Shown here: in pieces, positions 1 through 47,720 of the stretch
How positions within the stretch are numbered: the stretch's first letter is position 1
Layout of the letters: each line of letters starts with the position of its first letter
IMG/VR virus record: IMGVR_UViG_3300010042_000201
Span: 1-47,720 of that record
Strand: one strand, 5' to 3'
DNA: 47,720 bases
Origin: a virus
Notes under the pieces: model-generated
Seen by the model: the letters and a program-made list of their open reading frames with translations, nothing else
The model's database searches: none
What the model was told of the DNA's origin: nothing
Translations under genes and position numbers: made by a program

Positions 1-243
1 TTAGCTGAGCTCACCCTTAAGGTCCTCGGCGTGAAACGATAGGCGCAAGTGGGTTTTGTTTTGTTCGTCGCAAACGAACATGTCGTATCGACCGGTCTGC
101 CAGAGAGACAGGCCCTGATCCTTAAGCATCGCCCCGGTAATGCGAACGGCATGAGCTTTGACGTCATCGGCAGTAGCGCACTCGATACCCTCTTGGTCCG
201 GTACGAAGTCACCGTTGATGATGTGAAAAAAGTATCGGGCCAT
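1..243 (-). CDS. DUF6894-type small protein
   Basis: This 80-residue protein opens with MARYFFHI and has a D-x-E-G-I-E segment near residue 20 and an acidic C-terminus. That pattern is what I know from the DUF6894 family, which is abundant in Rhizobium and Devosia relatives and has no assigned function. It starts at an ATG and its stop codon is the first three bases of the window, so the gene is complete. It lies in the part that looks like host chromosome, on the same strand as two further small genes. The family name is recognised by sequence pattern only; no biochemical role can be given. Confidence 0.75.
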   Translation of the reverse strand: MARYFFHIINGDFVPDQEGIECATADDVKAHAVRITGAMLKDQGLSLWQTGRYDMFVCDEQNKTHLRLSFHAEDLKGELS

Positions 244-311
244 GGTCGCGTTCCGGTGCAGGGTAAGTTCAAACCCCGCGGCGCCCGTCTGGTTTCATGC
301 TCTAATACAAG

Positions 312-509
312 CTATCGGGTTCGGTCGACGATTTGAGCGTACCTGAGCAAAAGTTGTTGCGACTGCCGCCGGACCTCGAACATCTCAACTGTGTGTTGTC
401 GCATCGCTTGTGCATTGCGCTGCGCCACCGCTCGGAGCATGGCGGCCTCAGTCGTTGCGTCAAGCGCCGCTTGCTTCACCCGTCTAATCCGAGCATCAAG
501 GTCATCCAA
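312..509 (-). CDS. Small helical hypothetical protein
   Basis: A 65-residue frame beginning at a TTG codon, rich in Arg, Gln and Ala, with a continuous heptad-like helical run (residues 10-60). I do not recognise a family. It lies between two other minus-strand small genes of similar style, which mildly supports it. No convincing ribosome site decides the start. It may be a chance frame. Confidence 0.35.
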   Translation of the reverse strand: MDDLDARIRRVKQAALDATTEAAMLRAVAQRNAQAMRQHTVEMFEVRRQSQQLLLRYAQIVDRTR

Positions 510-607
510 AACACCGGCACCCTCAGTTGAAGCCGCACTTTTTTCTGCTTGCAGTCAGTCAAGTAGGCAAATGACAAATGGCGCGAATGCCTGCCGCTGC
601 AGAATGA

Positions 608-829
608 TCACAAGACGGAGTTGGTTCCCCTCCCAGCTGTCCGAGCGCGGAGCTGGGCTGACCTAGTCCGTGTCAGTTCCGCCCGCAATCGAACCGCCTC
701 CGCTTCTGCTCGCTGTAACCGCAGCTTGAGGACGCAAAGGCGCGTTTCCTCGCGAAGGAGTGCTGCTTCTGCCCGAATAGCGGCCGCAATGCTTTTGACC
801 GCCTCTAGTTGTACCGTTGGATCGGACAT
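608..829 (-). CDS. Small coiled-coil hypothetical protein
   Basis: A 73-residue protein starting at an ATG. Residues 8-60 are an Ala/Glu/Arg-rich helix with leucines spaced as in a coiled coil, followed by a basic tail. There is no recognisable domain. It resembles the preceding small frame in composition and has the same orientation. Function unknown; it could act by dimerising with a partner, but nothing in the sequence says which. Confidence 0.4.
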   Translation of the reverse strand: MSDPTVQLEAVKSIAAAIRAEAALLREETRLCVLKLRLQRAEAEAVRLRAELTRTRSAQLRARTAGRGTNSVL

Positions 830-982
830 GACGTTTCAGTGATTCCCACGCACCTTGACCGTGAGGAGAATGAAGAAGCGAACACCTGTCCAGCCTCGCA
901 GGTTACGCTCACTAACATATGTGGATGATCCACAGTGGCTTTTGGGCGACGTTACATTGTCTCAGGACTGGAGCGCACCACT

Positions 983-1192
983 ATGGCCTATCGGCAAGAC
1001 AGCCGCGTCGATGAAATTAGGGAGACGTGGGCAATTACCCTCGCGGAGGCCAAGACTTTGCAACTATCGGCCGCCGAAACAATCGAGCAACGAAAGGCAA
1101 TGCAGATCGACCTTGACCGGCAATGCAGCGCCGGCTGGGAGTCGCTCAGACTTATCCGTCAACGACTGGCTCAAATTCCACACGCGACTTAG
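983..1192 (+). CDS. Small hypothetical protein
   Basis: The frame can be extended upstream to 935, but the ATG at 983 has a GGAG about nine bases before it, so I prefer that start (69 residues). The product is mostly helical and charged, with no recognised motif. It converges on the Crp/Fnr-type gene and overlaps its 3' end by about 40 bases tail to tail, which makes a shared terminator unlikely. Probably a real small gene, function unknown. Confidence 0.45.
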   Translation: MAYRQDSRVDEIRETWAITLAEAKTLQLSAAETIEQRKAMQIDLDRQCSAGWESLRLIRQRLAQIPHAT

Positions 1193-1940
1193 AGTTCGCA
1201 GGTCCCACCCACTTAGGCATCCGGAGATACGTCGGATCGAATTCGCCGATCTCCACCAGCAGGTCCCAATCTTTAATGGTGATCAGGTCGCGTTCCCAGC
1301 CCAATACGTTCTGGCTACGCAGCTTCTGAACGACGCGATTGGTGTGAACTGTCGATAAGGCCAAGCACTCACTGAGGATTATCTGATTGATCGGAAGATG
1401 GAAGCTGCCGTCTCTGTCAGCTTTGCCGATCTGAGCCAGCCGAAGATACATTTCGCAGACGAGGTGGGCGAGGTGCTGATGTCCTTGCAGGCTGCCCATG
1501 ACGAACGTCCAACGGCGATGGGCTCCTGCATCTATCAACGTGTTGAGCCAGAGCATCCGGGTAAGTCGCGGATGATCCTCCGTGATGCGAGCGAGCGCGG
1601 CATGGGATACCGTCGCAATGTGGCATGTGCTGATAGCGCCGATGCTATGATCCATGGGCTTCATCAAAAAGCTATGTAGGTCCACGAAGTCACCGGAAAC
1701 ATGAAGCGCGGTGATCTGCCGTTTCCCCTCAACGCTTATATTGTAGCGTCCAGCAAAACCGCTCAGCAGCAAGCAGCTGTGGTGCGACATCGTGCCTTCA
1801 GCCACAATGTCTTCGCCAGGGTGAATTTCTTGAATGCTCGAAGCGGCGTCCTCAAGGGACCGCTGTTCGTCGTTCGAAAGCTCCCCGTAATTCAGCAGCT
1901 TATTGAAGAGCGGTTGGACGACAGGCGTGGCGGAAGCCAT
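1152..1940 (-). CDS. Crp/Fnr-family transcriptional regulator
   Basis: A 262-residue protein with the usual Crp/Fnr layout. Residues about 25-115 form a cyclic-nucleotide-binding-type beta roll (HPGEDIVAEG, then HVSGDFVDLHSF). A long dimerisation helix follows, and then a winged helix-turn-helix at about 175-225 (LSECLALSTVHTNRVVQKLR). There is no N-terminal cysteine cluster like that of Fnr, so an iron-sulphur oxygen sensor is unlikely. Homologues of this shape are common in Hyphomicrobiales and regulate stress or nutrient genes; the effector here is unknown. It starts at an ATG and faces the long non-coding stretch 1941-2518, where its promoter must lie. Confidence 0.85.
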   Translation of the reverse strand: MASATPVVQPLFNKLLNYGELSNDEQRSLEDAASSIQEIHPGEDIVAEGTMSHHSCLLLSGFAGRYNISVEGKRQITALHVSGDFVDLHSFLMKPMDHSIGAISTCHIATVSHAALARITEDHPRLTRMLWLNTLIDAGAHRRWTFVMGSLQGHQHLAHLVCEMYLRLAQIGKADRDGSFHLPINQIILSECLALSTVHTNRVVQKLRSQNVLGWERDLITIKDWDLLVEIGEFDPTYLRMPKWVGPANSKSRVEFEPVVDG

Positions 1941-2518
1941 AGCGCTCCTCCCATTGGGGCAAGAGCAAAGACGCTTCTCTCAGCCGTTTGCGCCCTCAAA
2001 TGCTGCAAACGATGACCGGGAGGTTAGCACAATTAACATGGCCAAGGTTTTACCTGTGATACTTGGCAGCACTTTCTCCACAGCCGTTCTGCGAGAGCAG
2101 CACTAGAAGAAAGTCGGCACTCCTCTCGTATCCGGAGAGACTTGGGACAGCAGCAGGAGCGCGCAACAGCCGCTCCCCTACATTCGTTTTGGCTGCCTAA
2201 CTGCTCTTCTTCAGCTTTAATCCTGCAAGCGGGTGTGTTGGCCGAGGTCAGAATCCGATCGACGCAGCCAAGTCACCTTGAGCCTGCGCTAAGCCCGTGA
2301 ACAAACGAGCAATGGATTCGCCAACGAATTTGGAAAGTGCTACATACAATCAGTTTATCCGATTCTCGGATAGACAAACCGGCCCCCCGTGATCAGACGG
2401 AAAGCCGGTTTTTGGATCGTCCGAGCCGGTGAGGGCTCTAATTTGTGCACATGGGATTTATAGACACTACCGTGTCACTAAATCAAGACCTCATCGGCTC
2501 ATATCAAGGAAACTTTAT
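1941..2518. other. Non-coding interval between divergent genes
   Basis: No convincing gene is visible here. It separates the Crp/Fnr-type gene from the small HTH gene and must hold the promoters of both. It also contains two adjacent hairpins (2356-2413), listed separately. I looked for tRNA or other known RNA signatures and an FNR-type box and saw none. Confidence 0.5.
2356..2413 (+). terminator. Tandem hairpins with T-run
   Basis: The first element is a perfect 7-bp inverted repeat, TATCCGA-TTC-TCGGATA (2356-2372). Three bases later comes AAACCGGC (2376-2383), paired with GCCGGTTT (2404-2411) around an inner CCGT/ACGG stem, and the second arm runs into TTTTT. The second hairpin has the form of an intrinsic terminator read rightward. 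It lies about 105 bases before the HTH gene, so it could also be a leader structure or the end of a small RNA. Confidence 0.5.
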
Positions 2519-2719
2519 ATGACCGCAGTACCTCAGGAAACCTACCGGCTGACATATCAGGATGCCATCGACGTATGGTTGAGGCATGAAGCAGGAGAGT
2601 ACCAACACAACATTGCCGCCGCTTTTGGGGTAAACCCAGGTCGCATCAATGACGTGTTGAAGAGCAGAAAACACCTTGGTAGCGAGCAAGCGGCGTTGGC
2701 CCGCCGGAGTGCTGCATAA
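2519..2719 (+). CDS. Small helix-turn-helix protein
   Basis: A 66-residue protein. The ATG at 2519 has an AAGGAA about nine bases upstream, which favours it over the longer frame from 2429. Residues 26-47 read as a helix-turn-helix (NIAAAFGVNPGRINDVL), the type that samples DNA in small resolvase-like or sigma-like domains. Similar small proteins with a VNPGR-N-x-V-L signature are widespread in Rhizobiales without known function. Its stop overlaps the start of the next gene by one base (TAATG), so the two are translated together. A DNA-binding partner or regulator of the next protein is a reasonable guess. Confidence 0.65.
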   Translation: MTAVPQETYRLTYQDAIDVWLRHEAGEYQHNIAAAFGVNPGRINDVLKSRKHLGSEQAALARRSAA

Positions 2720-2997
2720 TGGCCAACTTTTTCGTCACTTACGACCTGAACGGCTCTCGCCCTTCTCATCGAGAGATGGACGACCATCTGCACAAGGTAA
2801 CAGCATATCGTGCGCGGGTGTTAGAAACCGTTTGGTGGGTCGATTATCACGGCACCGCTGGGGAGCTTCGCAATCAGGTCCAAACCATCCTGGGTAGAGA
2901 GGACCTCTTGTTGGTGATCGAAGCTAAGGATGCGGCATGGACCAACCTGCTCGTTGATAACAATGGGCTTATCAAAGCTTGGCGTAATGCCGCTTAA
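2719..2997 (+). CDS. Cas2/VapD-like fold (SinR-type) small protein
   Basis: A 92-residue protein starting with a strand of the type FFVTYDLN and carrying a tryptophan-rich second strand (VWWVDY). A later LLLVIEA strand is followed by an A-A-W motif. This succession (beta-Y-D-L, helix, W-containing beta, helix, beta) is what I associate with small SinR-annotated proteins of the Cas2/VapD ferredoxin-like superfamily. Members of that superfamily include CRISPR adaptation proteins and RNA-cleaving VapD toxins; most standalone copies are unstudied. It is coupled to the HTH gene upstream. There is no CRISPR array in the window, so a CRISPR role is unlikely. Confidence 0.6.
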   Translation: MANFFVTYDLNGSRPSHREMDDHLHKVTAYRARVLETVWWVDYHGTAGELRNQVQTILGREDLLLVIEAKDAAWTNLLVDNNGLIKAWRNAA

Positions 2998-3013
2998 CTC
3001 TGGGCATTAAAGC

Positions 3014-3041
3014 GGGAGAGCGTCGTCATCGACGCCCTCCC
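3014..3041 (+). terminator. Hairpin after the HTH/Cas2-like pair
   Basis: GGGAG-A-GCGTCG and CGACGC-C-CTCCC pair around a TCAT loop, giving a strong stem 17 bases after the stop codon of the preceding gene. The following bases (TTGTCG) form only a weak T-tract. It may also serve the convergent minus-strand gene that ends at 3066. Confidence 0.5.
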
Positions 3042-3065
3042 TTGTCGTCGCAATCAAAACGCGCC

Positions 3066-3377
3066 TTAATAAAACTCATTCTTCCATAGCCGGATTGTCC
3101 GCATGCCGGCAGGGCGGCGCAGCATAAGGCTGCCGCGATCATGCTCCGTCACAACAATGAAGTGCACCGCCATGCGACCGCTGACGCGACAATGCCCGCA
3201 GCGAGGCGGCGGCTCATACACCTTCATCTCCTCGCCCCAGATATCGACAACGTCAGCCGCTAGGAACGTGGTCTGCCGCTTACACGCCCGACACGTGTAA
3301 ACGAGCGCTCGACTGTCTTCGACGAGGTGCTTGAGGCGAACAGCATCGAGCTTGCGCCTGCTGGGCGTCATGCTCAT
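3066..3377 (-). CDS. Small zinc-ribbon-like protein
   Basis: A 103-residue basic protein with two cysteine pairs, C-R-A-C near residue 30 and C-G-H-C near residue 60. That spacing suits a zinc ribbon. The C-terminal half is rich in Arg and aromatic residues and could contact nucleic acid. Related short proteins occur in Hyphomicrobiales genomes and phages without known role. Its ATG overlaps the stop of the small upstream gene by four bases (ATGA), so the two form a coupled unit. Confidence 0.55.
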   Translation of the reverse strand: MSMTPSRRKLDAVRLKHLVEDSRALVYTCRACKRQTTFLAADVVDIWGEEMKVYEPPPRCGHCRVSGRMAVHFIVVTEHDRGSLMLRRPAGMRTIRLWKNEFY

Positions 3378-3538
3378 TTCGCGGCGCCATCAGCCTCATG
3401 TTCATCCCGCAGCGCTTCCCGCACCACGTCGGGCGGATGCCCGGTAAGCCGGATGATATCGCCTGCCGTCAGATAGCTATGACCGGCCTTCAAGCTGCGG
3501 ATCTGGGAAGCGGGTGTCCGCTCGTTCTCTTTTGCCAT
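3374..3538 (-). CDS. 54-residue hypothetical protein
   Basis: A short frame of 54 codons from an ATG at 3538 to a TGA that overlaps the next start codon by four bases. The product begins MAKENERTPASQ, continues with a helix-turn-helix-like stretch (about residues 20-45, LTAGDIIRLTGHPPDVVRE) and ends in an acidic tail. The ATGA coupling to the zinc-ribbon gene is the main support. It could be a small DNA-binding protein. Confidence 0.5.
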   Translation of the reverse strand: MAKENERTPASQIRSLKAGHSYLTAGDIIRLTGHPPDVVREALRDEHEADGAAK

Positions 3539-3594
3539 TTTGATTCCTCAACTGGCGTGATAATGAGAACAAAGAAAGAACGAATGAGGCTACC

Positions 3595-3858
3595 ATGTCA
3601 ACGGACACCATCCCCAAGCCCACCAAATTGATCGTGCTTGCCGCCTTTGCCCGCGACGAGGAAGGCGAGCTGCAGCCCGCTTTCGAGCCGCGCGAAATGC
3701 AGTCCGAGGACACCGCCAAGATACAGGCGCGACTGCTCGCATCTTCAGGCAAATACGAAGGTGTTCTCGCCTGGTGGCGCTCGGCCGATCTCGTCAACGG
3801 CGAGTTTGGCGAGCCGGTGATCCTGCACGAGTGGGGTCAAGTCCCCGAGATGGAATAG
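3595..3858 (+). CDS. Hypothetical protein, 87 residues
   Basis: An acidic 87-residue protein starting at an ATG with GAGG eight bases upstream. It contains a K-L-I-V-L-A-A-F strand near the start and a W-W segment near residue 60. Similar short proteins with the FEPREMQSEDTA style appear in Hyphomicrobiales prophages as hypotheticals. It is divergent from the pair at 3066-3538 and converges on the lysis operon, near the presumed left end of the prophage. No function can be assigned. Confidence 0.55.
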   Translation: MSTDTIPKPTKLIVLAAFARDEEGELQPAFEPREMQSEDTAKIQARLLASSGKYEGVLAWWRSADLVNGEFGEPVILHEWGQVPEME

Positions 3859-3911
3859 GATTAGCGGCCCTAAGGACCGGGCAACAGAGAGAAATCACCA
3901 CTCTCATGTCG

Positions 3912-4352
3912 TCAGCTCATGCCACGCCAGACACTCAGCCCGGAGTTCACCAGCCAGATAACGGCGCCTATCGCGGCTGCGATGACCAGCCAGCCGATCT
4001 TGGCGGCCGTGCCGTTCACGCCCTTGCGGAGCGAGCGCAGGAACATGAAATCGCGGCGCGCCTCGTCCTCATGCTCTGCCTGGTCCAGGCGCAGGCCGGC
4101 GTCACCGAGAACGTCCACCATCACCGCCCTGAGCTGGGCAATCTGTTGCGGGGTGAACGTCTTGGAGCCGTCGACGAGGGCCGTGAGCACGCGGGATTGA
4201 GCTTCCCTGTCATGCTCCAGCAGTTCGATGCGCTGCCCTTGGCTCATCTTGTTGCGGCCGAGCGCGCCGCCTTGGTTCAGTTCCGCCGACATTGGCGCTC
4301 CAGATTTTGCTGGGGTGGAATGGGCCGTGACGCGGCGGCGGGTCGGTTTCAT
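3912..4352 (-). CDS. Membrane protein at the end of the lysis operon
   Basis: A 146-residue protein with a polar, mostly helical body and one hydrophobic segment at about residues 120-138 (WLVIAAAIGAVIWLV), so it is probably anchored by its C-terminus. Its ATG at 4352 overlaps the stop of the Rz1-like gene by four bases. An internal ATG (residue 21) could also be used. Position after endolysin, holin and spanins suggests an accessory lysis or superinfection role, but no known family was recognised. Confidence 0.6.
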   Translation of the reverse strand: MKPTRRRVTAHSTPAKSGAPMSAELNQGGALGRNKMSQGQRIELLEHDREAQSRVLTALVDGSKTFTPQQIAQLRAVMVDVLGDAGLRLDQAEHEDEARRDFMFLRSLRKGVNGTAAKIGWLVIAAAIGAVIWLVNSGLSVWRGMS

Positions 4353-4657
4353 TGGGCCAGGCCGGCCCGTTGATCTTCATTGAAGCGATAGCATCGGCGC
4401 TTGGAGGCATTGGCCGCGTCAAGCTGGGCCCGCTCCCGGCTCAGTGCTGTGGTCGCCTCCTGCCCCGCGAACAGCGCGGCGTGAGGCGTATCAATCCCGC
4501 ACTCGGCAGGCTGGTCCGCAAGGACGATGCCGGCGGCAGCAAGGCCAACCCGGGCGCCCGCGTCAATCTGTGCCTGGCGCGCCGCGCTGCTGCAGGCTGA
4601 TAATGTCAGCATCGCTAAGAGGACAGCTCCGCCCTTCAATCGCCAGTTGATGCTCAT
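4349..4657 (-). CDS. Rz1-like outer-membrane spanin lipoprotein
   Basis: A 102-residue product from the ATG at 4657. It begins with a short basic stretch, then a hydrophobic run ending in L-S-A-C (cysteine 22), which is a lipobox, so the mature protein should be attached to a membrane as a lipoprotein. Its first 95 bases overlap the Rz-like gene in another frame, the classic nested arrangement of i-spanin and o-spanin genes. It would pair with the Rz-like protein to fuse inner and outer membranes in the last step of lysis. The frame stays open upstream to 4933, but that extension lacks a signal sequence. Confidence 0.75.
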   Translation of the reverse strand: MSINWRLKGGAVLLAMLTLSACSSAARQAQIDAGARVGLAAAGIVLADQPAECGIDTPHAALFAGQEATTALSRERAQLDAANASKRRCYRFNEDQRAGLAQ

Positions 4658-4979
4658 AGGCCTGAACCTCCTCTTCGAATTGTGCTTCTGCCGCCTGTGC
4701 TGCGCGCTGGCTGGCGTCGAGAGCTTCCCGGTAAATGCGCAGCGCCTCGGCGCTCGCCCGGCTCTGACGGGCTCGCTCCGCCTGCTCTGCCCGGTTCGCG
4801 GCATCCATGGTCCGGATGGCACATGCGGCGTCGGCCGTGGCCGTGGCTTCGCGGATGATCGAGGGCCGATCGACCCAAGCGAACTTGACGCCATGGCCGA
4901 GCCACCCGGCGGTGAAGGCTGGCACGGCGCCAATGAGCAGCACGGCCACCGGGGAAATGGATGTGAGAAAGCGCAGCAT
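4563..4979 (-). CDS. Rz-like inner-membrane spanin
   Basis: A 138-residue protein with an N-terminal membrane segment (about residues 8-28). A long Ala/Glu/Gln-rich coiled coil (about 45-112) reaches into the periplasm. This is the build of an i-spanin. The gene directly follows the holin candidate (stop and start adjacent at 4979/4980), and its 3' part contains the start of the lipoprotein partner. Sequence identity to known Rz proteins is low, as usual; the assignment rests on architecture and position. Confidence 0.75.
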   Translation of the reverse strand: MLRFLTSISPVAVLLIGAVPAFTAGWLGHGVKFAWVDRPSIIREATATADAACAIRTMDAANRAEQAERARQSRASAEALRIYREALDASQRAAQAAEAQFEEEVQAYEHQLAIEGRSCPLSDADIISLQQRGAPGTD

Positions 4980-5288
4980 CTATTCCTCCGATGGCGTGGC
5001 GGGCGTTCCGGGCGTGGGCTCGGAAGGCGATGATTTCGGGGAATAGGGCAGCGCTGACTTGGTGACCCAGATCGCGGTCAAGTCCTGCACCGTAGCGAAG
5101 CCGGCATAGATCAGGCCCGACCCGAAGATGGCCCAGATCAGGCCGACGGCGATCGTCTCATTGGTGCGGCTGTCCGGTCCCTGGACAATGATCCACAGCA
5201 GGTAGAACGAGACACCGATGATGGCGATCAGGACCGAGCGGCGCCACGTCCAGCCTGGCTCGCCGCTCGGTTTCGCTTCGCGCGCCAT
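4980..5288 (-). CDS. Holin-like two-span membrane protein
   Basis: A 102-residue protein with a charged N-terminus, two hydrophobic segments (about residues 18-36 and 46-66) and a Pro/Ser/Glu-rich soluble tail. Small size, two spans and position between endolysin and spanin genes fit a holin, which forms the membrane lesion that releases the endolysin. No named holin family was recognised. The tail is more acidic than in most holins. Confidence 0.65.
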   Translation of the reverse strand: MAREAKPSGEPGWTWRRSVLIAIIGVSFYLLWIIVQGPDSRTNETIAVGLIWAIFGSGLIYAGFATVQDLTAIWVTKSALPYSPKSSPSEPTPGTPATPSEE

Positions 5289-5289
5289 C

Positions 5290-5829
5290 TCAGCCCTCGC
5301 TCATCACCGGCTGGCCGGAGCCGGTCAGCACGGGAAGGTCATATCGGCTGTCGTTCGGCACCTTGCCGGTCGGCCAGCGGAACGTGACGAAGTCGCTCTC
5401 GCGATAGGGCGAGATCTTCACCTGATCATCCTGGTTGGCGCCGAGGACGGCGAGGCGTCCATCTGCATAGCGGCCGACGACGATGCCGACGTGACCCCCG
5501 CCCTTCCGCTTCTTCACGGCAATGGCGCCATAGGCGGGCCGGGACAACGCGGTGCCATAAGGGAGGTAGCTCAGCGCCGCGGCTGGCTTTGCCGGCGTGG
5601 GGAGAGCGATGGGCAGGCCGAGGCGCAACGCCTGTTCCCGGCCCCGCTTGAGCCACAGCGTCAGGGCAGAAGCGCACCAGGGCGTCTCGTCATCGCTGAA
5701 CCAGGGCACGCCAATGGCGGCCCATATCCCGACGATGCGGGGATTGTGCTTGATCCCCTTGATTTCCTTTTCGCCGATCCACGAACGTGCTTCGGCAACC
5801 CAAGGCAGCTCGGGCTGTTGATTGGCCAT
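5290..5829 (-). CDS. Endolysin, TIGR02594/CHAP-like cysteine hydrolase
   Basis: A 179-residue protein of the TIGR02594 type, a papain-like (NlpC/P60-CHAP) fold used by phages of Gram-negative bacteria to cut peptidoglycan. The presumed catalytic cysteine is Cys52 in E-T-P-W-C-A-S, and the histidine is His113 in G-G-G-H-V-G-I-V. No signal peptide is visible, so it would need the holin for release. It is the first gene of the lysis module. The divergent lipoprotein gene begins about 95 bases away. Confidence 0.85.
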   Translation of the reverse strand: MANQQPELPWVAEARSWIGEKEIKGIKHNPRIVGIWAAIGVPWFSDDETPWCASALTLWLKRGREQALRLGLPIALPTPAKPAAALSYLPYGTALSRPAYGAIAVKKRKGGGHVGIVVGRYADGRLAVLGANQDDQVKISPYRESDFVTFRWPTGKVPNDSRYDLPVLTGSGQPVMSEG

Positions 5830-5923
5830 CTTGGCCTCCTGTGATGTTGAATGAAGAAGAGACGCCGCCTTGACTCTTGGTCAGGGGAACGATTGATTGA
5901 CCCCACTACTTGGGGGAAAGATC

Positions 5924-6274
5924 TTGTTCAATAAATCTGCATTTGCCGCAGCGATTGCTGTGGTGTCACTTGGCGCCTGCGCAAAAGCGCCGGAGTCGAT
6001 CGCACCTTCCTACGTCTCAGAGGTGCCGTATCAGGGATATACCTGCGAGCAGCTCGGCCAGGAACGGGCGCGGCTTGAGCAGGCTTACACCACGACAGCA
6101 CAAGCCCAGAACGATGCCCGCACCGGAGACGCTTGGGGCGTATTCCTGATCGGTATGCCGACGTCGAGCCTGTCAGGCGGCAACGTGGCGGCTGAAGTCG
6201 CGAGCGTCAAAGGCCAGATGACAGCAGTGGACAAGACGATCATCGCAAAGAACTGCGCACGGCTGCCGAGTTGA
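5924..6274 (+). CDS. Small lipoprotein on the opposite strand
   Basis: The frame can run from 5897, but a TTG at 5924 has GGGGGAAAG just upstream and gives a normal lipoprotein signal: a lysine, a hydrophobic stretch, then L-G-A-C. The mature protein (about 98 residues) has two further cysteines and a helical middle. A segment reading I-G-M-P-T-S-S-L-S-G-G-N recurs in lipoproteins of this kind that I have seen in Rhizobiales genomes and prophages. It sits alone on the plus strand between the tail genes and the lysis module. It is likely expressed from the lysogen and may alter the cell envelope. Confidence 0.7.
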   Translation: MFNKSAFAAAIAVVSLGACAKAPESIAPSYVSEVPYQGYTCEQLGQERARLEQAYTTTAQAQNDARTGDAWGVFLIGMPTSSLSGGNVAAEVASVKGQMTAVDKTIIAKNCARLPS

Positions 6275-6299
6275 TTTGATCGCTCTCCGCATGAAGGAC

Positions 6300-6333
6300 G
6301 GCGCCGGCAAGGCCAACCACCACAGCCGGCGCC
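6300..6333. terminator. GC-rich hairpin between convergent genes
   Basis: GGCGCCGGC (6300-6308) and GCCGGCGCC (6325-6333) form a perfect 9-bp stem between the lipoprotein gene (plus) and the last tail gene (minus). There is no T-run on either side, so termination would need Rho, or the hairpin protects the 3' end. Confidence 0.4.
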
Positions 6334-6363
6334 CGGACGCAGTGCGCGAATATTGCTTTGCCG

Positions 6364-7395
6364 CTAAATCCCGAACGCCACGGTCATATAGTCACTGCTC
6401 GGCAGGCCCGGCTCGCTCAGCGCAGTCCAGTTCTGACCATTGACACTGGTCGATAAGCCGCCATTGCCCCAGTGCACGAACCAGGTGCCGTCGAGCTGAT
6501 ACCCGGACCGGGCCCGGCTCTCGGCCCCTTTATAGGGATCGTCCCCCGGATCGCTCCAGGTCAAGGCATCGGTCGAAGTCAGCCAGGTCGCGACCCCGCC
6601 GGCAAAGTAGCGACCCGACACACCCAGGAGCTTGTCGAGCGACGGACTGCCCGGCAGAGAGCGCGCCGTGAATGCGCCAAGACCCGTCCGCGAGGCGAGC
6701 TTGGCGCCGCCGGCAATGACAAAGACCGAGCCGACACACAGCGCTGCCGCAATGGCACTGCCCGAGAAGGCGCTGTTATAGCTGGTCCAGGCGCTGCGCG
6801 GATTGACGGCACCGAAAAGCTGCCCGTCATTGCCAACGGCGATGAAGCCTGGTGCGCCGCCGGCAAGCGCCGTCGCGCTGCTGGAAAAGCCCACATTGGC
6901 GTAGGCGTCCCAGTCATCGCCATCGTCGGAGACGGCAACTTCGCCCGTGCTCGACAGCGCCACGATCTGGCTGCCATTGCTGGCGAGGCCCACAATGCCC
7001 CGAAAGCCGCTGGTGCCCTTCGTCCCTTCGATCCCGAGGACAATCTGCCGCCAGACCGGATTCGGTCCAGCCTCGGCCGCAAACACGACGGCACGGGCAT
7101 TGTCGCCATTATCGAGCAGCCGGCCGCCGACATAGACCTTGCCGCCCCATTGCAGCCGACAGACGGGCTCGAAGGCGCCGGACTGATCGACACCGCCGCG
7201 CGCGTAAAGCGCCAGGTCGCCACGGGCGCGGCGGCGCAGGAAGGCAAGGCTATCGTCTGCGGCATAGATCAGCGCCGCACGCGCCGGCTCGCCACCGGCA
7301 AAACTCAAGGTGCCGGACATGGCAAAGTGCCGCGTGTCGGCGGACAACAGGCCAGTCCGCCCGAACATCGCGGCCGGCGACAGGTTCGGGATCAT
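6364..7395 (-). CDS. Beta-propeller-like phage tail protein
   Basis: A 343-residue protein rich in Gly, Ser and Ala. It has recurring short strands that end in patterns such as S-D-D-G-D-D-W, S-T-D-A-L-T-W and S-V-N-G-Q-N-W. These Asp/Asn-box-like units spaced about 40-60 residues apart are typical of BNR/sialidase-type beta propellers. No catalytic residues of a sialidase can be assigned. It is the last gene of the tail cluster and overlaps the previous gene by four bases. It probably forms a peripheral, perhaps receptor- or glycan-binding, part of the tail. Confidence 0.6.
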   Translation of the reverse strand: MIPNLSPAAMFGRTGLLSADTRHFAMSGTLSFAGGEPARAALIYAADDSLAFLRRRARGDLALYARGGVDQSGAFEPVCRLQWGGKVYVGGRLLDNGDNARAVVFAAEAGPNPVWRQIVLGIEGTKGTSGFRGIVGLASNGSQIVALSSTGEVAVSDDGDDWDAYANVGFSSSATALAGGAPGFIAVGNDGQLFGAVNPRSAWTSYNSAFSGSAIAAALCVGSVFVIAGGAKLASRTGLGAFTARSLPGSPSLDKLLGVSGRYFAGGVATWLTSTDALTWSDPGDDPYKGAESRARSGYQLDGTWFVHWGNGGLSTSVNGQNWTALSEPGLPSSDYMTVAFGI

Positions 7396-7988
7396 GCAAA
7401 GCCCTCCGACGCGGTCACGAGGATCGAGCTTTCGCTGTCGATGAAGTAGCTCAACACCGTTTTGCCGCCCGGCACTGGATCGAGAACGATCTCGCCGCCC
7501 ATCACCCGCCAGGTCGCATGCTTGCCCAAACCGTGCCCGCCCTCAGAGTCCTGCGTGACGATGATCAGGCCCGACTTGCCCGGCACCAGACTATCGGGCG
7601 GGCCAAGCACGCGGTCGCCGCCGATCTCCAGCGCGAAGTTTATCCCATCCGCAAAATCCACCGTGATCGTGGCGCCGTCCGTCAGGTCGACCGGCTCAGC
7701 CGCTTCATAACTGCGACGGATGGAAAGATACTGCGCCGAGGTGCCGGCGCGGATATTGGCGACAGACGATTCCGTGCCCGATCCGGCAGCCGCCGAGGCC
7801 GCATCTTCTTCCACCTGGTCGGCGAGGGCCTGGAGGAATGTCCCCAAGTCGCGTCCGAAGATGGCGAGCGCCAAAGCGGCGAACAGCGCTGGAATGAAGT
7901 TCGTCCTGTGCCCTCCGGCCGCGAAATCGCCCTGGTCGAGCCCTTCGATAAACGTTGCTTCGTCCGTGGGAAAAGTTGGCGCGGGCAT
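7392..7988 (-). CDS. Phage tail-region hypothetical protein
   Basis: A 198-residue acidic protein with a helical N-terminal part (about 1-75, Ala-rich) and a beta-rich second half. It overlaps the preceding tail gene by one base and the following propeller-like gene by four. I do not recognise a family. The location at the end of the tail operon and the absence of a signal peptide suggest a minor structural or baseplate protein. Confidence 0.6.
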   Translation of the reverse strand: MPAPTFPTDEATFIEGLDQGDFAAGGHRTNFIPALFAALALAIFGRDLGTFLQALADQVEEDAASAAAGSGTESSVANIRAGTSAQYLSIRRSYEAAEPVDLTDGATITVDFADGINFALEIGGDRVLGPPDSLVPGKSGLIIVTQDSEGGHGLGKHATWRVMGGEIVLDPVPGGKTVLSYFIDSESSILVTASEGFA

Positions 7989-8863
7989 CAGCGCAGCTCC
8001 TTGATTTCGAAAGCCATGGAATTGAGCTGGAACATCGCTTGCTCCAGCGGATTGAGCTGGCGCAGTCGCCCCAGGAAGTTCCGTTGCGGGCCGAAGGTAG
8101 CGTCAGCCGGATCGCCGACAACGAACACTTCCCGGTGGATGCCGGCGCGGCGCGTTAGCTCCAGCGCCTGCGAAAAGGCCTCGGTATCGTCCATATAGGC
8201 GAGCTGGAAGCGCATGACGCGGAGCGGTTCGCGCGGGTCGAAGAACTCGGCGCCCCCTAGCGCCGTCTCGACGCCTGTGGTGGTTTCATAGCCGAGCGTA
8301 GCGCCGTAGCTGTAGTTGATGCGCGGCTGCAGGAACCCATCGCCGATGAACACCCGCCCCAGGTCAATGTGATCGGCCACGTTCGTCGCGTCGATGATAT
8401 CGATGCGCCAGAATTGCGCCTGCACCACTTCGGGCAGCACCCAGACCACGACAGGCGTCTGGCCCTCGATATCCTCCTGGGAATAGGAGCCGAGCCAGTA
8501 ATTGTCGTTTTCCCATTCGAGCTCGTCGATATTCCAGTCGCCCGCCACGGCCGGCCAGGCGTCGAAGATGAAGTCATATTTGAGCACCGCGAAGTCGGCC
8601 GCGTCCGACGCCCTGATGCGCACCCGGCCCGATGTCGAGATGGTGTGTGCGATCAGCGCCACGATGCGGATGGAGCGCTGCCGGTCAAACGCGATGTCCA
8701 TTGTCGTCGAGGCCGGGTCGACATCGGCCGAGCGCGCGATGCGCGAGAGTAGCGGGTTCTTGAGATTGGCCAGCGGCAGATAGTCATACCAGTTGCCGCC
8801 CGTGACTTCGGCATCCTCGATCCGGTTGGGAAACCCGATGATGATGCGATGATCTTCCGCCAT
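7988..8863 (-). CDS. Tail-associated structural protein
   Basis: A 291-residue protein without transmembrane segments. The N-terminal two thirds alternates beta strands in a jelly-roll or carbohydrate-binding style (WYDYLPLANL, then IVALIAHTISTSGRVRIRASD). The last third has a mixed alpha/beta pattern. It starts five bases downstream of the tail-tip gene and ends at the start of the next. Similar proteins follow the tail-tip gene in other alphaproteobacterial siphoviruses as hypotheticals. A role as a minor tail or baseplate protein is inferred from position. Confidence 0.65.
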   Translation of the reverse strand: MAEDHRIIIGFPNRIEDAEVTGGNWYDYLPLANLKNPLLSRIARSADVDPASTTMDIAFDRQRSIRIVALIAHTISTSGRVRIRASDAADFAVLKYDFIFDAWPAVAGDWNIDELEWENDNYWLGSYSQEDIEGQTPVVVWVLPEVVQAQFWRIDIIDATNVADHIDLGRVFIGDGFLQPRINYSYGATLGYETTTGVETALGGAEFFDPREPLRVMRFQLAYMDDTEAFSQALELTRRAGIHREVFVVGDPADATFGPQRNFLGRLRQLNPLEQAMFQLNSMAFEIKELR

Positions 8864-8868
8864 TGAAC

Positions 8869-11493
8869 CTATCCCCAGAGATCGAGTGTGGTGACGCCGG
8901 AGCTGAACTTTTCGCCCATGCCGATCACCATGAAAGACTTGCCGGCATCGAGCCCGAAGCGGTTGAGTTCGAGGCGCACGACTGTGCCGAGGTCGACCTG
9001 TTCGACGACAAAGCTCTTGACCGGCACCTGCAGGCGATCGCGCCGCACCGAATGCAGCGCCAGTTGCCGATCTGCTTCTGCCTGGGCGTCAGCCTCGTTG
9101 ATGAAATAGCTGTCAAAGGTCAGTTCCGGCGACAGCCGATGCGCCGCCTTGACGCTGGGGGCCTCAGCAACGGCCAGCCGCCATTCTTCCCCCGCAAAGG
9201 CTTTGAACGCGTCTGGCGCCCCCGCCGCGAGGTCATTGCGGTTGAGCACGCTGTAATTGCGGGCATAGCGCATGTTGACGCGCCATGCTGGCACGCCCCT
9301 GCCCTGGTCGCCGGTCGCGAGCATCTGGATGCCACGCCCGCTTTCGAGGATCTCGCTGCGGGTCAGCGTGATCGGCGGATGCGCAGTCGGCGCGCCAAAC
9401 CGGATCATGCGGAAGATGCCCAAGCGATCGGGCATGATGGTGGCGCCGATCGAGCCCAGCACCTCCTGCACCGCCGTCAGCGTCTGCGTCTCGTCGGCCC
9501 CCACCCAATAGCCGAGCGGGGCGCTGTTGAGCGCATCGAGCGCCGCAACATCGCTGGCGAGAAAGTCCGTGCCCTCGACAAAGCCCTTGGCCAGCAACAT
9601 GCGCCGCGCGATCTGCGCCGCCGATCGCAGCCCTGTACTCGCCCCTTCCACCGGCTTTACCGTCAATTGCCCGGCCGGCACCGATCCGGTCCGGACGAGG
9701 CCGAGGTTCAGGGCCGTCGCATAATAGCCGGCTGAGATCGTCGCGGCGCGCAAGGCGGCCACGGTGGTGTAGTTCGCGCCCATGGCCGTCAGAGCAACGC
9801 CTCGGTCCCGCACCTCGGCAATGGAAGAAAGACCGTTCTGCCCCACGGCATAGACCCGGTCGGGAATGTTGGCGGCCAGTGCCGGCACCAGTTGTGGCTC
9901 GCCCCAGGTCATGGGCTTGGGGCGGCCCTTGAGATCGTCCGGACGCCCCTCGGCTTCGTTCATTCCCCCGGCGATCGTCGTGCCGGCAAAGAGCGCGCTT
10001 TGTAGCGGCACGTCGAGTTCGGCCAGTCGGTCGCGCAGGCGCACCGTCGCCTTGAACCAGCTCAGTTCGACCTGTTCCGTCGTGCCCTCGAAAACCAGCA
10101 CGGCGTCGTCATAACTGGGCCTGATTGTGTCGACCGTCCGGATGCGCAGGCTATAACCGTCAAAGGCATAATTGCGCAGTCCGTCGAGCTGGCCGTCATT
10201 GACGAGTTCGATATAGCCCGCCCCCACCGAGATCTGGCCATGCGTCGTGCCCTGCGAAAACAGCGCGCGCTCGTAATTGCCCGGCTCCTTGATGGCCGGG
10301 GTGAAAGGCTGGTTCGGCAGGCTGTCGGTTGGCGAAGTGTTGAAGCCGATCGAGCTGAAATAGAGCGTCGTTTCCTCGTCGGCCAGCATGTCATAGGCGT
10401 CGAGTTCGATCAGATACGAGATGCCCTTGGAGGCATCGCGCGGCACGATATAGGTGTAGCCCTCCGAATTGCCCTGGCCGGCAAAGTTGTCGGCACCCTG
10501 CTCTGTCGCTGCCAGCGTGCCGGCAACGATCGGCTGGCCCGCAAAATTGGGAACGTCCCCTTCATTGGCTTCGACGGCCGCCAATGTGCCAGGCACCGTG
10601 GAGAGCCCAACGATCGCAGCCTGGTCGGCTCCGGCCTCGACCGGCGCCAAGACACCCTCGACGAGGGATCGTCCGGTGAAAACGCCGCTATCCTCGCCCT
10701 CTTCCTGCAGGGCAAAGCTGCCGGCGACGAGGGGCGAACCGATGAACCCGGCACTGTCTGCCCCGGCCTCGACAACGACAAAGCCGCCTGTGATCGGCAA
10801 GATGCCCGTGATCGCGACCACATCAAGGGTCGCCTCGACCGCGGCTACATGGCCATAAATCGAGGATGTGCCCCCAAAACTGGCGCTGTCATCGCCGATT
10901 TCCCTGACATTGAGCGCGCCGTCGCTCGCAGCCGTGCCTGCAAAATTGGCGCTGTCCGCCCCGGCTTCGACAGCGGCCACGAAGCCGACGATGTCAACCA
11001 CGCCGACCATCGCGACCAGGTCAACCGTGGCCTCGGCAATCGCCATGATGCCGCTGACCACGGAGACGCCGGCAAATTCACCACGATCCGTGCCGACTTC
11101 TGCGACAACCAGCGCGCCGGAGGCAATTGGCCCGCCGATAAAGAACGCGACGTCATTGCCGACTTCGACGGCATCGAGACGGTTGGCAGGCGGCGCCAAC
11201 GTCTGGAAGGCGCCGATCTGGAAAGCGCCCGGCTGGAAGGCCGGCAAGAGCCCCGTGCCCTCGCCGAAAAAAACATCATCGCCACTTTCGACGGCCGACA
11301 TCGTGCCGGTGATAGCGGGCGCACCAGCAAAGGCCGCACCATCTTCACCATTCTCGTTTGCGGCGATGATGCCGGTGACGGTGGACGTGCCGCCGCCGGC
11401 AAAGCTGTCGTCTCCTGTTTCCGTGACGATGATGGCGCCCGTATTGGACACCTGAAACGCGCCCTCCTGGAAGGCGCCGACTTGGAAGGCCAT
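8869..11493 (-). CDS. Tail-tip protein with 22-residue repeats
   Basis: An 874-residue protein in two parts. Residues 2-15 and 85-98 are runs of A-F-Q-x-G. From about 19 to 341 the chain consists of roughly fourteen degenerate repeats of 22 residues. Each begins Gly-x-(Leu/Ile/Val), then Ala-x-x-Glu-x-Gly-x-Asp, and ends in Phe-x-Gly. After residue 345 the protein is a normal mixed fold (about 530 residues) with tail-hub character. Its position among the distal tail genes and its size suggest the central tail-tip or receptor-binding component, comparable in position to lambda J, though I see no clear J homology. The repeats probably form a beta solenoid or fibrous spacer. Confidence 0.65.
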   Translation of the reverse strand: MAFQVGAFQEGAFQVSNTGAIIVTETGDDSFAGGGTSTVTGIIAANENGEDGAAFAGAPAITGTMSAVESGDDVFFGEGTGLLPAFQPGAFQIGAFQTLAPPANRLDAVEVGNDVAFFIGGPIASGALVVAEVGTDRGEFAGVSVVSGIMAIAEATVDLVAMVGVVDIVGFVAAVEAGADSANFAGTAASDGALNVREIGDDSASFGGTSSIYGHVAAVEATLDVVAITGILPITGGFVVVEAGADSAGFIGSPLVAGSFALQEEGEDSGVFTGRSLVEGVLAPVEAGADQAAIVGLSTVPGTLAAVEANEGDVPNFAGQPIVAGTLAATEQGADNFAGQGNSEGYTYIVPRDASKGISYLIELDAYDMLADEETTLYFSSIGFNTSPTDSLPNQPFTPAIKEPGNYERALFSQGTTHGQISVGAGYIELVNDGQLDGLRNYAFDGYSLRIRTVDTIRPSYDDAVLVFEGTTEQVELSWFKATVRLRDRLAELDVPLQSALFAGTTIAGGMNEAEGRPDDLKGRPKPMTWGEPQLVPALAANIPDRVYAVGQNGLSSIAEVRDRGVALTAMGANYTTVAALRAATISAGYYATALNLGLVRTGSVPAGQLTVKPVEGASTGLRSAAQIARRMLLAKGFVEGTDFLASDVAALDALNSAPLGYWVGADETQTLTAVQEVLGSIGATIMPDRLGIFRMIRFGAPTAHPPITLTRSEILESGRGIQMLATGDQGRGVPAWRVNMRYARNYSVLNRNDLAAGAPDAFKAFAGEEWRLAVAEAPSVKAAHRLSPELTFDSYFINEADAQAEADRQLALHSVRRDRLQVPVKSFVVEQVDLGTVVRLELNRFGLDAGKSFMVIGMGEKFSSGVTTLDLWG

Positions 11494-11559
11494 CGGGCAA
11501 GGGCTCCGGTTAGAGCGTCAACCGGGGAACCCCGATCCGGTTTTTGTTCTGGGCAGGCG

Positions 11560-11940
11560 TCACCAGCGGTCGATACCGGCAATGATGGCTGCGGTTTGCA
11601 GCAGCCGGCGCCATAAGCACACGCCGAGCGCCTTCATCGCTTGGTAGGCCAAGCCTGCCGCTTCCAGCTGCCGTTCCGGTCCCCAGGTCATGAGGACGAA
11701 ATCATGCAACACATAGGCCTTGGCGCATTGTGGATCGGCCGGACTAAACAGCCAACGAGCCCACCACGGGATGGAGCCGAGATCAGTGATGAAGTGGGCC
11801 GGGACGATAATCTCGCTCGTCACCGTGCCCGCAGCGTCCCGCACCTCCCAGATCAGCGGATCCGCCAGCGCCCAGGTCCATAGGCCGGTATCGGCGGCTT
11901 GAAAGGGATAGAGCGCGCCGTGAGAGGTAAAACGGCTCAT
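11560..11940 (-). CDS. DUF1353 family phage protein
   Basis: From the ATG at 11940 the product has 126 residues. The segment F-I-T-D-L-G-S-I-P-W-W near residues 50-60 and a following H-D-F motif mark DUF1353, a small family found in phage tail regions. Its biochemical role is unknown; a peptidase-like function has been suggested for related proteins but not shown here. The start overlaps the stop of the DUF4376-type gene by four bases (ATGA), which decides it over the frame's earlier codons. Confidence 0.75.
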   Translation of the reverse strand: MSRFTSHGALYPFQAADTGLWTWALADPLIWEVRDAAGTVTSEIIVPAHFITDLGSIPWWARWLFSPADPQCAKAYVLHDFVLMTWGPERQLEAAGLAYQAMKALGVCLWRRLLQTAAIIAGIDRW

Positions 11941-12617
11941 TCCTGACCTGGCCACCCTGTTTCGATGGCTGCATCGATCTCGTCGAGATCGTCATGCGTG
12001 CTGGCATTGTCGATCGCGTCCTGCTTCGCCCAAGAGGTTTGGAACAGCGATGAGGCCCAGGCCTGCATCGTCAGCAGCACGGCCAAGCCATCCTGATAAC
12101 TCATCGTGATCGTCTCGTTCGCCTCGGTGCGGATCTTCGCCTCTTCGACTGCACCCTGTCCCAGCATCACGGCAGCGGTATAGGCGCCTTGGCTGGCGAG
12201 CCAGTTGCGGGCGTCATCGGTGCCATCGCGCAATTGCAACACCTGTTCGCCGATAGCGCTGCCGAAGTCATGGTGGTAACCGGCATTGAGCAGGGTCGCA
12301 CCGAACGCTTTGACCTTGTCCTTGAGCGCGGGACGCCGCTCGGCCAGCGTGCGGTTGTGGATGGTATAGGTTGCCGTGACGCTGGTAGGTCCCACTGTCC
12401 AGAACCCGGTTGCCCGCTGGGTGACATATTGCCGGGCCGGGTTGTGCTCGGGCGGCTCTTCGACCACCGGGAGCAAGCCAAAGGACGCAAACTCGGCTTC
12501 ATCCGCGTTCGGATCAAGCATGATCGCCGGATCGCCCTGTGCAAGCTTTTTTCGGAATTGGCTCTTGGAAAAAGGATAAGCGCTCACCGCGCCGTTTTCG
12601 ACGTGTGCGTAATTCAT
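11937..12617 (-). CDS. DUF4376-containing tail fibre assembly-type protein
   Basis: A 226-residue protein. The N-terminal part (MNYAHVENG..AYPFSKSQFR) resembles small phage proteins that accompany fibres. Residues about 105-220 match the DUF4376 pattern: F-G-S-A-I-G-E-Q-V-L-Q-L, then W-L-A-S-Q-G-A-Y-T-A-A, then a helical end. DUF4376 is common next to tail fibres and is usually regarded as a fibre-assembly or attachment module. The gene lies directly behind the DUF7483-type fibre gene, which supports that reading. Confidence 0.7.
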   Translation of the reverse strand: MNYAHVENGAVSAYPFSKSQFRKKLAQGDPAIMLDPNADEAEFASFGLLPVVEEPPEHNPARQYVTQRATGFWTVGPTSVTATYTIHNRTLAERRPALKDKVKAFGATLLNAGYHHDFGSAIGEQVLQLRDGTDDARNWLASQGAYTAAVMLGQGAVEEAKIRTEANETITMSYQDGLAVLLTMQAWASSLFQTSWAKQDAIDNASTHDDLDEIDAAIETGWPGQE

Positions 12618-12642
12618 GACGATGTCCTGAGGTTAGGTGAGG

Positions 12643-13593
12643 CTAGGCGCGGATGAGCATCGCAATGTAGGTCTGGGAGGCTGAAAGGCCTGCGAAACTG
12701 ATCGTGCCTGCGCTCTCAGAAATGCGCGTAACGGTATCCTCGGCGTTGGTGAGGTTTGGTAGCAGTCGCAGGTCAGTGGTCCATCCTGGCGATCGTGAAC
12801 GATCATACATCTCCCAATCACCGGTCAAGGTGATGCACTTCAGCATCGCAAATTGCGAGCCTCCAGCCCAGCCGTGAGCGTAGGAGCCGGCATTCGAGCC
12901 GTTGGTGGTAAAGATTCCGCACTGGATATTGCCGCCTGGTGCTGCATCGTGTGCCCAAGCATTGAGAACGTATGAGCCAGTTGAAGCGGATGCCGAAAAG
13001 GTCAGCGTCGTTCCACTCACTGCCACATAGGCGTCAGATGTCGACTGAGCATCTGCAGCGTTCAGCTTCAGATTGTTGCCGCCAGTCAGCGCGCGGTGCC
13101 AAGCATACCAATCGGACGTGCTGTCAGTCCTCTTGATGGTGGCAAAGCCAACCACTCCGAGATCGGAAAGGTCAATAGTGCTTGCCACCCCATTCGTATG
13201 GCTAAAGGTCACTATGTCGAAATAATTGGGTGCTTCTCGCCACTGCCAACCAACAAATGTTTCACCAGTACCATTTGCCGCGAAAGTAGTATCAAGATTG
13301 TAACCAGAAGAGCCGAACGCAACAACACCGTCATCAAATTGATTTCCGAGTGTGTTATTCGAACTAAGAACGACGCCGGCACCTCGAACAGTGTCTACTA
13401 GAAATTGCTTATAAACACCGGATCGAGATTTGACCCAGACAAGCGATTTATTAGCTGCGGCGTCTATTCCGGTCGTAATGGTTCGACCCGCACTAATCCC
13501 CGTCCAAATCGAGGCATTAAACACTTCGCTGACGTCGAGTCCTGTCTCCTGCGCCATCAGCAGCTTTTTCTTTGCCTGCAACATCAGGCTCAC
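12643..13593 (-). CDS. DUF7483-type tail fibre/receptor-binding protein
   Basis: The preferred start is a GTG at 13593 that overlaps the preceding stop by three bases (GTGA context); an ATG at 13584 is possible. The 316-residue product carries the features of phage lectin-like DUF7483 domains: S-L-V-W-V-K-S-R, then a D-T-V-R-G-A motif, L-S-S-N-N-T, and T-F-V-G-W-Q-W. These beta-sandwich domains are found at the ends of fibres. The gene is visibly richer in A and T than its neighbours, especially 13100-13500, as expected for an exchanged receptor-binding module. Confidence 0.7.
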   Translation of the reverse strand: MSLMLQAKKKLLMAQETGLDVSEVFNASIWTGISAGRTITTGIDAAANKSLVWVKSRSGVYKQFLVDTVRGAGVVLSSNNTLGNQFDDGVVAFGSSGYNLDTTFAANGTGETFVGWQWREAPNYFDIVTFSHTNGVASTIDLSDLGVVGFATIKRTDSTSDWYAWHRALTGGNNLKLNAADAQSTSDAYVAVSGTTLTFSASASTGSYVLNAWAHDAAPGGNIQCGIFTTNGSNAGSYAHGWAGGSQFAMLKCITLTGDWEMYDRSRSPGWTTDLRLLPNLTNAEDTVTRISESAGTISFAGLSASQTYIAMLIRA

Positions 13594-14852
13594 GCCGCAT
13601 ACTCCCCGGCCGCAGCGCGCCAGGTCGTGCCACCGTTCTGCGTGGTAAAGATGATCTCGTAGACCTTGCCGCCCGTAAACGTGGGCGCCGCGCCACCCAC
13701 CCAGTTGACGCCCGAGAACCAGGTGATCGTCCCTGACGTATAGGTGAGCACCAGCCGCAGGTGATAGGCCTTGCTCGACGGCACGTTGGAGACGGTGAAG
13801 GTCGAGTTTCCCGCAATGGTCTTGGTAAACTCGTTGCCGAGGGCACAATCCAGAGCCAGGGCTGCGACGGCCGTCACCGTGCCGGCGACCTGTCCGAACT
13901 GCTGCGCTGCGCTCCAGGTCTGGGCTGCATTGGTTTTGGCCGTATTCGCATCAAAGGCCTGCACGTTGGTGCCGATGACGAGGCCCAGCAGCGTCCGCAT
14001 CGCCGCGTAGTCCGCAGCGGAGATCAGCGATCGCCCGTTGACCGAGGCGTTGGTGATGTCGGCCACCGTGATCGCCAGCAGGGTCTTCATTGCCGCGTAA
14101 TTGGCGGCTTTGACCAGTGCCGCGCCGTTTGCGGTTAGACCCAGATTGGTGAGCGCCGTTGCTGCATTGGCCAGGTCCGACAGATTGTTCGCGGCGATAA
14201 GGCGAGCCGCGATCGCAGCGTTCACCGTGGCCGCGAAATTGGGATCGTCGCCCAGCGCCGCTGCCAGCTCGTTGAGCGTATCGATTGCGCCGGGCGCCCC
14301 ATCGATCAACGCAGCGACGGCCGCCGTCACAAAGGCAGTCGTCGCTAGGCGGGTTGTATTGTTCCCCGCCGTCTGTGTTGGCGCAGTCGGATTGCCGGTG
14401 AAATCCGGTGAAGCAAGAGGCGCCTTGGCGTCGAGCGCGCTCTGCGCGAGTGTCGAGATGGGTTTGGCGGCGTCTGAGGTGTTATCGACGTTGCCCAACC
14501 CAAAGTCGGCTTTGACTGCATTTGCCCACGCGATTGAGCCTGCCGTAGAGCCGGCCTTCAGGAACTTGCCATCGTTGGTTGTGCTGGTCGCCGGAACATG
14601 CAGGTTGCCGTCGCCAGTCGGGTGCGCGTAATTATTCGCCCCATCGGCGACATTGATGAACGTACGGACTTGCGTGGCCGTTAGCTCTTCCGCCGCGCCG
14701 GCATCGGCCGTGACCCGCCCGACAATGCGAGCCGTGGCCATGGTGAAATTGGAGCCCTCAGCAAACCGGCTCGGCGTCAACTGCCCTGAAGCGGTCGCCG
14801 CCGGATCGTCGGCGATCTCGATCTCGAATTTGGGCGTGATGGCAATGGTCAT
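13590..14852 (-). CDS. Tail fibre protein
   Basis: A 420-residue protein rich in Ala, Thr and Asn. It shows typical fibre features: V-A-D-G-A-N-N-Y-A-H-P-T-G-D-G near residue 70, the L-A-S-P-D-F-T-G-N-P-T-A-P-T motif common in fibre shafts near 150, and N-N-L-S-D-L-A-N-A-A-T-A repeats after residue 220. The C-terminal 80 residues are a small beta domain (TFTVSNV, then VYEIIFTTQNGGTTWRA). It has no chaperone autoprocessing motif that I can see. The downstream DUF7483 gene probably forms the distal tip. Confidence 0.75.
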   Translation of the reverse strand: MTIAITPKFEIEIADDPAATASGQLTPSRFAEGSNFTMATARIVGRVTADAGAAEELTATQVRTFINVADGANNYAHPTGDGNLHVPATSTTNDGKFLKAGSTAGSIAWANAVKADFGLGNVDNTSDAAKPISTLAQSALDAKAPLASPDFTGNPTAPTQTAGNNTTRLATTAFVTAAVAALIDGAPGAIDTLNELAAALGDDPNFAATVNAAIAARLIAANNLSDLANAATALTNLGLTANGAALVKAANYAAMKTLLAITVADITNASVNGRSLISAADYAAMRTLLGLVIGTNVQAFDANTAKTNAAQTWSAAQQFGQVAGTVTAVAALALDCALGNEFTKTIAGNSTFTVSNVPSSKAYHLRLVLTYTSGTITWFSGVNWVGGAAPTFTGGKVYEIIFTTQNGGTTWRAAAGEYAA

Positions 14853-14880
14853 GGTCTAATGCCTCCCCGACGCCCGAGCC

Positions 14881-15267
14881 TTAGCTCGGGTCCGGCGCAT
14901 GCGTGATGGTGGAAGTGGTGAGCGTTACGTCCTGGCCCTCCGAGATCGAGGTATTGACCAGTTCGATGTCCGCTTCCGAACCGGAGCCGCCGACCGTCAG
15001 GCCCGAAAGCCCCACCGTGCCGCCCGATGTCTTGAACCTTGCCTTGGCGGCCACAGTGCCTGGCCCGGCCGCTTCGAGGCCCGCAACCGTGGCGCTGTCA
15101 TAGACCGGCGTCCACACTGCGCCAGCAATGTCGCCACCATCGGCTTCGAGGCCAAAGATGGCCAACACCACATCGCCGGCCGAAAGCAGTTCCAGCGAGC
15201 CATTCGCGAAGTAGTTACGGGTCGCATTCATGCGGGCGGTTTTCACCGCCGTCGAATAGATGATCAT
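14881..15267 (-). CDS. Small phage structural protein
   Basis: A 128-residue protein starting at an ATG, with a short helix (TARMNATRNYFANGS) followed by beta-rich, Gly/Thr-rich sequence. The opening M-I-I-Y-S-T-A-V-K-T-A-R-M-N-A-T-R is familiar from short proteins beside fibre genes in Rhizobiales prophages. Function unknown; a minor tail or fibre-connector role is inferred from position. Confidence 0.6.
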   Translation of the reverse strand: MIIYSTAVKTARMNATRNYFANGSLELLSAGDVVLAIFGLEADGGDIAGAVWTPVYDSATVAGLEAAGPGTVAAKARFKTSGGTVGLSGLTVGGSGSEADIELVNTSISEGQDVTLTTSTITHAPDPS

Positions 15268-15367
15268 GGGGTTTTCCTTCCAGAAATGAACGAAGTCGCC
15301 CGGCCGCCAGGGAAACGGCCGGTTGTTTCAGAACTTGAAAATTAGAGGTGTAGGCTGGTTCTCTTAC

Positions 15368-15637
15368 CTAGCCATATTTCCGATCATAGACGGCGTGTCG
15401 GCACACATCGATCAGGTCGAACGTATGTGTCGCACTCTGCGTCATCACAATTCGATAGTTTCCATCGACGCGAGCACTCCAATAAATCGAACCGCCTTTA
15501 AGCTTCTTGAAGTGCAGGTGAGCCGCAGGAGGGTCCAGCAGAAGCTGCTTCAATGCGATCCGGATCAACTCTCGAACCGTGCCATCTTGCTTGGCAACGG
15601 CCCTGTCGAAGGCCTTCGTACGATTGAACTTCACCAT
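15368..15637 (-). CDS. RelE/ParE-like toxin candidate
   Basis: An 89-residue basic protein with the RelE/ParE layout. An N-terminal helical pair (residues 5-35) is followed by K-L-K-G-G-S-I-Y-W-S-A-R-V-D-G-N-Y-R-I-V and a last strand ending D-V-C-R-H-A-V-Y. RelE-fold toxins cut mRNA on the ribosome or, in the ParE branch, poison gyrase. The central Arg residues and the C-terminal H-x-x-Y are in place. It starts two bases after the stop of its partner gene. The pair lies inside the tail operon, between tape measure and fibre genes, in visibly more AT-rich DNA. Confidence 0.7.
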   Translation of the reverse strand: MVKFNRTKAFDRAVAKQDGTVRELIRIALKQLLLDPPAAHLHFKKLKGGSIYWSARVDGNYRIVMTQSATHTFDLIDVCRHAVYDRKYG

Positions 15638-15638
15638 G

Positions 15639-16217
15639 TCAGTTCAGATCGTTGAAGTAGGAGTCGATATCCTCGTCGTTGGAAAGCACACCTGTGACCG
15701 TCCGTGTATCCCGGTCATTGTCCCAGATTAATTCCAGAGTGTGCTCGCGCAATTCACCGGCGGTCTTGAGATGTTTTGCGAAAACGAGCTTCTGACGCCG
15801 GATCAGTTCGGTGACCAACTTTTTCGCAGAGGGGTTTCGGGCCGCTACCCGCCGCAGCCGAAGTTCACGATCGTCGGCCTCCTGCTGGCCATCAGAAAGC
15901 ATTGAAATCGCTTCATCTATCGAGTTTACGAGGACTGGCAGACCAGTGCTCACCAGATAGTCAGCGATTGCCGCAAAATCCGCGTCGTTGGAAAAGGCAG
16001 TGATTAGCGCACGGACATTCGACAGAGACGTCTCTACTCGATCCCGCCACTTATTCATCGAAATATTGAAGTCCTCGGTGCCTTGGAGGGCGCGGCGCGC
16101 TGAACCTTCAACAGAGGCCGGCTCAACCATGGGGCCAGCCGCGGACTGGTAGTCGGTTGGGGCTGCCACGTCTGCAACCAACCGCTCGAAATCCTCTTTG
16201 AAAGCTGGCAGGCCCAT
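15639..16217 (-). CDS. Partner of RelE-like toxin, unfamiliar family
   Basis: A 192-residue acidic, helical protein with no recognised DNA-binding domain. The last 15 residues (V-L-S-N-D-E-D-I-D-S-Y-F-N-D-L-N) resemble the acidic toxin-wrapping tails of antitoxins. It is almost directly followed by the toxin gene, the usual antitoxin-toxin order. Compared with the 70-100 residues of classical antitoxins it is about twice as long. A 78-base gap separates it from the tape-measure gene and contains a palindrome that could be an operator. Being an antitoxin is inferred from position only. Confidence 0.5.
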   Translation of the reverse strand: MGLPAFKEDFERLVADVAAPTDYQSAAGPMVEPASVEGSARRALQGTEDFNISMNKWRDRVETSLSNVRALITAFSNDADFAAIADYLVSTGLPVLVNSIDEAISMLSDGQQEADDRELRLRRVAARNPSAKKLVTELIRRQKLVFAKHLKTAGELREHTLELIWDNDRDTRTVTGVLSNDEDIDSYFNDLN

Positions 16218-16268
16218 GAGTGCATCCTTCTCCGAACTCTGATTTAGCGGTTCGAGAATGCGACAGCA

Positions 16269-16278
16269 ACGTTAACGT
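16269..16278. promoter_or_regulatory. Palindrome in front of the toxin-antitoxin pair
   Basis: ACGTTAACGT is a perfect 10-bp palindrome about 50 bases before the start of the putative antitoxin gene, in the only sizeable gap of this part of the late operon. It is a candidate autoregulatory operator. A single short palindrome can occur by chance. Confidence 0.3.
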
Positions 16279-16295
16279 CGACATCACTCTTCCCC

Positions 16296-19200
16296 CTATC
16301 GACCGCTATTGGCGCGCTTCAATTCGCCCGCCAGATCCGCGACATCGGCATTGCCTTCGCGCAGCAACTTTCGGGTCTCTTCATCCGACAGGCCGACGAG
16401 TTGCGCGAGCTTGCTGACTGCCGCAATCAACTGCTGACTGTCCTGCCGCAGACTGCGCAGCTCGGCAACGACCTCGCTATTGTCATTGCCGGGCACCGAG
16501 CCCAAGCGGTTGATATGGTCGAGCACCGGCCGCGTCGCGGGATTGACCGACGTGGCCCGCGTCACATGCTCGCCACCGGCCAGGGCAATATTGCCGCCGC
16601 CGGCATAACGCGCCAGCACGCTGTCGACATTCCAGAGCCCATTGCCCACCATGCCGCCGCCGGCATAGGCGCCGACGATCCCGCCCATGGCCATGGCGCC
16701 GTGCTGCTTGGCCCAGATCAGGTCCGCTTCGATCTGCGCCATCGACTTGCCCGACGAGGTCCACCAACCGATTTCCGAAGCGCTGCCGGTGCGGCCCAGA
16801 ATGGACTTGTAGAAGTCCTGCACCTGGTTGCTGCCCTGGCTTTGCGTGGCCATGATCTGCGCCTGCAGCGCCGCGTCACGCGCGCCCATGGCAGCCGTCA
16901 GCCCGGCGATCGCTGCCCCCACCGAAAGCACGGATTGATCGATGCTGATCAGCGCCCCGATCTGCCGGTCAAGCGCCTCTCGCTGCCGCTGGGCTTCGCT
17001 CAACTGCCGCCCGGCCTGCCCCTCGATGCCCGCCAGGGTCTGGTCGATCTCCGTCCAGATGGCGGCATAGGCCGCGCTCGAGGCGTGGTATTCCCGCGCC
17101 TCGTCGCGCGCCGTCTGTGAAATGTCCACCAGGCGATCCTGGGCGCCCTGATCCCCGCCGGCAGCAAGAGCCGCCGTCTCGCGGAACAGGCGCATAGCAT
17201 CCTCCGCCTGTTGCTGCTGCCCGAGCGGCGAACTGGCATCAAACCGCATGTCCTCACGGACTTTCCGGATCGATTGCCCGAACCGCTCCAGCCGTGAAAT
17301 CGTCTGGTCGATCTCGCTGCGCTGCGCCTCATAGCTCGACCGCAAGGCCGCCTCGGCATCGGCAACGCTCTGCATCGCGCCTTGCCCAGCCAGCGTTTCG
17401 ATCAAGCTCGACATCAACGGGAAGGCAGTCGCCAGCATATCGATCTGGGCCTGGCTCAACCCTGCCGATTTGACCACGCCGGCCAGCGACAGGTTCAGTT
17501 CCTGCAGGGCCAGCGAGCCATCGATCCCGAGCGCCGCACCGTCCCTCAGTCGCTCCTGATATTTCGATTGGGCGTCGATGATCTCATTGAGAAAGCCGAA
17601 CCCGGACAGTTCATTGATCGAGGTGTTCAGGTCGCCAAGATACTCATCCCTCAGCTTGGCCAAGGCCGTGTTGAGCGCGCCGGAAATCGCATTGGCCGCA
17701 TCGCCGGCAGACATCCCGAGCTGCTCAAGCGTCACCTGCAGACCCGACGCGCGACCCTCGGCCTCCGCAACCTTCTTTTCCATCTCGGTCAGCTCTTCGG
17801 CACCCGACAACACCGAAAGGGCAAAATCCTGCGCCGACCGACGCGCCCGGGCGAGGTCCTCGGCCACCTGCGCGCCATTATCGATTCCGGCGAGTTCGCC
17901 GAGCTTGTTGCCCATGAACTCGGTATCGGCAACGAACGCTTTCAACTCCTCGCGCAGACCAACGATCTGCTGCTGCGCCGAGACGAAGGCGCCGCCCATC
18001 CCCTGCCCGCTCGATAGCGCATCGAGCGTGCCCTCGAAGCCAAGCCGGAAATCCTTGTCGAGCTGCAGGAAGAAGGTGTTGACCGCATCCTGCAGGCGCT
18101 TTTGCAGCGCACCATCCTGCGCCTTGGCTGCCAGCGCCTGATATTCGTGGCTCTTGTCCCAGAAGTCGCGAAACGCCTGCGCCATCTGGCCGACGCCGCG
18201 ACCTTCGCCGACATCGAGCAGGCTGTCTATCGCGCCGCGCGCCGTATTGAGCTTGTCTTTGGCCTCTTCCAGCGCCTGGTTCATGCCGAACAGGCCACCG
18301 ATGAAACCACCGATGCCGCCCAGCACCATGCCGATCGGCCCTGCCGACATGCCCGAAAGCGCCCCACCCACGGCGCCCATGATGGGCGACTGGGTCTGGT
18401 ACCCGATCCCAAGCCCGCCGAGGCCGGCGCCAAGCCCGTTCGCCAGGGCATTGCCATTGGCGCCGCCACCGAGAATGTTCGACAGGCCGTCGAAGATCCC
18501 GCCCGACGCACCGGCCTCGGTGCCGCGCGCCGCGCCGCGCTCGACTGCCTTGGCCAGGCCGTCGGTATTGCCGAAGAGCATGTCCATCGAGGCCGACAGG
18601 TTCGCCTGCCCCATCTGCCCGAGGCCCGACATCACCCGGTTCATCAGGTCGTCGAAATCCTCGATCGGTGATGAAAACAGGTCACTCAGCACCGAGCCGA
18701 GCGTCTCCTGCAGTGCATCGGCCATGTTCCGGGCCGCATCCTTCGTCGTCGCCTCGAGGCGCCGCACGCCAATTTCAGATGCCGCGAACAGATCGCCGAT
18801 TTCCGCCTGCACCGCCTGGCGCTGGAAATCGTCGAGCGCCTGCCCATGCTGCTCGAGAAGAGCCTGCAGCTCCTCTGCTTCTCGTCGCGCATATTCGCCG
18901 GGGAACAGGGCTTCGGCCAGCTTGTCGGCCGTCGAGATGAAACTGTTGAAGTCTTTTTCGGCCGCCTTCAGTGCCTTTGCCGCGCCGCCCGACGCCGCCG
19001 CGGTTTGGTCGAACTGGGCATTGGTATTGGCGAGCGCCACGGCGAGCTGTTCATTGTTCTGCGCAAGAAGAGCAGCCCGTTCGGCAGGCGCGGCCAGTGA
19101 CAGGCCTTCGATCTGCTTTGCCTGTTCGGCATACTGCTGGTTGACCTGTGCGAGCGCCTGCTCTCGACCAGTCAGGGCAGCGATGCTGTTCTGCGCTGTC

Positions 19201-20624
19201 TGAGAAGCAAGCTGCTCTTCCAGGGCCGAGACCCCTGAAATCGCGTCTTTGGCCTGGTCATACCGAGTGGCGGTTTCCGCGATGCGCTCATTGTATTCCG
19301 CGCGGTTGATTGCGCCCAGGCGCAGCAGGTCACCAGCGGCAGTCTCGGCATTGGTAAAGGCTTGCTCGGCCCGCCCCATGTCGGCCATTGCCGCCTGCTG
19401 CGCAGCGACCTGGGGAATGAGGCTGCCAAGAGCGAAAAGCGCATTGGCATAGGCATTCGCCGCACCCGTCGCCGTGCCGTACTGGCTGGCGGCAACAACG
19501 GCAGCATCGCCTGAATTACGGATGGCCCAGGCGGAAGCATCAGCTGCCCGGGCAAGCTGATGGTTCCAGTCGGTCAACTCGGCAGTGATCTGCGACCATG
19601 CCTGCATGCCAGATAGGTCTTGAAAGCCATAATCGAGCGCTGCGCGTGTTTCCTCGGACTGGGCGCGCAGGAACATAAGCTGCTGGGCCAATTTATAGAC
19701 GTCATCGGCCATCTGCTGGATCGTCGGTTCGTCGCTCGAGTCCCAGAGTTCCTTGGCGGCAATGGCGGCACTTTCAAGCTCCTGCTGGGTGCTCTTCGCC
19801 GACAAGCTCAGTTTCTCAAGAAACTCCACCTGTTCGGCATATTTCCCGAAATTGCCTGCCCCCTCCCCCGCCATCTGCCCTGAGGCTTCGATCTCTCGAA
19901 GGAAACGCGCCGTAGCCGCGATGCTTTCGCGCGTTTGCAGGATATTGAAGCCGAGGATCTCTGCCTGCTCGGCCTGTTCCTTGAGACCAGCCTGCAGTTC
20001 CAGACGAACAATGGCGTCCGGAAGCCGCGCAGCTTCCTCCCCAGCCAGCCGCGCCGCTTCGCGCATGCCATCGTAGCCAGCAAGGATCTTGTTGAGCCAT
20101 TCGCCATGACGCTCGAGCGCGCGCTCGGCACCCTGCGCGCTTTCTTGCGACGAGGTGAACCACTGGATTGCCGCGGCGCCGAGCGCGACAAACCCGATAG
20201 TCAGGAGTGAGACCGGGTTGATGATCGACATGAACGCGACTGCCAGCCCCTTGAGCGGGTTCTGCATCGTGTTCAGCACAGCACTCAACTGCGTGCCCTG
20301 CTGCAGCGCAATCATAATAGGGTTCATACCCATGGCGGCTGTGACGCCGATATCCTGGAACTGCGCGGCAATATTGGCTGTGCTGCCGGCGGCGTTGTCG
20401 TTCGCCGCTGCCAGCCGTCTCAGGGCCTGTGCCTGCTCGTCGATGGCTCGGGCACTTCGCTGTGCCGCCTCGGCCATGCGCGCACTGGCAGAACCTGAGC
20501 CGCGCCCGAGGGCGGCCATGGCCGCATCTGCCATGCGGGCCGAAGCCGACATCTTCTGCAGCGACGTGTCGGCTCTGTCCGCGCCGGTTGTATCGGCGCG
20601 GATCACAACGTTTAGCAGGTCCAT
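16296..20624 (-). CDS. Tail length tape-measure protein
   Basis: At 1442 residues this is the largest protein of the window. The first 150 residues (DLLNVVIRADTTGADRADTSLQKMSA, broken here as the family start) are the usual tape-measure N-terminus. Hydrophobic Gly/Ala-rich segments occur near 110-150 and 690-790 (G-A-V-G-G-A-L-S-G-M and G-M-V-L-G-G-I-G-G-F-I-G-G-L-F-G). Most of the rest is coiled coil. Tape-measure proteins set tail length and help deliver DNA through the inner membrane. The preceding genes are the tail chaperones, as expected. The length predicts a tail of roughly 200 nm by the usual 0.15 nm per residue rule, an inference only. Confidence 0.9.
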   Translation of the reverse strand: MDLLNVVIRADTTGADRADTSLQKMSASARMADAAMAALGRGSGSASARMAEAAQRSARAIDEQAQALRRLAAANDNAAGSTANIAAQFQDIGVTAAMGMNPIMIALQQGTQLSAVLNTMQNPLKGLAVAFMSIINPVSLLTIGFVALGAAAIQWFTSSQESAQGAERALERHGEWLNKILAGYDGMREAARLAGEEAARLPDAIVRLELQAGLKEQAEQAEILGFNILQTRESIAATARFLREIEASGQMAGEGAGNFGKYAEQVEFLEKLSLSAKSTQQELESAAIAAKELWDSSDEPTIQQMADDVYKLAQQLMFLRAQSEETRAALDYGFQDLSGMQAWSQITAELTDWNHQLARAADASAWAIRNSGDAAVVAASQYGTATGAANAYANALFALGSLIPQVAAQQAAMADMGRAEQAFTNAETAAGDLLRLGAINRAEYNERIAETATRYDQAKDAISGVSALEEQLASQTAQNSIAALTGREQALAQVNQQYAEQAKQIEGLSLAAPAERAALLAQNNEQLAVALANTNAQFDQTAAASGGAAKALKAAEKDFNSFISTADKLAEALFPGEYARREAEELQALLEQHGQALDDFQRQAVQAEIGDLFAASEIGVRRLEATTKDAARNMADALQETLGSVLSDLFSSPIEDFDDLMNRVMSGLGQMGQANLSASMDMLFGNTDGLAKAVERGAARGTEAGASGGIFDGLSNILGGGANGNALANGLGAGLGGLGIGYQTQSPIMGAVGGALSGMSAGPIGMVLGGIGGFIGGLFGMNQALEEAKDKLNTARGAIDSLLDVGEGRGVGQMAQAFRDFWDKSHEYQALAAKAQDGALQKRLQDAVNTFFLQLDKDFRLGFEGTLDALSSGQGMGGAFVSAQQQIVGLREELKAFVADTEFMGNKLGELAGIDNGAQVAEDLARARRSAQDFALSVLSGAEELTEMEKKVAEAEGRASGLQVTLEQLGMSAGDAANAISGALNTALAKLRDEYLGDLNTSINELSGFGFLNEIIDAQSKYQERLRDGAALGIDGSLALQELNLSLAGVVKSAGLSQAQIDMLATAFPLMSSLIETLAGQGAMQSVADAEAALRSSYEAQRSEIDQTISRLERFGQSIRKVREDMRFDASSPLGQQQQAEDAMRLFRETAALAAGGDQGAQDRLVDISQTARDEAREYHASSAAYAAIWTEIDQTLAGIEGQAGRQLSEAQRQREALDRQIGALISIDQSVLSVGAAIAGLTAAMGARDAALQAQIMATQSQGSNQVQDFYKSILGRTGSASEIGWWTSSGKSMAQIEADLIWAKQHGAMAMGGIVGAYAGGGMVGNGLWNVDSVLARYAGGGNIALAGGEHVTRATSVNPATRPVLDHINRLGSVPGNDNSEVVAELRSLRQDSQQLIAAVSKLAQLVGLSDEETRKLLREGNADVADLAGELKRANSGR

Positions 20625-20628
20625 GCAA

Positions 20629-21030
20629 TCACCCTTTGGCCTTGCGGCCCTTGTCTACCTGGCTGGCGAGGCCCGACATCAATGCCTTGACGCCGGCGCC
20701 GTCACGGACGTCGGTCTCATTGCGCAGCCCGTTCATGCCCTTGGCCGGGATGGCGCTTCGGTAGGTCCAATAGACGTCAATGATCGCTCGGGCCTCCCAT
20801 GGCTCCATCAGGGCCCGGGTGACACGGCAATAGGCGTCGATTTCGGTGTATGTGATGGGATTGTCGCCCATCCCGATTTGCCGGGTCAGCAGCAGGTCAG
20901 AAAGCCAGCCCCAGATATGCGCGCAATCACGCGACAGAGGCGGGTCGACAATTTCGCCCGGCTTCAGTCCTGCTGCAACACTGGCATAGTCGAGCAGCTC
21001 GTCGATTATGTCGTCGACGGCGCCTTCAGA
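20629..21030 (-). CDS. Tail assembly chaperone, frameshifted T-type extension
   Basis: This frame has no stop from the slippery site at 21030 down to 20629 and carries 133 residues (S-E-G-A-V-D-D-I-I-D-E-L-L, then M-G-D-N-P-I-T-Y at the internal ATG 20871). It would be read as the C-terminal extension of the chaperone at 21006-21422 after a -1 frameshift, giving a fusion of about 264 residues. This matches lambda G/GT. An independent product from the ATG at 20871 (80 residues) is possible but less likely, because the coding signal continues upstream of it. Confidence 0.75.
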   Translation of the reverse strand, partial: SEGAVDDIIDELLDYASVAAGLKPGEIVDPPLSRDCAHIWGWLSDLLLTRQIGMGDNPITYTEIDAYCRVTRALMEPWEARAIIDVYWTYRSAIPAKGMNGLRNETDVRDGAGVKALMSGLASQVDKGRKAKG

Positions 21031-21422
21031 AAATTTGCGCGATCGTCAATGAAGGCGTCAGCCTGTTCGGCCAGCCAAGGCAACTGCTTATAGATGCTGC
21101 GCACGTTCTCCGACGAGCAATCGAGTACCTTCCCGCCGGCCTCGACATTGGCCCACTCGACCGTTGCCAGCACCAGTGTCGTCAGGCGATCGTCATCGGT
21201 TTTCTCGGCCGTTGCCGGCTTTGCGCGAAAGCCCTTTTTCAGCACATTGTTGGTCAGCTCGTTCTGCCGCTTCTTCAGCTTATCGGAATCGCGGCCGAGC
21301 AAGGTGATCGTGACAAGCTCGCCTTTTTCATTGCGCAGCTTTTCGCCAGTGCCGGGGTTTTCAACTTCCATTACGGCGCCCTGATTGGCGACGTCGCGGG
21401 TATTGAGAGTGAGGAGATCCAT
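21006..21422 (-). CDS. Tail assembly chaperone, G-type
   Basis: From the ATG at 21422, which has AAGGAACTG in front of it, the product has 138 residues. Codons before it belong to a longer frame with no ribosome site. The sequence (DLLTLNTRDVANQGAVMEV, then LLGRDSDKLKKRQNEL) is typical of siphovirus tail chaperones in front of the tape-measure gene. It would coat the tape measure while tail tube subunits polymerise. The frame ends shortly after a slippery heptamer, so most ribosomes make this short form and a minority make the fusion. Confidence 0.8.
   Translation of the reverse strand: MDLLTLNTRDVANQGAVMEVENPGTGEKLRNEKGELVTITLLGRDSDKLKKRQNELTNNVLKKGFRAKPATAEKTDDDRLTTLVLATVEWANVEAGGKVLDCSSENVRSIYKQLPWLAEQADAFIDDRANFLKAPSTT
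21030..21036 (-). promoter_or_regulatory. -1 frameshift slippery heptamer A-AAT-TTT
   Basis: On the minus strand the codons read GCA AAT TTT CTG AAG. The last A of GCA plus AAT TTT makes the X-XXY-YYZ heptamer A-AAT-TTT in the zero frame of the chaperone gene. Slipping back one base leads directly into the open T-type frame. The zero frame stops eight codons later at 21006-21008. Confidence 0.75.
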
Positions 21423-21452
21423 GATCAGTTCCTTCTGTCGGAAAGGGTTGGT

Positions 21453-21480
21453 GCGGGCGAGCACCGACATGCCCGCCCGC
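21453..21480. terminator. Hairpin between tail tube and chaperone genes
   Basis: GCGGGCG (21453-21459) and CGCCCGC (21474-21480) form a 7-bp GC stem in the 103-base gap between the tube gene and the chaperone gene. No T-run follows on the minus strand. It may reduce read-through from the highly expressed tube gene or stabilise its mRNA. Confidence 0.35.
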
Positions 21481-21525
21481 GGTCACGCGTGACGTTCAGC
21501 TCCGGTCGTCGGTCCGGATAGAAAA

Positions 21526-22008
21526 TCAGGGAGTTTCGTCGGCGAGTTCGGTGAAGATCTCGGTATTGATGCCGATGTTGTAGGTGACGCGCACGACATT
21601 GTCGGCCCCGCCATAGTTCTCGCGCGCCGACATGACGAGCGCGCCGAAATAATAGGCGGTGTCCGTGTAATCTTCGTCGGGCGCATCGGCCGCGATGATC
21701 TTGAACGCGTATTCGAACTTGCTCTTCTCGGCCGCCGAAAGGGCAATCTGGCCGGCGTCCAGCGGGTCACGGCCAACGGTCAGGGCCAGAGTGCCGGCAT
21801 CCCGCGCACCTTTAAGCTTGCGCGTGCGTGCATCGTTCACCGCAAGGAAGGTTACCGACGAGCTCTCGTCGCCAAACTCGCCGAGGGTTTCGACTTCACC
21901 GACCTCGACCCAGGGCGTAAGTGCTGCGTATTCGGCAAGCGTATCAGTTGCATCGGTGCGGACCGGACCGATGAATATCTTGGAACCGGCTGCAGTTGTG
22001 ATTGCCAT
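21526..22008 (-). CDS. Major tail tube protein
   Basis: From the ATG at 22008, preceded by AGGAGA, the product has 160 residues. It is acidic and beta-rich with the order typical of tail tube proteins: an early W-V-E-V-G-E-V-E-T-L-G-E-F segment, a central R-K-L-K-G-A-R-D-A-G strand pair, and a late N-V-V-R-V-T-Y-N-I-G-I-N strand. It would form the hexameric rings of the tail. Position between the tail terminator and the chaperones agrees. The two intergenic hairpins around it suggest a separately tuned transcript. Confidence 0.85.
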   Translation of the reverse strand: MAITTAAGSKIFIGPVRTDATDTLAEYAALTPWVEVGEVETLGEFGDESSSVTFLAVNDARTRKLKGARDAGTLALTVGRDPLDAGQIALSAAEKSKFEYAFKIIAADAPDEDYTDTAYYFGALVMSARENYGGADNVVRVTYNIGINTEIFTELADETP

Positions 22009-22030
22009 GGGGGTTCTCCTAGCTGGCAAG

Positions 22031-22051
22031 AAAAAACCCGCTCAAGGCGGG
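22031..22051 (-). terminator. Intrinsic terminator before the tail tube gene
   Basis: Read on the minus strand, CCCGC and GCGGG pair around a five-base loop and are followed immediately by TTTTTT. That is a complete small intrinsic terminator, placed between the 87-residue gene and the tail tube gene inside the late operon. It probably works as an attenuator. Confidence 0.6.
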
Positions 22052-22059
22052 CGGAAAAA

Positions 22060-22323
22060 TCAGGTGGGATTAACTTCGACCCCGATGGGGGGCTTGTCCG
22101 GTTTGGGTTCGGACGGCTTGGCCTTGCCCGGCAAGGCCCGCATGTCTTCGATGGGCGCGACGGGCACGCCGGCCTGCTCATAGGCGGCACGAACCTTGGG
22201 CCAATTACCAGCGATGTAGACCTTCGTTACACCCGCAACTGGCCCCAGAAAGTGACGAGGGTTTTTTACCGTGCGCCCCTCGGCATTGGCGACCTTCTCA
22301 GTCGAATAGATCAACTGCGTCAT
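22060..22323 (-). CDS. Small phage protein before the tail tube
   Basis: An 87-residue protein with a mixed N-terminal part (NPRHFLGPVAG..VYIAGNWPKVRAAYEQAG) and a Pro/Lys-rich tail. The second part looks like a short nucleotide- or protein-binding alpha/beta unit, but no family is recognised. It lies between tail terminator and tail tube genes, so a role in tail assembly is inferred from position only. Confidence 0.6.
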   Translation of the reverse strand: MTQLIYSTEKVANAEGRTVKNPRHFLGPVAGVTKVYIAGNWPKVRAAYEQAGVPVAPIEDMRALPGKAKPSEPKPDKPPIGVEVNPT

Positions 22324-22334
22324 TCCACGCTCCT

Positions 22335-22760
22335 TCAGACGCCGGAGGCGTCGGTTTGATATTGGACATCATAAGTCAGGGTCGCGAGCGCCTGCCGGCT
22401 GTCCCCCTCGCCATCAAGGCCGATGAAGGTGCTGCGCAAGGCAAGGCCCATGGCAAGGCCACCGAGTTTCGGCGCGGTCGCAAGCGCGGCTTCGACCTTC
22501 TGGGCATCGGTATCGAGAGCCTGGTCGAGGCTGTCCGACATGCCAACCCGCAGTTCGATCGCAACCGTAAGGCGACGCAAGACCGATCGCCCGAGAGACG
22601 CTTGTGTCGCGTCTTCACTGAGCGTGTAGACGAGCCGCATAGGCAGCTCCGCCACCTCGGTGGGGCGGGTGCGATTGGGCTTCACGCGGCCAGACCAATC
22701 GGGAATGCCGGAGAGGATCGCCACTATGGCATCGCGGATCTTCTCACGCTTATGGGTCAT
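22335..22760 (-). CDS. Tail terminator-like minor tail protein
   Basis: A 141-residue protein starting with a basic helix (KREKIRDAIVAIL) and continuing with an alternating beta pattern (RLTVAIELRVG, LATLTYDVQYQT). Both halves match the shape of gpU-type tail terminator proteins, which cap the tail tube and connect it to the head. It overlaps the head-tail joining gene by four bases. The family assignment is by shape and position; confidence in the exact family is moderate. Confidence 0.65.
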   Translation of the reverse strand: MTHKREKIRDAIVAILSGIPDWSGRVKPNRTRPTEVAELPMRLVYTLSEDATQASLGRSVLRRLTVAIELRVGMSDSLDQALDTDAQKVEAALATAPKLGGLAMGLALRSTFIGLDGEGDSRQALATLTYDVQYQTDASGV

Positions 22761-23056
22761 GCCCGGCGCTCCAGTTGAAGGGCCGTGAGACCCTGCCCGT
22801 CTGGCCTTGGTTCCCAGCAGCGATACTCTATGCCGCGCGCCACGATGACTGTGTCGTCACTGATCGCAGGCAAGTCGACAGTGCGCACGCTGATTGAGGT
22901 GATGAGGTCGGACGAGCCGGCCTCACCGTCTTCGTTGGAAAAGTGTCGAGAGTCGTAGATGGCGCGCACTGGCACGCCATTTATCATGACGCCCAGCACG
23001 CCATCGGGCTCCCCGAACACGTCGAGGACGACATCGTTGAGGAGGGAAAAGTCCAT
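22757..23056 (-). CDS. Head-tail joining protein, gpFII-like
   Basis: A 99-residue beta-rich protein. The D-V-V-L-D-V-F-G-E-P opening and the later V-I-V-A-R-G-I-E-Y-R-C-W-E-P strand pair fit the small connector family that includes lambda FII, sometimes labelled head-tail joining or ATP-binding sugar transporter-like. Its place between capsid and tail terminator genes is the same as in lambda. Confidence 0.7.
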   Translation of the reverse strand: MDFSLLNDVVLDVFGEPDGVLGVMINGVPVRAIYDSRHFSNEDGEAGSSDLITSISVRTVDLPAISDDTVIVARGIEYRCWEPRPDGQGLTALQLERRA

Positions 23057-23061
23057 GATGG

Positions 23062-23388
23062 CTACTGCGACGGCGTTTCGGGCGGCAGGGCCTTGAGTGC
23101 CGCCAGGACGTCATCCTTGGTTTCGGGGACTTCCGCCAAGTGATGGGCAGCCGCCTTCTTGAAGGCGGGCAACTTCACGCCCGGCTGATCGGCCAGCGCG
23201 ATGACGTCGGCGAGCGGCAATTTCTCGCCACCGTCGTCATCATCGGCAACCTGCTTGGTCTTGCGAACCGCAGCGCCCGCAGCAATGAGCGCCTTGCCTT
23301 CGTCGTCACTGGCTTCGAACTCGCCGCCAGGAGCGACAAAACCCAGCTTGCCGCCGCGATTGATGGTGTTGATTGCGATCAGTTTCAT
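23062..23388 (-). CDS. Phage packaging-region protein, FI-position
   Basis: A 108-residue acidic protein. Residues 1-45 form a small beta domain (K-L-I-A-I-N-T-I-N-R-G-G-K, then an L-I-A-A-G-A-A motif), the kind found in short head-completion proteins. An acidic linker with four consecutive Asp follows, and then a helical tail with A-L-K-A-L-P. It occupies the position of lambda FI, between capsid and FII. I infer a role in head completion from this. Confidence 0.55.
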   Translation of the reverse strand: MKLIAINTINRGGKLGFVAPGGEFEASDDEGKALIAAGAAVRKTKQVADDDDGGEKLPLADVIALADQPGVKLPAFKKAAAHHLAEVPETKDDVLAALKALPPETPSQ

Positions 23389-23391
23389 GGC

Positions 23392-24429
23392 TCAGAGCAC
23401 CTTCGCGCCAAGGGTTGCGTTTGGCCGGTACGGCACCACGAGCGGCGCCGACTGGAGCATGAGGAAGCGGGCGGCCGGGTCGGGCGTGACCCAGGACTTC
23501 TGGTAATAATCCAGTGCCTGGAAGCCTGCCGTCTCGTCCTTGATCGCACCGAAGTGACGGACGCCTTCGACCTGCCCCACGGCACCCATCGCAAGATAGT
23601 TGTCGGGGATGTAGTTCCCGACAGCGCCGGTCTCGTCGACAAAGCTGTCGGCATAGACCCAGATGTTGAAGGACCCAAACGTACCCATGTACTGCGCGTT
23701 GCCGCGCATGGAGTTGGGGCCCAGATCAATGTCGGTACGCTGGCTATAGCCCTTGGACTTGTCGACCATTTCCTTGACCTTGGCGTGGGCCCGGAATGCC
23801 GACCAGACATTCTGCGCCATCACCACGTCGACCGCACTGGCACCCGACTTGGTGCGGATCAGTCCAGCCCAGGTTTCAAGGTCGTTGAGGGGGTCCGACC
23901 CGGCATCGCTCCACAGGGCGGTGCCGGTATTGACCACTGTCAGCGCTGCGTCGCGACCGAAGTTCACTACGGAAGTCGGGTACTTTTCACCAGTCACAGT
24001 GACCTGCCCGGTCAGCATGATCTTGGCTGCCATCCATTCGAGGCGGCGGTTGACCATTGCGATCTGGTCAGCAGATTCCGTCGCAAGGTTGATGCGGCGG
24101 ACGTCCATCGGGTCAAGCGCTGCACCGATCGGCATGCCCGCGGCACGGCGTACCGGCTTGCCATCTTCAAAGACGCGCTTGTCCTTGATATAGGCCGGGC
24201 GGAAGCTGTTGGTCGTGTAGCCAAGCGACTGCACGATCTGGCCCTCGACGAGCGGCGAAACAAACGGCGCCAGGCGCGGCTTGCCCGTCAGAACGTCGAA
24301 GTAGATCTCTTCCTGGTCCGAAACCGAGATCTCGGGGAAGAAGGTGTCGAGCAGGAACGGGCCAGAAATATTGGCTTTGAGGTCCTGAACAACGCGGTTG
24401 AGCACCGCGGGGCTGTAGATATCGACCAT
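23392..24429 (-). CDS. Major capsid protein, lambda E-type
   Basis: A 345-residue protein matching the Phage_cap_E family. Indicators are the opening I-Y-S-P-A-V-L-N-R-V-V, the F-F-P-E-I-S-V-S-D-Q-E-E-I-Y-F-D segment and the A-P-F-V-S-P-L-V-E-G loop, followed by the A-R-R-A-type spine helix region. It assembles the icosahedral shell, with the decoration protein encoded just upstream. Length is close to that of lambda E (341). The gene starts at an ATG six bases after the previous stop. Confidence 0.92.
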   Translation of the reverse strand: MVDIYSPAVLNRVVQDLKANISGPFLLDTFFPEISVSDQEEIYFDVLTGKPRLAPFVSPLVEGQIVQSLGYTTNSFRPAYIKDKRVFEDGKPVRRAAGMPIGAALDPMDVRRINLATESADQIAMVNRRLEWMAAKIMLTGQVTVTGEKYPTSVVNFGRDAALTVVNTGTALWSDAGSDPLNDLETWAGLIRTKSGASAVDVVMAQNVWSAFRAHAKVKEMVDKSKGYSQRTDIDLGPNSMRGNAQYMGTFGSFNIWVYADSFVDETGAVGNYIPDNYLAMGAVGQVEGVRHFGAIKDETAGFQALDYYQKSWVTPDPAARFLMLQSAPLVVPYRPNATLGAKVL

Positions 24430-24435
24430 GGCTGG

Positions 24436-24807
24436 TTACCTCGTGATGCTGGACTGGAGCTTGATGCCGACATCACGCAGGCTCTCGCGGACTGAGGCTG
24501 CGGTATGGGCGGTACCAAAGGTGAGGGCGTTTTCGTCGAAGACGCCGCCGAAATAGGCGACCGTCGACTTGTCGCCGGCGGAAGCATCGGTGTCTTCGGC
24601 GAGGATCACGGCTGCGGTCTGCGAACCGTCCGACGAAGCGGAAAGGCTCAAAGTATACTTGCCGCCCGTGGTGATCTTGCCGAGCACGGCACCACGCTTG
24701 AGGTTCTGACCCGAGATCAGTGTGATCTTACGGGTCTGGAGGTCATCTTCGCCGGCGATGATGCCGTCGGGCGTGAATGCGCCCTGGCTGGAGAACGATG
24801 CGACCAT
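24436..24807 (-). CDS. Head decoration protein, lambda D-type
   Basis: A 123-residue protein with the HDPD pattern. After a flexible start it has G-A-V-L-G-K-I-T-T-G-G-K-Y, then A-A-V-I-L-A-E-D-T-D-A-S-A-G-D, then F-G-G-V-F-D-E-N-A-L. D-type proteins trimerise on the expanded shell and stabilise it against the pressure of packaged DNA. The gene sits between head protease and capsid gene, as in lambda. Confidence 0.9.
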   Translation of the reverse strand: MVASFSSQGAFTPDGIIAGEDDLQTRKITLISGQNLKRGAVLGKITTGGKYTLSLSASSDGSQTAAVILAEDTDASAGDKSTVAYFGGVFDENALTFGTAHTAASVRESLRDVGIKLQSSITR

Positions 24808-24810
24808 GGC

Positions 24811-25281
24811 TTAGGCACTCCTCTTCTTGGCGTTCTGCCCGGTAAAGGCAGCGACAATCTTGTCCGCCTCGGCCTTGGCATCGTTGGCTTCGCTGCCGGC
24901 CGACTGGTGGGGACTGGTGATTTCGGGGGACTGGACCGCGGTCATTTGCTCGAAGAGCTTGGCCCGCACCTGGTCCATGGTGAGACCCGCCGTGATGAAC
25001 GTATCGGCGAGGTTGGCTTCGAGCTTGGGGTGAGACTTGCGTGCCAGGTCGACCGCGGCGCGGATTTCCTTGGTGTTATTGACGCGCGCCTTTGCCTCGT
25101 CGAGCGTCACGCCTTCGGTGATCAGCGCCGAGGCCATGGCGGGCACACCGGCCGCCACGCAGATGTCGACGATGCTGGCGGCGCTTGCCGCTGCGGCCTT
25201 TGCGCCATCGGCCGAGGCGGTAGCCTTGGCCTTATCGAGATCGGCGGCAGTAATCGCCGCCGGAATGTTGTCCGTCGCCAT
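24811..25281 (-). CDS. Nested scaffold protein (Nu3-like internal start)
   Basis: Inside the protease gene, the ATG at 25281 is preceded at six bases by AAGGAG (25288-25293), one of the best ribosome sites in the window. The resulting 156-residue product starts M-A-T-D-N-I-P-A-A and consists of the helical, Ala-rich scaffold part only. It would share the protease reading frame and C-terminus, the same logic as lambda Nu3. The position and quality of the ribosome site make this a strong inference, though expression is not shown. Confidence 0.75.
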   Translation of the reverse strand: MATDNIPAAITAADLDKAKATASADGAKAAAASAASIVDICVAAGVPAMASALITEGVTLDEAKARVNNTKEIRAAVDLARKSHPKLEANLADTFITAGLTMDQVRAKLFEQMTAVQSPEITSPHQSAGSEANDAKAEADKIVAAFTGQNAKKRSA

Positions 25282-25950
25282 GGTTGGCTCCTTTTTTGGG
25301 ACAGTGGGAGGCGGCGAGGCCGCGGGATCGGTCGGAGAGATCGACCAATTGTGTTTGCTCGCGAGCGTCTTCAACGCCTGCGGAGCGTGAGCGAATAGAC
25401 GGTAGTCAAACGCCGCGACGGCGCTCGCCTTCTTCTCGGTCGTCGCATTGGCGAAGCCTTCTGCAACGGCCTGTTCGGGCGTGAACCAGCGCTCCGCTTT
25501 CATGATGTCGCGGCACTCTTCGGGCGTCTTGCCCGATTTGCCGGCATAGACACGGGCATAGGCGGTCGCCAGTGCTTCGAGACCCTCGATGGTCTTGGCG
25601 TGATCCTCGGACGTCCCCCAGGTCATGCCCGCAGGATCGTGGATCATCATCACGGCACCCGCCGACATGGTGACGGTTGCACCGACCATGGTGATCAGTG
25701 ACGCCGCCGAAGCAGCAATCCCCTCTACGACGATGTTGGTGACACCCGATCGAGCCGCCAGCAGCGCATGGATCGCGGCGCCTTCCGTCGCAATCCCACC
25801 AGGCGAATTGATGTAAACATCCAGCTCGGCATCGTCCTCGATCTGGGCGAGTGCCAAAATGACGTCACCCGAGGTGAAGCCGTCATCGTAGTAATAGTCG
25901 CCGACATAGCCGGAAAGCCGCAGCTTCCCGTCTTCCAAAATCGCAGCCAT
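24811..25950 (-). CDS. Head maturation protease, ClpP-like, fused scaffold
   Basis: The ATG at 25950 (GAGG upstream) gives 379 residues; upstream codons of the frame overlap the portal gene and are not phage-like. Residues 1-200 are a ClpP-type serine protease. Gly-I-A-A-Ser81 is the nucleophile, His104 lies in M-I-H-D, and E-R-W-F near 165 takes the place of the third residue. Residues 225-379 are an Ala/Lys-rich helical scaffold. The enzyme would process the portal and scaffold during head assembly. The scaffold part can also be made separately from an internal start, as in lambda C/Nu3. Confidence 0.85.
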   Translation of the reverse strand: MAAILEDGKLRLSGYVGDYYYDDGFTSGDVILALAQIEDDAELDVYINSPGGIATEGAAIHALLAARSGVTNIVVEGIAASAASLITMVGATVTMSAGAVMMIHDPAGMTWGTSEDHAKTIEGLEALATAYARVYAGKSGKTPEECRDIMKAERWFTPEQAVAEGFANATTEKKASAVAAFDYRLFAHAPQALKTLASKHNWSISPTDPAASPPPTVPKKEPTMATDNIPAAITAADLDKAKATASADGAKAAAASAASIVDICVAAGVPAMASALITEGVTLDEAKARVNNTKEIRAAVDLARKSHPKLEANLADTFITAGLTMDQVRAKLFEQMTAVQSPEITSPHQSAGSEANDAKAEADKIVAAFTGQNAKKRSA

Positions 25951-25964
25951 GTGAGAAACCTCAG

Positions 25965-27464
25965 TTAGGGTTGAGCCGGGGGCTCGTCGTCGTGACCGGC
26001 ATTGTTGCCGGAGCGCGTGGTCTTGCGCGGATCGCTGTCGAGGATCAGTCCAAGACCATCGGCGCGGCCGTTGTCGGCGGCAATTTCCGCGTCGATCTGC
26101 TGGACATCGTCGCCTGCCGCGGAAACGACCTCGCTGCGCGAACGGAAGCCGGCGCGCACTTCCAGTTCCTTGGACTGCACGTCCTGAACTGGATGGATAT
26201 AGGCCCAACCCTGCGGCACCCAGCGAGCCCGAGCAACCTGCCCGACCGTGATGCCGGCCGGTAACTGGACGCGACCGGAAAGCACTGCCAGTTCCACCCA
26301 TCGGCGAAGGATCGGGCGGCACCATTGATAGACGACCAGATGGTGCTGCCACATGGCGCAGCGGCGCCGGAATTCGTTGACTGCTGCACGAAAGGTACGG
26401 TCATTGACGTTCTTGTAGTCGCCCGTCAGCTGCTCATAGAGAATGCCGAGCGACACGGCGACGCCGCGCTTCTGTTCGCGCATGAAGACTTCATAGCTGT
26501 CACCCGGGCTGGGCGGAGCGGACCATTCGACCGTCTTGCCCGGTGGAAGCACCTGCATCGTGCCCGGCTCCAGCGATGCGAGGGCGACGCCACCATCGAT
26601 ATCCTCGGCATTGAACGTATCGCCAGCATCCTCGCCATCGGTCGTCTCGTCCGTCACGAACCCGGTAAAGAGCGCCGCAATCTGCTGCCTGATGAGCTGC
26701 GCATCGTCGTATTTGTCGAGGTCGTTGAGCTTGACCAAGGCGCGGGTCAGCCAGGGCTCACCGCGCACTTGCCCCGGACGGCGAAGAGCAGCCAAATGGG
26801 CAACCTCCGTGGCAGGGACCGCTACGGTCTGATTGAGACCGATGGTCGCCATGAAGGGCGCGTCGTTCGGATGAGACCGATGCATATGATAGGCAAAGCG
26901 CCGGCCGATGGTGTCGAACTCGACGCCACAACGGACAATGTTATTGCCGGTACCGCCAGCATTCTTGTCGGAAGGTACATATTCGGCCTCGAGGACCTGG
27001 ATCTGGAGCGGAACCGACAATCCATCCGAAAGCAACCGCGTGCGCATGCGAGAAAATACGTCTCCGCCCTCGATGGTCGAGCGGACAGCCAGGGCCTGAA
27101 GGCCATAAAAATCGAGCCTGCCCTCGGCGTCGGCCTCGTCAGTCCATTCCAGAAAAGCCGCGGCCAGCGACTTGTTGAATTCCGCATCTGCCGTCGCAAA
27201 TTGAGGCTTGATACCCGTCCCGACGATGTTTGAAACGAGGGCTTCAACACCCGCCTCGGCATATCCCATTTGCCGAACGGCATCCCGTGAGCGAGCGCGC
27301 AGCGTATCAACCGAATCGGAAAGCGCAGCATTCGGCCCCGACGTGGGCGCCACCCATTTGACCAGGCGGGAACCACGTCCGGCAGCGCCATAGTGCGCCG
27401 TCGCTACCGGCTTCACATAGAGCCCGGTCCCTTTGACGCGAAAACGAACGGGTGACGACATCAA
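25965..27464 (-). CDS. Portal protein, lambda B-type
   Basis: A 499-residue protein of the Phage_portal_2 family. Features include G-Y-A-E-A-G-V-E-A-L-V-S-N-I-V-G-T-G near residue 70, the A-E-Y-V-P-S segment and a late R-R-C-A-M-W-Q-H-H-L-V helix. Portals form the 12-subunit ring through which DNA enters the capsid. It overlaps the gpW-type gene by four bases and is followed by the head protease. Size is close to lambda B (533). Confidence 0.9.
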   Translation of the reverse strand: MMSSPVRFRVKGTGLYVKPVATAHYGAAGRGSRLVKWVAPTSGPNAALSDSVDTLRARSRDAVRQMGYAEAGVEALVSNIVGTGIKPQFATADAEFNKSLAAAFLEWTDEADAEGRLDFYGLQALAVRSTIEGGDVFSRMRTRLLSDGLSVPLQIQVLEAEYVPSDKNAGGTGNNIVRCGVEFDTIGRRFAYHMHRSHPNDAPFMATIGLNQTVAVPATEVAHLAALRRPGQVRGEPWLTRALVKLNDLDKYDDAQLIRQQIAALFTGFVTDETTDGEDAGDTFNAEDIDGGVALASLEPGTMQVLPPGKTVEWSAPPSPGDSYEVFMREQKRGVAVSLGILYEQLTGDYKNVNDRTFRAAVNEFRRRCAMWQHHLVVYQWCRPILRRWVELAVLSGRVQLPAGITVGQVARARWVPQGWAYIHPVQDVQSKELEVRAGFRSRSEVVSAAGDDVQQIDAEIAADNGRADGLGLILDSDPRKTTRSGNNAGHDDEPPAQP

Positions 27465-27676
27465 CGCAACCCTTTCGACGTCAAGAAGCGGACTTGGCGA
27501 ACCGGCTTGGCCTTGGTGCCAGCAACTGCATCGACCTCGTCGCGCATCATGGCCAAAACTTCGCGCATTTCCTTGAGGCTCCGATAGGTGACCTCGCGAT
27601 CGGCGAACTGCACGCGCAGGGCACCGGTCCCGATCGCCTTCTTGAGGGCGTCGATGTCAGTCTGGGTGAAGGCCAT
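27461..27676 (-). CDS. Head-tail connector gpW-like
   Basis: The ATG at 27676 gives 71 residues; the longer frame to 27715 overlaps the terminase gene. The product (M-A-F-T-Q-T-D-I-D-A-L-K-K-A-I-G-T-G) is the gpW pattern. That small connector stabilises packaged heads by binding below the portal. Lambda gpW is 68 residues. It overlaps the portal gene by four bases. Confidence 0.9.
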   Translation of the reverse strand: MAFTQTDIDALKKAIGTGALRVQFADREVTYRSLKEMREVLAMMRDEVDAVAGTKAKPVRQVRFLTSKGLR

Positions 27677-27683
27677 GGAGGTC

Positions 27684-29840
27684 TCAGCGAGAAAGGAAGG
27701 AGGAGCGCGCCACACGAGGCTTTGCGCGACGCGGTTTGTGTTCGGCTTTGACTTCGACGACTGGTGCCAAGTCCGGCGAAGGAGACGAATCGGTTACTGG
27801 AGCGGCAACAGCAGGTTGTGTCACGTCAGGGCGCACGACGTAGGGGTTAGCGAGCCCGACAGCCGCCCAGGCAGGCGGTCGGGCCCAGTTGATCTTTTCG
27901 GCTTTCAGCACGATGGCAAGGCCCCGGGCCTGCACGGCGAGGTCGAGCGTCTCGTTGCGGAGACCGCCCTTGCGCTTCTCCCAGCCTTTTTCCGTTCGAA
28001 CCTCTGCGCACAGTTCAGCGAAGTGTGCGTCGCTCAGTCCTTCTGGCAGGTGAAACGCATTGGGCCCGGGGTGGCGGCGGGTCAGCGCCAGGCCGACTTC
28101 ATCTTTCAGCAGGTCGGTGCCAAGTTGGACAATGCGAAGGTCTGTCCGACGCTTCTGCCGCGTGCCCAGCACCTTCTCGGGCGCAGCGTAAACAGCGCGC
28201 TGACGATCGAGGCCGCCCCGCCCTTTCGATAGGAAGAATCGCTTGCCCAACCCCAATTTCCGGACGGTGCGATAAAACTTGTACGCGTTGCCTGTGACCC
28301 CGGCCGCGCCTGCAGAGTCGACAATGATGGCGCGCGGTATCAGCGCAAGACCGCCACTGTCGGCAATGGGGATGGCCTTGCCGAAAAGCGGCAGCAAGGC
28401 ATCCCAGTCCTCAGAGTAGCGTGCAGGATCGATGGCCCGCTTCCCCTCGCCGGTCGGCGCCACTGTGATATCGAACCGGTCGATCATCCAGTGTTCGAGT
28501 TCCGGACCCCAGGCCTCTACTGAAACCGAGAAATACGCGCCATTGACGTCGACTTGGACGGTGACAAAACGCGTCTCGGCCGGAGCTACCCCCATCGGGA
28601 ACCGCTCGGAATGCTGCTTGAGCGCTTCAGCGACGAGGCCCTCGCCGACCACACGGATCATCGGCACATGCGGACGGCCCTGGTCGAGATTGACCGTAGC
28701 CTTGAGCTTGGTTTCGTCACCCCTCGTTTCGAATTCGACCCGGGCCTCGAGCAGACGGGCCACGAGCTGCTGCCAGCTCTGCATGGCCGCCACGGGTCCC
28801 TCGCACCACCAGGAAGCAGTGTCGGCGTCCCGAATGGCCGTGTCGCCGAACTCGCATACATCTTGCCCGTCATTGGTCTCGTGTAGCCACTTGCCGCTGC
28901 GGTTCAGCGCCGGCTTGTGATCCGGTGCGATCACGCAGCCCGAGGGACACGCCATGAAAACAGTACGAGCACTCTCATTGGGGGTAGTTCGCGTATCCCA
29001 TTGGAGGGTGTCCATCAACGGCTGGAACCAATCGCCGCAATGCGGGCACCGCCAGTAGAACTTGCCACGTGTCCCTTCATTGAAGATGCCGAGAATGCCG
29101 CCACAGGGCGGAGCTTCATGGACCGTTGATGGCTCCCAGTCGTCACGCTCGACGAGCCTACCGGGAGAGCTTTCAGCAACGGCCATCCCCAGCGACCCTG
29201 CATGCTGAGTGCGCTTGCGGGCCAGGAACCAGGCATCGCCCTCTCCATCGATATCGTCGGGGAAGCGGTCATAATCGGTCAGCAACACCGTCTGATATTC
29301 GTTCTGGCTGAAATACCCGATCACCGGCCAGCGGATTTGCAGGTCCATGCCGCCAGCGAACCGCTTTTCGTGGATATTGTCGGCCCCTCTTCCCGTCATT
29401 TGTCGTTCGCGCAGAACCGGGTTCGATCGGAGAAGCGGCCCGAGCTTGCGCTCTGAGAATTGCTTTGCACTGTCCTGTGTCTGGCAGACCACCAGAGTCT
29501 CGCGCGGTCGGCACATGATCGCGTGCCCGATCGGGTTGATGATCAAAGCCTCAGACTTCGCTGTACGGGCAGGCCCGCAGAAGGCCACACCGCCATACTT
29601 GCGCGATGTGATGGCACTGGCCGGCTCGGTCATGTAGGGCGCGAAGTCATTGCTCCATACGCCGTCGAAAGTCTTGCTCGACATTCGACGCCCACCAGGA
29701 CCTGCCGCCCATTCCGGTACCGTGATGCGTCGCTGCGGACGCATGGACGGCAGAGTATCGAGCACCAGGTCGACCGGGTCGCAAAATGCCGGCGGCGGCA
29801 GGTTGGGCAGAAACCGACGCCAGGCCTCGGTGTTAGGCAT
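27684..29840 (-). CDS. Terminase large subunit, lambda gpA family
   Basis: A 718-residue protein of the GpA ATPase family. Residues 89-96 form a deviant Walker A (G-P-A-R-T-A-K-S), and a T-V-L-L-T-D-Y-D segment near 190 is the Walker B region. A zinc-binding pair (C-P-H-C and C-P-S-G-C) lies near 265-305. The C-terminal half holds a nuclease domain. gpA-type enzymes cut at cos sites and pump DNA into the head. The start overlaps the small-subunit gene by eight bases. It implies a cos-type phage. Confidence 0.92.
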   Translation of the reverse strand: MPNTEAWRRFLPNLPPPAFCDPVDLVLDTLPSMRPQRRITVPEWAAGPGGRRMSSKTFDGVWSNDFAPYMTEPASAITSRKYGGVAFCGPARTAKSEALIINPIGHAIMCRPRETLVVCQTQDSAKQFSERKLGPLLRSNPVLRERQMTGRGADNIHEKRFAGGMDLQIRWPVIGYFSQNEYQTVLLTDYDRFPDDIDGEGDAWFLARKRTQHAGSLGMAVAESSPGRLVERDDWEPSTVHEAPPCGGILGIFNEGTRGKFYWRCPHCGDWFQPLMDTLQWDTRTTPNESARTVFMACPSGCVIAPDHKPALNRSGKWLHETNDGQDVCEFGDTAIRDADTASWWCEGPVAAMQSWQQLVARLLEARVEFETRGDETKLKATVNLDQGRPHVPMIRVVGEGLVAEALKQHSERFPMGVAPAETRFVTVQVDVNGAYFSVSVEAWGPELEHWMIDRFDITVAPTGEGKRAIDPARYSEDWDALLPLFGKAIPIADSGGLALIPRAIIVDSAGAAGVTGNAYKFYRTVRKLGLGKRFFLSKGRGGLDRQRAVYAAPEKVLGTRQKRRTDLRIVQLGTDLLKDEVGLALTRRHPGPNAFHLPEGLSDAHFAELCAEVRTEKGWEKRKGGLRNETLDLAVQARGLAIVLKAEKINWARPPAWAAVGLANPYVVRPDVTQPAVAAPVTDSSPSPDLAPVVEVKAEHKPRRAKPRVARSSFLSR

Positions 29841-30477
29841 CGAAGAGATCCTGCCTCAGAAATTCTGCGCCACGTTCCGGGCGGTCGCGCCAATAGGCTG
29901 CGATCCGCGAGGCCATCTCGTCGAGGATGCCGTCGCAGATCTCGACCAGTGCATCGACCGCCTTGGACGGTAGATCGGGGTGATCCCGTTCGATGCGATC
30001 CGGCGCCACGTCGAGGCCGTCCCGCACCAAAGACATCAGCGTGTCCAGCGTCTCCTTGACGTCCGACCGCTGCAAGAGCTTGTTGCGCTGCGCTTCGAGC
30101 TGTTCGTGGGCGAGCTGCGCAGTCAGAATTTCGCGGCGCTGTTTCGGGTCGAGCGCCTCGATCGAATCTCCACTGCGACCGCCGACCAGCGCCAGGCGCA
30201 TGGAAGAGATGGCATCGCGCGCTTGCTGGCTCCGCAAATCTTCGGACTTCTTCCTGGCTTCGTTCCAGGCGAAGCAGTGTGACAGGCGAAGCTCGTACGG
30301 CTTTCCATTTCGCCCCTGTTCCTGCACTGGCATGCCGGCCGTGATCCATGCCGTCACCGTGTTGAGCGAAGTGCCGAGAGCCTCCGCCAACTCCTCACGG
30401 TTCAGCACCGCGTCGGGCACCCCGGCAGGCAGCGGATGCCGCGCCAGCAGATCGTCGATGTCGATTTCATCGGTCAT
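29833..30477 (-). CDS. Terminase small subunit, Nu1-like
   Basis: From the ATG at 30477 the product has 214 residues. Near residues 27-50 it has the N-R-E-E-L-A-E-A-L-G-T-S-L-N-T-V-T-A-W motif of Nu1, a winged helix that binds cos. A long helix follows for assembly with the large subunit. Lambda Nu1 is 181 residues. The open frame extends seven codons further upstream. No strong ribosome site lies before the ATG, so the start is less certain. Confidence 0.8.
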   Translation of the reverse strand: MTDEIDIDDLLARHPLPAGVPDAVLNREELAEALGTSLNTVTAWITAGMPVQEQGRNGKPYELRLSHCFAWNEARKKSEDLRSQQARDAISSMRLALVGGRSGDSIEALDPKQRREILTAQLAHEQLEAQRNKLLQRSDVKETLDTLMSLVRDGLDVAPDRIERDHPDLPSKAVDALVEICDGILDEMASRIAAYWRDRPERGAEFLRQDLFDA

Positions 30478-30597
30478 CCACTGGCCCAACAACAACAATC
30501 ACGTGAAAAATCAGTCACTTGCCGTGCATCACAGGCAACAGTCCTGCGGTGCCGAATTACCCGTGGGACTTGCGCGCCCCCAGGGGCCCCGTCACCC
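30478..30597. other. Intergenic segment next to terminase, possible cos region
   Basis: The 120 bases between the terminase small subunit and the next gene hold a GC-rich core (30567-30600, with CCCCCAGGGGCCCC). In cos phages the cohesive-end site lies beside the terminase genes, so this is the natural place to look. I see no convincing cos consensus and do not name a cut site. Confidence 0.3.
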
Positions 30598-31227
30598 CTA
30601 CCTCGCCGTTGCCATCGCCTTGGCGATCCCGGCCTCGATCTCGCGCCGGACATTGTCTCGAGCAATCCCGCTCACGCGCTCAACGAAACGAAACCGCGGC
30701 TGATACTTGGCCGAGGCCTCATAAGCCACCAGCAGCTTCAGCTGCCCCTTGCCCTTCGCACCCTTACGCTTCCGGCTGCCGACCTTGGCGCGCCGATAGA
30801 TGCCAGGCGGCAGGTGCTTGGTGCGGGCATCCTTGCCGCTGGCAAAGAATACATCGTCACGCGCTCGCGTCCGCGCAATGGAGCCGCGAGGGATATTGCC
30901 GAACTGGTTTAGGCGCTGTCCCACTGCCAGAGTGATCGGCTTGCCGGGCATCCGACGACGTGTGCCACCCTTCTCCTGCATCTCCAGGTATTGCGCTTGC
31001 ACATCGCGGACGAACACCCGAGCCTCAAGCCCTGACTTCGTCGCCGGCTGGAACCCAATGCCACTTTTTGTGAAAGGCGTCGGGCGATCGAAGATTTGCG
31101 GCAGCTGCTGGTGCATCTTGTCCGAGGCGAACCGCGCCGTATTGGTCAGGCCGAGCGCAATGCCGAACTTGAAGTTCTTTGCAACGCGGTCGCGGATGGC
31201 TGCAGCCTGGGCTTCGAGCTCCCCCAT
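30598..31227 (-). CDS. Minor phage structural protein
   Basis: A 209-residue basic protein from the ATG at 31227; a GTG three codons earlier also starts the frame. It contains F-T-K-S-G-I-G-F-Q-P-A-T, R-Q-A-like helical segments and a Lys/Arg-rich region at about 150-165 (R-R-A-K-V-G-S-R-K-R-K-G-A-K-G-K). Proteins of this type sit with tail or neck genes in other phages (minor tail Z or virion morphogenesis-like). Here it is upstream of the terminase. The role is not certain. Confidence 0.55.
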   Translation of the reverse strand: MGELEAQAAAIRDRVAKNFKFGIALGLTNTARFASDKMHQQLPQIFDRPTPFTKSGIGFQPATKSGLEARVFVRDVQAQYLEMQEKGGTRRRMPGKPITLAVGQRLNQFGNIPRGSIARTRARDDVFFASGKDARTKHLPPGIYRRAKVGSRKRKGAKGKGQLKLLVAYEASAKYQPRFRFVERVSGIARDNVRREIEAGIAKAMATAR

Positions 31228-31337
31228 CCACCACACCCCGCAAACGCAAAAGGCGCCCCGGTTTCCCGTAGCGCCTATCTGTAGACCTGTTTCGTTGTGG
31301 TGAAGCTATGTCAATTTTTACCCACACGTCAAGGAGG

Positions 31338-31925
31338 TCATTTCTGTCGCTCAAGATATTCGGCGATGACCTCGCCCCAGGGCCGGATGCGCGGCCGTGC
31401 GTGGGTGTTGTAGGCAGGCGGCACCATGCCTTGCATGAAGGCCGCCGCGACACCGCTGTGCCCAAGTGGAACAAGCATTGTCCGCCCGCTGGAACCCCAG
31501 TCGCCAGGCGACATCAACACATAAGCCTGAGGCGCCCGAGCCATCGGCCACGGGAGCACTTCGTCGGGATCGGCCAAGGCCCACGGCCATGGCAGGACCT
31601 CATCGCCTTCCGCCAGGAAGCAGTTGGGGTATGCGTTGAAGCAATCCATCACCTCCGGCGTGAGATCGGCGAGCCCAACGCACTTAGCCACGGGGGCGAG
31701 ATGGCAATCCTTGCCGCAGGGATCGACTGCGCAGGCCTCCCAGTTTGGCGCCGCGGCCGCAGATTGCGGACTTCCAAGAATGTCCCGACAGAGATCGATC
31801 TGGTCCGCGCAAAGCGTTTCCAGTTGTGAAGTGAGTGGGTCAGCGGAATTGTCTTGCGCAACAGTGGCGCCGACGAAAGCAAGCAAGGCACATAACGCAA
31901 GTCCAACGACACGTAGCAACGTCAT
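31338..31925 (-). CDS. Exported cysteine-containing phage protein
   Basis: The ATG at 31925 has GGAGG five bases upstream and gives 195 residues with a clear signal peptide (hydrophobic to about residue 23, cleavage after A-Q). The mature part has six or more cysteines (C-A-D-Q-I-D-L-C, C-A-V-D-P-C-G-K-D-C) and an internal near-duplication, D-E-V-L-P-W-P separated by ten residues. No family recognised. It belongs to the late operon, yet should leave the cytoplasm, so it could act on the envelope or be a conversion factor. Confidence 0.65.
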   Translation of the reverse strand: MTLLRVVGLALCALLAFVGATVAQDNSADPLTSQLETLCADQIDLCRDILGSPQSAAAAPNWEACAVDPCGKDCHLAPVAKCVGLADLTPEVMDCFNAYPNCFLAEGDEVLPWPWALADPDEVLPWPMARAPQAYVLMSPGDWGSSGRTMLVPLGHSGVAAAFMQGMVPPAYNTHARPRIRPWGEVIAEYLERQK

Positions 31926-31990
31926 ACCGTCCTCCATCTCGCATATTGCGCCACCAATATAGCGCGCGCCGTCTCTGCGCGACAGTGGGG

Positions 31991-32602
31991 TCAAGTCGGA
32001 TAGAACATTGGGCTACCTCGACCCTGCGCATCGGGATCAAACCATGGCGGCGTAGCCGACACTGGCCTGCGCACCACATAGTCGGTCAGCACGAACGGCA
32101 CATTGAGCATCTCGACGAGATCGCAGAGCCCCAGCCACCACACGCAATAGGCCCGCCGCGCCTCCACGACGATGGCCGGATGCGTGCCCATCAGTTCGTT
32201 CGGCGCCATGCCCAGATAGCCCCGCTGCGTTGCCGGGTCGCGCCAGAGCTTCTTGGGCTTGCCATGCTTATCGAGCGGCTGCACCCACTCGCCCGGCCCT
32301 TCCTCATGCCACTCCGGCCGCGTGCCGTTCCGCCCATGCTTGACCACCAGCATCTTGGCCTCATCGGGCAGCTGCATCACCGCATCGAACACCACGGCCG
32401 CATCCTCCTTGCAGTGGATGGCGACGAAGCGCGAGCCGGCCGAGGACGTATCGACCCGTGTCCCGAGCGCCAGCACCTGGGCAATCGAGCTATCGGCCGA
32501 CCATGTCGGCATGCCCGGCATCATGCCTCGCGCCACAGCCTCAATTTTCTGATCCCGAAAGGCCCAGACCACCAGCTCTTCTGCGTCAATGGCCTCAGCC
32601 AT
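31991..32602 (-). CDS. Phage hypothetical protein, first gene of the late operon
   Basis: A 203-residue protein with a mixed alpha/beta composition and several Trp residues. Near residues 128-140 it has a W-R-D-P-A-T-Q-R-G-Y-L-G-M motif. I do not recognise a domain. As the first gene of the late leftward operon it could be regulatory, but no DNA-binding motif is visible. Its ATG is preceded by GAGAG at a normal distance. Confidence 0.5.
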   Translation of the reverse strand: MAEAIDAEELVVWAFRDQKIEAVARGMMPGMPTWSADSSIAQVLALGTRVDTSSAGSRFVAIHCKEDAAVVFDAVMQLPDEAKMLVVKHGRNGTRPEWHEEGPGEWVQPLDKHGKPKKLWRDPATQRGYLGMAPNELMGTHPAIVVEARRAYCVWWLGLCDLVEMLNVPFVLTDYVVRRPVSATPPWFDPDAQGRGSPMFYPT

Positions 32603-32631
32603 GGTCCCAACTCTCTTTCTGCGACCCTTTT

Positions 32632-32653
32632 CGATAGTTCAATTCAACTATCG
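32632..32653. repeat. Inverted repeat upstream of the late operon
   Basis: CGATAGTT and AACTATCG form a perfect 8-bp inverted repeat around CAATTC. It lies 30 bases before the start codon of the first late gene, a good place for an activator or repressor site. Confidence 0.5.
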
Positions 32654-32888
32654 CTAGGGAAATAGGTGAAGGGTGAGAGGGGCTTGAAAGGAAGTGCGAC
32701 GGTTTCGATGGTTTTTCCGTGACATATAAGGACAACCAAAAACGACAGACGCCGAAACGCACCCCGGACCCCTTCCCCTTTAGTATACGCGCGGGAAAGG
32801 GTCGCAACGGTCGCAAAAACAGCCTAAGCGACTGATTTAACTGTTGATTTGGAATTGAAACCGTCGCATCTCACCCTCGCAAAACTCT

Positions 32889-32932
32889 CGCAACGGTCGT
32901 GCGGCCACGCGCCAGCGTGGGCGACCGTTGCG
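32889..32932 (-). terminator. Terminator of the early operon
   Basis: CGCAACGGTCG (32889-32899) and CGACCGTTGCG (32922-32932) form an 11-bp stem with an inner CCACGC/GCGTGG stem. Read on the minus strand it is followed by AGAGTTTT. It lies about 85 bases after the helicase stop codon, where the 13-gene early operon should end. Confidence 0.6.
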
Positions 32933-33018
32933 ACTTCCGCATCTCTAGACCTGAGGGGGAGAGGGTTTCGCGGCGACGGTGCGCAGTGTCGCGCCCGCCG
33001 CCAGAGGGGGAGAGGGTG

Positions 33019-34893
33019 TTAGCGGTCGGGGGACCAGCCCGGATCGGCCGATTTCTGGTCGAACCGCGGCACGTCGCCGAGCTTCACATCGAGGTAGTGG
33101 ACGAGGCGGCCTTCCTCTTTCTTGTAGCCGAGGCGCCGCAGGGCCTTGCCGAAAGAGGTCTCGTTCCAGGCCTTTAGACCATTGGCCAGGCACCAGTCGT
33201 TATAGGCGATCAGCATGGCCCGAGCCTGCACCTTCTCGCCGGGCGCGGGGATGACGAGCGCGGTGCAGAAGCGCTGCACCGGGTCTTTTTCCTCGCGATA
33301 GGCCTGGGTGAACTTCTTCACCTTGTCGGGGATATGCGCGTCGAGCCCGTCGCGCAGGTAGATCATCAGCCCTTCGATCAGCCAGTTGAGAATGCCGGCG
33401 CGCTCTTCGGCGAGCATGGCCAGCATGTCGTCGAACTGCATGCGCTCGCCCTCTGGAATGGTCACATCCCAGGGCGTGATCAACACACGCCGCCAGATCC
33501 CGTTGTCGCCGCCGCTGATTTCGGGAAGATCATTGCCCGAAAGGATCGGCACGAAGATCGGCCGGAACTCGAAGAACTCCTTTTGCAGGAAGCGGGCCGT
33601 CATCGTGCCGCCACCCGTCACCGCCTTGATCAGGTTTTCGCGCAGCGGCGTGCCCTTGGGCAGTTCTTCGACGACGACATAGCGGGTGTTGAAGAGGCGG
33701 GCGATATCGGGGCTGGCCTGCTGGCCGCCGCGCTGCGCGTCCCCTGTTATAGAATCGGGCGAGACCACGGTGCGGAACGTGCCGGCCATGCCGCCCACCG
33801 TTTCGATATAGACCGATTTGCCGTTGGCGCCCGAGCCCCAGTGATAGATCACCTTCTGCTCGCCATTGCCGCCCATCAGCATGGCATAGCCATCAAAGAC
33901 CTGCAGATAGCGGCGCATCTCCGCTTCGGGCTGCGAGCGCTCGAGGAACTTCATGAATTTGGGGCACGTCGCGTCCGGGTCATAGTCGACCTCGGCGAGC
34001 TTGGTGATCATGTCGGCGCGGTCGTGGTCGGTCACCTCGAGATGGCCGATCTTGCGCGGCGGAATGGGCGTGCCATCAGCCTCTGGCGTCAGGTCCTGCT
34101 CGGGATCGTCGATGCGGCTAAAGCGCAGCGTCTTGTTCCGGCAGTTGAACACCATCTTGTCGCGATCGAGCAGCTCGGCCTCGACGATCTTCTGGCTCGC
34201 CGCCTGGGTCAGCATGGCCGATGTCTTGGCGGCATTGCCGGTGCCGATGGCAAAGCGGATGCGCGCATGGCGCTTTTTTGCCAGCGTGGTTCTGGCCTTG
34301 TCGGCCTTGGCCAGCAGCGCCCGATCGGTTGCCGTCAATTCCTCGATCGGCTTCCGGCTCACGGCCTCGGCCGCGGCGATCAATCGGCCAACACGCGGCG
34401 TGGCGAGGAGAAACAACGCCTCGAGCTTGATGATGTCGACGAGGTCCTGGCCAAGAAGGCGCACATCGAGGTCGCCCTCGTCGCGCTGCCAATGCGTAGC
34501 CTTGAAGGTGATCCAGCCGAGGCCGCGCACATGTCCAACGTCCTGCCCATACCAGCGCATGAAGCGCCGCGCATTGTCGCGGTCGTTTTCGTCGTGTTCA
34601 GAGTTGCCGCGAATAATCTCGACGCGCTCTGGCGACATGCCGAGGATCTGATCATCAAGCCCATCCGTGCCGTCCTCGCCGGGAAAATCGGCTGGGTCGA
34701 AACCCGGATCATCGGGATCATGCGGCGGCAACTCGTCAGGCTGTTCTGGCTCGGCCGGTGCCTTCGGCTTGCGAGCGCCACGCTTCGGTTTTTCGGTCGC
34801 GCCGTTGCCGCCATCGACAACGGTGAGTGTCACCTTCTTGGTTCGCGACGCGGCTTTCTTGACGGGATTGTCGTCGTCGGGTGTATCGGTCAC
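33019..34893 (-). CDS. D5/P4-type phage replicative helicase
   Basis: A GTG at 34893 overlaps the previous stop by three bases (GTGA) and gives 624 residues. The first 85 are acidic and disordered. The C-terminal half is an SF3-type AAA+ helicase: Walker A at 353-360 (G-S-G-A-N-G-K-S), Walker B at 405-410 (R-Y-V-V-V-E-E), sensor near 445 (P-I-L-S-G-N-D), then a DUF5906/D5-type winged end. It would unwind DNA at the phage origin together with the upstream primase. The open frame extends upstream, but only with codons that antiparallel the primase gene. Confidence 0.85.
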   Translation of the reverse strand: MTDTPDDDNPVKKAASRTKKVTLTVVDGGNGATEKPKRGARKPKAPAEPEQPDELPPHDPDDPGFDPADFPGEDGTDGLDDQILGMSPERVEIIRGNSEHDENDRDNARRFMRWYGQDVGHVRGLGWITFKATHWQRDEGDLDVRLLGQDLVDIIKLEALFLLATPRVGRLIAAAEAVSRKPIEELTATDRALLAKADKARTTLAKKRHARIRFAIGTGNAAKTSAMLTQAASQKIVEAELLDRDKMVFNCRNKTLRFSRIDDPEQDLTPEADGTPIPPRKIGHLEVTDHDRADMITKLAEVDYDPDATCPKFMKFLERSQPEAEMRRYLQVFDGYAMLMGGNGEQKVIYHWGSGANGKSVYIETVGGMAGTFRTVVSPDSITGDAQRGGQQASPDIARLFNTRYVVVEELPKGTPLRENLIKAVTGGGTMTARFLQKEFFEFRPIFVPILSGNDLPEISGGDNGIWRRVLITPWDVTIPEGERMQFDDMLAMLAEERAGILNWLIEGLMIYLRDGLDAHIPDKVKKFTQAYREEKDPVQRFCTALVIPAPGEKVQARAMLIAYNDWCLANGLKAWNETSFGKALRRLGYKKEEGRLVHYLDVKLGDVPRFDQKSADPGWSPDR

Positions 34894-36071
34894 AAAATCA
34901 CCCGCACCAGGTCGTTGAGGTCCTTGCCGTCGCCGATAGGTTCGACGAAGGCGCAATCGAGCACCGACAGCGCCGGATTTTCCTGCAGCCGGCGTTCCCG
35001 CCAGGCTTGGGCGCGCATCAGCCCGCGGGTGACCTTTTCGACCGTCCTGGTCGCCGCCTCGTCGCTGTCGCAAAGATAGATCAGCTCCTCGGCCCAGTCG
35101 GGCGGCAGGAAGCAATCCATGTCATCGAGATCGGGCAGGCCGTGCTGGATATGCCCGTCGGCATCGCGCGCGGCGCGGCCGGCCATGTTGCCGAGGTCGA
35201 CGCCCGCCCAATAGGCCGTGTCAGGCTCGAAATTGTGTGCCAGGGCCGTCAGGGTCGTCTCGATCCCCTCGCCCATCACGATGCGCCTGGGCTTTTCGGG
35301 CGTGTAGAGCCGAATGGCGCCGCCCTTTTTGGCCCCGCGCACCTTCTTGGTCGCGATCGGCTTGCCGGTGTCGGGATGGTTGCCCAGCACCACTTTGCCC
35401 TTCGGTTTCTCGACGTCGAGCCAGGTCGCGTGCGACGCCCCAAAATGCCCATCGGGCTGTTGCACGGCCGCGACCATCGCGGGACCGGTATGCACGGTGA
35501 CCCACTGCCCGCCGATGCTTTCGACGAGCGGCAAGTGCGGATGCTCCCAGAGCTTCACGCTAACACCAGGCGGCAGCACGGCGGCGATATGCCCAAAGCC
35601 GATTCCGCGCAGCGCCAGATATTGAGCGAGATAGTCCCTGCCCCGGTTCGCCTTGGCTTCGGAGAAGATCCGGAACCCATCCTTCCGCGCCTGCTCGCGA
35701 TACCGCGCGGCCTCGCCGGCCCGGCGCTGCTCATCGGCCGTGTTCTGCGCCGCAATTTGCCGCGCCCGCTCCGGATCGAGCGGCTCGCTGGCCTTGCGGC
35801 CGGTGATGATCTCGCAGGCGCCAACGAATTGAACATTCTCGGTCTTGATGACGAGGTCGATCACGCCGCCGCCCGTCATGCCGCAGCCGCGGCAGAGAAA
35901 GGTGTTTTTCTTGGTATGGATGGCGAAGCGATCGGTGCCGCCGCACACGGGACACGGCCCGGCGCGATCGACGCCGGGCGCCAGCTTCCAGCCCTTGCGC
36001 TTGGCCCAGGCCTCGCACGTGGTCCGCATCGCCTCATCGCGCAGCGCTTCGAGTTCGGGAGGAAGGCTCAA
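34890..36071 (-). CDS. Zinc-finger/Toprim primase
   Basis: A 393-residue protein starting at TTG 36071 in a TTGA overlap with the previous gene. Residues 40-63 form a zinc finger of primase type (C-P-V-C-G-G-T-D-R-F, then C-R-G-C-G). A central DUF7146-like part follows. The C-terminal half is a Toprim domain (V-M-G-E-G-I-E-T-T-L-T-A near 265, L-I-Y-L-C-D-S-D-E near 340). These make the RNA primers for phage replication. It is the partner of the helicase gene that follows. Confidence 0.85.
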   Translation of the reverse strand: MSLPPELEALRDEAMRTTCEAWAKRKGWKLAPGVDRAGPCPVCGGTDRFAIHTKKNTFLCRGCGMTGGGVIDLVIKTENVQFVGACEIITGRKASEPLDPERARQIAAQNTADEQRRAGEAARYREQARKDGFRIFSEAKANRGRDYLAQYLALRGIGFGHIAAVLPPGVSVKLWEHPHLPLVESIGGQWVTVHTGPAMVAAVQQPDGHFGASHATWLDVEKPKGKVVLGNHPDTGKPIATKKVRGAKKGGAIRLYTPEKPRRIVMGEGIETTLTALAHNFEPDTAYWAGVDLGNMAGRAARDADGHIQHGLPDLDDMDCFLPPDWAEELIYLCDSDEAATRTVEKVTRGLMRAQAWRERRLQENPALSVLDCAFVEPIGDGKDLNDLVRVIL

Positions 36072-36376
36072 TTCGTCTGCCTTCCCTCATAGAGAACTAT
36101 TGATCGGCCGGTGACGCCGCTGGCCCGCTGCTGCGCTACAAGTCGCGGTATCTGCTTTTCAATTTCGCGCATCAGCGACTTGCGTGCCCTCGCATCCTCA
36201 ACACCGGCAACGTGAAAGGCGGCGACGGCGCAAATGGCGCCGATCAGTGCATTGAGCGTTAGTCCGTGCCCCTGGGCTTCGACGATCTTAGAAGCCTCCT
36301 TGATGCCGAGCATGATCACGTCGGCATAGATCTGCGACGAAGGATCGATATCGAGGCGAGCGTCATACTCGGTCAT
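36068..36376 (-). CDS. Phage hypothetical protein, early operon
   Basis: The ATG at 36376 overlaps the previous stop by four bases and gives 102 residues. The middle is a hydrophobic helix (L-I-G-A-I-C-A-V-A-A-F-H-V-A-G), and the ends are charged. No family recognised. Location between small genes and the primase in the replication operon is the only clue. Confidence 0.6.
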   Translation of the reverse strand: MTEYDARLDIDPSSQIYADVIMLGIKEASKIVEAQGHGLTLNALIGAICAVAAFHVAGVEDARARKSLMREIEKQIPRLVAQQRASGVTGRSIVLYEGRQTN

Positions 36377-36681
36377 CGCTTGCACCATTCGACGCACCGA
36401 AACGGCAACATCGGCTCTTCATCGCCACCGTTGGGATCGTCCATCCAGAACCCGAAATGCGGACAGCCTTGGTCATTATGGCGCTGCTCTTCCTCAGGGT
36501 TTTCGCCCTCGTGGAAGCACTCGCAGCCGTCCTCGGTCCACATGCCGAAGGCATTGAGGTAGAAGCCATCGACTTCCTCGATCGCGCTGCCATCGGCGAG
36601 CGAACCGCGCATACGCACGGCGAGGCGCGTGCCTTCGGCGGTCTGCGGCTTCTCGCCGGCAGATTTCCATTCGCCCGTCAT
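36373..36681 (-). CDS. Acidic cysteine-containing hypothetical protein
   Basis: A 102-residue acidic protein with four cysteines, two close together (D-G-C-E-C-F) and two near the end (C-P and C-V-E-W-C). It starts at an ATG in an ATGA overlap with the methyltransferase gene. It may bind a metal. Function unknown. Confidence 0.55.
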   Translation of the reverse strand: MTGEWKSAGEKPQTAEGTRLAVRMRGSLADGSAIEEVDGFYLNAFGMWTEDGCECFHEGENPEEEQRHNDQGCPHFGFWMDDPNGGDEEPMLPFRCVEWCKR

Positions 36682-39314
36682 GCCACTTCTCCCTGTTCCT
36701 GCGCTTCGGTTTCCAGCAAGCCAAACAGGTCAGGCATGGCGACTTCATCAGCCATGGCCTTCACGTATTGGCAGCCGTCGACGAAATAGGCCGGGTTGAG
36801 TTCGACGGCCCGGCCCCGCCGTTTAAGCTTGAGCGCTCGATAGGGCACGCTCATCAGCCCGCCGAACGGGTCGAACACGATCTCGCCCGGTTCGGAATAT
36901 TGGGTGATGCACCGATCGATGATGTCGAACTGCAGCGGGCAAAGGTGCATCTCGCGCCCGGCCTGCGCCTGCAGCGTGTTCATGCTCAACATGCGCGCGA
37001 CGTCGGTCCACACATCATCATGCTTGGAGTGCGGCGGCAGCAGCATGAAGGTCGAGGGCAGCGAGCCAGTCTGCTCCAGCTCCTCCGCGATCGTCACATG
37101 GTGCTGCCAGTCATAGACCGCGTTGAGCTGATAGGCCTTCCACAGTTTGAAAATGACATTGGCGTCGAGCGCGCGGATCTCTTCCCCGGTCAGCAGGCGA
37201 TTGCCCGAGACCGGCATATAGCCATGGGCATCGAGCTGCCAGCGGGCGCGGCTATAGCCATCGTCCGAGGTCCAGCGGCCGTCCTTCCATTCCTTCTTGG
37301 CCTTGGTGACCTTCTGATCGGCATAGCCATCAGAACTGTCCGAGGGCGGCTTGCGGAAGATCAGCAGATATTCGGGCAGGCCATTGCCCATCCGGCTGCC
37401 ATCCTTGCATTGCTCGGTCCAGCCCAGGCGATAGGTCTGGTTATTTTCCCGCACCACGTCCGTCGTGATTGTCTTGCGGGCGAGGAAGGCAAAGCCATGC
37501 CGCTTGAAGGCGGCAATCGTGTCGTCGGAGAAAGGATAGACCGTCTGGAAACCGAGCCCGGTCATGCCGCCCGGCACGATCCGATCTTTGACATGGATGG
37601 CGGCGACCCGGCCGGGTTTGAGCACCCGCAACAGCTGCGGAATGAGAAAGTCCATCTGCGCAAAGAAGTGACCATTGTCGTCGGTATGGCCAAAATCGGC
37701 ATAGTTCGGGGAATACTCATACTGGGTCGAGAACGGGATTGAGGTGACGATCAGGTCGACGCTGTTCTCCGCCATGCCGGCGCATTCGGGCACGCAGTCA
37801 TTGTTGACGAGAACATAGCCCTCGCCGCGCACCTCGACCCGCTCGACGCCCATGGCGCGCGTCAGCGATTGGGCCATAGCGGCCGAGGTCAGACCATACT
37901 CTTTGATGATTGCTGTCATGATCGCCATCTGCTTGTCGTGGCGGCGCCACTTGGCTTCCACGCTGTCGCGGATCGGGCGTTCGGCCTCGGTATAGATGAG
38001 GTCGACGCGGACCGTTTGCGTCTGCAGGAATCGGTAACACCGGTGAATGGCCTGGATCAGGTCGTTGAACTTGAACCCGATGCCAAGGAAGATTTCCCAG
38101 GCGCAATGGCGCTGGAAATTGCTGCCCGAGCCGAGCATCGAGGGCTTGCCCGCCAGCTCGCGGCGGCGCCCATCGGCAAAGTCGGCAAGCAAGGTTTCGC
38201 GCGCATCGAGGTCCTGGCTGCCATAGACCGTGGCAATGCCGGGAATAGCCATCTCGATCGCATGCCGCTCCGCCTCGAGGTCGTGCCAGATGATCCGGTG
38301 CGCTTTCGGGTCGAGCGCCCGAAGCTCGAGCATCTTGCCGACCCGCGCATCGAGGCTATCGCGCTTCTCCCGCGCCGCGTCCGAGAGGCTGGCCGCAGCA
38401 TTGCGCAGCAGCCGCCCCTGCCCGCTCTTTTCCGCCCCGGCCGAGGCATGGTCGGCCGGCAGCTCGTGCCAGTGCACTTCGAGCGGCGGCAGATCATAGC
38501 CCTCGTCGGAAAACCCGAGATCGCTGGGCTTCTGCACGAACAGGCCCCAGCTCGCCACCCACAGCCAGAACTCCCGCTCTTTGTGCGGGTGAATGGTCAG
38601 CTTGTCGGCCTGCTCGCTATTGCGCTTGAAGAACCGGGTCTTGGCCTGGCCAACATCCATCACCTCGAGGAATGCGGAATAGGCCAGCAACTCGATATAT
38701 TCGTTCGGGCTCGGCGTGGCGGTCGCGACGAACTTGTATTCGACGCCATCAAAGAGACGCATGAACTCGCGGAAGGTCTTGGTGCCGCCAAAGCCGCGCA
38801 GGCAGCTCGCCTCGTCGAGGCTGGTGACGGTGAAGGCGCGCGGGTCAAGCTTGCCGTCGCGCACTGTCTCGTAATTGGCGATATAGAGAAAGCCGTCCGC
38901 CGTGCCGTCGATCGTGCGGATGAACTTTAGGCTCGGCACCCGCTCGGGACGCCCCTCCTGCCAGGCGCGCAGCTCTGCCCGCTGCGCATCCGTAATGTTC
39001 GGATGCTCGCCCGTCGCCAGCGTCTTCACATCGGCCATGAATTCGCGGCGCACGCCGAGCGGCGCGACGATCAGCCCCTTGCCACCGAAGCGCGCGACAA
39101 TAATGCGCAGGATCTCAATCTGCACGAAGGTTTTGCCGAGGCCAAAGGCGGCGAACAGCGCTCGTCGCCCACCAAGGCAGGCCCATTGGACCATAGCCCG
39201 CTGATGCGGCTTGAGCAGCGGATTGATCTCATCGTCTTCGACGACGAAACCCGAGACCGGCGCCATGGCCACCTTAGCGGCGAGGAAGTCGGAATAGGAG
39301 AGCAGCTGGGTCAT
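36678..39314 (-). CDS. Helicase-adenine/cytosine-N4 methyltransferase fusion
   Basis: An 878-residue protein from the ATG at 39314 (ATGA overlap). Residues 50-440 are an SF2 helicase: Walker A-like A-F-G-L-G-K-T (56-62), D-E-A-S (167-170), A-T-A-T-P-S (197-202) and Q-A-I-H-R-C-Y-R near 421-428. Residues 515-860 are an amino-methyltransferase of beta order: catalytic T-S-I-P-F-S (524-529), then the target region, then the SAM motif F-D-P-F-G-G (814-819). The usual D-P-P-Y/S-P-P-Y is S-I-P-F here. No restriction subunit is nearby, so it is probably an orphan phage methylase that protects DNA. Confidence 0.85.
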   Translation of the reverse strand: MTQLLSYSDFLAAKVAMAPVSGFVVEDDEINPLLKPHQRAMVQWACLGGRRALFAAFGLGKTFVQIEILRIIVARFGGKGLIVAPLGVRREFMADVKTLATGEHPNITDAQRAELRAWQEGRPERVPSLKFIRTIDGTADGFLYIANYETVRDGKLDPRAFTVTSLDEASCLRGFGGTKTFREFMRLFDGVEYKFVATATPSPNEYIELLAYSAFLEVMDVGQAKTRFFKRNSEQADKLTIHPHKEREFWLWVASWGLFVQKPSDLGFSDEGYDLPPLEVHWHELPADHASAGAEKSGQGRLLRNAAASLSDAAREKRDSLDARVGKMLELRALDPKAHRIIWHDLEAERHAIEMAIPGIATVYGSQDLDARETLLADFADGRRRELAGKPSMLGSGSNFQRHCAWEIFLGIGFKFNDLIQAIHRCYRFLQTQTVRVDLIYTEAERPIRDSVEAKWRRHDKQMAIMTAIIKEYGLTSAAMAQSLTRAMGVERVEVRGEGYVLVNNDCVPECAGMAENSVDLIVTSIPFSTQYEYSPNYADFGHTDDNGHFFAQMDFLIPQLLRVLKPGRVAAIHVKDRIVPGGMTGLGFQTVYPFSDDTIAAFKRHGFAFLARKTITTDVVRENNQTYRLGWTEQCKDGSRMGNGLPEYLLIFRKPPSDSSDGYADQKVTKAKKEWKDGRWTSDDGYSRARWQLDAHGYMPVSGNRLLTGEEIRALDANVIFKLWKAYQLNAVYDWQHHVTIAEELEQTGSLPSTFMLLPPHSKHDDVWTDVARMLSMNTLQAQAGREMHLCPLQFDIIDRCITQYSEPGEIVFDPFGGLMSVPYRALKLKRRGRAVELNPAYFVDGCQYVKAMADEVAMPDLFGLLETEAQEQGEVA

Positions 39315-39955
39315 GCTGCACCGCCAGCGTGTTCGGCCTCGGCCCATCCACCCCACTGGTCTGCCATTGCGTTCGCAACGCCAGGGAAAAATCGGCTGCG
39401 CTCTTTCTGGCGAGCGGGACCGGGCGGCATACGCCACACGCGATGAACGATGACTTCCGGTTTGACAGGATGGGTCGGCACCAGATTTGGCAGACCCTTC
39501 AACCACAGACATGTGCGCTTCGCCTCGCCGTCGCCAAACTGCCACGGCTGGATGGACTGCGAATGCACTTGAAAGTTGGTGATGCGGGCCTTCGCGTGCC
39601 GGTGCATTACCGGGTTCTCGATCGCAATGCGCTCGATTGGCGCATTCCAGCATGCAGAGAACAGGGCGGCGCCTTCATCGAGGTCCTGCCACATCTGCTC
39701 GAGAGTCTTTCCTGACGGCGGCGCAGTGAGCCAACGAACGCCGGAATTGCACAACCGGGTGCAGGGCGGGTGCGCGACCATCAGCAGGTCCCACCCGTCG
39801 CCCAGCAAAGTGCGCACGTCCCCTATGATGTGGCGATTTGAATGGTCTTCTGCCGGTAGCAGATCGCAAGACCAAGCATCATGACCGCGCGCGGCAAAGG
39901 CCCGGCGCACAATCCCGGAAAACTCGCAGGCGACAAGAACGCGAAGTGCTTTCAT
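39311..39955 (-). CDS. Cytosine-methyltransferase-like phage protein
   Basis: A 214-residue protein opening with a SAM-type motif (L-V-A-C-E-F-S-G-I-V-R-R-A-F). It then has H-P-P-C-T (62-66), like the catalytic P-C loop of C5 methylases, and I-E-N-P (112-115), like the ENV motif. It is half the usual length and seems to lack the target-recognition part. Similar short proteins are common in phages and their activity is not established. It lies directly before the helicase-methylase gene. Confidence 0.7.
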   Translation of the reverse strand: MKALRVLVACEFSGIVRRAFAARGHDAWSCDLLPAEDHSNRHIIGDVRTLLGDGWDLLMVAHPPCTRLCNSGVRWLTAPPSGKTLEQMWQDLDEGAALFSACWNAPIERIAIENPVMHRHAKARITNFQVHSQSIQPWQFGDGEAKRTCLWLKGLPNLVPTHPVKPEVIVHRVWRMPPGPARQKERSRFFPGVANAMADQWGGWAEAEHAGGAA

Positions 39956-40191
39956 CGACCCACCTCGATCGGCACGATGCGACGATTGTGAAAGTCCCGG
40001 CCGCCATCGGTGACGGTGACGAGCCGCTTGAACTGCTCGCAGGCCTCCATCAGTTGATCGACCTGGGCCATGTCATAGTCGGCGAGCACGATCCCGCCCT
40101 GGTTCTCGACCAGCAGCCGATGATCGCCCGAAGGCTCGAGCTGGGCGCGCGGATGGATCGAAGGCGAGTGATATTGCGGAGCGCGTCTCAT
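39952..40191 (-). CDS. Small early hypothetical protein
   Basis: A 79-residue protein with a central V-D-Q-L-M-E-A-C-E-Q-F-K-R helix. Its start and stop codons overlap both neighbours by four bases. No domain recognised. Confidence 0.55.
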   Translation of the reverse strand: MRRAPQYHSPSIHPRAQLEPSGDHRLLVENQGGIVLADYDMAQVDQLMEACEQFKRLVTVTDGGRDFHNRRIVPIEVGR

Positions 40192-41312
40192 GCCTCGCCT
40201 CCGAACCGCTTCTGGGTGGCGTGCATGCGACCGACATTGGTGAGGCCCAGCTTGTGCGCCCAGCCGGCCAGCGTGCCATGCGGGTGGCCGAGGTCGTCGC
40301 TCATGATCGCCAGAGGCACTTCGGCAGCATAGCCGGCGCGCATCGCCGCCTCGGCGGTCTGCCTGGTCAACTTGCCCTTTTGGAGCAACAGGAGCGCAAC
40401 TTCCCCTTCATAGGCTTCGCGCAGGCGCGCACGTCCGAGGAAATCGGGTGCCGTCTCTCCGGCTGTCACGCCATCACCTGGGCGTCCACGTTCGGCTCTG
40501 AGGGTATCGACCGACTGCCTCCCAGCGGCATCCTTTGTCCCCGCAGCGCTCAGCCGCTGGTCGGTATCCAGAGGCTGCGGGCAATCGTTCGCCGTTCCCG
40601 GCAATTCCATTTCGCCTTCGAGCGCCTTGAGCGCCACGTCGGCCAGCGCGCCCATGGCCTTGATCGCCTCGGGCGTGAAATCGACCGTGTCGCCATCGAG
40701 CGCGACGACGCCGCAGAACTCGGCGAGCTTCTGCACCGCTTCGCTGCTCAGCCGATCGCTGGCCATGGTCAGCGCCAGCACCGAGAACGCGAACTGATGC
40801 CACTTGCGCGGCTCCAGCGGCTGGGTCGGCGCCGGCTTGTCAGCCCTGGCCGGCTTCTTTTTCGGCGCGCTGACCATGGGCGCATCGGCCGCGAGGATCT
40901 TCTCGCGCTTGTCGCTGATCACGCGTTCGAAGGCATCATCGGCCAGTTCGGCGAGGTGCTGCGCCCGGCTCGACAGCTTTTTGCTGATGCCGATATCGGC
41001 GAGCGTGAATGGCGTATTGTCGAAAACCGGTTCCTCTTGGTCACCGGTTTCCCCGTCAAGGTTCGAGCGATCGGCCGGGCGTCCGCCCTGGCTCATCTCC
41101 CCATTGGCCTTGGCTTGCCGCAAGAGAATGCCGAGCTTGCGCTCCGCCCGCGCGCCCAGCTCCTGGCAATCGGCCTGCATCCGCCTGTCGCGCGCAATCC
41201 GGGCATAGGCTTTCGCCCGCTCGGCGGCGTTCCGGATATCGACAACCTCGTCGACCCGCACCGCCGCGGCCAGCGCTTCCCGCGCGCTTTCATAAAGGGC
41301 GAGCTGGGTCAT
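40188..41312 (-). CDS. Phage domain protein of the early operon
   Basis: A 374-residue protein. Residues 1-145 form a charged helical domain with a pattern I recognise from many phages (an R-A-K-A-Y-A-R-I-A-R-D-R-R segment and L-A-D-I-G-I-S-K-K-L-S-S-R-A-Q), without known function. A long Ala/Pro-rich linker follows. The last 80 residues (A-M-R-A-G-Y-A-A-E-V-P-L-A, then R-M-H-A-T-Q-K-R) look like a DNA-binding helix-turn-helix. A replication or transcription accessory role is possible. Confidence 0.65.
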   Translation of the reverse strand: MTQLALYESAREALAAAVRVDEVVDIRNAAERAKAYARIARDRRMQADCQELGARAERKLGILLRQAKANGEMSQGGRPADRSNLDGETGDQEEPVFDNTPFTLADIGISKKLSSRAQHLAELADDAFERVISDKREKILAADAPMVSAPKKKPARADKPAPTQPLEPRKWHQFAFSVLALTMASDRLSSEAVQKLAEFCGVVALDGDTVDFTPEAIKAMGALADVALKALEGEMELPGTANDCPQPLDTDQRLSAAGTKDAAGRQSVDTLRAERGRPGDGVTAGETAPDFLGRARLREAYEGEVALLLLQKGKLTRQTAEAAMRAGYAAEVPLAIMSDDLGHPHGTLAGWAHKLGLTNVGRMHATQKRFGGEA

Positions 41313-41587
41313 GCCGGCTCACCCACGCGCTTAAGATGATGGGTAAAAAGCGCAAGATCATCGACTTGTTCGATGACTGGCTTGAAGCAACGGGCGCTAA
41401 AGCCCGCGTCGATATCAGGAAATTCCAGATAGAGCGTGCCGTTGCTGACATAAGTTTCGCGGATGAAAAGCACGTCTCCGAATGCCGGAAAATTTGGCTG
41501 AGGCGCGCTGTCATGGCCGGCCGGGAACCAGCTGCCATTCTCGGCAATACAAACACACTTCACGCCCGGCCTGGCCCAGCTGCTCAT
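41309..41587 (-). CDS. Small early hypothetical protein
   Basis: The ATG at 41587 overlaps the stop of the CII-like gene by four bases and gives 92 residues. The sequence has a C-V-C-I-A-E-N-G-S-W beginning and a Y-V-S-N-G-T-L-Y-L-E-F strand. No family is recognised. The longer frame seen upstream is an artefact of the overlapping gene. Confidence 0.55.
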   Translation of the reverse strand: MSSWARPGVKCVCIAENGSWFPAGHDSAPQPNFPAFGDVLFIRETYVSNGTLYLEFPDIDAGFSARCFKPVIEQVDDLALFTHHLKRVGEPA

Positions 41588-42066
41588 TCCCCCGCCTCCA
41601 GCTTGATTTGCTCGGCCAGGGCATGCGCGCTGCGGATAAGCTCGTGCAGCTTGCCGACGATGCGGCGCCCTTCGGCGGGCGATACCTTTCCGTCGCGCAG
41701 CGCCTTGCCGATATCGACCGTCGCCTGCCCGAGATCCTCGGCCATTTCGCCCGTCGCCTTGATGATGCAGCCGGCGCCCGCGCCCTCCGGCAGCGGTATC
41801 AGCACGCAATCGAGCGCGCCGGCGAGATATTCGAGCACCGCAAGGTTGCGGCTCACCTTAGCGAGGTCATAGAGGACATCGGCCGGTATGAAGTCTTTCA
41901 GCTCGGCCGGGTTGGCATAGTCCGACAGCCGCTGCTGGCCGACCCGCGTCACCTTGGCGGCGGCGGTCTGCCCGCGCGAGCCTTCGCCGAACGAGGCATA
42001 GGTCTGCGCCGTCGCCGTCTTGAGCCCGGCATAGAATGCGTCTGATTGTGGCCCGCGCTCTGTCAC
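41584..42066 (-). CDS. CII-like (CP76-type) phage regulator
   Basis: A GTG at 42066 overlaps the preceding stop by three bases (GTGA) and gives 160 residues. The order of helices and the segments V-G-Q-Q-R-L-S-D-Y-A-N-P-A-E and L-A-V-L-E-Y-L-A-G-A-L-D-C-V-L resemble the phage regulatory protein CII family (CP76), a DNA-binding helper of the lysis-lysogeny choice. The C-terminal helix would oligomerise. This is a plausible, not certain, identification. Confidence 0.6.
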   Translation of the reverse strand: MTERGPQSDAFYAGLKTATAQTYASFGEGSRGQTAAAKVTRVGQQRLSDYANPAELKDFIPADVLYDLAKVSRNLAVLEYLAGALDCVLIPLPEGAGAGCIIKATGEMAEDLGQATVDIGKALRDGKVSPAEGRRIVGKLHELIRSAHALAEQIKLEAGE

Positions 42067-42446
42067 GTAAAGGCCTCCGCATTCACGTGATGACAGGCCC
42101 CGCGCTCTGCGCGAAAACCAGCGAAGCGGTTGGCCTGGGCCAGAGCCAGAGCCAGACACACACCAGCCCGGGCGGCGCGATGACCAGATTCCCGAATTAC
42201 CAGCCGAGCCCTGCCCTGCGTGAGGCGATCGAGGCGCTGCGCCACGCACGACAAAAAGACCGGGCCGCGGCCGAAGCCGTCGAGCCCGGCCAGTCGGGAG
42301 GCCCCGGCGCACTGACCCAGACGCCGGGGCGAGAGGACACCGGTACCGGTGCAGCCGAGGGACAAGGCTGCGGGCGCGAGGGGCATCCCGACTTGTCCGA
42401 TACCGATGCCCTCACGTCCGGGCGTGACGATGATGCGTGAGGTCAT
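42063..42446 (-). CDS. Hypothetical protein, early operon (frame ambiguous)
   Basis: A 127-residue frame from the ATG at 42446 with four-base overlaps to both neighbours, which is the main reason to accept it. The protein is rich in Gly, Arg and Cys and has no domain. The plus strand also reads open here (42180-42440) with a more ordinary helical sequence, so the coding strand is not settled. Confidence 0.4.
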   Translation of the reverse strand: MTSRIIVTPGREGIGIGQVGMPLAPAALSLGCTGTGVLSPRRLGQCAGASRLAGLDGFGRGPVFLSCVAQRLDRLTQGRARLVIRESGHRAARAGVCLALALAQANRFAGFRAERGACHHVNAEAFT

Positions 42447-42619
42447 GACGCACCCCGATCGGTGCGCGGCGCTGACATCTGCAGTGTTTTGTAAACCCGG
42501 CGCGCGCCGAGCCCCGAGGAGCGGCCCAGCTCCAGCGGGCTGGCGCCATCGCGATTCATGTCGCGCAGGGCATCGGCCAGGGCGCGGCGCGCGCCGGTGT
42601 TTTGGGCGGGGCGCTTCAT
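42443..42619 (-). CDS. 58-residue basic protein
   Basis: A short frame from the ATG at 42619 with four-base overlaps on both sides. The product begins M-K-R-P-A-Q-N-T-G-A-R-R and has a helix-turn-helix-like middle, S-P-L-E-L-G-R-S-S-G-L-G-A-R-R-V. It may be a small DNA-binding protein. The size and the overlaps support it. Confidence 0.5.
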   Translation of the reverse strand: MKRPAQNTGARRALADALRDMNRDGASPLELGRSSGLGARRVYKTLQMSAPRTDRGAS

Positions 42620-42861
42620 GGCTGGGCCTCGGCAACTACGGGTCGACCGACGCCAGCTGGCCAGCGAACGTTTTCGGGCCAGTTCTCCGAGAACCAGCGC
42701 ATCGCATTCTCGAAGTTGCGAGTGTTGAGATCACCGCCAGAGGCGATGGCACCCAAACGACTGCCCCCGTTGAAAAGCTTCGTGCTCAGCGTGCTCAACG
42801 AAACGCCAGTAGTCTCGCTGTACAAACTTGCGACCGCGATGAGCTGCTCTGTAAGCGACAT
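42616..42861 (-). CDS. Cro-position regulator, first early gene
   Basis: The ATG at 42861 gives 81 residues (M-S-L-T-E-Q-L-I-A-V-A-S-L-Y). The middle, V-S-L-S-T-L-S-T-K-L-F-N-G-G-S-R-L, is a probable helix-turn-helix and the end is W-rich. It is the first gene read from the leftward promoter opposite the repressor, the place of Cro. I recognise a related group of small phage proteins but not a formal family. It may bind the same operators. Confidence 0.6.
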   Translation of the reverse strand: MSLTEQLIAVASLYSETTGVSLSTLSTKLFNGGSRLGAIASGGDLNTRNFENAMRWFSENWPENVRWPAGVGRPVVAEAQP

Positions 42862-42887
42862 TGACGCCCGCCGAACCAAATGATGCG

Positions 42888-42918
42888 CTCATAATCGGAT
42901 TTAATTCCGGTTTGTCAA
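42888..42918 (-). promoter_or_regulatory. Leftward early promoter
   Basis: Read leftward, TTGACA (42918-42913) is a perfect -35 element. An AT-rich -10 region follows about 17-19 bases later (ATTATG/TATGAG, 42895-42888). The operator at 42896-42909 fills the spacer, so repressor binding should block it. The first early gene starts about 27 bases further on. Confidence 0.65.
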
Positions 42919-42932
42919 CGGATTTCAATCCG
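42896..42932. promoter_or_regulatory. Repressor operators O1 and O2
   Basis: Two copies of the palindrome lie here: CGGATTTAATTCCG (42896-42909, one mismatch in the arms) and CGGATTTCAATCCG (42919-42932, perfect 6-bp arms), 23 bp apart. They separate the repressor gene from the leftward operon. Identical or near-identical copies occur at 44269-44311. Confidence 0.75.
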
Positions 42933-42958
42933 ATTTTCTGCAGATTGGAGCTAAGGTA

Positions 42959-43729
42959 TTGTTGGGTATGTTGGAATTTGATCCGAACACCCTCGCCGGC
43001 CGCATTGAGCGGCGCCTCAACGCCCTAAATACAAACCCGACCGCAGCCTCGGTTGCGGCCACAGGCAAGCAAGATGCTATTCGGAAGATCTTCGACAAGG
43101 CGAAACGGCATGAGCCATTCTCACCGCGGATGTCCACGCTTCAGGGCCTAGCTCGCGCGCTGAAAACGTCCGTCGCATACCTGACAGACGGCGAAGGCCC
43201 GGAGCATCTGGACGGTGAGAACCACCTTTCGGGAACGCCTATCCCTCATGACGGTCGGAAGCTTCAGTACGCTGGCAGGGTGCAGGCCGGGGCGTTTGTC
43301 GCGACGGATGACTACTTCAACCAGGACTTCGAGGACGTGCCAGATCACGTAAAGCCCGATCCTGCCTATCTAAAGGTTCGCCAGTACGCGTGGCGGTCCT
43401 ACGGAGATTCGATGAACGAGGCAGGCATCCTTGACGGCATGTGGATTGTCGGCGCCGACGCTGGCGATTATTTCGATCAGTACGGGGATATCAAGTCTGA
43501 GGACTTGGTGATCGTCGAGCGCACAAGACATCAGGGCGCGGAACGCGAATTGACTGTGAAGGAAATCCATTACTTCCGGGACCGCTACGAACTGCGCCCT
43601 ATTTCCTCAAACCCCGAGCATCAACCCATCGTTGTGATGCATAACCATGATGTCGACGCGGACGGCACGGAGGTTAGGATCGTTGGAGTAGTGCTTACGG
43701 CTTACGCAAACCTCAGAAAGCGCCGGTGA
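42959..43729 (+). CDS. LexA/CI-type phage repressor (S24 family)
   Basis: A 256-residue protein. Residues about 15-80 form a helix-turn-helix DNA-binding domain (L-Q-G-L-A-R-A-L-K-T-S-V-A-Y-L-T-D). A linker follows, and from about 105 a LexA-like autopeptidase: cleavage site Ala110-Gly111, catalytic Ser151 in G-D-S-M, Lys201 in L-T-V-K-E. It should hold the prophage silent and be cut after RecA activation. TTG 42959 with GGAG upstream and ATG 42968 are both possible starts. The operators O1/O2 lie directly upstream, and the exported protein gene follows after seven bases. Confidence 0.88.
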   Translation: MLGMLEFDPNTLAGRIERRLNALNTNPTAASVAATGKQDAIRKIFDKAKRHEPFSPRMSTLQGLARALKTSVAYLTDGEGPEHLDGENHLSGTPIPHDGRKLQYAGRVQAGAFVATDDYFNQDFEDVPDHVKPDPAYLKVRQYAWRSYGDSMNEAGILDGMWIVGADAGDYFDQYGDIKSEDLVIVERTRHQGAERELTVKEIHYFRDRYELRPISSNPEHQPIVVMHNHDVDADGTEVRIVGVVLTAYANLRKRR

Positions 43730-43736
43730 CCTGGCC

Positions 43737-44267
43737 ATGCTCATTGTCCGCTGCGCCCTACTCGCTTTTTCTTGTCTCTCCGTTGCTTCACCCACAGCCG
43801 CCCAAGGCTTTATCCCCGGCAACGACCTCGACCGGTACGCGACATCCATCGGCCTTGAAGCGATCCCCACCATGGAGGAGATTGCTGCAGGCCTTGCGAC
43901 TGGAGACGAGAGGGCAAAGCTAGGATCATGCTCAATCGCCTCGTACTCTTGGGCGGTTGCCGGAAAAGCAGCCCACACGCTCGCTAATCTCACGGCACAG
44001 AGTGTCGCTCCATATCTAGAGGCCGATGAAGCGAGCAAAAAATCTGCTCAGATCGCGGCGGCCGACGAACTGTCCATAGCATTCGAAAAGTTGACCATGC
44101 TGCGCGGTCTACGAGACCGCGCTTGGCTTTCAATTGCCGAGTGCGATCTGACTGAAGGCCGCGTGGTGCAGGCCGCCGCGCAGCTGCACATGCTTTTCGA
44201 GCACCTTGACCCAGCTGACGGCACAACCTATGAGCGGGCGCTGCGTCTCCAGCAGCAGCTTTACTGA
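43737..44267 (+). CDS. Exported protein co-transcribed with the repressor
   Basis: A 176-residue protein that starts seven bases after the repressor stop. Residues 1-22 are a signal peptide (L-L-A-F-S-C-L-S-V-A-S-P-T-A-A-Q-G), and the mature part is a helical, Ala-rich protein with two cysteines (C-S and E-C-D). No family recognised. Transcription with the repressor means it should be made in the lysogen, so it is a candidate lysogenic-conversion or superinfection-exclusion factor acting outside the cytoplasm. Confidence 0.75.
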   Translation: MLIVRCALLAFSCLSVASPTAAQGFIPGNDLDRYATSIGLEAIPTMEEIAAGLATGDERAKLGSCSIASYSWAVAGKAAHTLANLTAQSVAPYLEADEASKKSAQIAAADELSIAFEKLTMLRGLRDRAWLSIAECDLTEGRVVQAAAQLHMLFEHLDPADGTTYERALRLQQQLY

Positions 44268-44268
44268 T

Positions 44269-44311
44269 CGGATTTAATTCCGACTTCGGATTGACACCGG
44301 ATTTAATTCCG
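44269..44311. promoter_or_regulatory. Repressor operators O3 and O4
   Basis: Two identical copies of CGGATTTAATTCCG lie at 44269-44282 and 44298-44311. A half site CGGATT lies between them (44287-44292). They match O1 exactly and O2 at 12 of 14 positions. O4 lies in the spacer of the rightward promoter for the integration operon. Confidence 0.75.
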
Positions 44312-44320
44312 ATTTAGGTT
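44291..44320 (+). promoter_or_regulatory. Rightward promoter of the integration operon
   Basis: TTGACA (44291-44296) is a perfect -35 element. A 17-base spacer contains operator O4. The -10 region (TTAGGT, 44314-44319) is a poor match. The first gene starts at 44350 behind a GGAGGG ribosome site. Confidence 0.55.
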
Positions 44321-44349
44321 GCCTTCTAGTTTCACCACTGGAGGGCAAC

Positions 44350-44799
44350 ATGCCTCTTTCCCCTGTCTCCCGCGCCCACGCGGTTTCTCATCTCTCCCTG
44401 ATGGCCGCTGAGCCGCCTCGCTCCGTCGCCGAGCGCATGGCCGATATCTTCGTCGCCCGCGACGAGGATGGCCTATCGACCGAGCCGGCCGATCTCTTCC
44501 GCGAAGGCTTTAGCGAGGACGAGATCGCCGCCAATGAACGCGAGGCAACCCAGATCGCCGCCCGCCGCCAGGCCAAGTCCAAGACCCGCGACGTCAACGC
44601 CGCCCCTGAAAAGTCGGTCGAGGACGTCCGCAAGGACATGTCCGACATCATCTCGTCGCTGCTGCCGCCGACCCAGCTGATCGTCGCCGAGCTGCAGGCC
44701 CGCGGCATCCCCCAGAAGCACATCGACCTGTCGCTGGAAAAAGCCCGCGCCATGTCAGCCCACGACTTCGCTCTGGGCCAGACCGGGTGGGCCAACTGA
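44350..44799 (+). CDS. Hypothetical protein, integration operon
   Basis: A 149-residue acidic protein, predicted helical, with a basic middle (about residues 75-85) and a C-terminal helical part (P-P-T-Q-L-I-V-A-E-L-Q-A-R-G-I). No domain recognised. It starts at an ATG with GGAGGG upstream. It is the first gene behind the repressor-controlled rightward promoter, so it is likely silent in the lysogen. Confidence 0.6.
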   Translation: MPLSPVSRAHAVSHLSLMAAEPPRSVAERMADIFVARDEDGLSTEPADLFREGFSEDEIAANEREATQIAARRQAKSKTRDVNAAPEKSVEDVRKDMSDIISSLLPPTQLIVAELQARGIPQKHIDLSLEKARAMSAHDFALGQTGWAN

Positions 44800-45206
44800 T
44801 GGGTGCCGCGGTTAAGCTCGGCCCGAAGCCCAAAACATGGTTTCAGGGGTACACTTCATTCCCAGGCGAGAAACGCCGCGTCTATGAAGGCGACGGTTTT
44901 CGCAATCATCTGGTCGCCTCATTCGAGACCGAGGAAGACGCCGCCGATGCGGTCTCTTTGCACAACGCCGCTCTTGCTGCCGAGGCGGCGCATGCCGCTT
45001 CAACACCCACCACACCCGAGGCGGGATCGGCCTTGACCTACGCCGACCTGATCCGCGCCCTGATCCAGCTCGACGGCTGGAACTATTGCGGTCCCTATGC
45101 CGACCCGGCGCCCGCACCCGAAGGCTTCACCCTCGAAACCCGCGAAGACGGATTCCTCGGCATCCCCGTCCACTATCGCTTTATCCCGAAGGCGGAGGAG
45201 GCATGA
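44799..45206 (+). CDS. Hypothetical protein, integration operon
   Basis: The ATG at 44799 overlaps the previous stop by one base (TGATG) and gives 135 residues. The N-terminal part has W-F-Q-G-Y and an A-F-E-T-E-E-D-A-A-D-A-V-type helix. The second half has aromatic, Pro-rich sequence. No family recognised. Its stop overlaps the next start by four bases. Confidence 0.55.
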   Translation: MGAAVKLGPKPKTWFQGYTSFPGEKRRVYEGDGFRNHLVASFETEEDAADAVSLHNAALAAEAAHAASTPTTPEAGSALTYADLIRALIQLDGWNYCGPYADPAPAPEGFTLETREDGFLGIPVHYRFIPKAEEA

Positions 45207-45562
45207 TGCTGGCGCTCACCCATCCACACACGCCGTCACCTTGGGGCGTTGACGACGAACTCGGCATCTTTGCCGAAACCAGCGGCGCCACTATTTGCCA
45301 GGTGCAGCAGGCCGACGACTTTCCATGCCTTGAAGAAGGCACCGAAGACGACGTGCAGGCCGAGTGCGTGGCCAATGCCTACGTGATCATGATCGCTCCG
45401 GAGACGGCCGCCCTGATCCGCCGGCTGATCAAGTGGGACACCGACTTTCCGGTCAACTCACACAACGGCTACGCCGGGCTCAAGGAGCTGGACAAGATCA
45501 TCGCCGATGGCAAAGCGATCCTCGACAAGGCGGGGATGAAGCACGTCGAGGGAGGCCTCTGA
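45203..45562 (+). CDS. Hypothetical protein, integration operon
   Basis: The ATG at 45203 (ATGA overlap) gives 119 residues. The sequence P-H-T-P-S-P-W-G-V-D-D-E-L-G-I-F-A and A-N-A-Y-V-I-M-I-A-P-E recurs in small phage proteins of unknown function that I associate with dNTP and host-takeover regions. An alpha/beta pattern is visible, but no active site. Confidence 0.6.
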   Translation: MMLALTHPHTPSPWGVDDELGIFAETSGATICQVQQADDFPCLEEGTEDDVQAECVANAYVIMIAPETAALIRRLIKWDTDFPVNSHNGYAGLKELDKIIADGKAILDKAGMKHVEGGL

Positions 45563-45654
45563 TGCACCGCCTCGTTTGCTTCATCGAAAGCGACCTCGCC
45601 CAAGGCGTGATCGGCCTCGTCGTCTTTACCCTCATCCTCGCAGGTATCCGATGA
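45562..45654 (+). CDS. 30-residue single-span microprotein
   Basis: A frame of 31 codons whose ATG overlaps the previous stop by one base (TGATG) and whose stop overlaps the next start by four (ATGA). The product M-H-R-L-V-C-F-I-E-S-D has one hydrophobic span (G-V-I-G-L-V-V-F-T-L-I-L-A-G) with a basic end. The exact junctions on both sides make a chance frame unlikely. It may modulate a membrane target. Confidence 0.55.
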   Translation: MHRLVCFIESDLAQGVIGLVVFTLILAGIR

Positions 45655-46253
45655 AAGTCTTCTGCAAGACCATGCCCTCCGGCCGGAACTTCAACTTCGC
45701 CGACCCCAAGCCGGAAATGATCTGCCTCGACGATATCGTGCACACGCTGGCGCGCACCAATCGCTGGGGCGGCAATATCGAGTGGGTCAGCTTCTCAGTC
45801 GCCCAGCACTCTCTGGTGACCGCCAGCGCCTGCAGGCTGCCTCAGTCCCGCGTCTATGCCTTGCTGCATGATGCCGGCGAAGCCTACATCGGCGACCTGC
45901 CGACGCCTTTCAAGCTCTGGATCGCCGACGCCGGCACCGACATCATCGGCCTCGAGAACCGCATCCTCTTCGATGCGATCTTCCCGGCACTCGGTCTCGC
46001 AAAACCCTCGAGCGAGATCATGGCCGATGTCCACAACGCTGACCAGGTCGCCTTGGCCACCGAGTTCCGCGACGTGGTCAAGGGCCGACACCCCAGCTGG
46101 TCGCCCAAGGCCCCGCCGCTCAAGACCCGCATCAAGTTCCTGCCCCCGGTCAAAGCCGAGGAACAGTTCAAGCTCGCCCTCGAGGGCGCCCTACGGCCCT
46201 ATGGCAAGCTCGACGCGGTTGGCCTGGGCCAGAGCAACAGGGGTGTGGCGTGA
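45651..46253 (+). CDS. HD-domain phosphohydrolase (YfbR-like)
   Basis: The ATG at 45651 (ATGA overlap) gives 200 residues. It has His53, His73-Asp74 in L-L-H-D-A-G-E-A-Y-I-G-D, and Asp131, the set of metal ligands of HD hydrolases. It best fits the YfbR-like group that removes phosphate from deoxynucleoside monophosphates, which a phage could use to control nucleotide pools. It lies in the integration operon, an unusual place. Substrate is not proven. Confidence 0.8.
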   Translation: MKVFCKTMPSGRNFNFADPKPEMICLDDIVHTLARTNRWGGNIEWVSFSVAQHSLVTASACRLPQSRVYALLHDAGEAYIGDLPTPFKLWIADAGTDIIGLENRILFDAIFPALGLAKPSSEIMADVHNADQVALATEFRDVVKGRHPSWSPKAPPLKTRIKFLPPVKAEEQFKLALEGALRPYGKLDAVGLGQSNRGVA

Positions 46254-46336
46254 TGGACCCGACCTTGATCTTTGCCTTCTTCTGCATTGCCGGCGCCCTG
46301 GTTGGCCTCATCTTCAAGGATCGGCATTGGCCATGA
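46253..46336 (+). CDS. 27-residue single-span microprotein
   Basis: A 28-codon frame with a one-base overlap to the HD gene and an ATGA overlap to the excisionase gene. M-D-P-T-L-I-F-A-F-F-C-I-A-G-A-L-V-G is one membrane span, followed by F-K-D-R-H-W-P. It is similar in kind to the 30-residue microprotein on the other side of the HD gene. Confidence 0.5.
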   Translation: MDPTLIFAFFCIAGALVGLIFKDRHWP

Positions 46337-46749
46337 GTGTCGATGCTGCCGACGAGGACGAACCCATGACGCTGGCGGAAGCCTGCCAGCTCATCTTTCG
46401 TAACGCGATCTCGCCCGCTACATTGCGCGCCGAGGCAGGACGCGGCCGGCTAACCATCGAACGGATTGGCCGAAAGGACTTTGTCACTCGCCGCGCCATC
46501 CGGGAGATGCGTAAGAAATGCGAACAGGCACCCGCGCAAAAGGACCCCGCCTCTGGCTCCAGCCCGAGCGCGTCCGTGCCGATGGAAAGGTCGAGCCTGC
46601 TGTCTGGTGCATCCGAGACGATGGCCGATTCAAGCGTAGCACTCGCTTCGGTGTTGATGATCGCCGATCAGCTGAGCGGGAACTCGCTCGATACATCGCG
46701 GCGAACCACGCGGCGCCAAAGCGCCAGAGTGATCCCTCTGAAATCCTGA
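46333..46749 (+). CDS. Excisionase-like DNA-binding protein
   Basis: The ATG at 46333 (ATGA overlap) gives 138 residues. Residues 10-60 are a MerR/excisionase-type winged helix (M-T-L-A-E-A-C-Q-L-I-F, then S-P-A-T-L-R-A-E-A-G-R-G-R-L, then K-D-F-V-T-R). After residue 65 the protein is Ser-rich and low in structure. Its last 232 bases overlap the integrase gene in another frame. It probably directs the integrase to excision. Confidence 0.7.
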   Translation: MSVDAADEDEPMTLAEACQLIFRNAISPATLRAEAGRGRLTIERIGRKDFVTRRAIREMRKKCEQAPAQKDPASGSSPSASVPMERSSLLSGASETMADSSVALASVLMIADQLSGNSLDTSRRTTRRQSARVIPLKS

Positions 46750-47720
46750 TCCTCGACGTCCTCGGCCTCTATGGGCGCGACGTCGCTCCCTCTCATGCTC
46801 GTCCCAAGGAAACCGCCGCACGCATAAAGCGCCTCGCGCTCTGGTGGGGCCAGCCCTTCGTCGCAATGCAGAGCTTCCGTGACCTCGATCGGCCGCTCGA
46901 ACGCATGACCGGCCATGTCAGCGACATTCGATCATCAACCTGCCAGGCCTATGTGGACAACATCGGCAAGGCCCGCACCGCCAGCATGGACCTCGAGCTG
47001 CTGCGCGCCGCGCTCAATCACGCCGTCGCCAACCAACTGCTCGAGCGCACCGTGCCGGTGACGCTGCCGCCCAAATCCATGCCGCGCGAACGCTGGCTGA
47101 CCCGCTCCGAGGTCGCCAAGCTTGTCTGGACCGCCTGGCGCAGCCGGCGCGCGTCGAACGGTGTTTCCGGCGAGGAAGATGACTGGGCCATGCGCAAGCA
47201 TCTGGCCCGCTGGATGATCATGGCGCACTACACTGGCACCCGCAAAGCCGCCATCCTCAATGCCGCCTTTCGCCAGGAGATCGGCCGCGGTTTCATCGAC
47301 CTCGAGGCCGGCCTCTGGCACCGCCGCGGCTCCGGCGTTCGCGCGACAGCCAAGCGCCAGCCGCCCGTGCCGCTGCCGGCGCCGCTGCTCGGCCATCTAC
47401 GCCGCTGGAAAAAGAACGGCCAGACCTATGCCGTAGAGTTCGGCGGCAAGCCGATCGCCAGCATCGACAAAGCCTTCCGCAACCTGGTGCGCGATTGCGA
47501 GCTGCCGGGTGAAGTCATCCCCCACACCTTCCGCCACACGGCCATCACCTGGGGCATGCAGCGTGGCATGGACCCCTGGGACGCTGCCGGCTATTTCGGC
47601 ATCAATCTGCAGACATTGCTTGAGGTGTACGGGCATCATCATCCAGAGCATCTGCGCGATGCGGCGGCGAAGATGGCACGACCAAAAAAGGTATCTGGGT
47701 CCGTGCATAGCACGCGCTAA
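46518..47720 (+). CDS. int: Phage tyrosine integrase
   Basis: A 400-residue tyrosine recombinase, complete to its stop at the last base. It starts with a short arm-type segment (G-P-R-L-W-L-Q-P), then a core-binding domain, then the catalytic domain: Arg242 in T-G-T-R, a Lys near 279, H-T-F-R-H (336-340) and Tyr371 in E-V-Y-G-H-H-H. GGAG lies 11 bases before the start ATG. It catalyses integration and excision at att sites. The right site should lie just beyond the window. The operon gives it a promoter under repressor control. Confidence 0.93.
   Translation: MRTGTRAKGPRLWLQPERVRADGKVEPAVWCIRDDGRFKRSTRFGVDDRRSAERELARYIAANHAAPKRQSDPSEILILDVLGLYGRDVAPSHARPKETAARIKRLALWWGQPFVAMQSFRDLDRPLERMTGHVSDIRSSTCQAYVDNIGKARTASMDLELLRAALNHAVANQLLERTVPVTLPPKSMPRERWLTRSEVAKLVWTAWRSRRASNGVSGEEDDWAMRKHLARWMIMAHYTGTRKAAILNAAFRQEIGRGFIDLEAGLWHRRGSGVRATAKRQPPVPLPAPLLGHLRRWKKNGQTYAVEFGGKPIASIDKAFRNLVRDCELPGEVIPHTFRHTAITWGMQRGMDPWDAAGYFGINLQTLLEVYGHHHPEHLRDAAAKMARPKKVSGSVHSTR

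What the first reader, a model, noticed from the sequence alone, without database searches (positions are those of the whole stretch)
15368..16278. Toxin-antitoxin-like pair inserted in the tail operon, with an unfamiliar long partner
A RelE/ParE-like gene follows a 192-residue gene of no recognised family by one base, in visibly AT-richer DNA, between tape measure and fibre genes. A palindrome lies in the gap before it. Classical RelE antitoxins are half as long and carry a DNA-binding domain. This may be a new type of antitoxin family, or a late-expressed toxin used against competitors or the host.
Basis: partly seen in the sequence, partly recalled or inferred. Interest (0 to 1): 0.7.

Follow-up and report, generated by a model that had tools for sequence, protein, structure and literature searches.

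The report
Phage RelE toxin, long helical partner
A temperate phage carries, among its tail genes, a RelE-type growth-arresting toxin gene paired with an unusually long all-helical partner gene that no protein-family library describes; the same kind of pair sits beside the tape-measure gene of a second phage and in the chromosomes of ten bacteria, so it is probably a new antitoxin family rather than a one-off.

Summary
Window 15368-15637 (-) encodes an 89-aa RelE-fold toxin (model pLDDT 91.5; best solved match RelE, Z 11.5). One base upstream ends a 192-aa gene matching no Pfam, NCBIfam, PHROG or PADLOC family. The pair is AT-richer (54.7% vs 62% GC), lies between tape-measure and fibre genes, and is absent at that junction in three related phage contigs. 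The palindrome exists (16269-16278) but is weak evidence. The pair is not unique. A second virus contig (L083) carries a homologous 193-aa partner (0 of 2000 shuffles reach its score) plus toxin, also next to the tape measure. Ten bacterial genomes carry twelve pairs of RelE toxin and long helical partner; four were found by the partner profile alone, and all four are followed by a toxin (one cut off by a contig end). P0001's best matches are toxins with long partners. P0002 is predicted as a three-helix bundle with a loose C-terminal tail; in the bacterial family the last 40 residues are the most conserved part. Best reading: a type II toxin-antitoxin module with an undescribed long antitoxin family, acting as a phage moron. 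Neutralisation, toxicity and timing are untested; sequence homology of P0002 to the bacterial partners alone is weak.

The parts
15368..15637 (-). RelE-superfamily toxin gene (P0001, 89 aa)
   Evidence: PHROG 1213 E 1.3e-7; AF2 pLDDT 91.5; Foldseek and VIA top matches nearly all RelE/YoeB/YafQ-type toxins, Z 11.5 to 2khe; R56, R62, H81 and Y84 invariant in the long-partner toxins of A6
15639..16217 (-). long helical partner, candidate antitoxin (P0002, 192 aa)
   Evidence: no convincing family in Pfam, NCBIfam, PHROGs, PADLOC; homologous to the L083 partner (BLASTP 9e-5; 0 of 2000 shuffles); AF2 three-helix bundle plus low-confidence C-tail
15639..15713 (-). C-terminal tail of the partner (residues about 169-192), proposed toxin-binding segment
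   Evidence: pLDDT about 45; colinear with the C-terminal motif of the bacterial partners; last 40 residues are the best conserved part in bacterial partner pairs
16218..16295 (-). 78-nt gap before the pair, with palindrome ACGTTAACGT at 16269-16278 (possible operator, weak)
   Evidence: no sigma-70 promoter or terminator found
15268..15367 (-). 100-nt gap after the pair, with a GC-rich hairpin but no T-run
16296..20624 (-). tape-measure gene, upstream neighbour in the tail operon
   Evidence: PF06791 E 1.8e-12; several PHROG tape-measure families

Best explanation
The two genes form a type II toxin-antitoxin module carried by the phage as a moron. The toxin is a small RelE-fold protein, most likely a translation inhibitor of the RelE/YoeB/YafQ kind. 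The partner, made first from the same transcript, is the antitoxin: a three-helix bundle (residues about 33-167) that most likely holds the complex together, with a flexible C-terminal tail that folds onto the toxin and blocks it. It belongs to a long-antitoxin family not described in the libraries searched. In the lysogen the pair most likely keeps the prophage from being lost (addiction) and/or arrests a cell invaded by another phage when antitoxin is depleted. Shown here: gene order, toxin fold, partner homology to a second phage's partner, constant pairing with a RelE toxin in other genomes, purifying selection on both genes in bacterial relatives. Inferred: toxicity, neutralisation by the tail, expression in the lysogen, biological role.
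For: Toxin: PHROG RelE match, RelE-fold model with Z 11.5 to T. thermophilus RelE. Pairing: in a second phage contig and ten bacterial genomes the long partner lies directly upstream of a RelE toxin, by 4-nt overlap to 4-nt gap. Blind test: a profile of partners alone found four new copies (L091, L117, L118, L119), each followed by a toxin, that of L091 being truncated; no strong orphan partner was seen. P0001's five best matches among 30 toxins with mixed partner types are all long-partner toxins. P0002 and the L083 partner are homologous along their length, and both pairs adjoin a tape-measure gene. Selection: dN/dS about 0.23-0.33 for the partner and 0.12-0.19 for the toxin in bacterial relatives. 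The last 40 residues are more conserved than the body in each bacterial pair tested, and the tail is low-confidence in the model, as expected of a tail that folds on its toxin. Related phages lack the pair at this junction.
Against: No expression, toxicity or binding data. The link between P0002 and the bacterial long partners rests mainly on synteny, toxin kinship and a short C-terminal motif: sequence-only tests give P of about 0.002-0.014, so the phage and bacterial partners could be two convergent families. No promoter was found for the pair, so it may be transcribed only with the late genes. The AF2 model of P0002 rests on two sequences, and generic three-helix matches carry no functional information.
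Confidence: 0.72

Rival explanations
1. Superinfection defence module: the partner's helical bundle is also a sensor for a component of an incoming phage, such as its tape measure or tail chaperone, which displaces the antitoxin and frees the toxin.
For: The pair adjoins the tape measure in two phages, and a third RelE pair with a different partner sits in the same zone in L084. A prophage late-operon moron, Tab, is constitutively expressed in the lysogen and targets the tape measure of invading phages (PMC10884400).
Against: Position alone does not show sensing. The bacterial pairs are, where neighbours were seen, beside housekeeping-type genes. No PADLOC match.
Confidence: 0.12
2. Late-expressed host-takeover toxin: the pair is transcribed with the tail genes and the toxin cuts mRNA late in lysis.
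For: Same strand as the late operon, no promoter of its own found.
Against: The antitoxin-like partner is made first and translation is probably coupled; 78- and 100-nt gaps flank the pair; related phages do without it; chromosomal copies exist in bacteria.
Confidence: 0.05
3. The partner is not an antitoxin but a neighbouring tail or assembly protein, and the toxin is an orphan.
For: No known antitoxin family match; long helical proteins are common in tail operons.
Against: The same partner-toxin order occurs in bacterial chromosomes without tail genes beside it; four of four blind partner hits are followed by a toxin; the L083 partner and toxin genes overlap by one base.
Confidence: 0.05
4. 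Degenerate moron: the toxin is inactive and the pair is a remnant.
For: The window pair has no close relative with which to measure selection.
Against: Both frames are intact, the toxin folds confidently, and arginine, histidine and tyrosine positions conserved in relatives are kept.
Confidence: 0.06

Closest known systems
RelBE / YefM-YoeB / DinJ-YafQ type II toxin-antitoxin modules
   Same: toxin fold (Z about 10-11.5), antitoxin gene first, tightly coupled genes
   Different: antitoxin is about twice as long, predicted three-helix bundle, no RHH, HTH or Phd match
PF24732 ParE_like toxins with 66-80-aa partners (for example L035, L039, L063)
   Same: nearest toxin relatives outside the long-partner group
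   Different: their partners are short proteins, many with a 'WDxQIExDAxxGxLD' segment, unlike P0002
PaaA2-ParE2
   Same: RelE-superfamily toxin whose antitoxin lacks a DNA-binding domain (own knowledge; structures among the fold matches)
   Different: PaaA2 is short and works in a three-gene operon with PaaR2 (own knowledge); here two genes and a long bundle
RelE pairs of Nitratiruptor phages NrS-1/NrS-2 and Sulfuricurvum plasmid pSULKU02
   Same: phage or plasmid RelE toxin preceded by a longer than usual helical-looking partner (119-129 aa)
   Different: shorter, no shared C-terminal motif, not in the tail region in NrS-1
Tab, late-operon defence moron of Pseudomonas phage JBD26 (PMC10884400)
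   Same: moron inside a late operon, expressed in the lysogen
   Different: a single 83-residue protein that blocks tail assembly, not a toxin-antitoxin pair

Membership tests
RelE/ParE superfamily (toxin) | RelE fold | tested here: met
   AF2 pLDDT 91.5; Foldseek 37 matches at E<=0.001, nearly all toxins of RelE-type modules; VIA Z 11.5, rmsd 2.2 over 82 residues to T. thermophilus RelE
RelE/ParE superfamily (toxin) | profile match to a RelE family | tested here: met
   PHROG 1213 E 1.3e-7
Pfam PF24732 ParE_like | score over the curated cut-off | tested here: not met
   21.5 bits against 24.4
RelE mRNA interferases | ribosome-dependent mRNA cleavage | not testable with these tools
   conserved R56, R62, H81, Y84 are compatible, but the target (ribosome or gyrase) is open
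type II toxin-antitoxin module | two adjacent co-directional genes, partner conserved with toxin | tested here: met
type II toxin-antitoxin module | toxin inhibits growth, antitoxin protein binds and neutralises it | not testable with these tools
   needs expression experiments
type II toxin-antitoxin module | antitoxin has a DNA-binding domain and autoregulates | tested here: inconclusive
   no profile match to a DNA-binding family; palindrome not shared with relatives; some type II antitoxins lack such a domain
RelBE module proper | RelB-type (RHH) antitoxin | tested here: not met
   no RelB/RHH match; predicted long helices and no strand
HigBA module | toxin gene first, HTH antitoxin second | tested here: not met
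   partner gene is first and has no HTH match
long-partner family defined here (bacterial members L033, L034, L036, L041, L046, L065, L025, L091, L117-L119) | 165-200-aa helical partner directly upstream of a RelE toxin | tested here: met
long-partner family defined here (bacterial members L033, L034, L036, L041, L046, L065, L025, L091, L117-L119) | significant sequence similarity to the bacterial partners | tested here: inconclusive
   colinear C-terminal match; 3 of 2000 and 19 of 3000 shuffles score as high; hhalign P 0.0015-0.014

The most novel reading that the evidence does not exclude
The partner is both antitoxin and sensor: its helical bundle recognises a tail-assembly component (tape measure or chaperone) of a superinfecting phage, which frees the RelE toxin and aborts the infection. 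This would explain why such pairs lie next to tape-measure genes.
Probability: 0.1. Interest if true: 0.8.

Novelty: new variant of a known kind. Interest (0 to 1): 0.52.

Why it matters
RelE toxins are among the most widespread bacterial toxins, and a 2009 genome survey lists mainly HTH, RHH and StbD/axe-type partners for them (PMC2701414). A long three-helix partner family absent from all four libraries searched would widen how RelE toxins are known to be controlled, and gives annotators a rule for finding more. Its position beside the tape measure makes a concrete question testable: whether phages park toxin-antitoxin pairs there for prophage upkeep or for defence against other phages.

Tried and rejected
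tblastn of P0002 and of P0001 in phages and plasmids, and the search for related loci of P0002 in virus and genome contigs and of P0001 in virus contigs: no relatives. P0002 alone in 397 genomes of the order around a related prophage's host: only weak coiled-coil-like matches; two examined (L017, L019) are not pairs. L020 and L025 partners and the L041 partner against plasmids: none. A5 profile against virus contigs: none. Single-sequence and degenerate-pattern scans for more phage copies found only L083 again or unrelated DNA. Shared operator: no palindrome common to the operons. Hairpin hiding the ribosome-binding site: folding no better than shuffles. Fold of P0002: Foldseek best E 0.08 in PDB and 0.18 in BFVD, and VIA Z up to 13.5 only to generic helical bundles, about the level the tool warns of; not interpreted. 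Makarova 2009 and the other papers searched show no matching family; most subscription papers are not held, so a description there cannot be excluded.

Full report
WHAT IS THERE. The window is a 47,720-base virus record of a temperate lambda-like siphophage: gpA terminase, lambda portal, ClpP-like head protease, gpE capsid, tape measure, tail fibre, integrase. Its terminase is closest among the genome contigs found to Mesorhizobium, Rhizobium and Ensifer (56-65%), so the host is probably a member of Rhizobiales or a neighbour. The tail operon runs on the minus strand. Between the tape measure (16296-20624) and a 128-aa structural gene plus fibre lie two genes: a 192-aa gene (15639-16217) and, one base later, an 89-aa gene (15368-15637). 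They are AT-richer than their neighbours (54.7% vs 62%; GC3 0.62-0.63 vs 0.77). In three related phage contigs with about 50% identical tape measures (L005, L006, L007; L006 and L007 appear to carry the same sequence here) the tape measure is followed at once by the homologue of window 8869-11493; the pair and the fibre block (11494-16295) are not at that junction. So the pair is a variable insertion, possibly together with the fibre block.

THE TOXIN. P0001 matches PHROG 1213 RelE-like toxin (1.3e-7) and, under the cut-off, PF24732. A model from four sequences has pLDDT 91.5; its Foldseek matches are RelE, YoeB, YafQ, HigB and ParE2 toxins, with VIA Z 11.5, rmsd 2.2 over 82 residues to T. thermophilus RelE. 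Nine positions are invariant in the A6 alignment, including R56, R62, H81 and Y84, the kind of residues RelE-type RNases use (general knowledge). Whether it hits the ribosome or gyrase is open.

THE PARTNER IS NOT UNIQUE. P0002 alone found nothing. The route went through the toxin. A toxin profile (A3) in 299 genomes of one phylum found many RelE toxins. Reading the gene before each showed several partner types: 66-83-aa proteins, Phd-like proteins of 84-100 aa, RHH-like proteins of 79-84 aa, and a set of 165-197-aa helical-looking proteins (L033/L020, L034, L036 twice, L041, L046, L065; L025 came from a family search). Type names other than the long set are by eye. These long partners end in a shared motif of the form R-x-x-R-[FW]-x-L-M...S-x-E-D-V-x-x-F-F. 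None convincingly matches Pfam, NCBIfam or PHROGs. P0001's five best BLAST matches among 30 such toxins all have long partners; in the tree P0001 is a long branch whose place is not resolved.

A SECOND PHAGE. A search of virus contigs with the toxin alignment A6 returned L083 (IMGVR_UViG_3300002938_000013), whose toxin is 40% identical to P0001. It is preceded, with one base of overlap, by a 193-aa gene, and the pair lies between two tail-chaperone-like genes and a tape-measure-like gene (these neighbours were named by position, size and look, not by a family search). The 193-aa protein is homologous to P0002: BLASTP 9e-5 over the full length, Smith-Waterman 77 against a maximum of 57 in 2000 shuffles. 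In L084 a RelE pair with a different 206-aa partner sits on the opposite strand in what looks like a Mu-like tail region. Three phages thus keep a RelE pair in this zone.

BLIND TEST OF THE PAIRING. A profile of ten partners (A8) was run on 60 genomes and then on one class (48 genomes, overlapping) and one order (11 genomes). It recovered the known copies and four new ones: L091, L117, L118, L119. Each is followed by a RelE toxin at -4 to +4 nt; in L091 only the toxin's N-terminal part is seen before a frame change and the contig end. L117, L118, L119 and L025 come from one order, so they are not independent events; L117, L119 and L025 also share the upstream gene. No partner match at E<1e-4 lacked a toxin. 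Bacterial total: twelve pairs in ten genomes. Between close relatives the partner has dN/dS about 0.23-0.33 and the toxin 0.12-0.19: both are constrained, the partner less so, as is usual for antitoxins.

STRUCTURE OF THE PARTNER. With the L083 row as its only alignment, P0002 is predicted (pLDDT 76.9, pTM 0.71) as long helices 33-75, 81-126 and 129-167, with a tail 168-192 mostly at pLDDT about 45. In four pairs of bacterial partners the last 40 residues are more alike than the body: 0.80 vs 0.61, 0.98 vs 0.67, 0.60 vs 0.30, 0.52 vs 0.24. A rigid bundle plus a loose but conserved tail is what an antitoxin with a toxin-wrapping tail looks like; this is inference. No solved fold stands out.

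HOW SURE IS THE LINK TO THE BACTERIAL FAMILY. By sequence alone it is weak: P0002 scores 4.7-7.3 bits against bacterial profiles, with 3 of 2000 or 19 of 3000 shuffles as high, and hhalign P is 0.0015-0.014. The match is colinear and ends at both C-termini, P0002 is the best of the window's listed ORFs, the gene order is the same and the toxins are closest kin. I think common origin is likely (about 75%), but a separate phage family with the same architecture is possible. The claim of a long-partner RelE pair does not depend on it, because P0002 and L083 already make a phage family of two.

REGULATION. The palindrome is real but 0.11 are expected by chance in a gap of this length, and no related operon shares it. 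No sigma-70 promoter or terminator was found; the GC-rich hairpin after the toxin has no T-run. Promoters of this host may differ from the consensus used.

MECHANISM. Most likely: toxin-antitoxin complex in the lysogen; loss of the prophage or collapse of antitoxin synthesis frees a RelE-type toxin that stops growth. Toxicity, neutralisation, expression and role are inferred. Precedent for a late-operon moron expressed in the lysogen is Tab of phage JBD26 (PMC10884400). A sensor role against incoming tails is attractive because of the location but has no direct support.

NOVELTY. The kind (type II toxin-antitoxin) is known; the long partner family is not in the libraries or papers that could be searched. 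It is therefore a new variant of a known kind. Whether unsearched literature describes it is not known.

Noticed in passing
L084:2322-3216: Another RelE pair with a 206-aa partner in a Mu-like tail region, on the strand opposite to the tail genes; the partner's C-terminal part resembles the 66-76-aa antitoxins (EWDRQMYRDIESGRF).
   Followed up: partly
L031:1628-2279 and L032:1628-2279: Nitratiruptor phages NrS-1 and NrS-2 carry a RelE toxin preceded by a 129-aa helical-looking partner, similar by eye to the 119-aa partner on Sulfuricurvum plasmid pSULKU02 (L028); another partner type outside the family libraries.
   Followed up: partly
L050, L053, L055, L056, L062 (also L066): RelE-like domains at the N-terminus of about 700-residue open frames in several genomes; plasmid matches of the same toxin in Thermus are annotated as 3'-5' exonuclease. 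A RelE domain fused to a large enzyme was not followed.
   Followed up: no
L036:902-2756: Two tandem copies of the long-partner toxin-antitoxin pair one after the other in one bacterial contig.
   Followed up: no
36678-39653: 991-aa open frame joining a phage DNA helicase (PHROG 16) to a DNA methyltransferase (PF01555).
   Followed up: no
1500-3300 and 12500-13850: Two other stretches as AT-rich as the pair; the second covers the 401-aa DUF7483 structural gene, the first has small ORFs with almost no family matches (one PHROG 1090).
   Followed up: partly

Follow-up and report, generated by a model that had tools for sequence, protein, structure and literature searches.

The repressor region and its paired palindromes

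The window, by which we mean the entire 47,720-bp stretch analysed here, is a virus contig from IMG/VR (IMGVR_UViG_3300010042_000201), and it has no repeats at its ends. Two sets of genes diverge around a prophage repressor (Table 1). The leftward arm starts with a small gene in the position of Cro, followed by an ORF for a CII-like activator and a set of replication-type genes; beyond the primases, the terminase, portal, head and tail genes lie on the same strand. The fused methyltransferase/helicase of this arm is 76% identical over 865 residues to a protein of Rhizobium phage RR1-A. The rightward arm runs from the gene at 44350 through small genes and a 5'-nucleotidase-type HD protein to a tyrosine integrase. 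The product of its first gene has a conserved C-terminal GQTGWAN and weakly matches a PHROG of virion proteins.

Table 1. Coordinates of the features discussed in the text
Feature	Position	Strand	Description
Replication-type genes	33019..39653	-	Methyltransferase/helicase 36678-39653; primase 34890-36071; primase/helicase 33019-35115
CII-like transcriptional activator ORF	41584..42312	-	Match over residues 112-236; true start uncertain
First leftward gene, Cro position	42616..42861	-	Small helical protein, PHROG 7669
Leftward early promoter, predicted (lambda pR equivalent)	42891..42918	-	TTGACA 42918-42913, 16-nt spacer, GATTAT 42896-42891
Operator A	42896..42909		CGGATTTAATTCCG; -35/-10 spacer site of leftward promoter
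Operator B	42919..42932		CGGATTTCAATCCG; adjoins leftward -35 and candidate repressor promoter, upstream of both
Candidate repressor promoter (pRM equivalent)	42934..42962	+	Weak -35 TTTTCT, TATTGT 42957-42962; predicted from sequence
Prophage repressor	42968..43729	+	253 aa; S24/LexA-type C-terminal domain; A107-G108, S148, K198
Possible weak third operator	42972..42985		TGGAATTTGATCCG; 2 mismatches; within first repressor codons
Exported protein, cargo slot between repressor and right operators	43737..44267	+	Signal-like N-terminus by eye
Operator C	44269..44282		CGGATTTAATTCCG
Rightward early promoter, predicted (lambda pL equivalent)	44291..44320	+	TTGACA 44291-44296, spacer 18, TAGGTT 44315-44320
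Operator D	44298..44311		CGGATTTAATTCCG; spacer site of rightward promoter
Inverted repeat over Shine-Dalgarno	44318..44349	+	GGAGG 44340-44344; 5' arm 44318-44330, mostly before predicted +1
First right-operon gene (lambda N position)	44350..44799	+	No assigned function
HD-family deoxyribonucleoside 5'-monophosphatase	45651..46253	+
Tyrosine integrase	46518..47720	+	Final gene, reaches contig end

On alignment with LexA the Ala-Gly cleavage site and the catalytic Ser and Lys of the repressor match, and the S24 domain is present. Pfam detects no helix-turn-helix in its N-terminus, and the structure model places five helices there at a confidence (mean pLDDT 55) too low for a structure search. 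A scan of bacterial genome contigs with the repressor recovered no prophage relatives, and 385 genomes of one alphaproteobacterial class yielded no repressor match, an emptiness that is uninformative as this search had no positive control. The Cro-position gene is conserved (78%), its product giving no HMM match and no significant match to a solved structure; the exported protein has no family match.

A 14-bp palindrome occurs four times in the record, each time in the repressor region and nowhere else. The original prediction of two pairs, made up of three copies of CGGATTTAATTCCG and one of CGGATTTCAATCCG, is borne out at every position. The underlying pattern, CGGAWTNNAWTCCG, is thus present four times, whereas 300 dinucleotide shuffles gave 0.037 copies on average and never more than one. 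The window has two clear sites per side; a possible weak third site is kept in all three related phages, its bases being at the same time coding. We rejected a generic genomic repeat as an explanation of the motif: some unrelated genomes have the pair pattern in quantity, but at loci without the repressor and early genes of the window. One such genome, a Thiotrichaceae MAG (JAABRD01 contigs; L025, L026, L030, L043, L097), has arrays of CGGAWTNNAWTCCG at spacings of about 22 bp or longer on many contigs, and these are unrelated to the window phage.

Each pair sits at a predicted promoter, with TTGACA between the two sites and one site occupying the -35/-10 spacer. A consensus scan found the leftward promoter independently, as TTGACA-16-GATTAT with 10 of 12 matches; read on the minus strand, operator B is followed by TTGACA, 3 nt and operator A, at whose last base GATTAT begins. 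On the plus strand operator C is followed by 8 nt, TTGACA, 1 nt, operator D and TAGGTT, a weak -10 with three of six matches; this rightward promoter was placed from seven aligned phages, with a predicted +1 at about 44328. The sites thus fill the spacer on both sides, as had been proposed, but TTGACA does not directly abut the spacer operator on either: at the left it abuts the upstream site (42919-42932) and stands 3 nt from the spacer site, and at the right it is separated from the spacer site by 1 nt. The candidate repressor promoter has its TATTGT just five bases 5' of the repressor ATG (42957-42970), which suggests a nearly leaderless repressor mRNA, predicted to resemble that from lambda pRM.

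Conservation of the layout among related phages

Two close relatives, G001 (IMG/VR 3300024046_000015) and G002 (IMG/VR 3300020144_000015), encode repressors 75-77% identical to that of the window. Either complete record contains the motif four times and no more, again as two pairs in the matching positions: the left-pair spacing, start to start, is 23 bp in all three phages and that of the right pair is 28 or 29 bp. The leftward -35 and -10 are identical in both relatives, and the TATTGT and its 24-nt distance from operator B are likewise kept. Over the aligned DNA around the operators, the identity of the window to G002 is no more than about 70%.

In the searched phages whose repressors are more distant, the motif is absent. 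Sinorhizobium phage phi3LM21 and Rhizobium phage RHph_N28_2, whose repressors are distant relatives (32-37% identity), resemble the window in having repeated palindromes of their own on both sides of the repressor, and phi3LM21 also in having Cro-like and replication genes at the left and an integrase at the right. Their operators differ from those of the window, being TGGATTTnnAAATCCA-like and CGTACAnnnnTGTACG-like, respectively; these were found by a repeat search, the palindrome-cluster script having returned no operators. Four further phages, L168 (also G003), L169, L171 and L172, were reached via the leader pattern of the right operon (described below), and their palindromes all differ: TTTCCnnnnnGGAAA, a CCCAnnTTGGG-like sequence, GTTGCGnnnnnCGCAAC and TAGCCnnnnnGGCTA, respectively. 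These palindromes occupy the corresponding places, and at both promoters the sites have a TTG-type -35 between them (the -35 of L169 being poor), and on the left side of L168 and L172 there are three sites, as in lambda oR. All four of these phages match helix-turn-helix families both in the repressor, which in three of them has an S24 domain, and in the product of the Cro-position gene. Two other matches to the leader pattern, L178 from the alphaproteobacterial class and L176 from a virus, were set aside as chance sites.

The slot between the repressor and the right operators has a different gene from phage to phage: by eye, its product is an exported protein, a lipoprotein or a membrane protein in the window, G001, L168, L169 and L172, and the slot is empty in G002 and L171. 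These genes are predicted candidates for superinfection exclusion or lysogenic conversion.

The best support for regarding the palindromes as the repressors' own sites is that palindrome and repressor change together while the layout stays constant. The sites, where they lie and how well they are kept, together with the order of the genes and the residues for cleavage, all read from the sequence, make it very probable that the four palindromes are the operators of the adjacent S24 (LexA/CI-type) repressor and that it silences both early operons in a lambda-like manner. Of the original claim of such dual silencing, the anatomy and its conservation in three related phages (one operator sequence, both divergent promoters, an S24 repressor) are upheld, and the silencing itself stays a prediction. 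The left, oR-like pair would control the promoter for the Cro-like, CII-like and replication genes, and the right, oL-like pair the promoter for early genes ending in the integrase. At one site of each pair the bound repressor would cover the -35/-10 spacer and keep RNA polymerase out; cooperative binding is probable at the second site, which lies immediately upstream of the -35. Operator B also adjoins the weak repressor promoter, where it could serve to activate the repressor's own transcription. Upon DNA damage, RecA-stimulated self-cleavage of the repressor would release both operons together.

The leader of the right operon and the downstream integrase

In all seven phages aligned here the repressor operon's last gene reaches the right operators, overlaps them or stops no more than about 20 bp short of them, leaving no room for a terminator; in the window the gap between the end of the cargo gene (44267) and operator C (44269) is 1 bp, with no terminator-like site in it. 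Downstream of these operators lies an inverted repeat that covers the Shine-Dalgarno of the first early gene. It is common to the window, L014/L140, L005, L168, L169, L171 and L172, which between them have at least five operator specificities, and its loop, TTTCAnCA, is conserved. A stem including GGAGG folds in all seven (-20.8 kcal/mol in the window, z -6.4), and 90.7% of the cells of the leader alignment pair, as against 36-53% when it is slid.

When the weak -10 elements are aligned by eye, the predicted +1 falls 21-22 nt ahead of the ATG, on the A of a conserved AG. Most of the 5' arm is then located between the predicted -10 and this +1, and therefore mainly read-through RNA of the lysogenic operon could form the stem. 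Opening the Shine-Dalgarno is computed to cost 3.7-7.5 kcal/mol in the predicted own transcript versus 10.7-16.1 in read-through RNA, values that depend on the exact +1, the own-transcript cost becoming 6.5-9.7 if transcription starts two bases earlier. It was the opening free energy that separated the two kinds of transcript; the probability of an unpaired Shine-Dalgarno did not.

The repeat could quite well be a by-product, in that a pyrimidine stretch pairs with any purine-rich Shine-Dalgarno, or else be a DNA site or a target of an antiterminator or RNase. Its covariation is no better than that of shuffles (209/500), as there is hardly any variation in the 3' arm; the loop sequence too is conserved, for which a plain lock has no need; and Rfam holds no known RNA family that matches the leader. 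Against this, the outer stem exceeds pyrimidine-purine pairing in the window, L169, L171 and L172, the left promoters of these phages are without a pyrimidine tract, and the rise in opening cost in read-through RNA (4.6-12.4 kcal/mol) is above all 49 control sites in six of the seven phages. These last observations are consistent with a translational lock standing in for a terminator, which we put forward tentatively, with rather more doubt than trust, because the +1 is a predicted one and the pyrimidine-rich stretch pairs easily with the Shine-Dalgarno. The lysogenic operon would run into the integrase-side operon without a terminator, and the stem would hide the Shine-Dalgarno of its first gene, from which early-promoter transcripts, starting inside the 5' arm, would escape. 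The stem would then also form the right-hand boundary of an exchangeable immunity cassette, with at least five operator specificities set upon one leader.

Hairpins at the ribosome-binding sites of IS10 transposase and T4 gene e protect against read-through: there too long transcripts would hide the Shine-Dalgarno and the short ones from the gene's own promoter expose it, whereas the hairpin predicted here would guard the early operon of a prophage.

Between the right sites and the integrase there are 2.2 kb, and the integrase closes a row of about seven genes; for this reason the term 'integrase operon' goes beyond what is directly seen. It is conceivable, if on balance unlikely, that the right pair governs only the first small early genes and that the integrase has a promoter of its own, CII-activated or overlapping att, in which case the repressor would be without direct control over integration. 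This would accord with the distance and the several intervening genes, the presence of a CII-like gene, the pI promoter of lambda (PMC5300877) and the common autoregulation of integrases (PMC2951348). But the genes from 44350 to 45654 are close-packed on one strand, and in the window and G001, as well as in G002 judging by ORF order, the integrase closes the arm in that orientation; both controls may moreover coexist, as in lambda. Transcription of the integrase from the right promoter is the reading that we favour.

Comparison with the immunity regions of lambda and phage 16-3

It is very improbable that the palindromes serve the Cro-like protein in the first place, the repressor binding them secondarily or elsewhere: the Cro-like gene is conserved as well, and CI and Cro share operators in lambda, but sites are also present on the far side of the repressor, and the covariation of palindrome, repressor and Cro-like protein in the other phages, which does not fully separate the two proteins, makes shared sites likelier. 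Taking the palindromes as operators of the repressor, the region compares with the oR/pR, cI-rexAB and oL/pL of lambda in several respects: a repressor gene with divergent early promoters on its two sides, each carrying operators, one of them in the -35/-10 spacer; a gene in the Cro position, a CII-like ORF and replication-type genes on one arm and an integrase ending the other; and an accessory gene between the repressor and the far operators, where lambda has rexAB. The slot also recalls hex of phage 434, which is made from the repressor mRNA (PMC3564112).

The control of integrase by the repressor had been regarded as unusual. This is not supported: lambda int and xis are expressed from pL, which is shut off by CI (PMC5300877; PMC2951348), and the plan recurs in the four phages with other palindromes.

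The window differs from lambda in its operator sequence and repressor branch, and in having two clear sites per side as opposed to three. It also has no room for a terminator such as t-imm, which in lambda lies between rexB and oL (PMC3640518), and has in its stead the inverted repeat over the Shine-Dalgarno. A t-imm-like terminator is not a defining trait of the wider class, and hence its absence lowers only the identity with lambda itself. If the lock is real, it would be another answer to the problem of silencing integration genes that face the repressor transcript. Rhizobium phage 16-3, an alphaproteobacterial temperate phage, is likewise described as having two pairs of repressor operators, oL1, oL2, oR1 and oR2 (PMC12429752).

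The window offers a directly testable repressor-operator pair in an uncultured phage group. As the layout is the same as in lambda, it is a new example of a known lambda-like design with a new operator sequence: the immunity region of this group follows the lambda plan and is no departure from it.
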